A stretch of DNA of 64,000 nt, taken from Azoarcus sp. Aa7. GTDB lineage: Bacteria > Pseudomonadota > Gammaproteobacteria > Burkholderiales > Rhodocyclaceae. The translations under genes and the position numbers were made by a program. Shown here piece by piece: positions 1 to 64,000 of the stretch. Each line of letters opens with the position of its first letter. Position 1 is the stretch's first letter. The DNA is taken from NCBI RefSeq assembly GCF_014822185.1, contig NZ_QVLR01000056.1, positions 124,001 to 188,000 on the forward strand, in the 5' to 3' direction. The notes below the pieces were generated by a model. That model saw only the letters and a program-made list of their open reading frames with translations. It did no database searches and had not been told where the DNA came from.

Positions 1-89
1 AACTGCGTTTCCGGAACACCGCGCGGACAAGTCGCCGCGACTCAAGCCAGCCTAGCCCCTCCCCTCGGGCATGGCAATGGGGCGGGCGT

Positions 90-1496
90 TCAGCCCGCGG
101 GGACGACCTTGCCCGGATTCATCAGGTTGTGCGGATCGAGCGACAGCTTCAGCGCGCGCATCGCGTCCACCGCGGCGTCCCCGTGCTCGACGACGAGGAA
201 ATCCTTCTTCCCGAAGCCGATTCCGTGTTCGCCCGTGCAGGTTCCGTCCATCGCCAGTGCCCGCTCGACGATCCTGCGGTTGAGCGCTTCGGCGCGTGCG
301 ATCTCGTCGGGGCTTTCCGGATCGACCAGGATCACCGTATGGAAATTGCCGTCGCCGACGTGGCCGACGATGGGCGCGATGAATCCGCTCGCGGCGATGT
401 CTTCGCGTGCGCCGGCGATGCAGTCCGCGAGGCGCGAAATCGGCACGCACACATCGGTGGTGACTCCGCGGCAGCCCGGGCGCAAGTTGATCGACGCGAA
501 ATACACGTCATGGCGCGCCGCCCACAGCCGGCTGCGGTCCTCCGGGCGCGTCGCCCATTCGAAGTCCTGCCCGCCGTTCTCGCGCGCGATCTCCTGCACG
601 GTCTGCGCCTGCTCCTCCACGCCCGCCGTGGAGCCGTGGAACTCGAAGAACAGCATCGGCGCCTCGCGCAGGCTCGTCTTGCTGTAGCGGTTGATCGCCT
701 GCACGGTCAGCGTATCCAGCAACTCGATGCGCGCCACCGGCACGCCGAGCTGGATCGTCTGGATCACCGTGCGCACCGCGTCATCGACGTCCGGGAAGGC
801 GCACACCGCTGCGGACACCGCCTCCGGCAGCGGGTGCAGCCGCACCGTCAGCTCGGTGATCAGACCCAGCGTGCCTTCCGAGCCGACCATCAGCGCGGTG
901 AGATCGTAGCCCGCCGAGGATTTTCGCGCCCGCCCGCCGGTGCGGATCACGCGCCCGTCCGCGAGCACCACCTCCAGCGCGAGCACGTTGTCGCGCATCG
1001 TCCCGTAGCGCACCGCATTCGTCCCGGAGGCGCGCGTCGAAGCCATCCCCCCGAGGCTCGCATCGGCGCCGGGATCGACGGGAAAGAACAGTCCCGTGCC
1101 GTGCAGCGCCGCGTTGAGCTGCTTGCGCGTGATCCCCGGCTGTATCACCGCATCCATGTCGTCGCCGTGGATCGCGAGCACCCTGCTCATCTGCGCGAAG
1201 TCCACGCTCAGGCCGCCTTGCAGCGCGAGCACGTGCCCCTCCAGCGAACTGCCGACCCCGAACGGAACGATGGGTACGCGATGCGCATGGCACGCGCGAG
1301 CGATCTCGACCGTCTCTTCGGTGGTGTGCGGCCATACGACGGCATCCGGCAGCATGTCGGGGAAATGCGACTCGTCATGCCCGTGATGCGCGCGCACGGC
1401 CTCCGCCGTCGAAAAGCGTTCTCCGAAGCGCGCACGCAGCGCATCGACAAAGCTGGCGGGAAGTGGCGCGCGCAAACCGGGGGAGGGGACCGTCAT
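90..1496 (-). CDS. FAD-linked oxidase, glycolate oxidase (GlcD) / D-lactate dehydrogenase (cytochrome) type
   Basis: A 468-residue flavoprotein that probably oxidises a 2-hydroxy acid such as D-lactate or glycolate and passes electrons to a quinone or cytochrome. The N-terminal half is a PCMH-type FAD-binding domain (about residues 50-230, with VPFGVGSSLEGH near 77-88). The C-terminal half is the FAD-oxidase cap domain, with GHVGDGNFH at 378-386 and GEHGIG at about 422-427, both hallmarks of this family. The length is normal for the single-polypeptide D-lactate dehydrogenase branch. The ATG is preceded by GGAG on the minus strand. The gene stands alone, divergent from the tRNA/tuf operon. Substrate choice between lactate and glycolate cannot be read from the sequence. 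Confidence 0.85.
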   Translation of the reverse strand: MTVPSPGLRAPLPASFVDALRARFGERFSTAEAVRAHHGHDESHFPDMLPDAVVWPHTTEETVEIARACHAHRVPIVPFGVGSSLEGHVLALQGGLSVDFAQMSRVLAIHGDDMDAVIQPGITRKQLNAALHGTGLFFPVDPGADASLGGMASTRASGTNAVRYGTMRDNVLALEVVLADGRVIRTGGRARKSSAGYDLTALMVGSEGTLGLITELTVRLHPLPEAVSAAVCAFPDVDDAVRTVIQTIQLGVPVARIELLDTLTVQAINRYSKTSLREAPMLFFEFHGSTAGVEEQAQTVQEIARENGGQDFEWATRPEDRSRLWAARHDVYFASINLRPGCRGVTTDVCVPISRLADCIAGAREDIAASGFIAPIVGHVGDGNFHTVILVDPESPDEIARAEALNRRIVERALAMDGTCTGEHGIGFGKKDFLVVEHGDAAVDAMRALKLSLDPHNLMNPGKVVPAG

Positions 1497-1626
1497 TGCC
1501 TCAACTCCAGGGGAAAGATGCGCAATCTTCCCCCATTTTCATTCCTGCGGCACGATGGGTCGCCCCATGGGCGTCCGTACCGAAGCCGGGAAACGCGGGC
1601 TGTCTGCAAAAAAGTTCAAACAGTGT

Positions 1627-1655
1627 TTGACACGCGCGAAATGATCCCCTATAGT
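1627..1655 (+). promoter_or_regulatory. Sigma-70 promoter of the tRNA(Tyr-Gly-Thr)-tuf operon
   Basis: A perfect -35 TTGACA (1627-1632) is followed by 17 bp and a -10 TATAGT (1650-1655). Transcription should start near 1662, nine bases before the mature 5' end of tRNA-Tyr. The discriminator after the -10 is GCGCG-rich, as in stringently controlled stable-RNA promoters. An A-rich tract (about 1608-1613) lies just upstream of the -35 box and may act as an UP element. A short inverted repeat TCAAAC-AGT-GTTTGA (1616-1630) overlaps the -35. Confidence 0.85.
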
Positions 1656-1670
1656 GCGCGTCTTCCGTTT

Positions 1671-1756
<86 letters not shown>

Positions 1757-1818
1757 GTTTTGCGGTCGGCTCGCTGTTCGAGCTGGCCAGGGTGTAAAGC
1801 GTTTCGTCTGCGTTGTAT

Positions 1819-1892
1819 GCGGGTGTAGCTCAATGGTAGAGCAGAAGCCTTCCAAGCTTATGACGAGGGTTCGATTCCCTTCACCCGCTCCA
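1819..1892 (+). tRNA. tRNA-Gly (TCC)
   Basis: A 74-base cloverleaf with acceptor GCGGGTG/CACCCGC, discriminator T and encoded CCA. The anticodon loop CTTCCAA carries TCC at 1851-1853. It is the second tRNA of the tuf transcription unit, as in the tyrU-glyT-thrT-tufB order of enterobacteria. Confidence 0.97.
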
Positions 1893-1919
1893 GGCTTGGT
1901 GTGCTTAGGTTTTTACGGA

Positions 1920-1994
<75 letters not shown>

Positions 1995-2062
1995 CAGTTT
2001 TTCGTGTTGTTGTGGTCGATCTGTTCGGTCCGGTTTTCTGAATCTGTCAAAGAGGTACTGGC

Positions 2063-3253
2063 ATGGCTAAGGGTAAGTTTGAGCGGACGAAACCGCACGT
2101 AAACGTTGGGACGATCGGCCACGTTGACCATGGCAAGACGACCCTGACCGCAGCGATCACGACGATCCTGTCGTCGAAGTTCGGCGGCGAGGCGAAGGCC
2201 TATGACCAGATCGACGCGGCGCCGGAAGAAAAGGCGCGCGGCATCACGATCAACACCGCGCACGTCGAATACGAAACCGCGGCCCGCCACTACGCCCACG
2301 TCGACTGCCCGGGTCACGCCGACTACGTGAAGAACATGATCACCGGTGCCGCGCAGATGGACGGCGCGATCCTGGTCGTGTCGGCCGCTGACGGCCCGAT
2401 GCCGCAGACCCGCGAGCACATCCTGCTTGCCCGTCAGGTCGGCGTGCCGTACATCATCGTGTTCATGAACAAGTGCGACATGGTCGACGACGCCGAGCTG
2501 CTCGAGCTCGTCGAGATGGAAGTGCGCGAACTGCTGTCGAAGTACGACTTTCCGGGCGACGACATTCCCATCGTCAAGGGCTCGGCGCTGAAGGCGATCG
2601 AAGGCGACAAGGGTGAGCTCGGCGAAGAGGCGATCATGAAGCTCGCCGAGGCGCTCGACTCCTACATCCCGACGCCGGAGCGCGCGATCGACAAGCCGTT
2701 CCTGCTGCCGATCGAGGACGTGTTCTCGATCTCCGGTCGCGGCACCGTCGTGACCGGCCGCGTCGAGCGCGGCATCGTCAAGGTCGGTGAGGAAGTTGAA
2801 ATCGTCGGCATCAAGCCCACGGTCAAGACCATCTGCACCGGCGTGGAAATGTTCCGCAAGCTGCTCGATCAGGGTCAGGCGGGCGACAACGTCGGCGTGC
2901 TGCTGCGCGGCACCAAGCGTGAAGATGTCGAGCGTGGTCAGGTCCTGTGCAAGCCGGGTTCGATCAAGCCGCACACTCACTTCACGGGCGAAGTGTACGT
3001 GCTGTCGAAGGAGGAGGGTGGCCGTCACACCCCGTTCTTCAACAACTACCGTCCGCAGTTCTACTTCCGTACGACCGATGTGACCGGTTCGATCGCGCTG
3101 CCGGAAGGCACCGAGATGGTCATGCCGGGTGACAACGTGTCGATCACGGTCAAGCTGCTGGCTCCGATCGCCATGGAAGAAGGTCTGCGTTTCGCGATCC
3201 GCGAAGGTGGCCGTACCGTTGGCGCCGGCGTCGTCGCCAAGATCATCGAGTAA
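2063..3253 (+). CDS. tuf: Elongation factor Tu (first copy)
   Basis: A 396-residue GTPase that delivers aminoacyl-tRNA to the ribosomal A site. GHVDHGKTT (P-loop, about residues 19-27), DCPGHADY and NKCD motifs are all present, followed by the two beta-barrel domains. The length matches other proteobacterial EF-Tu. The gene is co-transcribed with the three tRNAs upstream and followed by tRNA-Trp. Its DNA appears identical to the second tuf gene at 18525-19715 except for synonymous changes in codons 3 and 4, which points to gene conversion. Confidence 0.99.
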
Positions 3254-3286
3254 TTGCGGCTGAAAACCGAAGCAATTGCCTGATCG

Positions 3287-3313
3287 AAGGCGCCTCGCAA
3301 GCCGGGGCGCCTT
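3287..3313 (+). other. Hairpin between tuf and tRNA-Trp
   Basis: A perfect 8-bp stem AAGGCGCC/GGCGCCTT (3287-3294 and 3306-3313) with an 11-base loop. It is not followed by a T tract, so it is more likely an RNA processing or stability element than an efficient terminator. Confidence 0.5.
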
Positions 3314-3327
3314 GTAGTCTCTGCTGC

Positions 3328-3403
3328 AGGGGTATAGCTCAATTGGCAGAGCGTCGGTCTCCAAAACCGAAGGTTGGGGGTTCGATTCCCTCTGCCCCTG
3401 CCA
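3328..3403 (+). tRNA. tRNA-Trp (CCA)
   Basis: A 76-base cloverleaf with acceptor AGGGGTA/TGCCCCT (one G-T wobble plus an A-T end pair), discriminator G and encoded CCA. The anticodon CCA is at 3361-3363. It sits between tuf and secE, its usual place in betaproteobacteria. Confidence 0.96.
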
Positions 3404-3429
3404 CTCAATTCCGGGTTTTCAATATCTAG

Positions 3430-3777
3430 ATGGCCGATAAGTTCAAGTTCGCGCTGGCTCTCGCCCTGCTTGCAGCCGGCGTAGTCGGCTTCTATCAGCT
3501 TTCCGAGCAAGCGCTGGTGCTGCGCGTGCTGTCGGTGCTCGCCGGTGTTGCGGCTGGCGCGGCGGTCGCGTGGCAATCCGAGCCGGGGCGCCGTTTTGTC
3601 GAGTTCGCGCGCGAGGCGATCACCGAGGCGAAGAAGGTCGTGTGGCCTTCGCGCAAGGAAACAGTGCAGACGACCGGAATGGTGTTCGCCTTCGCTGTGG
3701 TGATGGCGGTTTTTCTATGGTTGACCGACAAGAGCCTCGAGTGGGTTCTCTACGACCTCATCTTGGGCTGGAAGTGA
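3430..3777 (+). CDS. secE: Preprotein translocase subunit SecE
   Basis: A 115-residue inner-membrane subunit of the SecYEG translocon. Three hydrophobic segments (about residues 7-23, 30-47 and 83-103) flank the conserved cytoplasmic stretch [20 protein letters not shown], as in the three-helix SecE of E. coli. The stop codon is two bases from the nusG start, so the two genes are translationally close. No clear Shine-Dalgarno sequence precedes the ATG. The start is supported by family length and by the hydrophobic N-terminus. Confidence 0.96.
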
Positions 3778-3779
3778 TC

Positions 3780-4313
3780 ATGACGAAGCGCTGGTACGTG
3801 GTGCATGCCTATTCGGGCTTCGAGAAGTCCGTCCAACGCGCGCTCGTCGAGCGTATCGCTCGCGCGGGAATGCAGGATTCCTTCGGGCAGATCCTCGTGC
3901 CCGTCGAAGAAGTGATCGAGATGAAGAGCGGCCAGAAGAGCATTTCCGAGCGGAAGTTCTTCCCCGGTTACGTCCTTGTCGAGATGGATATGAATGACGA
4001 GAGCTGGCACCTGGTCAAATCCACTCCCAAGGTCACGGGTTTCGTCGGCGGCACCGCCAACAAGCCCACCCCGATTTCCGAGAAGGAAGTCGAGAAGATC
4101 ATGCAGCAGATGCAGGAGGGTGTCGAGAAGCCGCGCCCGAAGGTGCTGTGGGAGATGGGCGAGGTCGTGCGCGTCAAGGAAGGTCCGTTTACCGACTTCC
4201 ACGGCTCGGTGGAAGACGTCAATTACGACAAGAGCAAGCTGCGCGTGATGGTCACGATCTTCGGTCGTGCGACGCCGGTCGAGCTGGATTTCAGTCAGGT
4301 CGAAAAGACCTGA
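3780..4313 (+). CDS. nusG: Transcription termination/antitermination factor NusG
   Basis: A 177-residue protein that binds RNA polymerase across the clamp and links it to Rho or ribosomal protein S10. The NGN domain begins at [16 protein letters not shown]. The C-terminal KOW domain includes [20 protein letters not shown]. The chosen ATG directly follows the secE stop and gives the classical MTKRWYVV start. A longer frame upstream overlaps secE and is not credible. Confidence 0.98.
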
Positions 4314-4417
4314 TGCAGGCGGGCCGCATGGCCCGGACATGCCCGCCTCGTGCGGGCGCAAGCGAGGAGCGCCGGTCGATGCCGACGCGTTTGAACTCAT
4401 AACAGGAGCTAGCCGCG

Positions 4418-4849
4418 ATGGCAAAGAAAATCATCGGCTATATCAAGCTGCAAGTGCCAGCTGGTAAAGCCAACCCCAGTCCCCCGATCGGCCCGGCGCT
4501 TGGTCAGCGCGGTCTGAACATCATGGAATTCTGCAAGGCGTTCAACGCCAAGACCCAGGGCATGGAGCCCGGTCTGCCGATTCCGGTGGTGATCACGGCG
4601 TTTGCCGACAAGAGCTTCACCTTCATCATGAAGACCCCGCCCGCGACGGTCCTCATCAAGAAGGCAGCCGGCATCAAGTCGGGTTCGGCCAAGCCGCACA
4701 CCGACAAGGTCGGTTCGATCACGCGCGCTCAGGTCGAAGAGATCGCCAAGGCCAAGATGCCTGACCTGACCGCCGCGAACATGGACGCCGCCGTGCGTAC
4801 CATCGCCGGTTCCGCGCGCAGCATGGGCATCACGGTGGAGGGTCTCTGA
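4418..4849 (+). CDS. rplK: Ribosomal protein L11
   Basis: A 143-residue 50S protein that binds the GTPase-associated region of 23S rRNA and is needed for stringent-response signalling. The N-terminal domain holds the proline-rich [19 protein letters not shown]. The C-terminal RNA-binding domain ends in [16 protein letters not shown] precedes the ATG. rplA follows after two bases, forming the classical rplKA pair downstream of nusG. Confidence 0.99.
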
Positions 4850-4851
4850 TC

Positions 4852-5550
4852 ATGGCGAAGCTTTCGAAACGAGTTCAGGCGCTGCGCGCCAAGGTTGACA
4901 GCAATCGCGTCTACACCGTCGCCGAGGCTCTCGCCCTGGTGAAGGAGTGCGCGACCGCCAAGTTCGACGAATCGGTCGATATCGCCGTGAATCTCGGCGT
5001 GGATGCACGCAAGTCCGACCAGGTCGTGCGCGGCTCCGTCGTGCTGCCTGCCGGTACCGGCAAGACCGTGCGTGTGGCCGTGTTCGCCCAGGGCGACAAG
5101 GCCGAAGCCGCCCGCGCTGCCGGTGCCGATATCGTCGGTTTCGACGACCTCGCCGAGCAGGTCAAGGCTGGCAACATCGGCTTCGACCTCTGCATCGCCA
5201 CGCCGGACGCCATGCGCGTCGTCGGTCAGCTCGGCCAGATCCTCGGTCCGCGCGGCCTGATGCCGAACCCGAAGGTCGGCACCGTAACCATGGACGTCAC
5301 CACTGCCGTCAAGAACGCCAAGGCCGGTCAGGTCCAGTACCGCACCGACAAGGCCGGCATCGTGCATGCCACGATCGGCCGCGCCTCGTTCTCGGTCGAG
5401 GCGCTGCAGCAGAACCTCGGCGCGCTCGTCGAAGCGCTGCAGAAGGCGAAGCCCGCCGCTTCGAAGGGCGTCTATCTGCGCCGTGTCGCCGTGTCGAGCA
5501 CCATGGGTACCGGCGTGCGCGTCGAGCCGTCGAGCATCATCGCAGCCTGA
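4852..5550 (+). CDS. rplA: Ribosomal protein L1
   Basis: A 232-residue 50S protein that forms the L1 stalk and, in other bacteria, represses the rplKA mRNA. The signature [15 protein letters not shown] is near residue 130. Length and two-domain layout are normal. It is the second gene of the rplKA pair. A 233-bp leader separates it from rplJ. Confidence 0.99.
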
Positions 5551-5783
5551 TCGGGCTGTACAACGAACTTTGGGACGCTCCGCGCGCAAGTGCGGAGCGG
5601 ATCGTCAAAGACCGCAGGTGTGGTCGCTCCCGCGACTGCTTAAGCATCTCCGGATGGCCTGCGCAGACGGTGTGCCCAGAACAGGATTCTGGCCGATTCG
5701 TCGGCCGCGCTCCTGATCCAGGTCGCCGTGGGTGCGAGCCGTGAAGTTCGGTTCGCGTGTGGACTTGAAAGGAGGAAAGACCT
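5551..5783 (+). promoter_or_regulatory. Putative L10 leader of the rplJL-rpoBC unit
   Basis: This untranslated stretch between rplA and rplJ is where many bacteria carry the L10(L12)4-binding autoregulatory leader. It has a perfect 8-bp hairpin CGCTCCGC/GCGGAGCG (5576-5583 and 5592-5599) and ends in a strong AAAGGAGGA ribosome binding site (about 5768-5775) before the GTG of rplJ. No good sigma-70 promoter was found inside it. Assignment as an L10 leader rests on position and structure potential, not on a covariance search. Confidence 0.55.
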
Positions 5784-6284
5784 GTGGGTCTCAATCTTGA
5801 TGACAAGAAAGCCGTAGTGGCAGAGGTGTCGGCACAGGTGGCCAACGCTCAGACCATCGCGGTGGCCGAGTATCGTGGCATCGAAGTGGGTGATCTCACT
5901 GCGCTGCGTGCGAAGGCCCGCGAAGCTGGCGTGTACCTGCGTGTGCTGAAGAACACCCTGGTGCGCCGTGCGATCGCCGAAACCCCGTTCGCCGGGTTGT
6001 CGGATCAGCTGACTGGTCCGCTGATCTATGGCATTTCGGAAGATCCGGTTGCCGCAGCCAAGGTGCTGAACGACTTCGCCAAGGGCAACGACAAGCTGGT
6101 GCTGAAGGCCGGTTCCTATGCGGGCAATACGCTCGACAAGGCCGGCGTGCAAGCGCTCGCGTCGATCCCGAGCCGCGAAGAGTTGCTCGCCAAGCTGCTG
6201 GGCGTCATGCAGGCGCCGGTTTCCGGCTTCGCATGCACGCTGGCCGCCCTCGCCAAGAAGCGCGAGGAAGAGGCGGCTGCCTGA
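5784..6284 (+). CDS. rplJ: Ribosomal protein L10
   Basis: A 166-residue protein that forms the base of the L7/L12 stalk on 23S rRNA. It starts with GTG ([15 protein letters not shown]), eight bases after a GGAGG. The N-terminal rRNA-binding globular part contains AVAEYRGI and [11 protein letters not shown]. The C-terminal helix, which binds L12 dimers, ends in [13 protein letters not shown]. It is followed by rplL after 39 bp. Confidence 0.98.
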
Positions 6285-6323
6285 CCGTTTTCCGAAAAAG
6301 TTTCGATTTAGGAGTGATTTGAC

Positions 6324-6698
6324 ATGGCTATCAGCAAAGAAGACATCCTCGAAGCCGTTGGCTCGATGACCGTTATGGAACTGAACGACCTGGTGAAGGC
6401 GTTCGAAGAGAAGTTCGGTGTTTCCGCTGCCTCGATGGCGGTTGCTGCCCCGGGCGCCGGCGCCGCAGCCGCGGTCGTTGAAGAGAAGACCGAGTTCGAC
6501 GTCGTCCTGCTTGCAGCCGGCGAGAAGAAGGTTGAGGTGATCAAGGTTGTCCGCGCTGCCACGGGCCTCGGCCTGAAGGAAGCGAAGGACTTGGTCGATG
6601 GCGCGCCGAAGACCGTCAAGGAAGGTGCTCCGAAGGCCGACGCTGATGCGCTCAAGAAGCAGCTCGAAGACGCCGGCGCGAAGGTCGAGATCAAGTAA
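6324..6698 (+). CDS. rplL: Ribosomal protein L7/L12
   Basis: A 124-residue acidic stalk protein that recruits translational GTPases. The N-terminal dimerisation domain (about 1-35) is followed by an Ala/Gly-rich hinge ([20 protein letters not shown]) and a C-terminal domain with [25 protein letters not shown] precedes the ATG. An attenuator-like hairpin lies just downstream, before rpoB. Confidence 0.99.
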
Positions 6699-6715
6699 TA
6701 CCGAGTTGTCTCTCG

Positions 6716-6746
6716 GGGCTGGCGCTCATCCGGGCGCCAGCCCTTT
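6716..6746 (+). terminator. Attenuator-like hairpin between rplL and rpoB
   Basis: A perfect 10-bp stem GGGCTGGCGC/GCGCCAGCCC (6716-6725 and 6734-6743) with an 8-base loop and only three Ts after it. The equivalent junction in E. coli has a partial terminator that lowers rpoBC expression relative to rplJL. This hairpin is in the right place for the same job. A second weaker stem, GATAAG/CTTATC, lies downstream at about 6785-6808. Confidence 0.6.
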
Positions 6747-6875
6747 CGTGCTTTGTAAATCCAAGAAGCCAGAACCCAGCGCGAGATAAGGTGTCCACAA
6801 GCTTATCGCCTGGCCCGATCTCCTCGGGGCGCTGTGTTCTGTCTCTTTGACGTCCGACCTCTACCCGGAGCATCC

Positions 6876-11009
<4,134 letters not shown>

Positions 11010-11050
11010 ACCGGGTTAATGCCCACGAAGCCACCCGGACGGAGTGATTT

Positions 11051-15280
<4,230 letters not shown>

Positions 15281-15285
15281 CTTTT

Positions 15286-15319
15286 GCCGGGCTGTCGGGA
15301 TAACATCCGGCCTCTTTTT
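15286..15319 (+). terminator. Possible weak terminator after rpoC
   Basis: A 5-bp stem GCCGG/CCGGC (15286-15290 and 15307-15311) closes a 16-base loop with partial internal pairing, followed by TCTTTTT (15313-15319). The T tract supports termination, but the stem is weak, so some readthrough into rpsL is likely. Confidence 0.45.
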
Positions 15320-15389
15320 GTGGACTGACCAATCGTAGTCAGCCTCAGCCGGAATCAACCGCCCGGGGCGGCCTCGAGGGCTGTCCCGG

Positions 15390-15395
15390 TATAAT
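15390..15395 (+). promoter_or_regulatory. -10 element upstream of rpsL
   Basis: A perfect TATAAT at 15390-15395 without a recognisable -35 at 16-18 bp. Transcription from it would start about ten bases before the rpsL ATG, leaving almost no leader. No Shine-Dalgarno sequence is visible in AAAATTCTCAAGCT before the start codon. Confidence 0.5.
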
Positions 15396-15411
15396 GGAAA
15401 ATTCTCAAGCT

Positions 15412-15789
15412 ATGCCAACAATTAATCAGCTCGTCCGCAAGCCCCGGCAACTTGCAGTCGTCAAGAGCAAAGTGCCGGCGCTCGATGCATGTCCGCAGAA
15501 GCGTGGTGTGTGCACCCGTGTCTATACCACGACGCCTAAGAAGCCGAACTCCGCGCTGCGGAAGGTTGCGAAAGTTCGTCTGACGAACGGCTTCGAAGTG
15601 ATCTCGTATATCGGTGGCGAAGGTCACAACCTTCAGGAGCACTCGGTGGTCCTGATTCGCGGTGGTCGTGTGAAGGACTTGCCGGGTGTGCGCTACCACA
15701 TCGTCCGCGGCTCGCTCGACCTGCAGGGCGTCAAGGATCGTAAGCAGTCGCGCTCGAAGTACGGCGCCAAGCGTCCGAAGAAATCCTAA
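15412..15789 (+). CDS. rpsL: Ribosomal protein S12
   Basis: A 125-residue 30S protein at the decoding centre. The family start [12 protein letters not shown] fixes the ATG at 15412; an in-frame ATG six codons upstream lies inside the TATAAT element and is rejected. The residues Lys43 (TTPKKPNS) and Lys88 (GGRVKDLPG), whose changes confer streptomycin resistance elsewhere, are the sensitive type. rpsG follows after 32 bp and then fusA and tuf, the str operon order. The missing Shine-Dalgarno sequence is unusual for such a highly expressed gene. Confidence 0.98.
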
Positions 15790-15809
15790 TTGTCGGCATT
15801 CAGAAATAG

Positions 15810-16292
<483 letters not shown>

Positions 16293-16311
16293 GCGGCTTC
16301 GGACAGCGGTT

Positions 16312-16341
16312 AATCGGGCCCTGGCAAGGGCTCGATTGTTT
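16312..16341 (+). terminator. Terminator-like hairpin between rpsG and fusA
   Basis: A 10-bp stem ATCGGGCCCT/AGGGCTCGAT with one G-T wobble and a GGCA loop (16312-16335), followed by TGTTTTG. It resembles an attenuator within the str operon and may set fusA-tuf expression relative to rpsLG. Confidence 0.5.
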
Positions 16342-16360
16342 TGTAATAAGACACTTGGAC

Positions 16361-16377
16361 TTTCGCGCCTGGCGCGA
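16361..16377 (+). other. Hairpin 22 bases upstream of the fusA start codon
   Basis: TTCGCGC-CTG-GCGCGAA forms a perfect 7-bp stem with a 3-base loop. It sits just before the AAGGCAGGA ribosome binding site of fusA, so it could influence translation initiation or mark an RNA processing site. Confidence 0.4.
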
Positions 16378-16399
16378 ATTCTGGAAGGCAGGATAAACC

Positions 16400-18499
16400 G
16401 TGGCTCGCAAGACTCCCATTGAGCGCTACCGCAATATCGGTATCTCCGCTCACATCGACGCCGGCAAGACAACGACGACCGAGCGCATTCTTTTCTACAC
16501 CGGTGTGAACCACAAGATCGGTGAAGTTCATGATGGCGCTGCGACCATGGACTGGATGGAGCAGGAGCAGGAGCGGGGTATTACCATTACCTCGGCTGCG
16601 ACGACCTGCTTCTGGAAGGGTATGGACCTGTCGTTCCCCGAGCATCGTTTCAACATCATCGATACCCCGGGGCACGTGGACTTCACGATCGAGGTCGAGC
16701 GCTCGATGCGCGTCCTCGATGGTGCGTGCATGGTGTATTGCGCGGTCGGTGGCGTTCAGCCCCAGTCGGAAACCGTGTGGCGTCAGGCGACCAAGTACAA
16801 GGTGCCGCGTCTCGCTTTCGTGAACAAGATGGATCGCCAGGGCGCCAACTTCTTCAAGGTGTACGAGCAGATGCGCACCCGCCTGAAGGCGAACCCGGTG
16901 CCCATCGTGATCCCGATCGGTGCGGAAGACTCGTTCGTCGGCGTCGTCGACCTGGTCCGCATGAAGGCGATCTACTGGGACGAAGCCAGCCAGGGCATGA
17001 AGTTCGAGTACCGCGACGTCCCCGCTGAGCTTGAGGCGGATGCGCAGGAGTGGCGCGAGAAAATGGTCGAAGCGGCTGCCGAAGCCAGTGAGGAACTCAT
17101 GAACGAGTACCTCGAGAACGGCGACCTGTCGGCCGACAAGATCAACGCCGGACTGCGCCAGCGCACCATCGCCTGCGAAATCCAGCCGATGTTGTGCGGT
17201 ACCGCGTTCAAGAACAAGGGCGTGCAGCGCATGCTCGACGCGGTCATCGAACTGCTGCCGTCGCCGGTGGATATTCCGCCGGTTGCTGGTACCGATGATG
17301 ACGAGAAGCCGGTTGTCCGCAAGGCGGATGACTCCGAGAAATTCTCGGCGCTCGCATTCAAGCTAATGACGGACCCGTTCGTCGGTCAGCTCACGTTCGT
17401 GCGCGTGTACTCCGGTGTCCTGCAGTCGGGCGAGACCGTGCTGAACTCGGTCAAGGGCAAGAAGGAGCGCATCGGCCGCATCCTGCAGATGCATGCCAAC
17501 GAGCGCCACGAGATCAAGGAAGTTCTAGCCGGCGACATCGCTGCGTGCGTGGGCCTCAAGGAAGTGACGACGGGCGAGACGCTGTGCGATCCGAGTGCTC
17601 CGATCATCCTCGAGCGCATGGTCTTCCCTGAGCCCGTGATCCACGTCGCGGTCGAGCCGAAGACGAAGAGCGACCAGGAGAAGATGGGTATCGCGCTGAG
17701 CCGTTTGGCAGCCGAAGACCCGTCCTTCCGTGTGCGCACCGACGAGGAGTCGGGTCAGACGATCATCTCGGGTATGGGCGAACTGCACCTGGAGATCATC
17801 GTCGACCGCATGAAGCGCGAGTTCAACGTCGAGGCGAACGTCGGCGCGCCGCAGGTTGCCTATCGCGAGGCGATCCGCAAGGCTGTCGAGCAGGAAGGCA
17901 AGTTCGTCAAGCAGTCCGGCGGTCGTGGTCAGTTCGGTCACGTCTGGATCAAGCTGGAGCCGAACGAGGCTGGCAAGGGCTACGAATTTGTCGATGCGAT
18001 CAAGGGCGGAACTGTGCCGCGTGAGTACATCCCCGCGGTTGACAAAGGCCTGCAGGAAACCTTGCCGAACGGCGTGCTGGCCGGTTTCCCCGTTGTCGAC
18101 GTGAAGGTCACGCTGTTCGACGGCTCCTATCACGACGTCGACTCGAATGAAAACGCGTTCAAGATGGCGGCGTCGATGGCGTTCAAGGACGCGATGCGCA
18201 AGGCCAGCCCGGTTCTGCTCGAGCCGATGATGGCGGTTGTCGTCGAGACGCCCGAAGACTACATGGGCAATGTCATGGGTGACCTGTCCGGTCGTCGCGG
18301 TATCGTCCAGGGTATGGATGACCTGCCTGGCGGCATGAAGGAAGTGAAGGCGGAGGTGCCGCTGGCCGAAATGTTCGGCTACGCGACGCAGTTGCGTTCG
18401 CTGTCGCAGGGGCGTGCCACGTACTCGATGGAATTCAAGCACTACTCCGAAGCGCCGAAGAGCGTTGCGGAGGCGGTGATCAGCAATCGTAGCAAGTAA
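16400..18499 (+). CDS. fusA: Elongation factor G
   Basis: A 699-residue translocase GTPase that drives ribosome translocation and, with RRF, recycling. It starts with GTG ([14 protein letters not shown]). Motifs are [15 protein letters not shown] (P-loop), [11 protein letters not shown] (switch I), DTPGHVDF and [10 protein letters not shown], followed by domains II-V. The length is typical. It is transcribed with rpsLG and tuf; the second tuf copy starts 25 bp downstream. Confidence 0.99.
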
Positions 18500-18524
18500 T
18501 AGAACTCAAGCGAGGATTCTCACA

Positions 18525-19715
18525 ATGGCTAAAGGCAAGTTTGAGCGGACGAAACCGCACGTAAACGTTGGGACGATCGGCCACGTTGACCATGGCAAGA
18601 CGACCCTGACCGCAGCGATCACGACGATCCTGTCGTCGAAGTTCGGCGGCGAGGCGAAGGCCTATGACCAGATCGACGCGGCGCCGGAAGAAAAGGCGCG
18701 CGGCATCACGATCAACACCGCGCACGTCGAATACGAAACCGCGGCCCGCCACTACGCCCACGTCGACTGCCCGGGTCACGCCGACTACGTGAAGAACATG
18801 ATCACCGGTGCCGCGCAGATGGACGGCGCGATCCTGGTCGTGTCGGCCGCTGACGGCCCGATGCCGCAGACCCGCGAGCACATCCTGCTTGCCCGTCAGG
18901 TCGGCGTGCCGTACATCATCGTGTTCATGAACAAGTGCGACATGGTCGACGACGCCGAGCTGCTCGAGCTCGTCGAGATGGAAGTGCGCGAACTGCTGTC
19001 GAAGTACGACTTTCCGGGCGACGACATTCCCATCGTCAAGGGCTCGGCGCTGAAGGCGATCGAAGGCGACAAGGGTGAGCTCGGCGAAGAGGCGATCATG
19101 AAGCTCGCCGAGGCGCTCGACTCCTACATCCCGACGCCGGAGCGCGCGATCGACAAGCCGTTCCTGCTGCCGATCGAGGACGTGTTCTCGATCTCCGGTC
19201 GCGGCACCGTCGTGACCGGCCGCGTCGAGCGCGGCATCGTCAAGGTCGGTGAGGAAGTTGAAATCGTCGGCATCAAGCCCACGGTCAAGACCATCTGCAC
19301 CGGCGTGGAAATGTTCCGCAAGCTGCTCGATCAGGGTCAGGCGGGCGACAACGTCGGCGTGCTGCTGCGCGGCACCAAGCGTGAAGATGTCGAGCGTGGT
19401 CAGGTCCTGTGCAAGCCGGGTTCGATCAAGCCGCACACTCACTTCACGGGCGAAGTGTACGTGCTGTCGAAGGAGGAGGGTGGCCGTCACACCCCGTTCT
19501 TCAACAACTACCGTCCGCAGTTCTACTTCCGTACGACCGATGTGACCGGTTCGATCGCGCTGCCGGAAGGCACCGAGATGGTCATGCCGGGTGACAACGT
19601 GTCGATCACGGTCAAGCTGCTGGCTCCGATCGCCATGGAAGAAGGTCTGCGTTTCGCGATCCGCGAAGGTGGCCGTACCGTTGGCGCCGGCGTCGTCGCC
19701 AAGATCATCGAGTAA
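18525..19715 (+). CDS. tuf: Elongation factor Tu (second copy)
   Basis: The 396-residue protein is identical to the one encoded at 2063-3253. At DNA level the two genes differ only in codons 3 and 4 (AAA GGC here, AAG GGT there), and identity ends about four bases after the stop. This copy is in the str operon position after fusA, the other in the tRNA operon. Two tuf copies maintained by gene conversion is a common proteobacterial arrangement. Confidence 0.99.
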
Positions 19716-19730
19716 TTGCCTCGTTCAATG

Positions 19731-19756
19731 CCCCGGGGTAATTGCCCCGGGGTTTT
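19731..19756 (+). terminator. Terminator-like hairpin between tuf and rpsJ
   Basis: Two copies of the self-complementary CCCCGGGG (19731-19738 and 19745-19752) form an 8-bp stem with loop TAATTG, followed by TTTT and a little later CTTTT. It probably terminates or attenuates str operon transcription before the S10 cluster. Confidence 0.6.
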
Positions 19757-19777
19757 AGCTCTTTTAAGGACTGCAAC

Positions 19778-20089
19778 ATGCAAAACCAGAAGATTCGTAT
19801 CCGTCTGAAGGCCTTCGACTACCGTCTGATCGATCAGTCGGCGCTAGAGATCGTCGACACCGCCAAGCGTACCGGTGCTGTCGTTCGCGGCCCCGTCCCG
19901 CTGCCGACCCGCATCGAACGCTTCGACCTTCTGCGTTCGCCGCACGTCAACAAGACCTCGCGCGACCAGTTCGAGATCCGCACCCATCAGCGTCTTATGG
20001 ATATCATCGATCCGACCGACAAGACGGTTGATGCGCTGATGAAACTGGACCTGCCGGCGGGCGTCGACGTCGAGATCAAGCTGCAGTAA
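19778..20089 (+). CDS. rpsJ: Ribosomal protein S10
   Basis: A 103-residue 30S protein that is also NusE, the NusG and NusB partner in antitermination. The start [19 protein letters not shown] is the family start; an in-frame ATG 12 codons upstream lies in the terminator-like hairpin and is rejected. AAGGA precedes the ATG. It is the first gene of the S10 cluster but is separated from rplC by 115 bp with its own promoter signal. Confidence 0.98.
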
Positions 20090-20100
20090 GTCGTCCGCGC

Positions 20101-20139
20101 TTGCGGAGTTTGAAAAAAGGCCGGTATAATCCGGCCTTT
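20101..20139 (+). promoter_or_regulatory. Promoter with its -10 hexamer in a hairpin loop, upstream of rplC
   Basis: TTGCGG (20101-20106), 18 bp, then a perfect TATAAT (20125-20130). The TATAAT is exactly the 6-base loop of a 9-bp perfect stem AAAGGCCGG/CCGGCCTTT (20116-20124 and 20131-20139). Read as RNA, the hairpin could end or attenuate transcription coming from rpsJ; read as DNA, the same bases are a sigma-70 -10 box for rplC onward. A start near 20137 would leave a leader of about 68 bases. Confidence 0.6.
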
Positions 20140-20204
20140 GCGTCTTTTGGCGCAATTCATGTGATAGGGCCCGGTCAATCGTAACCGGGGATCAGGAGAA
20201 AAAA

Positions 20205-20849
20205 ATGAGTCTAGGCCTTGTAGGACGCAAGGTTGGCATGACTCGCATTTTCGCCGAGGACGGTCGTAGCGTCCCGGTGACGGTGCTTGACGTTGCCAAT
20301 AACCGCGTTACCCAAGTCAAGACGCCTGAAAGCGACGGCTATGCCGCGGTTCAGGTGGCTTTCGGCAAGCGCCGTGCGAGTCGCGTCAATAAGGCGCTCG
20401 CCGGGCATCTCGCCAAGGCTGGCGTTGAAGCCGGTCATACCCTCCGCGAATTCACTGTCGAGCCGGCGCAGCTGGCTGGCCTGAAGGCTGGTGACGTGAT
20501 CAGCGTGGAACTCTTTGCGGTCGGTCAGAAGGTCGATGTGACCGGTACCTCGATCGGCAAGGGGTTTTCGGGTGTCATCAAGCGACACAACTTCTCGTCG
20601 AACCGTGCTTCGCACGGTAACTCGGTGTCGCATAACAGCCCGGGTTCGATCGGTATGGCGCAGGATCCGGGTCGCGTGTTCCCGGGTAAGCGTATGGCTG
20701 GCCAATACGGCAATGTGACCCGCACGACGCAGAGTCTCGAAGTGGTTCGCGTTGATGTCGAGCGTCAGTTGCTCCTGGTCAAGGGGGCAGTGCCGGGTTC
20801 GAAGGGCGGCGACGTTATCGTCCGTCCCGCGGTCAAGGCCCGTGGCTGA
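20205..20849 (+). CDS. rplC: Ribosomal protein L3
   Basis: A 214-residue protein near the peptidyl-transferase centre. It starts [20 protein letters not shown] and has the conserved loop with [21 protein letters not shown], including the Gln that PrmB methylates in E. coli. AGGAG precedes the ATG. It leads the rplCDWB block of the S10 operon. Confidence 0.99.
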
Positions 20850-20860
20850 GCGAGGACGTG

Positions 20861-21481
20861 ATGGAACTTAAAGTATTGAACGATCAGGGTGTGCAGGCGG
20901 CGACGCTGCAGGCTTCTGATGCGCTCTTCGGGCGCGACTACAACGAGGCGCTGATTCACCAGGTCGTCGTTGCCTATATGGCCAACGCTCGCTCGGGTAA
21001 TCGTGCGCAGAAGGGGCGTTCCGAGGTCGCGAAGTCGACCCGTAAGCCGTGGCGCCAGAAGGGTACGGGTCGTGCTCGTGCCGGTATGGCATCGAGTCCG
21101 CTGTGGCGTGGCGGTGGCCGGACTTTCCCGAATTCGCCGGAAGAGAATTTTTCGCAGAAGCTGAACCGCAAGATGTACCGCGCGGGCGTTGCATCGATCC
21201 TGTCGCAGCTGGCGCGCGAAGACCGTCTGGCGGTGGTCGAGAGCTTCAGCGTCGAGGCGCCGAAGACCAAGCTTCTGTCGCAGAAGCTGAAGGGCATGGG
21301 GCTGGACTCCGTGCTGGTGATCACGGATCAGTTCGACGAGAACCTGTTCCTGTCGTCGCGTAACCTGCACAAGGTGCTGGTGCTCGAAGTCAGTGAGACG
21401 GATCCGGTGGCCCTGGTGCACTACGATCGCGTGATCGTGACCAAGGGCGCGCTGGCCAAGATGGAGGAGGCCTGGCAATGA
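20861..21481 (+). CDS. rplD: Ribosomal protein L4
   Basis: A 206-residue protein that lines the exit tunnel and in E. coli represses the S10 operon. The extended loop has [23 protein letters not shown], split here by conserved Gly and Arg residues. A GTG lies directly before the ATG; the ATG at 20861 is preferred because it gives MELKVLND. The stop overlaps the rplW start by four bases (ATGA). Confidence 0.98.
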
Positions 21482-21783
21482 GCGGATTTAGCCAAGAGCG
21501 TCTGATGCAGGTGCTGCTCGCGCCCCAGATCTCCGAAAAGGCGACTTTTATCGCCGACAAGAACGAGCAGGTTGTGTTTAAGGTCGCGTCGTGCGCGACG
21601 AAGCCTGAAGTCAAGGCTGCCGTCGAGTTGCTGTTCAAGGTCGAGGTCAAGTCGGTCCAGATCGCGAACGTGAAAGGCAAGGTCAAGCGCTTCGGCAAGA
21701 TGACCGGTCGCCGCAAGGGCTGGAAGAAGGCGTTCGTGTGCCTGAAGCCGGGCCAGGAAATCAACTTCGCGGCCGGGGAGTAA
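21478..21783 (+). CDS. rplW: Ribosomal protein L23
   Basis: A 101-residue 50S protein at the tunnel exit and a docking site for trigger factor and SRP. It contains the family pattern [11 protein letters not shown] and [18 protein letters not shown]. It overlaps rplD by four bases, which indicates translational coupling, and is followed by rplB after five bases. Confidence 0.98.
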
Positions 21784-21788
21784 TAGTC

Positions 21789-22616
21789 ATGGCACTGGTA
21801 AAACTCAAGCCTACGTCTGCCGGCCGTCGTGCGATGGTCAAGGTGGTGAATGCGGACCTCTACAAGGGTCGTCCGCTCGCCGCGCTCGTCGAGAAGCAGT
21901 CGAAGAATGCCGGTCGTAACAACAACGGCCACATTACCGTCCGCCACAAGGGCGGCGGTCACAAGCAACACTACCGCCTGGTCGATTTTCGTCGCAACAA
22001 GGACGGGATCGCAGCGCGTGTCGAGCGCATCGAGTACGACCCGAACCGCTCGGCGAACATCGCGCTTGTCTGCTATGCCGATGGCGAACGTGCTTACATC
22101 ATCGCCCCGAAGGGTCTCGAAGTCGGTGCTCAGGTGATGAGCGGCGCCGAGGCGCCGATCAAGCCGGGCAACGTCCTGCCGATCCGGAATATCCCGGTCG
22201 GTTCGACGATCCACTGCGTCGAGATGATGCCTGGCAAGGGTGCGCAGATCGCGCGCGCTGCCGGCACGTCGGTGCAGCTCCTGGCGCGTGAAGGCGCCTA
22301 TGCCCAGATTCGTCTGCGCTCCGGCGAAGTGCGTCGCGTGCACGTCGAGTGTCGCGCCGCGATCGGGGTCGTGGGTAATGAAGAGCATGGCCTGCGCAAG
22401 ATCGGCAAGGCCGGTGCAAACCGCTGGCGTGGTATCCGCCCGACCGTCCGCGGCGTGGCGATGAACCCGGTCGATCACCCGCACGGCGGCGGCGAAGGCC
22501 GTACCGGCGAGGGTGGCGTGCCGCGTAGCCCGTGGGGTCAGCCGGCCAAGGGTTATCGTACGCGCAGCAACAAGCGCACCGATACCATGATCGTGCAGCG
22601 TCGTCACAAGCGTTAA
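21789..22616 (+). CDS. rplB: Ribosomal protein L2
   Basis: A 275-residue core 50S protein needed for subunit association and peptidyl transfer. The C-terminal [15 protein letters not shown] holds the conserved histidine (about residue 230). The start [19 protein letters not shown] gives the family length; longer frames run into rplW. Confidence 0.99.
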
Positions 22617-22626
22617 GGGGTAACAG

Positions 22627-22902
22627 ATGGCACGTTCAATCAAAAAAGGCCCGTTTGTCGACGCGCACCTCCTGAAAAAGGTCGACGCCGTGCGGGTGAG
22701 CAACGACAAGCGTCCGATCAAGACGTGGTCGCGCCGTTCCACGGTGCTACCCGACTTTGTCGGTCTCACGATCGCGGTGCATAACGGCCGCCAGCATGTT
22801 CCGGTGTTCGTCTCCGAGAACATGGTCGGCCACAAGCTGGGCGAGTTCGCGCTGACCCGTACGTTCAAGGGTCATGCGGCGAGCAAGAAGGCGAAGAGGT
22901 AA
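22627..22902 (+). CDS. rpsS: Ribosomal protein S19
   Basis: A 91-residue 30S head protein that contacts S13 and the A-site finger. It starts [19 protein letters not shown] and contains the conserved VYNG-like HNGRQHVPV and [25 protein letters not shown] precedes the ATG. It lies between rplB and rplV. Confidence 0.98.
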
Positions 22903-22911
22903 GGAGTCACC

Positions 22912-23241
22912 ATGGAAACCAAAGCAATCCTCCGCGGTGTTCGCCTGTCGGCCCAGAAAGGCCGGCTGGTTGCGGACCAGGTGCGGGGCAAGCCGGTTGA
23001 TCAGGCCCTGAACATTCTCGCCTTCTCGCCGAAGAAGGGCGCGCAGATCATCCGCAAGGTCGTCGAGTCGGCGATCGCGAATGCCGAACACAACGATGGC
23101 GCAGACATCGACACCCTCAAGGTGAAGACGATCTACGTCGAGGAAGGCACGTCGCTGAAGCGGTTTACGGCGCGCGCGAAAGGGCGCGGCAACCGCATCC
23201 TGAAGCCGACCTGCCATGTCTACGTGACCGTCGGGGAGTAA
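22912..23241 (+). CDS. rplV: Ribosomal protein L22
   Basis: A 109-residue 50S protein whose beta-hairpin reaches the exit tunnel. The hairpin region [20 protein letters not shown] is intact, and no macrolide-resistance-type insertion or deletion is apparent. AAGGAG precedes the ATG. The length is normal. Confidence 0.98.
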
Positions 23242-23250
23242 GGGGTAAAT

Positions 23251-24042
23251 ATGGGTCAGAAAATTCATCCGACCGGATTCCGTCTGGCGGTCACCCGTGA
23301 CTGGAGCTCGCGCTGGTTCGCTTCGAGTCGCGACTACTCCAAGATGCTGCACGAGGACATCAAGGTTCGCGACTTCCTGAAGAAGAAGCTCGCGCACGCG
23401 TCAGTCGGGCGCATCATCATCGAGCGTCCGGCCAAGAACGCGCGCATCACGCTGTTCAGCGCGCGTCCCGGTGTCGTGATTGGCAAGAAGGGCGAAGACA
23501 TCGAGCTGCTGAAGCGCGAGCTCCAGAAGATCATGGGCGTGCCGGTGCACGTCAATATCGAGGAAGTGCGCAAGCCGGAAGTCGATGCCAAGCTGATCGC
23601 CGATTCTATCGCTCAGCAGCTCGAGAAGCGCATCATGTTCCGCCGCGCGATGAAGCGCGCGATGCAGAACGCCATGCGTCTGGGTGCCCAAGGCATCAAG
23701 ATCATGAGCGCAGGCCGTCTGAACGGGGCCGAAATCGCGCGTACCGAGTGGTATCGCGAAGGTCGTGTTCCGCTGCACACGCTGCGTGCGGACATCGATT
23801 ACGGTGTTTCCGAAGCAAGCACGACCTACGGCATCATCGGTATCAAGGTTTGGGTGTACAAGGGCGAGATGCTCGGTCGCAATGAGCGTCCGGCAGTCGT
23901 CGAGAACGAGAATGAGGCTCGTCGTGGCCGACGCGGCGCGCCGCGCGGTGCCGAGGGCGAAGGTCGTCCCGGCCGCCGTCCCGCCCGCCGTGGCGGTGCT
24001 GAAGGGCAGGCCAAGCAGCCGCAAGAAAGCAGGGGTGAATGA
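23251..24042 (+). CDS. rpsC: Ribosomal protein S3
   Basis: A 263-residue 30S protein at the mRNA entry tunnel with an N-terminal KH domain ([14 protein letters not shown]) and a C-terminal domain ending near KGEMLGRNE. About 40 further residues form a low-complexity, Arg/Gly/Glu-rich tail ([20 protein letters not shown] and on), longer than the 233-residue E. coli protein. The stop codon overlaps the rplP start (ATGA). Confidence 0.98.
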
Positions 24043-24455
24043 TGCTTCAGCCGACGAGAAGGAAATATCGAAAGGAGCAGAAGGGCCGTAACACGGGCGT
24101 GGCAACGCGCGGTGCGAAGGTCAGCTTCGGCGAATTCGGCCTCAAGGCAATTGGTCGTGGTCGCCTGACGGCCCGTCAGATTGAGTCTGCCCGTCGTGCG
24201 ATGACTCGGCATATCAAGCGCGGCGGCCGGATCTGGATCCGGATCTTCCCGGACAAGCCGATCTCGAAGAAGCCTGCTGAAGTCCGTATGGGTAACGGCA
24301 AGGGCAACCCCGAGTACTGGGTCGCCGAGATCCAGCCGGGCAAGGTCCTGTACGAGATGGATGGTGTCGATGAGGCGCTGGCGCGTGAGGCGTTCCGCCT
24401 TGCAGCCGCGAAGCTGCCGGTCGAGACCGTGTTTGTTCACCGTCAACTGGGGTAA
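24042..24455 (+). CDS. rplP: Ribosomal protein L16
   Basis: A 137-residue 50S protein near the A-site tRNA. The family start [19 protein letters not shown] is used; a second ATG lies immediately upstream (24039). The conserved [11 protein letters not shown] and the Arg that YcfD hydroxylates elsewhere ([13 protein letters not shown]) are present. It overlaps rpsC by one base. Confidence 0.98.
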
Positions 24456-24457
24456 TC

Positions 24458-24652
24458 ATGAAAGCGAGTGAACTCCGCGCGAAGAGCGCCGGTGAATTGA
24501 ATCAGGAATTGCTCGAGCTGCTGAAGGCGCAGTTCTCGCTGCGCATGCAGCTTGCGACGCAGCAGCTCGGCAACACGAGCCAACTCGGAAAGGTTCGCCA
24601 CGACATCGCGCGCGTGCGTACCGTTCTGCGTGAAAAGGCAGGGCAGAAATGA
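24458..24652 (+). CDS. rpmC: Ribosomal protein L29
   Basis: A 64-residue two-helix 50S protein near the tunnel exit. It starts [20 protein letters not shown] and contains LFSLR-type [14 protein letters not shown]. It begins two bases after rplP and overlaps rpsQ by four bases (ATGA). Confidence 0.97.
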
Positions 24653-24918
24653 CCGAACAAATCGAAAAGGTGCGTCGCGCCCTCGTCGGCCGTGTAGTCA
24701 GCGACAAGATGCAGAACACGGTCACCGTGCTGGTCGAGCGTCGCGTCAAGCACGAGCTGTACGGAAAGGTGATCACGCGCTCGGCGAAGTATCATGCGCA
24801 CGTCGAGGGTGGCGTCGCTGCCGCTGGCGACCTGGTGGAGATAGAGGAGTGTCGTCCGATTTCCAAGACCAAGTCCTGGCGCGTTGCGAAGGTGCTTGAG
24901 AAGGCGCGCGTAATCTAA
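24649..24918 (+). CDS. rpsQ: Ribosomal protein S17
   Basis: An 89-residue OB-fold 30S protein. It has [20 protein letters not shown] and the RSAKYHAH segment of the family. It ends the S10 block; the following 148 bp carry a near-consensus promoter for the spc block. Confidence 0.98.
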
Positions 24919-24947
24919 GCAGAGTACGGGCTACTGCTGTGGACAGC

Positions 24948-24976
24948 TTGGCAGGCGACTGCCAGGCTGTTATAAT
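24948..24976 (+). promoter_or_regulatory. Sigma-70 promoter of the spc block (upstream of rplN)
   Basis: TTGGCA (24948-24953), 17 bp, perfect TATAAT (24971-24976). It lies in the 148-bp gap between rpsQ and rplN, the position of the spc promoter in E. coli. A hairpin TGGCAG-GCGA-CTGCCA (24949-24964) overlaps the -35 and spacer. Predicted transcripts would have a leader of about 85 bases before rplN. Confidence 0.8.
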
Positions 24977-25066
24977 TTTATTTCTTTGCTTCTCGCTCTT
25001 CGGGGCTCCCTACCCGTACGGGTTCCAAGACTGACCGCTGTGGCGGGGCAAGTTGGAGATAAATTC

Positions 25067-25435
25067 ATGATTCAAATGCAGTCCATTCTGGACGTCGCCG
25101 ACAATACGGGCGCGCGTTCGGTGATGTGCATCAAGGTCCTTGGTGGTTCCAAGCGTCGCTATGCGAGCATCGGCGACATCATCAAGGTGACCGTGAAGGA
25201 TGCAGCGCCGAGGGGTCGCGTCAAGAAGGGCGATATCTACAGTGCCGTGGTGGTGCGTACCGCGAAGGGCGTGCGTCGTCCGGACGGTTCGTTGGTAAGG
25301 TTCGATGGCAATGCGGCCGTCCTGCTGAATAACAAGCTTGAGCCGATCGGCACGCGTATCTTCGGGCCGGTGACGCGCGAGCTGCGTACCGAGCGGTTCA
25401 TGAAGATCGTCTCGCTGGCGCCTGAAGTGCTCTAA
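25067..25435 (+). CDS. rplN: Ribosomal protein L14
   Basis: A 122-residue 50S protein in the intersubunit bridge region. [20 protein letters not shown] is the family start; the upstream in-frame codons lie in the promoter leader. A GGAGATAAATTC site precedes the ATG. It is the first gene of the spc block. Confidence 0.98.
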
Positions 25436-25447
25436 GGAGTTATCGAG

Positions 25448-25765
25448 ATGAACAAGATCCGCAAGGGTGATGAGGTTGTTGTCCTGACGGGCAAGGACCG
25501 TGGTCGTCGCGGTGTCGTGCTGCGTCGGGTCGGCGAGGAGCATCTGGTGGTTGAGGGTGTGAATCGCGCGAAGAAGCACGTGCGTCCGAATCCGCTCAAA
25601 GGGGAAGTGGGTGGCATCGTAGAAAAAGAGATGCCGCTGCACGTTTCGAATGTTGCGCTGTTCAACTCCGCCACCCAGAAGGGTGATCGCGTGGGTATTC
25701 GTGTGCTTGAGGATGGTCGCAAGGTGCGCTTCTTCAAGTCGAATGGCGAACTGGTGAACGCGTAA
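25448..25765 (+). CDS. rplX: Ribosomal protein L24
   Basis: A 105-residue 50S assembly initiator with an N-terminal KOW motif ([19 protein letters not shown]). The remainder, [15 protein letters not shown] onward, is typical. It has AAGGAG upstream and rplE nine bases downstream. Confidence 0.98.
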
Positions 25766-25774
25766 GGAGTGGTG

Positions 25775-26314
25775 ATGGCGCGCTTGCAGCAATACTACAA
25801 AGAAACGATTGCTCCCGATCTGCTGAAGCAGTTCGGGTACAAATCCGCGATGGAAGTGCCTCGTGTCACGAAGATCACGCTGAACATGGGTGTCGGCGAG
25901 GCTGTTGGCGACAAGAAGATCCTCGAGCATGCCGTCGGTGACATGCAGAAGATCGCGGGTCAGAAGCCGGTGGTGACCAAGGCGCGCAAGTCGATCGCAG
26001 GTTTCAAGATTCGCGACGGGTATCCGATCGGCTGCATGGTGACCTTGCGTGGCGAGAAGATGTTCGAATTCCTGGATCGTCTGGTAACGATCGCCATGCC
26101 GCGTATTCGCGATTTTCGCGGTATCGGCGGTAAGGGCTTCGACGGTCGCGGCAACTACAATCTGGGCGTCAAAGAGCAGATCATTTTCCCCGAGATCGAG
26201 TACGACAAGATCGATGCTCTGCGGGGTATGAACATCAGCATCACGACGACGGCCAAGACCGATCAGGAAGCTCGCGCTCTGCTCGCGGCGTTCAAGTTCC
26301 CGTTCAAGAATTGA
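25775..26314 (+). CDS. rplE: Ribosomal protein L5
   Basis: A 179-residue protein that binds 5S rRNA and contacts P-site tRNA. The ATG at 25775 gives [17 protein letters not shown]. Two in-frame GTG codons precede it, but the AAGGAG (25764-25769) is spaced for the ATG. Conserved [17 protein letters not shown] lies near the C-terminus. Confidence 0.97.
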
Positions 26315-26321
26315 GGGTGTT

Positions 26322-26627
26322 ATGGCAAAACTGGCTCTGATCAATCGAGAAGAGAAGCGTCGCAAGCTGGTGGCGAAATTCGCCGCGAAGCGTGCCGCGC
26401 TGATCGCTCAGATCAACGATTTCAAGTTGCCTGAAGAAGAGCGCATGGCTGCTCGTCTGAAGCTGCAGCAGCTTCCCCGCAACGCAAGCCCTGTTCGCGA
26501 GCGCAATCGCTGCGCCCTGACGGGTCGTCCGCGCGGCGTGTTCCGCAAATTCGGGCTGTGCCGCAACAAGCTGCGCGATCTCGCGTTCCGCGGCGAAGTT
26601 CCGGGTATGACCAAGGCGAGCTGGTAA
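26322..26627 (+). CDS. rpsN: Ribosomal protein S14 (zinc-free form)
   Basis: A 101-residue 30S protein of the long form that lacks the CxxC zinc site. [20 protein letters not shown] is the conserved stretch, followed by [11 protein letters not shown]. It is placed between rplE and rpsH, as in other proteobacteria. Confidence 0.97.
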
Positions 26628-26639
26628 GGAGATTATCGA

Positions 26640-27035
26640 ATGAGTATGTCCGATCCGATCGCCGATATGCTGACCCGCATCCGCAATGGTCAGCAGGCTC
26701 AAAAGCAGAGCGTGTCAATGCCCAGCTCGAAGCTGAAGGTTGCGATTGCCAAGGTCCTGCAGGATGAAGGTTACATCGACGGCTATGCAGTCCGCGATGC
26801 CGAAGGTAAGGCCCAGCTCGACGTAGTGCTGAAGTACTACGCCGGTCGTCCGGTCATTGAGCGCATCGAGCGTGTCAGCCGTCCTGGTCTGCGTGTCTAC
26901 AAGGGCAGTGACGATCTGCCGCGTGTCATGAACGGACTAGGCGTTGCGATCGTGTCGACGCCGCGTGGCGTCATGACCGACCGTGCGGCACGTGCCGGAC
27001 GCGTGGGCGGCGAAGTTATCTGTTACGTCGCTTAA
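26640..27035 (+). CDS. rpsH: Ribosomal protein S8
   Basis: A 131-residue 30S protein that in E. coli also represses the spc operon. It has [20 protein letters not shown] at the N-terminus and the RNA-binding [18 protein letters not shown] near the C-terminus. AAGGAG precedes the ATG. Confidence 0.98.
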
Positions 27036-27044
27036 GGGGGTCTC

Positions 27045-27578
27045 ATGTCTCGTGTAGCTAAGAATCCGGTGGCAATCCCTCAGGGCGTCGATGTGAGCGT
27101 GGCGGCTGGTGAGGTTTCCGTCAAGGGGCCACTGGGTACCGTCAAGCAGTACATCGGCAATGCCGTCTCCGTGCAGCGCGAAGGCGATGCGCTCGTGTTC
27201 GCCGCCGTTGCCGGTGCCGCGAACGGTCGTGCGATGTCGGGTACCGTGCGCGCGCTCGTGAATAACATGGTCGCCGGCGTGACGAAGGGTTTCGAACGCA
27301 AGCTGAACCTCGTGGGCGTTGGCTATCGTGCGCAGGCGCAGGGCGACAAGCTGAATCTGACGCTTGGGTTCTCGCATCCTGTCGTGCACCAGATGCCGGC
27401 GGGCGTGAAGGTGGAAACACCGACTCAGACGGAAATCGTCATCAAGGGCATCGACAAGCAGCAGGTTGGTCAGGTCGCTGCCGAAGTGCGTGCATACCGC
27501 GCTCCCGAGCCTTATAAGGGCAAGGGCGTCCGCTACGCGGACGAGGTGGTCGTGCTCAAGGAAACCAAGAAGAAGTAA
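27045..27578 (+). CDS. rplF: Ribosomal protein L6
   Basis: A 177-residue 50S protein with two similar domains near the sarcin-ricin loop. It starts [15 protein letters not shown] and ends with the conserved [13 protein letters not shown] followed by a Lys-rich tail. GGGGG lies before the ATG. Confidence 0.98.
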
Positions 27579-27590
27579 GGGCGGTTCGAT

Positions 27591-27944
27591 ATGAACAAGA
27601 AAGTGGTTCGTCTGCGTCGTGCTCGTAAAACCCGAGCCAAAATCGCGGAACTGAAGGCGGTTCGTCTGACTGTGTTCCGTTCCAATTCCCATATCTACGC
27701 CCAGATCATCGATGGTTCCGGCGCGCGCGTGCTCGCGGCTGCCTCCACGGTCGAGACGGACGTGCGTTCGCAACTATCGCACGGCGGCAATAAGGCCGCT
27801 GCCGCGATCGTCGGCAAGCTGATCGCCGAGCGTGCGAAGGCCGCGGGTATCGAGTCCGTCGCGTTCGATCGTGCCGGCTTCCAGTATCACGGTCGCGTCA
27901 AGGCGCTGGCCGAGGCCGCCCGCGAAGGCGGTCTCAAGTTCTAA
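27591..27944 (+). CDS. rplR: Ribosomal protein L18
   Basis: A 117-residue protein that carries 5S rRNA to the large subunit together with L5 and L25. An Arg/Lys-rich N-terminus precedes [20 protein letters not shown]. The C-terminus [20 protein letters not shown] is the family signature. The length is normal. Confidence 0.98.
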
Positions 27945-27956
27945 GCGAGGAATCGT

Positions 27957-28481
27957 ATGGCTAAGCAACAAAGCAAGCGTCCGCAGGCTTCCGAGGAGCG
28001 TGACGACGGCCTGCGCGAGAAGATGGTCGCCATCAACCGCGTGACCAAGGTCGTGAAGGGCGGTCGTATCCTCGGTTTTGCGGCGCTGACGGTGGTTGGC
28101 GATGGCGATGGCGGCATCGGCATGGGTAAGGGCAAGTCCCGCGAAGTGCCCGTCGCCGTGCAGAAGGCTATGGACGAAGCGCGTCGCAAGATGGTCAAGG
28201 TCTCGCTTAAGAACGGTACGCTGCAGCATTCGGTGGTCGGCAAGCATGGCGCTTCGTCGGTGCTGATGCAGCCGGCGCCGAGCGGTACCGGCATCATTGC
28301 GGGCGGCCCGATGCGCGCGGTTTTCGAAGTCATGGGTGTGACCGACGTGACCTGCAAGTGCATCGGTTCGTCGAATCCGTACAACGTCGTGCGTGCAACG
28401 CTGAATGGTCTCCTGGCGGTCAACACGCCGGCGGAGATTGCCGCGAAGCGTGGCAAGAGCGTCGAAGAAATTCTGGGGTAA
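27957..28481 (+). CDS. rpsE: Ribosomal protein S5
   Basis: A 174-residue 30S protein involved in decoding accuracy and mRNA unwinding. The N-terminal dsRBD-like region holds [20 protein letters not shown]. The C-terminal domain has [14 protein letters not shown]. No spectinomycin-resistance type deletion is apparent in the loop around VTKVVKGGR. rpmD follows three bases later. Confidence 0.98.
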
Positions 28482-28484
28482 GCC

Positions 28485-28667
28485 ATGGCCGAGAAAACGA
28501 TCAAGGTTACGCTGGTCAAGAGCGTGATCGGTACCAAGCAGTCGCACCGTGCGACGGTGCGCGGGCTCGGCTTGCGTCGCCTGAATCATACCGTCGAGCT
28601 TCAGGACACGCCTGAGGTCCGCGGCATGGTGAACAAGGTGTCCTACCTGGTGAAGTGTGAGGGTTGA
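28485..28667 (+). CDS. rpmD: Ribosomal protein L30
   Basis: A 60-residue 50S protein. It contains [20 protein letters not shown] and the family ending [15 protein letters not shown]. rplO begins one base after its stop, so translation is probably coupled. Confidence 0.97.
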
Positions 28668-28668
28668 G

Positions 28669-29106
28669 ATGCGTCTGAATACGATTAAACCCGCCGCTGG
28701 GTCGAAGTCCGCCGCCAAGCGCGTCGGACGTGGCATCGGCAGCGGTCTGGGCAAAACCTGCGGCCGTGGTCACAAGGGGCAGAAGTCCCGTGCTGGTGGC
28801 TTCCACAAGGTCGGTTTCGAAGGCGGTCAGATGCCGCTGCAGCGTCGTCTGCCGAAGCGTGGCTTTGTTTCGCTGACTGGGTCACGCAACGCCGAAGTTC
28901 GCCTCTCGGAACTGGACAAGCTGCCGGTGGATGACATCGATCTGCTCGTGCTGAAGCAGGCGGGTGTGGTCGCTGCCGATGCGCTTTCCGCGAAGGTGGT
29001 GCTGTCCGGCAGTATCGGCCGTAAGGTCACACTGCGCGGCGTCGGTGCAACGAAGGGCGCGCTCGCGGCCATTCAGGCGGCCGGCGGTTCGGTCGCCACC
29101 GAGTAA
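28669..29106 (+). CDS. rplO: Ribosomal protein L15
   Basis: A 145-residue 50S assembly protein with a Gly/Arg/Lys-rich N-terminus ([20 protein letters not shown]) and a globular C-terminus. The start [18 protein letters not shown] is preferred over a GTG-type start four codons upstream inside rpmD. secY follows after 14 bp. Confidence 0.98.
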
Positions 29107-29120
29107 GCGGGAATCCAGCT

Positions 29121-30446
29121 GTGGCCAATCCCGCTGCCACCTTGGGAGCGCCCGGTCGTTTTGGCGATTTGAAGCGCCGACTGATGTTCCTGGTCGGTGC
29201 CCTCATCGTCTACCGGATCGGTGCGCACATTCCTGTGCCCGGAATCGATCCCAGTCGGCTGGCTGAGCTGTTTCAGTCGCAGTCGGGGGGGATTCTCGGC
29301 GTCTTCAACTTGTTCTCGGGTGGTGCGCTGTCGCGCTTCACTATCTTCGCGCTGGGGATCATGCCGTACATCTCGGCATCGATCATCATGCAGCTGATGA
29401 CCGTGGCAGTGCCGTCGCTAGAGGCACTGAAGAAGGAGGGCGAGGCCGGTCGGCGCAAGATCACGCAGTACACGCGCGCGGGCACGCTGATTCTGGCGTT
29501 GGCCCAGTCTCTCGGCATCGCGATTGCGCTCGAAGGGCAGGCCGGGCTGGTGCTCGACCCGGGGCTCACCTTCCGTTTTGTGACGGTGGCGACGCTCGTG
29601 ACGGGCACAATGTTCCTGATGTGGCTCGGTGAGCAGATTACCGAACGCGGGTTGGGCAACGGTATCTCCCTCATCATCTTCGCCGGCATTGCGGCGGGGT
29701 TGCCGAGTTCGATCGCCGGTCTGTTCGAACTCGTGCGGACGGGGGCAATGCATCCCTTCACGGCGCTGCTGATCTGCTTGCTGGTGGCGCTTGTGACGGC
29801 GTTCGTGGTGTTCGTCGAGCGCGGGCAACGCAAGATTTTGGTGAATTACGCAAAGCGCCAAGTCGGTAACAAGATCTATGGCGGGCAGAGTTCGCATCTG
29901 CCACTGAAGCTGAATATGGCCGGGGTGATCCCGCCGATCTTCGCGTCCAGCATCATTCTTTTCCCCGCGACGCTGGGCCAGTGGTTCGGTTCGTCGGAGA
30001 GCATGATCTGGCTGCGGGATCTTTCGGCGAAGCTTGCGCCCGGGCAGCCGGTCTACGTGATGCTCTATGCCGTGGCGATCGTGTTTTTCTGCTTCTTCTA
30101 CACCGCGCTCGTGTTCAATGCACGGGAGACCGCGGATAACCTGAAGAAGAGCGGGGCGTTCGTGCCGGGTATTCGGCCGGGCGACCAGACGGCGCGTTAC
30201 ATCGACAAGATCTTGACGCGTCTGACGCTGGTGGGTGCGGTGTATATCACGCTGGTTTGCCTGCTCCCCGAGTTTCTGATCCTGAAGTGGAATGTTCCGT
30301 TCTACTTTGGCGGGACGTCGCTGCTGATCATCGTGGTGGTGACGATGGACTTCATGGCGCAGGTTCAGGCTTACGTGATGTCTCATCAGTACGAGAGTCT
30401 GCTGAAGAAGGCGAACTTCAAGGGGGCGGGCCTTCCGATCCGGTAA
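29121..30446 (+). CDS. secY: Preprotein translocase subunit SecY
   Basis: A 441-residue channel-forming inner-membrane protein with ten predicted helices. It starts with GTG. The plug/helix 2 region [18 protein letters not shown] and the cytoplasmic loops [15 protein letters not shown] and [12 protein letters not shown] are intact. It is placed after rplO in the spc block, and infA follows after three bases. Confidence 0.99.
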
Positions 30447-30449
30447 GTT

Positions 30450-30668
30450 ATGGCGAAGGAAGACGTTATCGAGATGCAGGGCGAGGTTACCGAGAACCTC
30501 CCCAACGCAACGTTTCGCGTCCGGCTCGAAAACGGACACGTGGTCCTCGGGTACATCTCCGGGAAGATGCGTATGCACTACATCCGCATTCTTCCTGGTG
30601 ACAAGGTCACCGTGCAGCTGACGCCCTATGACCTGACCAAGGCCCGGATCGTATTCCGGACCAAGTAA
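30450..30668 (+). CDS. infA: Translation initiation factor IF-1
   Basis: A 72-residue OB-fold factor that occupies the A site during initiation. It begins [20 protein letters not shown] and has the conserved [20 protein letters not shown]. It is embedded between secY and rpmJ, the usual betaproteobacterial location. Confidence 0.98.
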
Positions 30669-30689
30669 TCAAGAAACAGGAGCAAGGAA

Positions 30690-30803
30690 ATGAGAGTTCA
30701 GGCATCGGTTAAGCGGCTCTGCCGCAATTGCAAGATCGTTCGCCGCAAGGGTGTTGTCCGTGTCATCTGCGCGGATCCGCGGCATAAGCAGCGCCAGGGT
30801 TGA
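30690..30803 (+). CDS. rpmJ: Ribosomal protein L36
   Basis: A 37-residue 50S protein too short for many gene finders. It begins [20 protein letters not shown]. Cys11, Cys14, Cys27 and His32 form the zinc ribbon, so this is the zinc-dependent form. AGGAGCAAGGAA precedes the ATG. It ends the spc block. Confidence 0.96.
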
Positions 30804-30828
30804 TCTTAGGGCGTTCAGGGATTAACAT
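30800..30828 (+). promoter_or_regulatory. Possible alpha-block promoter upstream of rpsM
   Basis: TTGATC (30800-30805), 17 bp, TAACAT (30823-30828): four of six matches in each hexamer. It lies in the gap before rpsM, where an alpha operon promoter or leader is expected. A small inverted repeat AACATT-T-AATGTT overlaps the -10 region. Confidence 0.35.
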
Positions 30829-30856
30829 TTAATGTTTAGCTTTTTGGGGTAATCGA

Positions 30857-31219
30857 ATGGCCCGTATTGCTGGGGTAAACATTCCCAATCACAAGCATGC
30901 CGAGATTGCGCTGACCGCCATCTATGGAATTGGCCGTTCGCGTGCTCAGAAAATCTGTGATTCCGCCAACGTCGCGCGTTCCGTCAAGGTGAAGGATCTC
31001 ACCGAGTCGGACATGGAGCGCCTGCGTGACGAGGTCGGCAAGTTTATCGTCGAGGGCGATCTTCGCCGCGAAGTGACGATGAATATCAAGCGCCTGATGG
31101 ACTTGGGCTGCTATCGTGGTGTCCGTCATCGTCGCGGCCTTCCGCTGCGCGGTCAGAGGACCCGGACCAACGCCCGCACCCGCAAGGGACCGCGCAAGGC
31201 GATCGCCGGAAAGAAGTGA
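30857..31219 (+). CDS. rpsM: Ribosomal protein S13
   Basis: A 120-residue 30S head protein contacting P-site tRNA. It has the H2TH-like region [18 protein letters not shown] and the basic tail [17 protein letters not shown]. The first gene of the alpha block (rpsM-rpsK-rpsD-rpoA-rplQ), it is preceded by a GGGGTAATCG site. Confidence 0.98.
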
Positions 31220-31231
31220 TAAGGACTGATA

Positions 31232-31621
31232 ATGGCTAAAACTGCTGCGAAAGTTCGCAAGAAGGTCAAAAAGAACGTTGCCGAAGGTATCGCGCACGTT
31301 CATGCGAGCTTCAATAACACGATCATTACGATTACCGATCGTCAGGGCAATGCCCTGTCGTGGGCAACGTCGGGCGGCGCGGGCTTCAAGGGTTCGCGCA
31401 AGAGCACGCCGTTTGCCGCCCAGGTTGCCGCTGAAGCCGCTGGCAAGGCCGCGCAGGAATGCGGCGTCAAGAACCTGGAAGTGCGCATCAAGGGGCCCGG
31501 TCCGGGCCGCGAATCCGCTGTTCGCGCCCTGAACGCGCTGGGTATGAAGATCTCCAGCATTACCGACATCACGCCGATTCCGCACAACGGCTGCCGTCCG
31601 CCGAAAAAGCGTCGTATCTGA
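31232..31621 (+). CDS. rpsK: Ribosomal protein S11
   Basis: A 129-residue 30S platform protein. It has the conserved [20 protein letters not shown] and the C-terminal [18 protein letters not shown]. The Asn-Gly in PHNGCRPP is the site that becomes isoaspartate in E. coli. AAGGA precedes the start. Confidence 0.98.
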
Positions 31622-31635
31622 CAAGGAGTTGAAAC

Positions 31636-32265
31636 GTGGCTCGTAATCTGGATCCCAAGTGCCGTCAGTGCCGTCGCGAAGGCGAGAAGCTGTTTCTGAA
31701 GGCCGAGAAGTGCTTCACCGACAAGTGCGCGATCGAGCGCCGCTCGTATGCTCCTGGTCAGCATGGCCAGCGTTCCGGACAGCGTCTGTCCGGCTATGGC
31801 GTTCAGCTGCGTGAAAAGCAGAAGATCCGCCGTCTGTATGGCGTCCTCGAGGCGCAGTTCCGCAAGGTGTACGCCGAGGCAGACCGCCGTCGCGGCCAGA
31901 CCGGCGAGAACCTGTTGCAACTGCTCGAAGGTCGCCTCGATTCCGTTGTTTACCGCATGGGTTTCGGTGGTTCGCGCGCCGAGTCTCGCCAGCTGGTCCG
32001 TCACAACAGCATTCTCGTGAATGGCAAGCGCGTCAACATCCCGTCGTACGTCGTGCGTCCGGGCGAGACGGTCGAGCTCACCGAGGGTGCGCGCGGACAG
32101 CTTCGCGTCAAGGCCGCGCTCGAAGCCGCTGCTGCGCGTGGTTTCCCGGAGTGGCTGGAAGTCGACGCCAAGGCCGGCAAGGGCGTGTTCAAGGCGTACC
32201 CGCAGCGTTCCGAGCTGCCGCCGACGATCAACGAAGGTCTCGTCGTCGAACTGTACTCCCGCTAA
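31636..32265 (+). CDS. rpsD: Ribosomal protein S4
   Basis: A 209-residue 30S assembly initiator that represses the alpha operon in E. coli. It begins with GTG after AAGGAG ([20 protein letters not shown]) and keeps the N-terminal cysteines (Cys 9 and 12). The S4 RNA-binding domain lies at about 95-155 ([20 protein letters not shown]). Confidence 0.98.
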
Positions 32266-32304
32266 CGGGCTCGCCTGAAGACTCAAAGATCCGAGGAACT
32301 GCTG

Positions 32305-33285
32305 ATGCAAAGCAATTCACTGCTGAAACCCCGCATCATCGACGTCCAGTCCGTGTCGCCCGTTCAGGCGCGCGTGACGATGGAGCCGTTCGAGCGTGGT
32401 TTCGGTCATACCCTGGGGAATGCGCTGCGGCGCATCCTCCTTTCCTCGCTGCCGGGCTATGCGCCGACGGAAGTCTCGATTGAGGGCGTGCTGCACGAGT
32501 ACTCGACTCTGGACGGGGTGCGCGAGGACATCGTCGACCTGCTGCTGAACCTGAAGGGCGTGGTGCTAAAGCTGCACAACCGCGGTGAGGCGACGCTGCG
32601 CCTGTCGAAGTCGGGTGACGGTGTCGTCACCGCGCGAGACATCGAGGCCGGTCACGACGTCGAGATCATCAATCCCGATCACGTTATCGCGCATCTGGCA
32701 CCGGGCGGCAAGCTCGACATGCAGATCAAGGTCGAGGAAGGCCGCGGTTACGTTCCGGGCAACGTGCGTCCGGTTACCGGCGAGAGCAAGAGCATCGGGC
32801 ATGTCGTGCTGGACGCCTCGTTCAGCCCGGTGCGCCGGGTGAGCTATCTGGTCGAGAGTGCTCGCGTCGAGCAGCGTACCGACCTGGATCGCCTGGTGAT
32901 CGATATCGAGACCAACGGTGCGGTCGACCCCGAAGAGGCGATCCGTTACGCCGCGCGCGTGCTGATGGATCAGCTTTCGGTGTTCGCGGATCTGGAAGGT
33001 ACGGCGCCGGTCGCGGAAGTGACCGCTGCGCAGGTGATCGATCCGGTGCTGCTGCGTCCGGTAGATGACCTCGAGCTGACCGTTCGGTCGGCCAACTGCC
33101 TGAAGGCCGAGAACATCTACTATATCGGCGATCTGATCCAGCGTACGGAAACCGAGCTGCTGAAGACCCCGAACCTCGGTCGCAAGTCGCTGAACGAAAT
33201 CAAGGAAGTGTTGGCCTCGCGAGGGCTTACGCTCGGCATGAAACTGGAAAACTGGCCGCCGGCCGGGCTCGAGAAGCTCGGTTGA
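32305..33285 (+). CDS. rpoA: RNA polymerase alpha subunit
   Basis: A 326-residue assembly and regulatory subunit. The N-terminal dimerisation domain (about 1-230) includes [20 protein letters not shown]. After a flexible linker the C-terminal domain (about 250-315) has [19 protein letters not shown] and [13 protein letters not shown], which contact UP elements and activators. It follows rpsD by 39 bp and precedes rplQ. Confidence 0.99.
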
Positions 33286-33312
33286 GTCGGCGCAGTTGAG
33301 TGAGGAATAGAA

Positions 33313-33717
33313 ATGCGTCACCGCAACGGTCTTCGCAAGCTTAACCGTACCAGCGCGCATCGTCAGGCGATGTTCCGCAACATGGCCAATTCGCTGCTGC
33401 GTCACGAAGTCATCAAGACGACCCTGCCCAAGGCCAAGGAATTGCGCCGTGTGGTCGAGCCGCTGATCACCCTGGGCAAGAAGCCCAGCCTGTCGAACCG
33501 TCGTCTGGCGTTCAACCGCCTGCGCGACCGCGACATGGTCGTGAAGCTGTTCGACGAGCTGGGTCCGCGCTTTGCTGCCCGCAATGGCGGCTATCTGCGC
33601 ATCCTGAAGTTCGGCTTCCGCGACGGCGACAACGCGCCGATGGCGCTGGTCGAACTGCTGGATCGTCCGGCAGAGGGCGAAGTGGCAGCTGAAGTGCAGG
33701 AAGCGGCAGCTGCGTAA
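33313..33717 (+). CDS. rplQ: Ribosomal protein L17
   Basis: A 134-residue 50S protein at the tunnel exit rim. It starts [20 protein letters not shown] and has [20 protein letters not shown]. An alanine/glutamate-rich tail extends past the E. coli length. It is the last gene of the super-locus and a strong terminator follows 27 bp later. Confidence 0.98.
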
Positions 33718-33744
33718 GAAGTCGCTTCGCGACCGCGTGTCATC

Positions 33745-33777
33745 AAAAATGGGCCGTTTTGCGGCCCATTTTTTTTT
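33745..33777 (+). terminator. Strong intrinsic terminator after rplQ
   Basis: A 12-bp perfect stem AAAAATGGGCCG/CGGCCCATTTTT with loop TTTTG, running into nine Ts (33769-33777). The A-rich left arm also lets it work on the opposite strand. It closes the ribosomal super-locus. Confidence 0.92.
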
Positions 33778-33820
33778 GATTTGGGCGAGTTCGATTGAAG
33801 GGTGATTCGGAGGTGGAGCC

Positions 33821-34840
33821 TTGAGTACGGTGCTCGTGACGGGCGGGGCGGGTTACATCGGTTCACATACCTGCGTGGCCCTGCTGGAAGCGGGGCACGA
33901 CGTGGTCGTGGTGGACAATCTGTGCAACAGCAAACCGGCTGCGCTCGAACGGGTCGAGCGAATTGCGGGCAGAAAGCTGCGCGGGTTCCATCGTGCCGAC
34001 GTTCGCGATGCGTCCGCGTTGACGCGAGTGTTTGTCGAGCATCGAGTCGACGCGGTGATCCACTTCGCGGCTCTGAAGGCCGTGGGGGAGTCCGTTGCGC
34101 ATCCGCTGGCGTATTACGAGAACAATGTGGGCGGCCTGTTCTCGCTCGTCGGGGCGATGGAGGCGGCGGATGTCCGCCGGTTCGTGTTCAGTTCGTCGGC
34201 GACGGTGTACGGTGATCCGGCGAGCGTGCCGATCCGTGAGGATTTTCCCACTGGGGCGACGAATCCGTACGGGCGCACGAAGCTCATGTGCGAGGAGGTG
34301 CTGCGCGATCTCGTTGCCGCCGATGCGCGTTGGCACGTCGTTTTGCTGCGGTATTTCAACCCGGTCGGGGCGCATGCCAGCGGATCGATCGGGGAGGATC
34401 CGAACGGGATTCCGAACAACCTGATGCCCTATGTGAGCCAGGTGGCAGTCGGGAAGCTGAGGGAACTGCAGGTGTTCGGCGGGGATTATCCGACGTCGGA
34501 CGGGACGGGAGTCCGGGACTACATCCATGTGGTCGATCTCGCCGCCGGGCATGTTGCTGCCGTCGAGCGCATGGATGGCCTGCCGGGCGTGAGTTGTGTG
34601 AATCTCGGAACCGGACGCGGGTACAGCGTGTTGGAAGTGGCGCGGGCGTTCGAGCGGGCGTCGGGTCGGGAGGTGCCCTACCGTATCGTGGCGCGCCGGC
34701 CGGGTGACGTGGCAGCATGCTGGGCGGACGCGAGCCTGGCGTACAAGGTGTTGGGGTGGCAGCCGCAGTTCGATCTGGACGCGATGTGCCGCGACGCGTG
34801 GCGGTGGCAGTCGCTGAACCCGGGCGGTTATCCGGATTGA
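33821..34840 (+). CDS. galE: UDP-glucose 4-epimerase
   Basis: A 339-residue short-chain dehydrogenase/reductase that interconverts UDP-glucose and UDP-galactose for surface polysaccharides. It has the NAD-binding GGAGYIGSH near the N-terminus, VFSSSATVYG, and the catalytic Tyr-x3-Lys in NPYGRTKLM, then HVVDLAAGH and GTGRGYSVLEV typical of GalE. The start is TTG, supported by the in-frame stop just upstream and by a GGAGG eight bases before it. It stands alone after the rplQ terminator; no sugar genes are adjacent. Confidence 0.93.
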   Translation: MSTVLVTGGAGYIGSHTCVALLEAGHDVVVVDNLCNSKPAALERVERIAGRKLRGFHRADVRDASALTRVFVEHRVDAVIHFAALKAVGESVAHPLAYYENNVGGLFSLVGAMEAADVRRFVFSSSATVYGDPASVPIREDFPTGATNPYGRTKLMCEEVLRDLVAADARWHVVLLRYFNPVGAHASGSIGEDPNGIPNNLMPYVSQVAVGKLRELQVFGGDYPTSDGTGVRDYIHVVDLAAGHVAAVERMDGLPGVSCVNLGTGRGYSVLEVARAFERASGREVPYRIVARRPGDVAACWADASLAYKVLGWQPQFDLDAMCRDAWRWQSLNPGGYPD

Positions 34841-34847
34841 CGGGTTC

Positions 34848-34874
34848 GGGCGCCTTTCCGCGAGAGCGGCGCCC
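34848..34874. terminator. Hairpin between convergent galE and the small downstream gene
   Basis: A 7-bp perfect stem GGGCGCC/GGCGCCC (34848-34854 and 34868-34874) with a 13-base loop lies between two convergent genes. There is no T tract on either strand, so any terminator role is weak or Rho-assisted. Confidence 0.35.
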
Positions 34875-34879
34875 GCGGC

Positions 34880-35179
34880 TTACCAGGACTTGCGCAGCCG
34901 GTTGCGGTACTGGACGTCGTGCGGAAGCACCTTCTGCATCGGTTCGAGGTGTGCGGCGACGATATCGCACGCTTTCGCGAGGGTTTCCGGCGTGAGCTGC
35001 GGCAGTTCGCTTGTGCGCGCCGTGAGGCGCACGACCTGTTCGACCGCGCGTTTGCGCTGCTGCTCCTCTGCTGCCTGATACACGCCCAGTCCGGCGTCGA
35101 GCAGGGTCTTGAGGATCTTTACACGACGTTCGATGCGGTCGAGGAAGACGGCCTGTACGTCGTTCGGGACTGCGGGCAT
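34880..35179 (-). CDS. Small helical protein of unknown function
   Basis: A 99-residue soluble protein beginning MPAVPNDVQAVFLDRIERRV. It lacks a signal peptide or membrane segment and is mostly predicted helix with alternating charged and hydrophobic residues (EEQQRKRAVEQVVRLTARTS). The ATG at 35179 follows an AGGAGAAACTC site; a longer frame starting at 35260 has no such site. It reads away from galE and lies downstream of uvrA on the same strand. I do not recognise the family. A polymer-granule or DNA-associated helical protein would fit the composition, but this is a guess. Confidence 0.7.
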   Translation of the reverse strand: MPAVPNDVQAVFLDRIERRVKILKTLLDAGLGVYQAAEEQQRKRAVEQVVRLTARTSELPQLTPETLAKACDIVAAHLEPMQKVLPHDVQYRNRLRKSW

Positions 35180-35291
35180 GAGTTTCTCCTTGATTTTTTC
35201 GGGGGGTGCATTGCGGCGACCGCCGTATTGTCCGGAATACTCGTGGTGGCTCCGCTTCAAATTGTAAGCGCGATCGCCGGGGTTTTCCGCC

Positions 35292-38126
<2,835 letters not shown>

Positions 38127-38154
38127 GGGGCGGGCTGACCAAGGGTAACGTGCC

Positions 38155-38184
38155 ACTATACGAGAGAACGCCGACGCAAGCCAA
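38155..38184 (-). promoter_or_regulatory. Probable uvrA promoter
   Basis: On the minus strand TTGGCT (38184-38179), 18 bp, TATAGT (38160-38155), about 28 bp before the uvrA ATG. No CTGT-N8-ACAG-like LexA box was seen around it. A TAGAAT with an upstream TG (38201-38209) on the plus strand may serve the divergent transporter gene. Confidence 0.5.
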
Positions 38185-38236
38185 ACCGGCGGGCGGCGGG
38201 TGCTAGAATCGCCGTTTTGTTCCAGCCCCGAGACCG

Positions 38237-39445
38237 ATGGCCCGACCCGAGCACGATCCGATGACCCCCGCAGAACGCCGGGCTGGCGCGAGCCTTGCCG
38301 CGATCTTCGCGCTGCGCATGCTTGGCCTGTTCCTGATCCTGCCGGTGTTCTCGGTGCACGCGCACAAGCTCCCGGGGGGGGACAACCTGACTCTGGTAGG
38401 GCTGGCGATCGGTGCCTACGGCCTGACGCAGGCCTTCCTGCAGATGGCCTATGGCGCGGCGTCGGATCGTTTCGGGCGCAAGCCGGTGATTGTGTTCGGA
38501 TTGGTGGTCTTCGTGATCGGGAGCGCCGTTGCGGCGCTGGCCAGCGATATGGGGACGGTGATCGTGGGGCGTGCGCTGCAGGGCGCGGGGGCGATCTCGG
38601 CGGCGGTGACGGCGCTCGCGGCGGACCTGACGCGCGACCAGCATCGCACCAAGGTGATGGCGATGATCGGTTCGAGCATCGGACTGGTGTTCGCTCTGTC
38701 GATGGTGGCGGCACCGGTTCTGTATAATGCGATCGGCATGAGCGGGATCTTCTGGCTGACGGCTGTGCTCGCGGCTGCGGCAATCGGTGTGGTGCTGTAC
38801 GTCGTGCCGGCTGCGCCGCCGGTGCCGCGTGCACCGACCGGGCTGTTCGGCGAGGTGTTCCGCGACGGCCAGCTGATGCGGCTGAACGTCGGCGTGTTCG
38901 TGCTGCATCTGATCCAGACGGCGATGTGGGTGATGGTGCCGGCTGCGCTGGTGAGCGGGGCGAACCTGCCGCTGCCCGAGCACTGGAAGGTCTATCTGCC
39001 GGCCGTCCTGCTGTCGTTCGCGGTGATGGTGCCGGCGGTGATTGCGGCAGAGCGGCACAATCGCATGAAGCAGGTGTTCGGCGCTGCGGTCGCGCTGCTG
39101 GTGGCTGTGCAGGCGGGGCTCTTCGCTTTCGGCCAGAGCGTCGTGACGCTGGGTCTGTGGCTGACGCTGTTCTTTGTCGCCTTCAATGTGCTGGAGGCGA
39201 TCCTGCCGTCCTGGATCTCAAAGGTCGCGCCGCCGCATGCGAAAGGCACGGCGCTCGGTCTTTACAACACGCTGCAGTCGGCCGGACTGTTCCTCGGCGG
39301 CATGCTGGGGGGCTGGCTGGCCGAACACTTCGGCAGCGGCGCCGTGAATCTCGTGTGCGGCGTGCTCGCCGTGATCTGGCTGCTGCTGGCAGCCTCAATG
39401 AATCCGCCCGCCCGCCGCGTGACGCCGGCGTCGGCGGCGCACTAA
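38237..39445 (+). CDS. MFS transporter, YajR-like
   Basis: A 402-residue inner-membrane transporter with twelve predicted helices. The signature loop 2-3 motif is [14 protein letters not shown] near residue 74. A second-half helix pattern [30 protein letters not shown] resembles the YajR/DHA1 branch (written here only to show the region, about residues 315-344). It lacks the C-terminal ferredoxin-like domain of E. coli YajR. It is divergent from uvrA and 24 bp upstream of ssb, so it may be co-transcribed with ssb. The substrate is unknown; drug or sugar export are family possibilities. Confidence 0.85.
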
Positions 39446-39469
39446 CCTGTAACATCCGAGGAGAACCTC

Positions 39470-39961
39470 ATGGCTTCGTTGAACAAAGTCATCCTGATCG
39501 GCAATCTGGGCCGCGATCCGGAAACCCGCTATGCGCCGAGCGGCGACGCGATCTGCAACATCACCGTGGCGACCACCGAGACGTGGAAGGACAAGGCGAC
39601 CGGCGAGCGCAAGGAAGCGACCGAGTGGCACCGCGTGGTGTTCTTCGGCCGGCTGGCCGAGATCGCTGCGCAGTACCTGCGCAAGGGCAGCCAGATCTAC
39701 GTCGAAGGGCGCCTGCAGACGCGCAAGTGGCAGGACAAGGACGGCCAGGACCGTTACACGACCGAGATCCGCGGCGACGAGATGAAGATGCTGGGTTCGC
39801 GCCAGGGCGGCGGCGGCGATGCGCCGATGGGTGGTGGCTACGATGCTCCGGCTGCGGCGCCGGCCCGTCAGGCTCCGCAGCAGGCGCCAGCGCAGAAGGC
39901 GTCGGGCCAGTCGGGCGGCGGCGGCGGGTTTGGGGACTTCGACGACGACATCCCGTTCTGA
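39470..39961 (+). CDS. ssb: Single-stranded DNA-binding protein
   Basis: A 163-residue OB-fold protein that coats single-stranded DNA as a tetramer. It starts [20 protein letters not shown]. The OB fold covers about 1-108, followed by a Gly/Gln/Pro/Ala-rich linker and the acidic tail [10 protein letters not shown] that binds repair and replication partners. GAGGAG precedes the ATG. A hairpin with T residues follows as terminator. Confidence 0.98.
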
Positions 39962-39990
39962 CGAAGAAGTCTTTCCTGTTGTAAACAACG

Positions 39991-40018
39991 AATGCGAAGC
40001 CCAGTGGCTTCGCATTTT
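39991..40018 (+). terminator. Terminator after ssb
   Basis: An 11-bp perfect stem AATGCGAAGCC/GGCTTCGCATT with loop CAGT (39991-40016), followed by TTCGTTT. It lies 29 bp past the ssb stop. Confidence 0.75.
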
Positions 40019-40144
40019 CGTTTGTGCCGTACCCAACGGCACATGGGGCTCCGTGCTCCGCCCGGCCGCGCCCTAGCGGTGCCTCCAAGCCGCCCGTGCT
40101 GACACGGACGGTTTCCGCCTCTTCCCGTTTCTCCCGGTTCGCAT

Positions 40145-40194
40145 CGTCCGGACGCCCCGAGCGGTGACCGGCGCGTCCGTTCGACTTCCGGACG
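40145..40194. promoter_or_regulatory. Candidate enhancer sites for the sigma-54 activator, upstream of acxA
   Basis: A perfect 10-bp palindrome CGTCCGGACG (40145-40154) is followed by a split version CGTCCG-N9-CGGACG (40174-40179 and 40189-40194). Their centres are about 178 and 144 bp upstream of the GC of the -12 element, the usual range for bacterial enhancer-binding proteins. The same palindrome occurs upstream of the regulator gene at 55676-55685. Confidence 0.6.
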
Positions 40195-40295
40195 GTCATC
40201 CATTTTCTGGTCGTACGCCCCGCGCAGCGTTTCCTGTTGCGGTGCACGAGGTGTATGGCGCTTCTCCGTCGTTTCCGGGCTCATCGGTCTGTTGC

Positions 40296-40331
40296 GTTGC
40301 AGCGGTCGAAATCTGGCACGTCCGCTGCAAC
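40296..40331. repeat. Inverted repeat overlapping the acx sigma-54 promoter
   Basis: GTTGCAGCGG (40296-40305) and CCGCTGCAAC (40322-40331) are perfect 10-bp inverted arms with a 16-bp spacer. The right arm contains the GC of the -12 element and the left arm lies just upstream of the -24 element. It may be a second protein-binding site or a coincidence of GC-rich sequence. Confidence 0.5.
40314..40329 (+). promoter_or_regulatory. Sigma-54 (-24/-12) promoter of the acx operon
   Basis: TGGCACGTCCGCTGCA matches the consensus TGGCACG-N4-TTGCA at all but one position, with exactly ten bases between GG (40315-40316) and GC (40327-40328). Transcription would start near 40340, about 50 bases before the acxA ATG. 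An AcoR-type sigma-54 activator is encoded in the same cluster. Confidence 0.85.
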
Positions 40332-40392
40332 AGGACTCCCGGGGGCCGGCAGCATCGGCGACTCGACAATCCAGGAGATGATGGAGACAAAC

Positions 40393-42546
40393 ATGGAAGT
40401 CCAACAGGCAGCATCACAAGTACAGGTGATGGGCATCGACGCCGGCGGCACGATGACCGATACCTTCTTCGTGCGCGCCGACGGTCGTTTCGTCGTCGGC
40501 AAGGCTCAGAGCAACCCCGGGGACGAATCGCTGGCGATCTACAACTCGTCGGTTGACGCGCTGGCTCACTGGGGCCGGGAAGTGGACGATGTCTATCCCG
40601 AACTCGCCACCTGCGTCTATTCGGGCACGGCGATGCTCAACCGCATCCTGATGCGCAAGGGCCTCGACGTCGGCCTGATCTGCAACCGCGGCTTCGAGCA
40701 GATCCATTCGATGGGGCGCGCGCTGCAGAGCTACCTCGGGTACGCGCTGGAAGACCGCATCCACCTGAATACCCACCGCTACGACGAGCCGCTGGTGCCG
40801 GTGTCGCGCACCCGCGGCGTCGCCGAGCGCACCGACGTGCAGGGCAGGATCGTGATTCCGCTGCGCGAGGACGAGGTGCGTCAGGCGACGCGCGAACTGG
40901 TCGAGGCCGGATCGCAGGCGATCGTGATCTGCCTGCTGCAGTCGCACAAGAATGAAACGAGCGAGCAGCGGGCGCGCGACCTCGTCAAGGACGAGCTGCA
41001 GAAGTTGAAGGTGGACATCCCGGTGTTCGCGTCGGTGGATTACTACCCGTCGCGCAAGGAAAGCCACCGCATGAACACGACGATCCTCGAGGCCTACGGC
41101 GCCGAACCCTCGCGTCAGACGCTGAAGAAGGTTAGCGACCGCTTCAAGAAGCACGGCGCGAAGTTCGACCTGCGCGTGATGGCGACGCACGGCGGCACGA
41201 TCTCGTGGAAGGCGAAGGAACTCGCACGCACCATCGTCTCCGGCCCGATCGGCGGCGTGATCGGCTCGAAACTGCTGGGCGAGTACCTGGGGGACGAGAA
41301 CATCGCCTGCTCGGACATCGGCGGCACCTCGTTCGACGTCGCGCTGATCACCAAGGGCAGCTTCGCGATCAAGTCCGACCCGGACATGGCCCGCCTCGTG
41401 TTGTCCCTGCCGCTGGTGGCGATGGACTCGGTGGGTGCCGGTGCCGGCAGCTTCGTCCGTCTCGACCCCTACAGCAAGTCGATCAAGCTCGGCCCCGACA
41501 GCGCCGGCTACCGCGTCGGCACCTGTTGGCCGGAAAGCGGCCTCGACACGGTGTCGGTGTCGGATTGCCACGTGGTGCTCGGCTACCTCAACCCGGATAA
41601 CTTCCTCGGCGGCGCGATCAAGCTCGACGTGCAGCGCGCCCGCGACCACATCAAGGCGCAGATCGCCGATCCGCTCGGCCTCTCGGTCGAGGACGCGGCG
41701 GCCGGCGTGATCGAGTTGCTGGACCTGACGCTGTCCGAATACCTGCGCGCCAACATCAGCGCGAAGGGCTACAACCCGGCCGAGTTCACGTGCTTCTCCT
41801 ACGGCGGCGCCGGCCCGGTGCACACCTACGGCTACACCGAGGGCGTCGGCTTCAAGGACGTCGTGGTGCCCGCGTGGGCGGCCGGTTTCTCGGCCTTCGG
41901 TTGCGCCTGCGCCGACTTCGAGTATCGCTACGACAAGTCGGTCGATCTGGGCGTGGCCCAGTTCGCCAGCGATGCGCAGAAAGTGGCGGCTTGCACCAGC
42001 CTCCAGCAGGCCTGGGAAGAACTGGCGGTCAAGGTCATCGACGAGTTCGTCATCAACGGCTACAAGCCGGAAGACGTGCTGCTGATCCCCGGCTACAAGA
42101 TGCAGTACATGGGCCAGTTGAACGACCTCGAGATCGTTTCGCCGGTGTCCACCGCGGCCACTGCGTCCGACTGGAACCAGATCATCGAGACCTTCGAGAA
42201 CACCTACGGCCGCGTCTATGCCAACTCGGCGCGTTCGCCGGAACTGGGCTTCTCGATCACCGGCGCGATCCTGCGCGGCATGGTGGTGACGCAGAAGCCG
42301 GTGCTGCCGGAAGACGCCGATTGCGGCCCGACGCCGCCGAAGGAAGCCTATCTCGGCACCCGTCCGTTCTATCGCCACAAGAAGTGGGTCGAGGCCGCGC
42401 TGTGGAAGATGGAATCGCTCAAGGCCGGCAACCACATCGTCGGCCCCGCGATCATCGAATCCGACGCCACGACCTTCGTCGTGCCCGACGGCTTCGAGAC
42501 CACGGTCGACAAGCATCGCCTGTTCCATCTCAAAGAAGCCCGGTAG
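40393..42546 (+). CDS. acxA: Acetone carboxylase beta subunit
   Basis: A 717-residue hydantoinase A/oxoprolinase-family protein, the nucleotide-binding subunit of the (alpha-beta-gamma)2 acetone carboxylase. This cytoplasmic enzyme makes acetoacetate from acetone and bicarbonate with ATP hydrolysis to AMP. The ASKHA phosphate motif GIDAGGTMTDTFF is at about residue 14 and a second, DIGGTSFDVAL, near 317. The ATG at 40393 is preceded by GGAGA and gives the same length as I recall for the Xanthobacter subunit; in-frame ATGs at 40378 and 40381 are possible. It is the first gene of the sigma-54-controlled operon and is followed by a hairpin-rich gap before acxB. Confidence 0.95.
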   Translation: MEVQQAASQVQVMGIDAGGTMTDTFFVRADGRFVVGKAQSNPGDESLAIYNSSVDALAHWGREVDDVYPELATCVYSGTAMLNRILMRKGLDVGLICNRGFEQIHSMGRALQSYLGYALEDRIHLNTHRYDEPLVPVSRTRGVAERTDVQGRIVIPLREDEVRQATRELVEAGSQAIVICLLQSHKNETSEQRARDLVKDELQKLKVDIPVFASVDYYPSRKESHRMNTTILEAYGAEPSRQTLKKVSDRFKKHGAKFDLRVMATHGGTISWKAKELARTIVSGPIGGVIGSKLLGEYLGDENIACSDIGGTSFDVALITKGSFAIKSDPDMARLVLSLPLVAMDSVGAGAGSFVRLDPYSKSIKLGPDSAGYRVGTCWPESGLDTVSVSDCHVVLGYLNPDNFLGGAIKLDVQRARDHIKAQIADPLGLSVEDAAAGVIELLDLTLSEYLRANISAKGYNPAEFTCFSYGGAGPVHTYGYTEGVGFKDVVVPAWAAGFSAFGCACADFEYRYDKSVDLGVAQFASDAQKVAACTSLQQAWEELAVKVIDEFVINGYKPEDVLLIPGYKMQYMGQLNDLEIVSPVSTAATASDWNQIIETFENTYGRVYANSARSPELGFSITGAILRGMVVTQKPVLPEDADCGPTPPKEAYLGTRPFYRHKKWVEAALWKMESLKAGNHIVGPAIIESDATTFVVPDGFETTVDKHRLFHLKEAR

Positions 42547-42637
42547 CCGCCGGGCCGCCCCAAGGCTACCGGCACCCCCTCGGGGGGCGGACGCCGAAGG
42601 CGTCTTGGGGGCCAATCAATTTCTGAGGAGAACCGCC
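42547..42637 (+). repeat. GC-rich hairpin element between acxA and acxB
   Basis: Arms CCCCAAG (42558-42564) and CTTGGGG (42604-42610) enclose two smaller stems, CCCC/GGGG (about 42575-42586) and GACGCC-GAA-GGCGTC (42590-42604). There is no T tract. It looks like the GC-rich intergenic repeats scattered in many betaproteobacterial genomes, and may protect mRNA ends and adjust subunit ratios. The ribosome binding site for acxB (GAGGAG, 42625-42630) follows it. Confidence 0.6.
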
Positions 42638-44962
42638 ATGAACATGATGACAAACAAGGAACTCGGCTTCGCCGACCTGCTGAAGAACGGCCAGACGCTG
42701 AAGCAGTTCCGCGACGGCATCATCGAGCGCACCAAGGCCAGCGGCTACTACAACGGCCAGGAGAAGCTCGAATTCCGCGACAGCGACCCGATCGGCTACG
42801 AAAAGCTGTTCTCCAAGCTGCGCGGCGGCCTGGTGCATGCGCGCGAAACGGCCAAGAAGATCGCCGCGAGCCCGATCGTCGAGCAGGAAGGCGAACTGTG
42901 CTTCACGCTGTACAACGCCGCGGGCGACTGCGTGCTGACCTCGACCGGCATCATCATCCACGTCGGCACGATGGGCGCGGCGATCAAGTACATGATCGAG
43001 AACAACTGGGAAGGCAACCCCGGCATCAATCCCGGTGACATGTTCACGACCAACGATTGCGCGATCGGCAACGTGCACCCGTGCGACATCGCGACGATCG
43101 TGCCGATTTTCTGGGAAGGCAAGCTGATCGGCTGGGTCGGCGGCGTGACGCACGTGATCGACACCGGCGCGGTGACGCCGGGCTCGATGTCGACGGGCCA
43201 GACGCAGCGCTTCGGTGACGGCTACATGATCACCTGCCGCAAGACCGGCATCAACGACGAGCCGCTGCGCGACTGGCTGCACGAGTCGCAGCGCTCGGTG
43301 CGCACGCCGAAGTACTGGATCCTCGACGAGAAGACCCGCATCGCCGGCTGCCACATGATCCGCGAACTGGTCGAGGAAGTGATCCGTGCCGACGGCCTCG
43401 AGGCCTACGAGAAGTTCGCCTACGAAGTCATCGAGGAAGGCCGCCGCGGCCTGATGAGCCGCATCAAGGCGATGACGCTGCCGGGCAAGTACCGCAAGGT
43501 GTCCTTCGTCGATGTGCCGTTCAAGCATGAGGACGTGCAGGTCTCGAACGCCTTCGCCAAGCTCGACTCGATCATGCACTCGCCGTGCGAGATGACGATC
43601 AAGCCGGACGGCAAGTGGAGGCTGGACTTCGAGGGCGCGAGCCGCTGGGGCTGGCATACCTTCAACGCCCACCAGGTGGCCTTCACCTCGGGGATCTGGG
43701 TGATGATGTGCCAGACCCTGGTGCCGACCCAGCGCATCAACGACGGCGCCTACTACGCGACCGAGTTCCGCCTGCCCAAGGGCACCTGGTGCAACCCGGA
43801 CGACCGCCGCACCGGCCATGCCTACGCCTGGCACTTCCTGGTCTCCGGCTGGGCGGCGCTGTGGCGCGGTCTGTCGCAGTCCTACTTCAGCCGCGGCTAT
43901 CTGGAGGAGGTCAACGCCGGCAACGCCAACACCTCGAACTGGCTGCAGGGCGGCGGCATCAACCAGGACGGCGAGATCCACGCGGTGAATAGTTTCGAAG
44001 CCTCGAGCTGCGGCACCGGCGCGTGCGCGGTGAAGGACGGCTTGAATCACGCCGCCGCGATCTGGAACCCCGAAGGCGATATGGGCGACATCGAGATCTG
44101 GGAGATGGCCGAGCCGCTCCTGTACCTCGGGCGCAACGTCAAGGCCAACTCCGGCGGCTACGGCAAGTACCGCGGCGGTTGCGGCTTCGAGACGCTGCGC
44201 ATGGTGTGGAACGCCCAGGACTGGACGATGTTCTTCATGGGCAACGGCTTCATGAACAGCGACTGGGGGATGATGGGCGGTTACCCGTCGGCGACCGGTT
44301 ATCGTTTCGAAGCGCACAAGACGGGACTGGAGCAGCGCATCGCGATCGGCGATTCCCTGCCGCTCGGGGGCGACCTCGATCCGACCCGCCCGGACTATGA
44401 GCGCCACATCGACGCCACCGCCGTGGTCAAGCGCGACAAGCAGTGCATGACCACCGAGGACTGCTACGACAACCACGACCTGTACCTGAACTACCTTCGC
44501 GGCGGCCCCGGCTTCGGGGACCCGATCGATCGCGAGCCGAAGGCGATCGAGAACGACCTGAACCAGAAGTTCCTGCTGCCGGAATACGCGCAGAAGGTCT
44601 ATGGCGCGGTGTTCACGCAGGACGCGAAGGGCGTGTTCACCGTCGATGCCGCGAAAACCCAGGCGCGCCGTGCCGAGATCCGCAAGGAGCGCCTCGCGCG
44701 CGCCCTGCCGACGCGCGAGTGGATGAAGGAGGAGCGCGAACGCATCGTCAACAAGCATGCGGCGGTGCAGGTGCAGCACATGTTCGCGACCAGCTTCGCG
44801 CTGTCGGAGAAGTTCACGAAGGAGTTCAAGGCGTTCTGGAACCTGCCGGCCGACTGGCAGCTGCTGGAGACCGAACTCGGCGTGCCGACCTACGGCTCGA
44901 AGCATCGCATGGACCTGTCGCTCCTGCCCGACGTCACCACCGTCGTCCAGGTCGAAGAGTAA
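42638..44962 (+). CDS. acxB: Acetone carboxylase alpha subunit
   Basis: A 774-residue hydantoinase B-family protein carrying the manganese site where the enol form of acetone meets carboxyphosphate-derived CO2. Candidate metal ligands are His147 and Asp150 (GNVHPCD) and His172 (THVIDTG), which line up with the Mn ligands I recall for the Xanthobacter enzyme. The ATG follows GAGGAG by seven bases; a frame starting at 42605 lies in the hairpin element. The length agrees with the known subunit. The gene is followed by acxC after 23 bp. Confidence 0.95.
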   Translation: MNMMTNKELGFADLLKNGQTLKQFRDGIIERTKASGYYNGQEKLEFRDSDPIGYEKLFSKLRGGLVHARETAKKIAASPIVEQEGELCFTLYNAAGDCVLTSTGIIIHVGTMGAAIKYMIENNWEGNPGINPGDMFTTNDCAIGNVHPCDIATIVPIFWEGKLIGWVGGVTHVIDTGAVTPGSMSTGQTQRFGDGYMITCRKTGINDEPLRDWLHESQRSVRTPKYWILDEKTRIAGCHMIRELVEEVIRADGLEAYEKFAYEVIEEGRRGLMSRIKAMTLPGKYRKVSFVDVPFKHEDVQVSNAFAKLDSIMHSPCEMTIKPDGKWRLDFEGASRWGWHTFNAHQVAFTSGIWVMMCQTLVPTQRINDGAYYATEFRLPKGTWCNPDDRRTGHAYAWHFLVSGWAALWRGLSQSYFSRGYLEEVNAGNANTSNWLQGGGINQDGEIHAVNSFEASSCGTGACAVKDGLNHAAAIWNPEGDMGDIEIWEMAEPLLYLGRNVKANSGGYGKYRGGCGFETLRMVWNAQDWTMFFMGNGFMNSDWGMMGGYPSATGYRFEAHKTGLEQRIAIGDSLPLGGDLDPTRPDYERHIDATAVVKRDKQCMTTEDCYDNHDLYLNYLRGGPGFGDPIDREPKAIENDLNQKFLLPEYAQKVYGAVFTQDAKGVFTVDAAKTQARRAEIRKERLARALPTREWMKEERERIVNKHAAVQVQHMFATSFALSEKFTKEFKAFWNLPADWQLLETELGVPTYGSKHRMDLSLLPDVTTVVQVEE

Positions 44963-44985
44963 TCACCGAATCGAGGAGTTGGAAA

Positions 44986-45492
44986 ATGTCTACCTACACC
45001 AATGAACAGGTCGCCCACCTCGTCGAAGGCACGCTCGACTGGGAAACCACGTTCCGCATGTTGTCGATGCCCAAGGACAACAGCCGCTTCGAGCAGTACC
45101 TGAAGGCGCTGCAGTCCAAGGTGAGCTTCAAGGACAAGATCGTGCTGCCGCTCGGGCCCCACCTCCACATCGTGCAATCGGCGAAGACCAAGCAGTGGGT
45201 CACGATGTGCGACTGCGGCCACGAGTTCGGCGACTACCGGGAGAACTGGAAGCTGAAAGCGGCGATCTACGTGCGCGACACGGAGGAGGCAATGACCGAG
45301 GTGTATCCGAAGCTGATGGCGCCGGATACCCAGTGGCAGGTGTACCGCGAGTACTACTGCCCGACCTGCGGGACGATGCACGACGTCGAGGCGCCGACCC
45401 CGTGGTACCCGGTGATCCACGACTTCGAGCCCGACATCGAAGCCTTCTACAAGGAGTGGGTCGGCCTGCCCGTCCCTGAAAAGGCGGCCTGA
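44986..45492 (+). CDS. acxC: Acetone carboxylase gamma subunit
   Basis: A 168-residue small subunit of the (alpha-beta-gamma)2 acetone carboxylase. It has a zinc-ribbon-like cysteine set, Cys75, Cys77, Cys125 and Cys128 (CDCGHEF and CPTCGTM). Its length equals the small subunit of characterised enzymes. A GAGGAGTTGGAAA site precedes the ATG. A hairpin-rich gap separates it from the envelope-module genes on the same strand. Confidence 0.94.
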   Translation: MSTYTNEQVAHLVEGTLDWETTFRMLSMPKDNSRFEQYLKALQSKVSFKDKIVLPLGPHLHIVQSAKTKQWVTMCDCGHEFGDYRENWKLKAAIYVRDTEEAMTEVYPKLMAPDTQWQVYREYYCPTCGTMHDVEAPTPWYPVIHDFEPDIEAFYKEWVGLPVPEKAA

Positions 45493-45501
45493 GCCGTCCT
45501 C

Positions 45502-45574
45502 GCCGGGCGGTAGACCCGGCGCCTGCGGGCCGGTGCCTCCCTCGGGGGCACCGGCCGGGGCCCACCGCGGGCCC
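45502..45574 (+). repeat. Cluster of three GC-rich hairpins after acxC
   Basis: GCCGGG/CCCGGC (45502-45507, 45515-45520), GGCCGGTGCC/GGCACCGGCC (45528-45537, 45547-45556) and GGGCCC-N5-GGGCCC (45558-45574) follow one another. None has a T tract. They mark the boundary between the carboxylase and envelope genes and may stabilise the upstream mRNA or cause partial termination. Confidence 0.6.
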
Positions 45575-45685
45575 GATCAAATTCCCGTATCAACCGACCG
45601 CCATGCGGGGCGAAAGCCCTGCAGGGCCTCGGCTACGCAAAAAAACGAAAGTCACGCGCCGTTCCCCGGCGTGGAGGAGAGAGTG

Positions 45686-46705
45686 ATGCTGCGTCGATTG
45701 AGGAAATATGGAGGCGGCGCCCGCGGCGTCGTCACGTTGATGACGTCGTCCGCGCCGCTGGTGATCGTCGGCGGACTGCTGTACGCCGGGCTGTTCGTGA
45801 AGGCCGAGGCGGTCGTGCAGAAGGTCGAACCGCCGGCGATCGAGCGCCGCGACAGTTTCTATGCCGTCGCCACTCCCGACGAGCGCGTCGTGTGGGCCGC
45901 CGGCTCCGGCGGCAAGATCGTGCGCAGTGAGGACGGCGGTCAGTCGTGGGTGCGCCAAGGCTCCGGCACCGACGTCAATCTGCAGGGCATCGCCGCCTGG
46001 GACAGCGACGGCGCGATCGCGGTCGGCAACGACGGGGTCGTCGTCGTGACGGCCGATGCGGGGCGCAACTGGAGCCGTGCCGAGATCCCCGCGAGCAGCA
46101 ATCCGAACAAGCTCTTCCGCGTGCGCATCGCGAACGGTGCGGCCTGGGCCGTCGGTGAATTCGGCGCGCTGCTGCGCTCGAACGACCGGGGCGCAAGCTG
46201 GACCCGCGTGCTGCCCGAAAAGGACCGCGCCTGGAACGACATCGCCTTCGTCGGTGACGCCGGGTGGCTGGTCGGCGAGTTCGGCGCGCTGATGAAGAGC
46301 GCCGATGGTGGCGCGACGTGGGAATCGATCGAGACCCCGAACAAGGTCAGCCTGATGAGCGTGGCCTTCCGCGATGCGCAGCACGGGGTCGCCGCAGGCC
46401 TCGCCGGGACGCTGCTCGTGACGGCCGACGGCGGCGCGTCGTGGCGGCAGGTGCCGGCCTTCACGCGCGAGCACTTCTACAGCGTGATGTGGGACGACGG
46501 CCGCTGGCTCGCCGTCGGCGACAAGGGCGTCATGGCGACCGCCGACGGGGCTGGCGAGCAGTGGGCGCTCGGTCGCGTGGCGGAAGGCGACGTCTCGTGG
46601 CGTACCGCCGTTGCGCGCTCCGGCGCGCGCTATTTCCTTGCCGGCAGCAACCTCGCCGTGCTCGACGACGGCGCGCTGAGCGTCGCCGGCCACAAGCGCA
46701 TGTGA
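45686..46705 (+). CDS. Membrane-anchored YCF48/BNR beta-propeller protein
   Basis: A 339-residue protein with one N-terminal membrane segment (about 22-40) and a large domain predicted to lie in the periplasm. Five Asp-box repeats of the form S/T-x-D-x-G-x-x-W are visible at about 81, 122, 165, 205 and 246, typical of YCF48/HCF136-like propellers. The ATG is preceded by GGAGGAGA. The gene is ten bases upstream of an MMPL/RND permease and starts a four-gene envelope block. Family members are assembly factors in photosystems; here it may act as a scaffold or stability factor for the permease. Its biochemical role is not known. Confidence 0.85.
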   Translation: MLRRLRKYGGGARGVVTLMTSSAPLVIVGGLLYAGLFVKAEAVVQKVEPPAIERRDSFYAVATPDERVVWAAGSGGKIVRSEDGGQSWVRQGSGTDVNLQGIAAWDSDGAIAVGNDGVVVVTADAGRNWSRAEIPASSNPNKLFRVRIANGAAWAVGEFGALLRSNDRGASWTRVLPEKDRAWNDIAFVGDAGWLVGEFGALMKSADGGATWESIETPNKVSLMSVAFRDAQHGVAAGLAGTLLVTADGGASWRQVPAFTREHFYSVMWDDGRWLAVGDKGVMATADGAGEQWALGRVAEGDVSWRTAVARSGARYFLAGSNLAVLDDGALSVAGHKRM

Positions 46706-46715
46706 GGGGACGAGG

Positions 46716-49091
46716 ATGAAGAACACGACTTTCGGCAAGGTCGACGCGGCCTTCGCCTTTCTCATCCGCTTCCGCGCGCTGGTCGTCGCCGCGGTCGCGC
46801 TCGTGACGCTGGCGATGGGCTACCAGGCGAGCCAGATCGAGGTGAAGACCGTCTTCAGCGATCTGCTGCCGCGCAACCATCCCTACGTGGAGGTGAACCA
46901 GCGCTTCAAGCAGACCTTCGGCGGCTCGAACATGGTCAGCATCATGCTGGAGGCGGAGCGGGGCGACATCTTCAACCCCGTCGTGCTCGGCAAGGTGCAG
47001 AAGCTCACCGTCGACCTGCAGCAGGTCGAGGGCGTCGATACCTACCAGATCATTTCGCTCGCTTCGAAGAAGATCAAGGAGGTGCGTGCCTCGACCGAAG
47101 GGGTCGAATCGCGCCCGCTGATGTGGCCCGACCTGCCGCAGGGCGACGCGGAACTCGCGGCACTGAAGGCCTCGGTGCTGAACAACCCGCTGGTCTATGG
47201 GCCCTACGTGTCGACGGACCTGAAGGCGACGCTCGTCACGGTCGACTTCAGCGACGGCAACATGGACTACACGCGCGCCTTCAACCAGTTGATGAAGTTG
47301 GTGGGCGAGGCGGCCGGCGACGGTGTGCAGGTGCGCATCGTCGGCGAACCGGTGCTCTACGGCTGGGTGAACCACTACCTGCACGAGACGCTGACCATCT
47401 TCTTCGTCGCGGTCGCCGCGCTGGTCGTGCTGCTGTGCCTGATCACGCGCACCTGGCATGGCACGGTGCTGCCGCTCCTTGCCGGCCTCGTCAGTGCGGT
47501 GTGGGCATTGGGCGCCGCGCGCCTGATGGGCTTCCATCTCGATCCGCTGGTCGTCGTCGTCGCCTTCCTGATCACCGCGCAGGCGATTTCCAACTCGGTG
47601 CAGCTCATCGCGCGCTTCGACGACGAGACGCGCCAGGGCACGCCGAGCGCTGCGGCGGCGGCGCGGGCGAGCGCGCGCAATCTGTTCAAGCCGAGCATGC
47701 TGGCGATCGTCGCCGATGCGGGCTGTGTGCTGGTCGTCGCGCTGACGCCGATCCCGTTGCTGCAGAAGATCTCCTTCATCGGCACGGTGTGGGTGCTGAC
47801 GATCGCGGTCAGCGCGCTGGCCCTGACGCCGGTGATGCTGTCGTGGTTCGGTTCGCATCAGCGCTTCATCCATCCGGTGAACATCAACCCGCTGCTGATG
47901 CGCATCCTCGGCCTGTGCTCGGCGATCGTCACGACGCGCTGGCGCTATGCGGTGCTCGGCATGGCGGGCGCGGTGTTCGTGCTCTCCGGCCTGTATGCCT
48001 TCAACCTCAAGGTCGGCGACGCCAATCCCGGCTCGCCGATCCTGTGGCCGGATTCGAGCTACAACCGCGATGCGGCCGAGATCAACCGCCAGTTCCAGGG
48101 CTCGGACCGCATGTTCGTGGTGGTGGCGGGCAAGGAGCAAGGGGCGCTGCGCGAGCCCGAGGTGCTCTCCAGCATGACCCGCTTCCAGAAGTACATGGAG
48201 GCCCAGCCGGAGGTCGGCGGCAGCATCTCGCTCGCCGACATCCTGCCGCAGGTGAACCGGGTGCTGCGCGAGGGCAACCCGATGTACCAGGAGCTGGGCA
48301 AGAGCGCCGACGAAAACAGCGAGCTGATGTACATGTTCGTGTCCGGCTCCGACCCGGGCGACATGGACCGCTACGCCGACGCGGACGCGAAGAACGGCGC
48401 CGTGACGCTGTTCTTCCGCGACCACCAGGGCGAGACGATCCGCACCGCCGTGGCGCGCGTGCGCGACTATGTCGCCCAGCACCCGATCAAGGACGCCGAG
48501 TACCTGCTGGCGGGGGGGCTCGTCGGCGTGCTGGCGGCGGTGAACGAGGTGATCCTCGCCGGGCAGATCGAGGCCATCGCGCTCGCGCTGCTGGTGCTGG
48601 TGGTGTGCTGCACGGTCACCTACCGCTCTACGGTCGCGGGCGTGTTCTTCATGATCCCGGTGCTGCTCTCCAACACCATCACCTTCAGCTACATGGCGTG
48701 GCAGGGCATCGGCATGAACATCAACACCCTGCCGGTGGTGGCGCTCGGGATCGGCCTGGGCGTCGATTACACCTTCTACATCGTCGATGGCATCCGCGAG
48801 AACCTGCACCGCTCGCACAACGTCGAGCGCGCGATCGTCAATGCATTAATGGGGCCGGGCAAGGGCGTGCTGATCACGGCGATGACGCTGATCACGAGCG
48901 TCGTGCTGTGGCACTTCTCGTCGCTGCGCCTGCAGGCCGACATGGGCGTGCTGATCGCGTTGTGGCTGTTCATCTCGGCCTTCAGCGCGCTCTTCATCAT
49001 GCCTGCCCTCGTCTATGTCTTCCGTCCGGAATTCATCGTCGGCAGCAAGCGCCACCCGATCGAGCAGGCCGAGCCGGTGATGGTCGGCTGA
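46716..49091 (+). CDS. MMPL/RND-superfamily permease
   Basis: A 791-residue inner-membrane protein with the duplicated MMPL layout. One helix is near residues 13-34, then a periplasmic domain (about 40-220), five helices (about 225-390), a linker, a single helix, a second periplasmic domain, and five helices (about 605-780). The SSD-like region has LPVVALGIGLGVDYTFYIVD with an Asp in the proton-relay position. It resembles the hopanoid/lipid-transporter side of the RND family more than AcrB. No periplasmic adaptor gene is adjacent; the propeller and two exported proteins take that place. Confidence 0.87.
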   Translation: MKNTTFGKVDAAFAFLIRFRALVVAAVALVTLAMGYQASQIEVKTVFSDLLPRNHPYVEVNQRFKQTFGGSNMVSIMLEAERGDIFNPVVLGKVQKLTVDLQQVEGVDTYQIISLASKKIKEVRASTEGVESRPLMWPDLPQGDAELAALKASVLNNPLVYGPYVSTDLKATLVTVDFSDGNMDYTRAFNQLMKLVGEAAGDGVQVRIVGEPVLYGWVNHYLHETLTIFFVAVAALVVLLCLITRTWHGTVLPLLAGLVSAVWALGAARLMGFHLDPLVVVVAFLITAQAISNSVQLIARFDDETRQGTPSAAAAARASARNLFKPSMLAIVADAGCVLVVALTPIPLLQKISFIGTVWVLTIAVSALALTPVMLSWFGSHQRFIHPVNINPLLMRILGLCSAIVTTRWRYAVLGMAGAVFVLSGLYAFNLKVGDANPGSPILWPDSSYNRDAAEINRQFQGSDRMFVVVAGKEQGALREPEVLSSMTRFQKYMEAQPEVGGSISLADILPQVNRVLREGNPMYQELGKSADENSELMYMFVSGSDPGDMDRYADADAKNGAVTLFFRDHQGETIRTAVARVRDYVAQHPIKDAEYLLAGGLVGVLAAVNEVILAGQIEAIALALLVLVVCCTVTYRSTVAGVFFMIPVLLSNTITFSYMAWQGIGMNINTLPVVALGIGLGVDYTFYIVDGIRENLHRSHNVERAIVNALMGPGKGVLITAMTLITSVVLWHFSSLRLQADMGVLIALWLFISAFSALFIMPALVYVFRPEFIVGSKRHPIEQAEPVMVG

Positions 49092-49101
49092 TCCATACCC
49101 C

Positions 49102-49132
49102 GCGGACGCGACGGCATTCCCGCCGCGTCCGC
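49102..49132 (+). other. Hairpin between the permease and DUF1302 genes
   Basis: A 9-bp perfect stem GCGGACGCG/CGCGTCCGC (49102-49110 and 49124-49132), extended inward by CGG/CCG after one mismatch. It has no T tract and probably acts on mRNA processing or stability rather than termination. Confidence 0.5.
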
Positions 49133-49177
49133 CCGTGATCCCTTCAGAGCAGTGACAAAACGAAAAGGAGCGAGGAG

Positions 49178-50794
49178 ATGAGGAGCAAGGGAGTATCGAA
49201 GTTCAGGGTGTCGGTGCTGGCGGTGGCTGCGGCCCTGGCCGGCATGGCCGGGAGCCCCGCGCGGGCCGAGGAGAAGGGGAATTACGAGGTTGCAGCGCTG
49301 GCGCTCGCCGACCAGCCCGCGAAGTCCTGGGCCGCCGACGATTTCAGCTTCAACCTGTCCGGCTATGCGCGTGGCTGGGTATCGGTGAACCTTCAGGATC
49401 AGCCGGAACTGAAGGCGATCGGCGAGAAGAGCAAGGGCAAGCTGTCGATGGTGCGCGGCTCGCTGTTGCTCGACGCCGATGCCAAGACCGGGCCGATCAA
49501 GTGGAAGGCGATCGGCCGCGTCGACCGCGAGTACAAGACCGACTACCTGGATGATCTCGAGCGTCTGCGCGAGACCAACGGCACCGACCGCGGCGGCCAT
49601 GCGAGCAGCATCCTGGACAACTACAACCGCGGCGAAGTGCGCGAGTTCTGGGCCGAGATTCCGCTGGGCGACCGCGTCACCGTGAAGGCCGGCAAGCAGC
49701 AGCTGGTGTGGGGGGAGTCCGACTTCTTCCACGCGATGGACCTCGTGCATGGCTACGACCTGTCGTGGCGCCTGTTCTTCGAGGGCGAGAACGAGGAGTG
49801 GCGCAAGCCCCTGACGCTGATCTCGACCAAGATCCGCGTGCCCGAGGCGGACGGCATGCTGGCGGCCTACATCCGTCCCGGCGTCGATCGCTGCCAGGAC
49901 ATCGGCAACACCTACGACATCCAGGGCGGGCGCTGGTTCTTCCAGCCCTACCGCGGCTTCGATCTCACGGCGGTCACCGACAAGGACTGTGACCATCCCT
50001 CCGGCGACTACCGCGACGTGACGGGCGGCGTGCGCTGGTCGGGCGAGGCCTTCGGCCTGAGCTATTCCTTCGCGTGGCTCACGACCTTCTCGGCCGACCC
50101 GGTCGCGAACTCCGCTTTCAAGCCCTACAAGAAGGCGCCCGAAGGCGCGGTGTTCGACCGCATCCACCCGCAGATCGACGTGTACGGCATGACGGTGAGC
50201 GGCTACAGCGCGACGCTGAATGCCGTGCTCAGCGCCGAGATGGCCTACACCAAGGACCAGCCCTACAACATCGGCACCGGCGCCTTCCTCAGCCCGAATG
50301 TTCCCGGGAACGTCGGTATCGGGCTCGGTGGGGTGAAGCTGAAGGACACGCTGACGACGATGCTGCGCATCGACAAGGACCTCGACCTGGAGGGCATTTT
50401 CGGTACCTCGCGGCCCTCGTTCTCGTCGATCCAGCTGTTCGACACGCAGGTGCTGAACTTCAAGGAGTCCGACGACCTCGTGCGTCTCTTCGCGTACGGC
50501 ACGCCGCTCACCGAGCACAACACGATCCTGACCGCCTTCACGACGCTGAACTACCGCAACGACACGATCAACCCCGGCTTTGCGATCGGCTTCGATCTCA
50601 GTCACGGCGGTGGCTTCGCGATCCCCAGTGTGTCGCTGACGCTCAATGACCAATGGCTGGCGAAGATCGAGGCGGACCTGTTCTGGACCGGCGACCGCTC
50701 CAACAAGGTGCCATTCAGCAACCAGAGGTCGCAGCTGTTCGGCTACTTCGACAAGGCCAGCCAACTCGTTTTCCGCTTGACCCGGCAGTTCTAA
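49178..50794 (+). CDS. DUF1302 family outer-membrane beta-barrel protein
   Basis: A 538-residue exported protein. The signal peptide (VLAVAAALAGMAG region) is cleaved probably after ARA at residue 30. The rest is rich in alternating beta-strand patterns and ends in the outer-membrane signature LVFRLTRQF with a terminal Phe. The family is known mainly from genome context with DUF1329 proteins, and its substrate is unproven. GGAGCGAGGAG precedes the ATG. A role as an outer-membrane channel for hydrophobic compounds would fit, but it is an inference. Confidence 0.85.
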   Translation: MRSKGVSKFRVSVLAVAAALAGMAGSPARAEEKGNYEVAALALADQPAKSWAADDFSFNLSGYARGWVSVNLQDQPELKAIGEKSKGKLSMVRGSLLLDADAKTGPIKWKAIGRVDREYKTDYLDDLERLRETNGTDRGGHASSILDNYNRGEVREFWAEIPLGDRVTVKAGKQQLVWGESDFFHAMDLVHGYDLSWRLFFEGENEEWRKPLTLISTKIRVPEADGMLAAYIRPGVDRCQDIGNTYDIQGGRWFFQPYRGFDLTAVTDKDCDHPSGDYRDVTGGVRWSGEAFGLSYSFAWLTTFSADPVANSAFKPYKKAPEGAVFDRIHPQIDVYGMTVSGYSATLNAVLSAEMAYTKDQPYNIGTGAFLSPNVPGNVGIGLGGVKLKDTLTTMLRIDKDLDLEGIFGTSRPSFSSIQLFDTQVLNFKESDDLVRLFAYGTPLTEHNTILTAFTTLNYRNDTINPGFAIGFDLSHGGGFAIPSVSLTLNDQWLAKIEADLFWTGDRSNKVPFSNQRSQLFGYFDKASQLVFRLTRQF

Positions 50795-50810
50795 AAAAGA
50801 GGAGACCACC

Positions 50811-52136
50811 ATGCACAAGCAGTCACGACTCACCGGCCAGCCGTCGGTCCGGCAACTGGCGACCGTCGGCGCCGTCGGCCTGACGCTCATGTTCGCCGCG
50901 CAGGGCGCGAACGCCAAGGCGCTGGACGCCGGCTTCGTCATCACGAAGGACAACCTCGCGAGCGTCAAGAACGACACCTTCGAGGGCAAGACGATCGGCA
51001 GCATGATCCCCGAGAAGCTCGAGTGGATGATCACCAACTACGGCCTGACCATCAAGATCGCGAACTCGAAGAAGATCGAGATGGACCCGAAGTACGTCGA
51101 GGCGACGAAGAAGTGGTCCAAGGAGGTCAAGTTCAATCCGGCCGACCGCACGATCAGCGGCTGGAAGGCGGGGATGCCGTTCCCGCCCGAGACGATCAAG
51201 ATGGACGACCCCAACGCGGGCGACAAGGTGATCTGGAACCTGCGCGCGGCGACCTACGGCGCGACGATGGACCTGCGCGACATCGCCTGGGTGTTCCTCG
51301 ACGCGAAGAAGGGCTACGAGCGCGTGCAGGCCTTCCAGTCGCGGCGCTATTACATGGAAGGAAGGCTCGACGGCGGCCCCATCTCGGTCGGCGACGGCGA
51401 CGTCTCGCAGAAGACCTACTTCGTCGCGCATTACCCGCAGGACATCCGCGGCCTGGGCACCTTCTCGCAGCGCTACAACCAGGCCGACTCGGCGAAACCC
51501 GACGATTCCTACGCCTACCTGAAGTCGGTGCGCCGCACGCGCCGGCTCTCCGGCGGCGCATGGATGGACCCGATCGGCGGCACCGACCAGCTCTACGACG
51601 ACTGGGACATCTGGGACGCGTGGCCGACCAAGTACACCCAGAACAAGCTGGTCGAGAAGCGCTGGGTGCTGGCCATCGCACATAGCCCCGAGATGAGCGT
51701 CGACACCGCGCAGCCGTGGAGCGAGCCGCAGAAACGCTTCCCGCGCATCAACATGGCCGAGCCGCCGTTCGCCAATCCGGCGAAGGACGTCGAGTGGGAG
51801 CCGCGCGAGGTGTACGTCGTCGAGGGCACACCGCCCGCCGAGCATCCGTACAGCAAGAAGGTCGCCTATATCGAGGTCGATTTCCCGCGGCCGTACCTGG
51901 GCTACGCGCTCGACCGCAAGGGTGAGTTCTGGAAGATGTTCATCTTCCAGAACCGCCCCGACACCGGCGACGACGGCTACAAGGCGGTGATGCCGGTGGT
52001 CGGCCACATCATCGACGTCAAGCGCGGCCATGCGACCAACTGGTCGTCCAACATGAAATCCAATCCGAAGGGGGTGAAAGAGACCGACGTGTCGCTGAAC
52101 ATCCTCGAGGAAGTCGCTACCGGCGCGGGCCGCTGA
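50811..52136 (+). CDS. DUF1329 family exported protein
   Basis: A 441-residue protein with a signal peptide (VGAVGLTLMFAAQGANA, probable cleavage after residue 36). It has no further membrane segment, so it is periplasmic or bound to the outer membrane. Aromatic- and charge-rich segments such as YAYLKSVRRTRRLSGGAWMD and GYALDRKGEFWKMFIFQNRP are typical of the family. It is tightly linked to the DUF1302 gene (16 bp gap), the usual pairing. A lipoprotein-like fold that carries lipophilic ligands has been suggested for this family; function here is unknown. Confidence 0.85.
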   Translation: MHKQSRLTGQPSVRQLATVGAVGLTLMFAAQGANAKALDAGFVITKDNLASVKNDTFEGKTIGSMIPEKLEWMITNYGLTIKIANSKKIEMDPKYVEATKKWSKEVKFNPADRTISGWKAGMPFPPETIKMDDPNAGDKVIWNLRAATYGATMDLRDIAWVFLDAKKGYERVQAFQSRRYYMEGRLDGGPISVGDGDVSQKTYFVAHYPQDIRGLGTFSQRYNQADSAKPDDSYAYLKSVRRTRRLSGGAWMDPIGGTDQLYDDWDIWDAWPTKYTQNKLVEKRWVLAIAHSPEMSVDTAQPWSEPQKRFPRINMAEPPFANPAKDVEWEPREVYVVEGTPPAEHPYSKKVAYIEVDFPRPYLGYALDRKGEFWKMFIFQNRPDTGDDGYKAVMPVVGHIIDVKRGHATNWSSNMKSNPKGVKETDVSLNILEEVATGAGR

Positions 52137-52181
52137 CCCGCACGGACCGCGACCGGCACCGGAACCGGAGTCTCCCCCTTG

Positions 52182-52215
52182 TCCGCCCCAGCCTGTCTTC
52201 GGGGCGGATTTTTTT
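52182..52215 (+). terminator. Intrinsic terminator after the envelope genes
   Basis: An 8-bp perfect stem TCCGCCCC/GGGGCGGA (52182-52189 and 52201-52208) with an 11-base loop is followed directly by seven Ts (52209-52215). It lies 46 bp after the DUF1329 stop and 65 bp before the ligase gene, splitting the catabolic cluster into two transcription blocks unless it is leaky. Confidence 0.82.
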
Positions 52216-52279
52216 GCGGAGGAGCGGAACCGGTGCCGATCGCGGCGGCGACATCGACGATGGAGGGGAGGAATCCACC

Positions 52280-54268
52280 ATGAACGAATATACCCCGGTG
52301 GCTTATGACTGGCGCGACACGCAGCTCGCACGCTTCATCGCGCGACACGGCGACCGCGACCTCGACGCCCTGCGCGAGCGGGCAGCGCGCGAACCCGGAC
52401 GTTTCTGGGACCAGGTGCTCGATGCGATCGACCTGAAGTGGGTGACGCCCTACCGCGAGACGCTCGATCTCACCGACGGCGTGATGTGGCCGAAATGGTT
52501 CGTCGGCGGCCGGCTCGACCTGGTCGACAACCTCGTCGGCAAGCACGCACGGGCGACCCCGACCAAGATCGCGATCCGCTGGGAGGGCGATCGCGGCGAG
52601 TTGCGCACGATCAGCTACGCCGAACTCGCGGGCGAAGTCGAGCGCGTCGCCGCAGGGTTGCGCGCGCTCGGGGTGGAGGAGGGGGACCGCATCGCGCTCT
52701 ACCTGCCCATGATTCCGGAAGCGGCCGTCATGATGCTCGCGGCGACCCGTATCGGCGCGATCTTCATCCCGTTCTTCTCGGGCTACGGCGCCGACTCGGT
52801 CGCGCAGCGCGTCAAGGACTGCGATGCGCGCGTGCTGGTGTGCGCGAACGGCTACTACCGTCGCGGCAAGCGCGTCGCGATGCTCGACGACGCCCGGGCC
52901 GCGGCGCGCGAATGCCCCTCGCTGCAGCACGTCGTCATCGTCGACCGCCTCGGCATCGGCCTCAGCCCCGCGGTGGATGCCGGCGCTTCCCGGCTCATCG
53001 AGCTCGACTACCGGCGATTGCCGGCTTCGGTATCGATCTGCCCGCCGACGGCTTTCCCGGCCGATCAGACGCTGATGCTGATCTACACGTCCGGCACCAC
53101 CGGCAAGCCGAAGGGCGTCGTGCATACGCATGCGGGCTTTCCCGTGAAGGCCGCGCAAGACCTGCAGATGGCTTTCGACCTGCGCGCCGAGGACACGCTG
53201 ATGTGGGTCACCGACATGGGCTGGCTGATGGGGCCGTGGATGGTCTATGGCGGACTGATGCTCGGCGCGACGCTGGTGTTCTACGAAGGCACGCCCGATT
53301 ACCCCGACGCGGGGCGTCTGTGGGAGGTCGTCCGGCGCCACGCCGTCACGCATTTCGGCCTCTCGCCGACGCTGGTGCGCCTGTTGATGGCGAACGAGGG
53401 AAGCCTGCCCGAACCCGCGGCGATCGAGAGCCTGCGCATCTTCGGCTCGACCGGCGAAGCCTGGAACGAGGCGCCGTGGCTGTGGCTCTACGAGGAGGTC
53501 GGCCGCTCGCGCCGCCCCATCATCAACTACTCCGGCGGCACCGAGATCGGCGGCGGCATCCTCGCCTGCTTCCCCGGGCTGCCGCAGAAACCCGGCTCGT
53601 TCGCGGGGCCGATCCCGGGCGTGGCGGCGGACGTGCTCGACGCCGACGGTCGTCCATTGCGCGGCAGCGTCGGCGAACTCGCGATCCGCCAGCCCTGGCC
53701 GGGCATGACCAACGGCTTCTGGCGCGACCCCGGGCGCTATCGCGAGGCGTACTGGTCGGTGTGGCCGGACGTGTGGGTGCATGGCGACTGGGCACGCGTG
53801 GATGAGGACGGCCACTGGTTCGTGCACGGGCGCAGCGACGACACCATCAAGGTCGCCGGCAAGCGCGTCGGCCCGGCGGACTTCGAATCGGCGCTGGTGG
53901 CGCACCCGCTGGTCGTCGAGGCCGTCGCAATCGGCGTACCCGACGAGATCAAGGGCGAGTCCGTAGTGTGCTTCGTCACCGTCGCGGACCGCGATGCGCT
54001 CGCAACGCGTCCCTGGGCGGGGTGGGAAGCCGAGCTCGTCGAACACGTCGGCCGCCAGCTCGGCAAACCGTTGCGCCCCGCGCGTATTCACCTCGTCGCC
54101 GCGATCCCCAAGACGCGCAACGGCAAGACGGTGCGGCGCGTGATGCGCGGCGCCTACCTCGGCGGCGGACTCGGCGACCTTTCGGCCATCGAGAATCCCG
54201 GGGCGATCGATGCGGTGGGCGCGCTCGGACGCGCCGCGCGCGAAGGCGCCGATGCGCTGCAGGCATGA
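52280..54268 (+). CDS. AMP-forming acyl-CoA ligase, probably acetoacetate-CoA ligase
   Basis: A 662-residue ANL-superfamily enzyme with the layout of acetyl-CoA synthetases. The P-loop [17 protein letters not shown] is near residue 270, GDWAR lies in the A7-A8 region, and the catalytic lysine in [12 protein letters not shown] is near 616. At the position where acetyl-CoA synthetases have a pocket-closing Trp (WWQTETGG), this protein reads YSGGTEIGG (417-425), close to the GGTD-type motif of acetoacetyl-CoA synthetases. With its place next to acetone carboxylase, this suggests acetoacetate activation. The ATG follows GGAGGGGAGGA. No promoter was seen after the upstream terminator. Confidence 0.75.
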
Positions 54269-54294
54269 GACATGGACATCACAAGGAGGAGCAT

Positions 54295-54993
54295 ATGAGC
54301 AAGGTATTTGCGGACGCGGCCACTGCGCTGGCCGACGTCGTGGGTGACGGGCAGACCGTCGCGGTCGGCGGCTTCGGCCTGTGCGGCATCCCGGAAATGC
54401 TGATCCACGGGCTGCGTGACGCGCGGGTGAAAGGCCTCACGGTCATCAGCAACAACGCCGGCGTCGATGGCGTGGGCCTGGGATTGCTGCTCGAATCGCG
54501 GCAGATCCGCAAGATGGTCGCGTCCTACGTCGGCGAGAACGCCGAGTTCGAGCGCCAGCTGCTCTCCGGCGAACTGGAAGTGGAACTGACGCCGCAGGGC
54601 ACGCTCGCCGAAAAGCTGCGCGCGGGCGGGGCGGGCATTCCCGCCTTCTACACCCGGACGGGCGTCGGCACGCTCGTCGCCGAGGGCAAGGAGGAGCGCG
54701 ACATCGACGGCAAACGCTACCTGCTGGAGCGCTCGCTGACCGCCGACATCGCGCTCGTGAAGGCGTGGAAGGCGGACCGTGCCGGCAACCTCGTCTATCG
54801 CAAGACGGCGCGCAACTTCAACCCGGTCGTCGCCACGGCCGGGCGCATCACGGTCGTCGAGGTCGAGGAACTCGTCGAGACCGGATCGCTCGACCCCGAC
54901 CACATCCACACCCCCGGCGTCTTCGTCCAGCGCATCGTCGTCAATCCGCGCCCGGCGAAGCACATCGAACAACGCACGACACGGCAGGAGTGA
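54295..54993 (+). CDS. scoA: 3-oxoacid CoA-transferase, subunit A
   Basis: A 232-residue family I CoA-transferase subunit that would move CoA from succinyl-CoA to acetoacetate. It has the family start [16 protein letters not shown] and the glycine-rich [15 protein letters not shown] typical of the SCOT type, with [14 protein letters not shown] later. AAGGAGGA precedes the ATG. It is followed by the B subunit after two bases. Substrate assignment rests on family and context. Confidence 0.85.
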
Positions 54994-54995
54994 TC

Positions 54996-55643
54996 ATGGC
55001 CTGGACACGCAACGACATGGCGCGCCGCGCGGCGCGCGAACTGCAGGACGGCTTCTACGTGAACCTCGGCATCGGCATGCCGACGCTGGTCGCCAACCAC
55101 ATTCCGCCGGGCATGGACGTGTGGCTGCAGTCGGAAAACGGCCTGCTCGGCATCGGGCCGTTTCCGACCGAGGCCGAGGTCGACGCCGACCTCATCAACG
55201 CCGGCAAGCAGACGGTCACGACGCTCGCCGGCAGCAGCATCTTCAGCAGTGCGGACTCCTTCGCGATGATCCGCGGCGGTCACATCGACCTCGCGATCCT
55301 CGGCGCGATGCAGGTCAGCGAGCACGGCGACCTCGCGAACTGGATGATCCCCGGCAAACTCGTGAAGGGCATGGGCGGCGCGATGGACCTCGTCGCCGGC
55401 GTGCGCCGCGTGATCGTGATGATGGAGCACTGCAGCAAGGACGGCGCGCCGAAGATCCTGCGCCGCTGCGAACTGCCGCTCACCGGCGTCGGTGTCGTGA
55501 ACCGCATCATCACGGACCTGTGCGTGCTCGATGTCACGCCCACCGGCTTGCGCCTCGTGGAAACCGCGCCGGGAGTCGACGTCGGTGACGTGCTCGCGTG
55601 CACCGGCGCACCGATCGAACCCGGCGAGCTCGTGCCCGTCTGA
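54996..55643 (+). CDS. scoB: 3-oxoacid CoA-transferase, subunit B
   Basis: A 215-residue partner of subunit A. The catalytic glutamate that forms the CoA thioester is Glu47 in [12 protein letters not shown], and [14 protein letters not shown] precedes it. GGAG lies before the ATG, within the end of subunit A. With the ligase gene this gives two possible routes from acetoacetate to acetoacetyl-CoA; no thiolase gene is present in the window. Confidence 0.85.
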
Positions 55644-55650
55644 TCCGTCC

Positions 55651-55713
55651 GGCCGACCGTACGATTTTCGAACGCCGTCCGGACGAATGCGTCCGGAAAT
55701 CGTACGGTCGGCC
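55651..55713. repeat. Large nested inverted repeat containing the candidate activator site
   Basis: Outer arms GGCCGACCGTACGATTT (55651-55667) and its exact complement (55697-55713) are 17 bp each. Inside lie the palindrome CGTCCGGACG (55676-55685) and a 7-bp hairpin CCGGACG-AATG-CGTCCGG (55679-55696) that abuts the right arm. Another CGTCCGG is at 55646-55652. As RNA the structure would also block transcripts leaving scoB; there is no T tract. Confidence 0.7.
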
Positions 55714-55824
55714 GTAGCGGAAGGCCACCAGGATGAGGAGGGCTCCGCGAAAGGTGTTGGGCCATTTCCCCCGCGAAAGGGTTCCGCGGTGCGGGCGAAA
55801 AACAATTTAAGCAAATCCTGTTTC

Positions 55825-55840
55825 TGGCATCTCCTTTGCT
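55825..55840 (+). promoter_or_regulatory. Sigma-54 (-24/-12) promoter of the activator gene
   Basis: TGGCATCTCCTTTGCT keeps both invariant pairs, GG (55826-55827) and GC (55838-55839), with ten bases between them, plus the TTGCT form of the -12 box. A TATGAT at 55840-55845 overlaps its end and could be a sigma-70 -10, but no good -35 accompanies it. The palindrome at 55676-55685 is centred about 158 bp upstream. Confidence 0.65.
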
Positions 55841-56006
55841 ATGATTTCTAGACGCGAGCACCTCGTTGCACGCGCATTCGTCGGAGATTTCACGCACCGC
55901 AAAACACACACAACGCGCTTCCGCCTGCAGAACTCACAGGACCCTGTCCAAATGGCTGCGCACGACGCGGCTCGCGGCGGAGAGCGCTTACCGGAGGAGA
56001 GACTTG

Positions 56007-58052
<2,046 letters not shown>

Positions 58053-58121
58053 GATCGCTTCGACGAGTTGTCGACGCATGCAGGCTCCCTGCGGTGCCCT
58101 GCCGTGGCCGCAAGGAGCGGT

Positions 58122-58158
58122 GCGCGTTGCGGCAGTGGTTGCTGCACCGCGCGATTTT
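58122..58158 (+). terminator. Possible terminator after the activator gene
   Basis: GCGCG (58122-58126) and CGCGC (58148-58152) form an outer stem around a smaller GCAG/CTGC stem, followed by GATTTTT (58153-58159). It is an imperfect structure 70 bases past the stop, between two convergent genes. Confidence 0.4.
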
Positions 58159-58175
58159 TCGTGCCGCCTGCGCTG

Positions 58176-59342
58176 CTACGCCTGAGTCGTGTGGCGGGCG
58201 CGCATCGCGCGCTGCATGCGCTGCAGTGCTTCGGCGAGCAGGGCGCGCGGGCAGCCGAAGTTCAGGCGCACGAAGCCTGGCATGCCGAAAGGGGCGCCAT
58301 CGGACAGGCCGACGCCGGCGTCCTCGAAGAAGCGCATCGGGTCTTCGAGGCCGGCGCCGCGGCAGTCGATCCACGCGAGATAGGTCGCTTCGGGCCGCGT
58401 CGTCGCGAGGCCTGGCATCGACGCGACGGCGTCCAGCACGAGGTCGAGGTTGCCGCGCAGGTAGTCGAGCAGGGCCGCGCGCCACGGGCCGCCGTCGCGG
58501 TAGGCGGCTTCGGCGGCGACGAGGCCGAGCAGGTTGTTGTGCGGGACGACGCCGCGCATCTCGTGGCGGAAACGCCGGCGCAGCCCGGGGTCGGGGATGA
58601 TCGCGAAGGCGCAGTAGAGCGCGGGGATGTTCCACGTCTTCGAGGGCGCCATCAGCGTGATCGTGCGGCGGGCGGTCGATGCGTCGAGCGTGGCGATCGG
58701 GATGTGGGGTGTGGCCGGATCGAGGACCAGGCCGCAGTGGATCTCGTCCGAGCAGATCGTCAGGTCGTGCCGTTCGGCGAGGCCGGCGAGCCATTCGAGT
58801 TCATCGCGGTCGAACACGCGACCGACCGGGTTGTGCGGGTTGCACAGCATCAGCAGGCGCGTGCGCGTGGTGATGGCATGTTCCACTTCCTCGCGGTCCC
58901 ACCCCCAGCGGCCGTGGTCGAGTTTCAGCGCGCGCGTGACCAGGCGCCGGTCGCCGTTGCCGGGCGCGGTGAGGAAGGGCGGATACACGGGGGTTGCGGT
59001 GAACACTTCGTCGCCGGCTTCACCGGTCGCGCGGCAGGCGAGGTTGAAGCCGGTGACGACGCCCGGCAGCCACACGATCCAGTCCGCCTCGATGCGCCAC
59101 CCATGGTCGCGGGCGATGCCTTCGACGACGGCATCGACGACGCCGGGCCAGGGGTCGGTGTAGCCGAATACGCGGTGGTCGATGCGTGCGCGGATCGCGT
59201 CGATGACCGGCGGCGGCGCGGGGAAGTCCATGTCCGCGACCCACAGCGGCAGCACGTCGCGTCCGGCGTAGCGGCCCCATTTCTCGCCGGGCACGGCACG
59301 GCGGTCGGGAACGTGGTCGAAATCGAATGGCGCGGGGGACAT
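58176..59342 (-). CDS. PatB/MalY-type PLP aminotransferase or C-S lyase
   Basis: A 388-residue fold-type I PLP enzyme. NPHNPVGRV holds the aspartate-aminotransferase-family asparagine, SDEIHCGLV the PLP-ring Asp, and SKTWNIP the Schiff-base lysine; the SKTWN form and the LPLWVADMDFP N-terminus are typical of the MalY/PatB cystathionine beta-lyase group. The ATG at 59342 gives MSPAPFDFDHV; a longer frame has no support. It is monocistronic, divergent from the hydrolase gene and convergent with the activator. The exact substrate (cystathionine or another cysteine conjugate) is not determined. Confidence 0.87.
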   Translation of the reverse strand: MSPAPFDFDHVPDRRAVPGEKWGRYAGRDVLPLWVADMDFPAPPPVIDAIRARIDHRVFGYTDPWPGVVDAVVEGIARDHGWRIEADWIVWLPGVVTGFNLACRATGEAGDEVFTATPVYPPFLTAPGNGDRRLVTRALKLDHGRWGWDREEVEHAITTRTRLLMLCNPHNPVGRVFDRDELEWLAGLAERHDLTICSDEIHCGLVLDPATPHIPIATLDASTARRTITLMAPSKTWNIPALYCAFAIIPDPGLRRRFRHEMRGVVPHNNLLGLVAAEAAYRDGGPWRAALLDYLRGNLDLVLDAVASMPGLATTRPEATYLAWIDCRGAGLEDPMRFFEDAGVGLSDGAPFGMPGFVRLNFGCPRALLAEALQRMQRAMRARHTTQA

Positions 59343-59457
59343 GCGTGCGGTTCCTTCGTGGCGGAATGGGCAGGTTGGGGATTTCCCTTCGGGAATTGTC
59401 CGCGGGCGAGGGATACAATTACACAAAACGACCCGCTGGCGTTGGAGGAAGACAATC

Positions 59458-60423
59458 GTGCAACACCTCACGGCCCACCCCGATGGCATTCTCGCGGTGG
59501 ACTCCGGCTACTGCCACCCCGGCCTTGCGGCCATTCACCTGATCATCCACGAGGGGCGCGCGGCCGTCGTGGACACCGGCACCAATGCCTCGGCGCCGCG
59601 CGTGCTGGCGGCGCTGGCCGCGGCCGGGATCGTGCCTGAGCGCGTGCAGTGGGTGATCCTGACGCATATCCACCTCGATCACGCCGGCGGCGCCGGCAGC
59701 CTGATGTGCGCGTTCCCGAACGCGAAGCTCGTCGTCCATCCGCGCGGAGTGCGCCACATGGTCGATCCGGCGAAGCTGTGGGAAGGCACGTCCGCCGTGT
59801 ATGGCGCGGAGCGCGCCTTCGCGCTGTACGGCCGGCTGGCGCCGGTCGAGCCCGAGCGCATCGTCGCGACCGAGGAGGACATGGTGCTCGATCTGGGCAC
59901 GCGCAGGCTGCGCATCCTGCACACGCCGGGGCACGCGAAGCATCACATCTGCATCTGGGACGAGACCGCACGCGCCTTCTTCACCGGCGACACCTTCGGC
60001 CTCTCGTACCGCGAGTTCGACGTCGATGGCCGGCCGTCGGTGTACCCGACGACGACGCCGACGCAGTTCGATCCGGATGCGCTGCACGAGTCGATCGACC
60101 GGCTGGTGAGCTATCGCCCCGATGCGATGTACCTGACCCACTACAGCCGCGTGACCGGAGTGGACCGGCTCGCCGGGGACCTGCACCGGCTGATCGAAAC
60201 GCAGATCGCGGTGGCGCGCGCGGCGCGCGGGGAAGGGGTCGCCCGCCATGTCGAGATCCTCGCGGGGCTGGAGCAGATCGTGCGCGAGGAGGCCGCGCGT
60301 CATGGCTGGCCGCTGTCGGAAGAGGAAATTTTCCGGGTGTTGCGCACCGACCTCGAGCTCAATGCGCAGGGCCTGGGGATATGGCTCGACGACTGCGCGC
60401 TGCGCGAACTGAGCACCGCCTGA
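59458..60423 (+). CDS. Metallo-beta-lactamase-fold hydrolase
   Basis: A 321-residue protein with the metal-binding motif THIHLDHAGG (about residues 66-75), a downstream metal histidine in HTPGHAKHHI and an Asp in FFTGDTFGL. It starts at GTG (VQHLTAHPDGILAVDSGY) eight bases after GGAGGA; upstream in-frame codons overlap the divergent aminotransferase start. The extra C-terminal helical region after about residue 220 is common in the glyoxalase II-like branch. The substrate is unknown. Confidence 0.82.
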   Translation: MQHLTAHPDGILAVDSGYCHPGLAAIHLIIHEGRAAVVDTGTNASAPRVLAALAAAGIVPERVQWVILTHIHLDHAGGAGSLMCAFPNAKLVVHPRGVRHMVDPAKLWEGTSAVYGAERAFALYGRLAPVEPERIVATEEDMVLDLGTRRLRILHTPGHAKHHICIWDETARAFFTGDTFGLSYREFDVDGRPSVYPTTTPTQFDPDALHESIDRLVSYRPDAMYLTHYSRVTGVDRLAGDLHRLIETQIAVARAARGEGVARHVEILAGLEQIVREEAARHGWPLSEEEIFRVLRTDLELNAQGLGIWLDDCALRELSTA

Positions 60424-60442
60424 ACCGTAGCGGGCCCGACGT

Positions 60443-61108
60443 CTACGGCGTCGCGTCGCGTGGCCGGGCCTGCAGCGTCTCGTACCTTGCCTGGGCGGCC
60501 GCGTCGCCCTGCAGGGCGGCCTGCGCATACCAGTGTTCGGCCTGGCGGAGATCGGCGGGCACGCCTTCTCCCGCTTCGTACATCGACGCAACGATATACT
60601 GCGCGCCGGCGTGCCCCGCGCGGGCCGCGGCGAGGTACCAGCGCGCGGCCGCCGCGAAATCCCGCGGCATGCCGTGGCCGACGTAGTACATGGTCGCGAG
60701 GCTGACTTGGGCTTCGGTGTGTCCCTGCTCGGCGGCGCGGCGGTACCACTCCGCGGCCGTGGGCAGGGATTTCTCGACCCCGCTGCCGCGGTCGTACAGC
60801 AGCGCGAAGTTGTACTGCGCCTGGGCGAGGCCGGCCCCGGCCGCGCGCCTGAGCCAGCGCCATGCGGCGTCGGGTTCCGGCGCGACGGTTTCCTTGCGGA
60901 ACAGCATCATCGCGAGATTGAACTGGGCAAGCCGGTTGCCGGCGCGTGCGGCGCGTTCGAAGAGCTGCGCGGCCTCGTCGAGGCGGCCGGCCTCGTAGGC
61001 GCCCACCGCGTTCTGCGCGAGCGCGGCGGGCGGCGTGGTGTCGGCGTGGGCGGGTGCGGCGCCGAGCAGGCTGGCGGCCAGCATCGTACGGCATGCCAGA
61101 TGGCGCAT
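60443..61108 (-). CDS. Exported Sel1-repeat protein
   Basis: A 221-residue protein with a signal peptide (MLAASLLGAAPAHA; cleavage near residue 22). The rest is four to five Sel1-like repeats of about 36 residues, each with an AA-x-W-x-AA / A-Q-x-x-A-x-x-Y pattern, e.g. AEWYRRAAEQGHTEAQVSLA. Such repeats form helical solenoids for protein contacts. The ATG at 61108 follows GGAGGACC; upstream in-frame starts lack a ribosome binding site. It is convergent with the hydrolase gene and divergent from tcdA. Confidence 0.83.
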   Translation of the reverse strand: MRHLACRTMLAASLLGAAPAHADTTPPAALAQNAVGAYEAGRLDEAAQLFERAARAGNRLAQFNLAMMLFRKETVAPEPDAAWRWLRRAAGAGLAQAQYNFALLYDRGSGVEKSLPTAAEWYRRAAEQGHTEAQVSLATMYYVGHGMPRDFAAAARWYLAAARAGHAGAQYIVASMYEAGEGVPADLRQAEHWYAQAALQGDAAAQARYETLQARPRDATP

Positions 61109-61209
61109 CGTGGGTCCTCCATTGGCCCGTTGGAGCGCAGGCGCGCGGGCGAGTTCATCGCGGCTGTGCTGCGGTAACATCCGCGCTTCTTCGTGCAACG
61201 GTAATTGCC

Positions 61210-62031
61210 ATGTCCGGCCAGAGTCCCGAGTCCCCTGTCGAAGTCGATCGCGAACGGCGTTTCGGCGGAATCGCCCGCCTGTACGGGGCCGACGCGCCCG
61301 CGCGCCTCGAAGCCGCGCATGCGTGCGTGATCGGCGTGGGCGGCGTCGGCTCGTGGATCGCGGAAGCGCTGGCGCGCAGCGGGGTGGGGCGCATCACGCT
61401 GATCGATCTCGACCATGTCGCCGAGTCCAACATCAATCGCCAGATCCACGCGCTCGATCCGACGCTGGGGCAGGCGAAGGTGCTGGCGATGGCCGAGCGC
61501 ATCCGTGCGATCAATCCGCATGCGCGCGTGGAAGTCGTGGAGGACTTCGTCACGCCCGACAACGCAACGGACCTGCTGCAGGGCTTCGACGTCGTCGTCG
61601 ATGCGATCGACAACGTCCGCGCCAAGGTCGCGATCGTGCTGGTGTGCCGGCGGCAGCGCATCCCGCTGATCGTTGCCGGCGGCGCGGGCGGCAAGACCGA
61701 TCCGGGTCGCATCCGCGTCGACGACCTGTCGCGCACCGAGCAGGATCCCCTGCTCGCCAAGGTGCGTAAGCGCCTGCGCAGCGAGCACGGCTTCCCGCGC
61801 AATCCCAAGCGCCCCTTCGGCATCGAGGCGGTGTATTCGTGCGAGCCGCTGCGCCTCGACGACCTCGCCTGCGACCTGCCGCACGGACCGCAGGGACTGG
61901 CGTGCGCGGGCTATGGCTCGAGCGTCGCGGTGACGGCGTCGGTCGGCATGTTCGCGGCCGCGCGCGCGATCGAACGTCTGCTTGCGCCGCCGGTCGACGC
62001 CAGTTCCGATACTGCCGAGGGCGAATCATGA
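61210..62031 (+). CDS. tcdA: tRNA threonylcarbamoyladenosine dehydratase TcdA
   Basis: A 273-residue E1-like ATP-dependent enzyme that cyclises t6A37 in tRNA to the hydantoin form. It has the nucleotide motif VIGVGGVGSWIAEALARSGV, IDLDHVAESNINRQIHAL and VDAIDNVRAKV, all typical of the MoeB/ThiF superfamily branch named CsdL/TcdA. Its stop overlaps the cbiX start (ATGA), so the two are translationally coupled. Confidence 0.93.
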   Translation: MSGQSPESPVEVDRERRFGGIARLYGADAPARLEAAHACVIGVGGVGSWIAEALARSGVGRITLIDLDHVAESNINRQIHALDPTLGQAKVLAMAERIRAINPHARVEVVEDFVTPDNATDLLQGFDVVVDAIDNVRAKVAIVLVCRRQRIPLIVAGGAGGKTDPGRIRVDDLSRTEQDPLLAKVRKRLRSEHGFPRNPKRPFGIEAVYSCEPLRLDDLACDLPHGPQGLACAGYGSSVAVTASVGMFAAARAIERLLAPPVDASSDTAEGES

Positions 62032-62420
62032 GCGATGCACATGCGGTGGTGCTGTTCGGGCACGGCGCCCGCGATCCCGAATGGGCGCGGCCGATGCGGC
62101 GCACGCGCGATCATCTGCGCGCGCAGGCGCCGGGGCTGCGCGTCGAACTGGCCTTCCTCGAATTCATGACGCCGCCGCTCGAAGAAGCGATTGCCGCGCT
62201 GGCGCATGACGGTATACGGCACATCACCGTCGTGCCGATGTTCATCGCCCAGGGGGGGCACCTGAAAAGCGACGTCCCGAGACTCATCGGTGCCGCGCGC
62301 GCGCTTCATGCCGGCTGCGAGATCACGCTGGCGCCGGCGGTCGGCGAGGCGGACGGCGTGATTGCGGCGATGGCGGACTACGCCCTGGGTTGCAGCGGGG
62401 CGGCTTCACCCGCGGACTGA
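62028..62420 (+). CDS. cbiX: Small CbiX-type sirohydrochlorin chelatase
   Basis: A 130-residue single-domain chelatase of the CbiX-S size, predicted to insert cobalt or iron into sirohydrochlorin or a related tetrapyrrole. Catalytic histidines are in LFGHGARDP near the N-terminus and IAQGGHLKSD near residue 80. It overlaps tcdA by four bases. No other cobalamin or siroheme gene is nearby, so the pathway is inferred only from the family. Confidence 0.85.
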   Translation: MSDAHAVVLFGHGARDPEWARPMRRTRDHLRAQAPGLRVELAFLEFMTPPLEEAIAALAHDGIRHITVVPMFIAQGGHLKSDVPRLIGAARALHAGCEITLAPAVGEADGVIAAMADYALGCSGAASPAD

Positions 62421-62469
62421 GCGGCCCGGCAACGCATAGCGGTTGCCCTCATTCCAGTTGACTCGGCTT

Positions 62470-62491
62470 AATATAAGAATAAACTTATATT
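62470..62491. promoter_or_regulatory. AT-rich palindromic operator before the RND efflux operon
   Basis: AATATAAG-AATAAA-CTTATATT is a perfect 8-bp inverted repeat with a 6-bp spacer, ending one base before the ATG of the membrane-fusion gene. TTGACT (62458-62463) lies just upstream but no -10 is spaced 16-18 bp from it; a -10 probably lies within the palindrome. The pattern is like ArsR/SmtB- or TetR-family operators. No such regulator gene is upstream. Confidence 0.6.
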
Positions 62492-62492
62492 C

Positions 62493-63545
62493 ATGACGAG
62501 ATATTCCATCATCCGGATCGTGTTGCCTGCGCTTGCGCTGGTCATTGCAAGCCTGTCGCAGGCGCAGGTGCCGACGCAGCGCATCGAGGCACGCGCGGTC
62601 GGCCTGACCCATCCCGCCGAGGCCACGCTCGAAGCCGTGCGCCAGGCCACGCTCGCGGCCCAGGTGCCGGGGCGCATCGTCGAACTCAAGGTCGATGCCG
62701 GCGATCGCGTCGCGAAGGGGCAGGTGCTGCTGCGCATCGACGCCGCCGAGGCGAGCCAGGCCGTCGCCGGCGCCGAAGCCGGCATCGCGCAGGCCCAGGC
62801 CAACCAGATCAACGCGAAAGCGGCCTACGAGCGCACCAAGAGCCTCGTCGAGCGCAAGTTCGTCAGCCAGTCGGCGCTCGACCAGGCCAGGGCGTCTTTC
62901 GATGCCGCCGAAGCCCAGCTGCGCGCGGCGCGCGCGGGGCGCGGGCAGGCGGCAACGGTGCAGGGCTACACGACGATCGTCGCGCCGCTCGCGGGGCTGG
63001 TCGCGGCGCGCCACGTCGAGCTGGGCGAGATGGCGCAGCCGGGCCGGCAACTCGTGACCGTGTACGACCCCGCGGCGATGCGTGCCGTGGTCGATGTGCC
63101 GCAGCAGCGCCTCGCCGGCCTCGCGCCCGGGCAGATCCGCGCGCGCGTCGAGCTGCCCGATTCGGGCCGTTGGCTCGATGCCGCGAGCGTCACGGTGCTG
63201 CCGGCCGCCGATCCGCGCACGCACACGGTGCGCGTGCGTGTCGACCTGCCGGCGAACGCCGAGGGGCTCGTGCCGGGGACCTTCGCGCGCGTGCATTTCG
63301 CGACCGGCGAGGGTTCGCGCATTGCCGTCCCGGTCGGTGCGATCCTGCGCCGCGGCGAAGTGACCGGTGTCTACGTCGTCGACGGCAAAGGTGGCTTCGC
63401 GCTGCGGCAGATCCGCGCGGGCGAGCCGCTGGCGGACGGCAGCGTCGAGGTGCTGGCGGGGCTCGTCGGGGGCGAGGAGGTCGCGCTCGATCCGGTGCAG
63501 GCCGGCATCGTCGCACGCACCGCCCGCAACGGCGCTGCGCGCTGA
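62493..63545 (+). CDS. RND efflux membrane-fusion protein
   Basis: A 350-residue periplasmic adaptor. It has an N-terminal signal peptide (IVLPALALVIASLSQAQ), a split lipoyl domain (VRQATLAAQVPGRIVELKV near residue 50), a helical hairpin (about 85-150) and beta-barrel and membrane-proximal domains to the C-terminus. It has no lipoprotein cysteine at the signal end. The ATG abuts the operator and has no Shine-Dalgarno sequence. The permease gene follows ten bases after the stop. Confidence 0.87.
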   Translation: MTRYSIIRIVLPALALVIASLSQAQVPTQRIEARAVGLTHPAEATLEAVRQATLAAQVPGRIVELKVDAGDRVAKGQVLLRIDAAEASQAVAGAEAGIAQAQANQINAKAAYERTKSLVERKFVSQSALDQARASFDAAEAQLRAARAGRGQAATVQGYTTIVAPLAGLVAARHVELGEMAQPGRQLVTVYDPAAMRAVVDVPQQRLAGLAPGQIRARVELPDSGRWLDAASVTVLPAADPRTHTVRVRVDLPANAEGLVPGTFARVHFATGEGSRIAVPVGAILRRGEVTGVYVVDGKGGFALRQIRAGEPLADGSVEVLAGLVGGEEVALDPVQAGIVARTARNGAAR

Positions 63546-63555
63546 GGGGGCGGCG

Positions 63556-64000
63556 ATGAGCGCTCCGCTCGGCATCTCCGGCCGCATCGCCGGCGCCTTC
63601 CAGCGCAACGCGCTGACGCCGCTCCTGGCGCTGATCCTGCTGCTGATGGGCGTGTTCGCGACGCTCGTGACGCCGAAGGAGGAAGAGCCGCAGATCGACG
63701 TCACGATGGCGAACGTGCTGGTGCCCTTCCCGGGTGCCTCCGCGCGCGACGTCGAGGCGCTGGTCGCGCGCCCCGGCGAACAGGTGCTGTCGCGCATGGC
63801 GGGCGTCGAGCACGTGTATTCGGTGTCGCGCCCCGGCATGGCGGTGATCACGGTGCAGTTCGAGGTCGGCGTGCCGAACCAGGACGCGCTGGTGCGTCTC
63901 TACGACACGGTGCATTCGAACAAGGATTGGCTCAGCCCGCAACTCGGCGTCGGCGAGCCCATCGTCAAGCCCAAGGGCATCGACGACGTGCCGATCGTCA
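63556..64000 (+). CDS. RND efflux permease (start only, cut by window end)
   Basis: The first 148 residues of an AcrB/MexF-like inner-membrane pump. A first membrane helix (TPLLALILLLMGVFATLV, about residues 21-38) is followed by the porter-domain stretch KEEEPQIDVTMANVLVPFPG and the PGEQVLSRMAGVEHVYS pattern of the family. A GGGGGCGGCG site precedes the ATG. The PN1 domain is incomplete. Substrate unknown; this EEEP form belongs to the heavy RND group seen in many betaproteobacteria. Confidence 0.85.
   Translation, partial: MSAPLGISGRIAGAFQRNALTPLLALILLLMGVFATLVTPKEEEPQIDVTMANVLVPFPGASARDVEALVARPGEQVLSRMAGVEHVYSVSRPGMAVITVQFEVGVPNQDALVRLYDTVHSNKDWLSPQLGVGEPIVKPKGIDDVPIV

Follow-up and report, generated by a model that had tools for sequence, protein, structure and literature searches.

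A four-gene envelope set related in kind to AmeABCD is linked to ketone carboxylase genes in Azoarcus sp. Aa7 and its relatives

The closest described counterpart of the locus analysed here is AmeABCD of Castellaniella defragrans 65Phen, an apolar monoterpene efflux system that the available text of PMC6394551 links to monoterpene tolerance. According to that text, the ame deletion mutant grows less well on monoterpene hydrocarbons and, when treated with CCCP, accumulates slightly more Nile Red, and real-time Nile Red efflux is almost identical in the wild type and the ame mutant. When acetate is present, limonene at up to 5 mM leaves the mutant equal to the wild type, and at higher doses the mutant falls behind. 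The same excerpts describe HAE3 RND proteins as moving substrates into the periplasm and name the hopanoid transporters HpnN as the sole characterised HAE3 members.

Related sets are found in other bacteria. In P. putida, PP_0765, PP_0766, PP_2018 and PP_2019 are required for growth on Tween 20, and a transport complex of the four proteins was proposed from co-folding (available part of PMC10866462); the Tween 20 requirement would fit uptake as well. The Desulfobacterota ORM2a cluster is highly expressed during benzene degradation, with the direction left open by its authors (available part of PMC13101534), and a Delftia DUF1329 mutant is impaired on phenanthrene (PMC3958437, as cited in the same excerpts of PMC13101534). 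For the enzyme, control of acx by sigma54 and AcxR is in print for Xanthobacter and Cupriavidus (available part of PMC2864759).

The window is a stretch of 64,000 nucleotides of Azoarcus sp. Aa7, and all features located below lie on its + strand. A sigma54-type (-24/-12) promoter-like site, TGGCACGTCCGCTGCA (40314..40329, 11/12 scored positions), stands upstream of acxA (40384..42546), which encodes a HyuA-type acetone carboxylase subunit (PF05378/PF01968/PF19278; start codon uncertain), followed by acxB (42638..44962) for the HyuB-type subunit (PF02538) and acxC (44983..45492) for the gamma subunit (PF08882, 3.4e-56). After an intergenic region (45493..45685) come four genes for a YCF48/BNR propeller (45686..46705), an MMPL/HAE3-like RND permease (46716..49091), a DUF1302 outer-membrane barrel (49178..50794) and an exported LolA-fold DUF1329 protein (50811..52136), separated from acxC onward by gaps of 193, 10, 86 and 16 bp and all with purine-rich ribosome-binding contexts. 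The initial annotation had placed these four families after acxABC on one strand, at 45686-52136, and the open reading frames and Pfam matches agree with it. An intrinsic-terminator-like hairpin with a T tract follows at 52182..52215 (arms 52182-52189/52201-52208; call at 52193-52207). Beyond it are genes for an acetyl/acetoacetyl-CoA-synthetase-like ligase (52280..54268, PF00501/PF16177), for CoA-transferase subunits (54295..55643, divided into 54295-54993 and 54990-55643, PF01144 in both) and for a sigma54-dependent activator with a GAF domain (56031..58052; PF00158, PF01590, PF02954; start uncertain), which is AcxR-type by position. Acetoacetyl-CoA synthetase was considered as the identity of the ligase; of 102 NCBIfam models, 25 are shown, and the protein misses the cut-off of every one of these.

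The 193-bp gap between acxC and the YCF48 gene is strongly structured as RNA (z -4.18, 0/200 shuffles as low). It holds no sigma54 site and, on the + strand, no terminator-like site, in keeping with the earlier reading that transcription meets no terminator before 52182. The gap was considered as a possible terminator or attenuator; an Rfam search of it gave nothing at E <= 0.1. Hairpin-forming GC-rich sequence is also seen by eye in the same gap of relatives.

The YCF48 protein matches PF14870 (6.6e-25) and the solved Ycf48 structure 2xbg (5.8e-21), and its N-terminus, read directly, carries a hydrophobic segment. The permease matches PF03176 (4.4e-31) and has as solved relatives HpnN (6wu0, 6.3e-12) and MmpL5 (8zkp, 1.3e-14); the HAE3 model TIGR00921 gives it the lowest E-value in NCBIfam, at 148.3 bits, which misses the curated cut-off of 351.9. 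A motif alignment shows a D684-Y685 pair in the permease, in what would be TM10 of the family. At the TM4 position, where relatives carry Ser-His, it has S292-N293, and this replacement of His by Asn means that coupling may differ. The DUF1302 protein ends in a C-terminal Phe and has the weakest Pfam match of the four (PF06980, 58 bits, above the cut-off of 23.2), with no PDB match by sequence at E <= 1. Its predicted barrel resembles specific channels of the Occ/OprD and maltoporin types; FadL is absent among the 50 barrel matches listed for the model, which excludes nothing. The DUF1329 protein, which matches PF07044 and PF17131 (LolA_like), is predicted to fold as a LolA-like half-barrel like that of LolA-fold carriers. 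A Pfam scan of the four proteins (E <= 0.001) gave no adaptor (HlyD/MFP) or TolC-type domain, as the initial annotation had said of classical adaptor and TolC genes, and no membrane fusion protein or TolC-type match was found in the eight proteins from acxA to the ligase, so the set lacks the make-up of an HAE1 tripartite pump.

Conservation of the arrangement was surveyed from acxC, with the best 80 of 145 relatives in named genomes; L069 ends inside DUF1302 and L076 is short downstream. The four genes stand directly 3' of acxC, in the same order, in 12 of these 80 loci (11 complete, one cut by a contig end). Their products are 55-97% identical to those of the window and belong to Aromatoleum, Methyloversatilis and related MAGs, and the ligase gene comes next in 10 of the 11 uncut loci. 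Another 14 loci of the 80 have a ligase homologue (56-68% identical) within 300 bp after acxC without the set. A tree of joined AcxA and AcxB, from which five truncated rows of 81 were left out (L014, L062, L063, L064, L070), has 13 rows with the set among 76 and requires at least six label changes, four of them forced by starred branches. The other 63 rows show no set, with L076 among them too short downstream to judge, so acetone carboxylation as such does not require the four genes.

The converse survey started from the permease. Within the family (249 genomes), 44 genomes hold this MMPL subtype, with 55 copies at E <= 1e-150, and 52 hold PF08882. Thirty-three of the 55 copies have a gene of the acetone-carboxylase-gamma type (PF08882) at no more than 16 kb, and 22 are near none. 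For sixteen copies a strong PF08882 match, a true acxC, is found at 5 kb or less, and 17 further copies are within 16 kb of a weaker match, two of them, in G017, very weak; the division between strong and weak by E-value was our choice. Seen from the enzyme, the subtype is near 16/41 strong and 17/40 weaker matches. Ame-like MMPL proteins served as controls, and among the 150 matches listed, 75 of which come from genomes that hold PF08882, none lies within 16 kb of PF08882; a limit of 20 kb takes in one and a limit of 30 kb two. At most three candidates per genome were scored for controls and at most four for the subtype. L154, with a weak PF08882 match 16 kb away, counts here as near and is labelled without carboxylase in the trees. 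Four loci (L154, L156, L160, L176) were read by six-frame HMM matches, and elsewhere a gene caller trained on window genes was used. The initial annotation had left the question of chance linkage to a neighbourhood survey, and chance is rejected by the 12 of 80 acxC loci and by the 33 of 55 subtype copies against 0 of the 150 listed controls. The linkage of the set to ketone carboxylases is real and specific.

The subtype is nearly confined to the family: outside it, two of 398 phylum genomes have the subtype, the own genome aside. In both, homologues of HyuA and HyuB come after the set, for which caprolactamase and Apc models are nearest, below their cut-offs. In a plasmid collection, 14 records have an MMPL match, the best being EbN1 plasmid 2 (NC_006824.1, 59.9%) and the rest reaching 26-33%. 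The acx-linked set is present in a genome that is probably that of A. aromaticum EbN1.

The weaker PF08882 matches of loci L139-L149 belong to gene sets like apcA, apcB, apcC and apcD (the apcD-like gene of L139 lies outside the stretch). Acetophenone carboxylase was considered for this second linked enzyme; the L143 proteins score far below the NCBIfam equivalog cut-offs (ApcA 342/1250, ApcB 129/250, ApcC 560/1500, ApcD 322/1500), and the enzyme is called Apc-like only. A 264-295-aa protein with no NCBIfam match is found in 8 of the 15 Apc loci; CoA-transferase-like clusters recur in four of them and a sigma54-activator cluster in four, as judged from one Pfam-tested member of each. DUF1302 and DUF1329 were not seen in L152 and L153. 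Among the 53 set members, 21 (L154 included) are labelled as having no carboxylase; ten of these adjoin amidases, and several occur with an SDR and a DMSO-reductase-like oxidoreductase.

The MMPL tree was built from the 53 set members, with eight paralogues of the own genome as root, by a quick method with long branches flagged, and the identical pairs L032/L178 and L159/L177 were kept. The 14 acx-linked rows form one clade (SH-aLRT 100), and with 11 Apc-linked rows they form a clade of 25 (SH-aLRT 99). A 33-row clade (89) holds all acx and Apc rows, and 19 of the 21 rows without carboxylase fall outside it. The same acx clade is recovered in the YCF48, DUF1302 and DUF1329 trees with SH-aLRT 99-100 (13 rows for DUF1329), and in each of these the acx copies and the 11 core Apc copies take one change. 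The agreement of the four trees, all built by quick methods, indicates that the four genes descend as a unit together with the enzyme type. A sister clade has no carboxylase, which shows that a general tie between ketones and sets of these four genes does not exist.

Promoter-like sites follow the same division. The scan used the sigma54 consensus, required GG and GC and accepted at least 10/12 positions. A near-identical consensus is quoted in the available part of PMC2864759. The site at 40314 is one of four such sites on both strands of the window, and the background is 0.049 per kb. A site precedes acxA in 12/14 loci where acx and the set occur together and precedes YCF48 there in 0/14, which is the pattern of one operon read from acxA; the layout and these promoter-like sites suggest that acxABC and the four genes form one operon. 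Since 50/59 acx loci that have no set also carry the site before acxA, it is a general acx feature. In the core Apc loci (L139-L149), the first HyuA gene has a site in 11/11 (11/30 of the HyuA-type genes scanned, the second being internal). Of the 15 Apc loci, 9 have a site before YCF48; all nine are core loci, and in them YCF48 is either separated by at least 477 bp from the gene upstream or oriented away from that gene. No site was found at the HyuA or YCF48 gene of the four outer Apc-like loci (L150-L153), in the 21 loci without carboxylase or in the two of the HyuAB class. What appears to be new is that the set has a sigma54-type, promoter-like site of its own when it stands apart from the carboxylase.

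The own genome holds ten DUF1302 matches and eight other full-length MMPL paralogues, which are 27-32% identical to the window MMPL. Six of the eight sit in four-family sets (L100-L105) with at least three gene orders, one is in a set with no labelled YCF48 (L108), and one stands alone (L106), about 16 kb from DUF1302 and DUF1329 genes (L107). L102 has the neighbours of ame in the order of ame, namely genes for a MaoC-type hydratase, a citrate-lyase-type protein and an acyl-CoA dehydrogenase upstream, and for an acetoacetyl-CoA-synthetase-like ligase, an enoyl-CoA hydratase and a second ligase downstream, which suggests that an Ame equivalent is present in this genome. The four window proteins are 24-31% identical to those of L102, which stands in for ame by synteny (29% for MMPL). 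With this divergence and a different gene order, the window set reads as a branch distinct from that equivalent.

Linkage, co-descent and shared promoter-like sites together make a ketone-related role likely. The reading that we prefer, to which we give an even chance, is a ketone-inducible, proton-driven, Ame-type transporter with a LolA-fold carrier, which belongs to the ketone-carboxylation regulon and clears hydrophobic compounds for tolerance. A ketone would trigger sigma54-dependent transcription from 40314, reading through acxABC into the four genes. The MMPL/RND protein, driven by protons through its Asp-Tyr pair, would extract a hydrophobic molecule from the periplasm or the inner membrane, the YCF48 propeller with its membrane anchor would organise the complex, the DUF1329 protein would ferry the cargo over the periplasm, and the DUF1302 barrel would let it through the outer membrane. 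The role would be the removal of membrane-partitioned ketones or other hydrophobic compounds met during ketone-degrading growth, comparable to the one proposed for AmeABCD and monoterpenes. We infer the complex, its proton drive, induction, direction of export and cargo. Acetone, which is small, water-miscible and membrane-permeable, is an unlikely cargo, and this, with Ame as the analogy, favours clearance of more hydrophobic ketones or other membrane-partitioned compounds; uptake and lipid transport come second to it. Small ketones diffuse freely, and exporting them would probably be futile, which counts against the export reading.

It is unlikely that the set works in uptake, with a hydrophobic substrate (a larger ketone, an alcohol or a precursor) entering through DUF1302 and DUF1329 and the RND protein serving to reset the carrier or to pull it. 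The likeness of the DUF1302 model to specific channels would suit this, as would the growth requirement for the P. putida proteins on Tween 20 (PMC10866462), the high level of the Desulfobacterota DUF1329-YCF48-MMPL cluster during benzene degradation, its direction being open (PMC13101534), and the finding that T. oleivorans, on a long-chain alkane, expresses an MMPL/LolA-like protein together with a neighbour of porin type (PMC6304351), as far as the available parts of these papers go. However, HAE3 RND proteins are said to deliver their substrates to the periplasm, the lag of the ame mutant with acetate only above 5 mM limonene fits detoxification (both in the available part of PMC6394551), and acetone presumably needs no channel.

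Lipid traffic that supplies the outer membrane with phospholipid or some other membrane lipid as a defence against solvents, with the ketone as inducer only, is also improbable. HpnN and the MmpL lipid and siderophore exporters are among the solved MMPL relatives, HpnN transporters are the only HAE3 members characterised (available part of PMC6394551), and DUF1329 is predicted to share the fold of lipoprotein carriers; yet no lipid-synthesis family was found among the 13 window proteins tested, and a general lipid function would hardly lead one to expect pairing with carboxylases at the level of clades. A mobile transport cassette that landed once beside acx, with no role in ketone metabolism, would account for the patchy presence (13/76 rows, at least six changes, four forced by starred branches) but is very unlikely given sigma54-type sites before the set in 9/15 Apc loci against 0/21 loci without carboxylase, four protein trees that all track carboxylase type, and 55-97% identity in unchanged order between acxC and the ligase in 10/11 uncut loci.

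DUF1302 and DUF1329 are common and poorly understood, and a carboxylase-tied sub-lineage narrows the hypothesis on their cargo. Such a sub-lineage would also indicate that the transporter class diversifies by catabolic substrate. A model locus in a cultured organism is offered by what is probably the genome of A. aromaticum EbN1. A more specific proposal, a dedicated ketone branch of this carrier-based class, switched by sigma54 with the carboxylases and moving ketones or ketone-altered lipids, is possible but somewhat doubtful; if it holds, ketone carboxylation in these bacteria would be the work of envelope and enzyme as one system, and not of the enzyme by itself.

The initial annotation had seen here an undescribed trans-envelope system with no adaptor or TolC-type gene. 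The trans-envelope set and its tie to ketone metabolism are supported by the survey linkage and the sigma54-type sites; its novelty as a system is not, as the same four components are in print as AmeABCD (PMC6394551), and the P. putida proteins (PMC10866462) and the ORM2a cluster (PMC13101534) are described as well, each as given in the available part of its source. No literature linking the set to ketone carboxylases was found among open-licence papers, a scope that makes this absence weak. The acxRABC loci of Cupriavidus metallidurans and Xanthobacter have a sigma54 promoter and an AcxR-type activator, as the window appears to have, and a transport set is unmentioned in the available part of PMC2864759; none of the eight Cupriavidus loci among the best 80 of 145 acxC relatives has the set after acxC. 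In Helicobacter pylori, acxABC also has genes for envelope transport as neighbours, namely those for a short-chain fatty acid permease and an outer-membrane protein, but these are of other kinds and acxABC is outside the RpoN regulon (available part of PMC2244623). The P. putida proteins are likewise a DUF1302, a DUF1329, a periplasmic and an RND-type protein, whereas the locus numbers PP_0765/PP_0766 and PP_2018/PP_2019 lie far apart, in two loci, and the available part of PMC10866462 concerns Tween 20 and mentions no ketone carboxylase. The ORM2a 'Nanopod' cluster shares DUF1329, YCF48-related, MMPL and porin-like proteins, and differs in its benzene-degrading methanogenic culture and in extra proteins, which include a universal stress protein (available part of PMC13101534). 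AmeABCD is the nearest in kind, with a DUF1302 outer-membrane protein, a DUF1329/LolA-like periplasmic protein, a YCF48-like protein and an HAE3-type RND protein encoded together, likewise inside a catabolic gene island (available part of PMC6394551), and the ame set is followed by an acetoacetyl-CoA synthetase (available part of PMC4109377), as that of the window is by the acetyl/acetoacetyl-CoA-synthetase-like ligase. The A-B-C-D order stated as conserved for the Ame lineage (available part of PMC6394551), DUF1302-DUF1329-YCF48-RND, becomes C-D-A-B in the window (YCF48-MMPL-DUF1302-DUF1329), and unlike AmeABCD the window set occurs with a ketone carboxylase and sigma54-type sites and has Asn instead of His in TM4 of its permease.

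At the positions that correspond to residues 292-293 of the MMPL permease encoded in the window, a Ser-His pair is retained in 33 of the 61 rows of the MMPL alignment, and Ser-Asn (as in the window) or Ser-Thr takes its place in a clade of 28 rows which contains the acetone carboxylase (acx)-linked MMPL copies. This replacement possibly alters proton coupling in the 28-row clade.

Two loci that combine acx genes with the quartet (YCF48, MMPL, DUF1302 and DUF1329) carry a second DUF1329 homologue on the other strand, about 5 kb upstream of acxA, which shares 77% identity with the window DUF1329 in L075 (2-547) and 60% in L082 (2-331). Among the loci with an acetophenone-carboxylase-like (Apc-like) enzyme, a second, different MMPL lies directly upstream of apcA in L143 (869 aa), where a DUF1329 gene truncated at the stretch's first bases precedes it within 2-2996, and likewise at the start of L144, so that a single ketone-carboxylase locus can hold parts of two transporter types. 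In L152 and L153, only YCF48 and MMPL accompany the Apc-like enzyme, and DUF1302 and DUF1329 were not found within the stretch.

The sister-clade quartets, which lack a carboxylase, adjoin amidases in 10 loci within L161-L175, several of them also with an SDR, an Asp/Glu racemase or a DMSO-reductase-like oxidoreductase. One family genome (G017) encodes three MMPLs of the window's subtype and has 11 matches to PF08882, the acetone-carboxylase-gamma-type family, including two short partial and two weak ones, an unusually high number of ketone-carboxylase-type enzymes for one genome.

Within the window, two 396-aa ORFs (2063-3253 and 18525-19715) with identical first 20 residues flank a ribosomal gene block, and both appear EF-Tu-like by eye.

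The window's source genome has another quartet (L102; contig C34, 44-51 kb), syntenic with the ame monoterpene-efflux island (AmeABCD) of Castellaniella defragrans, which hints at a possible capacity for dealing with monoterpenes as well.
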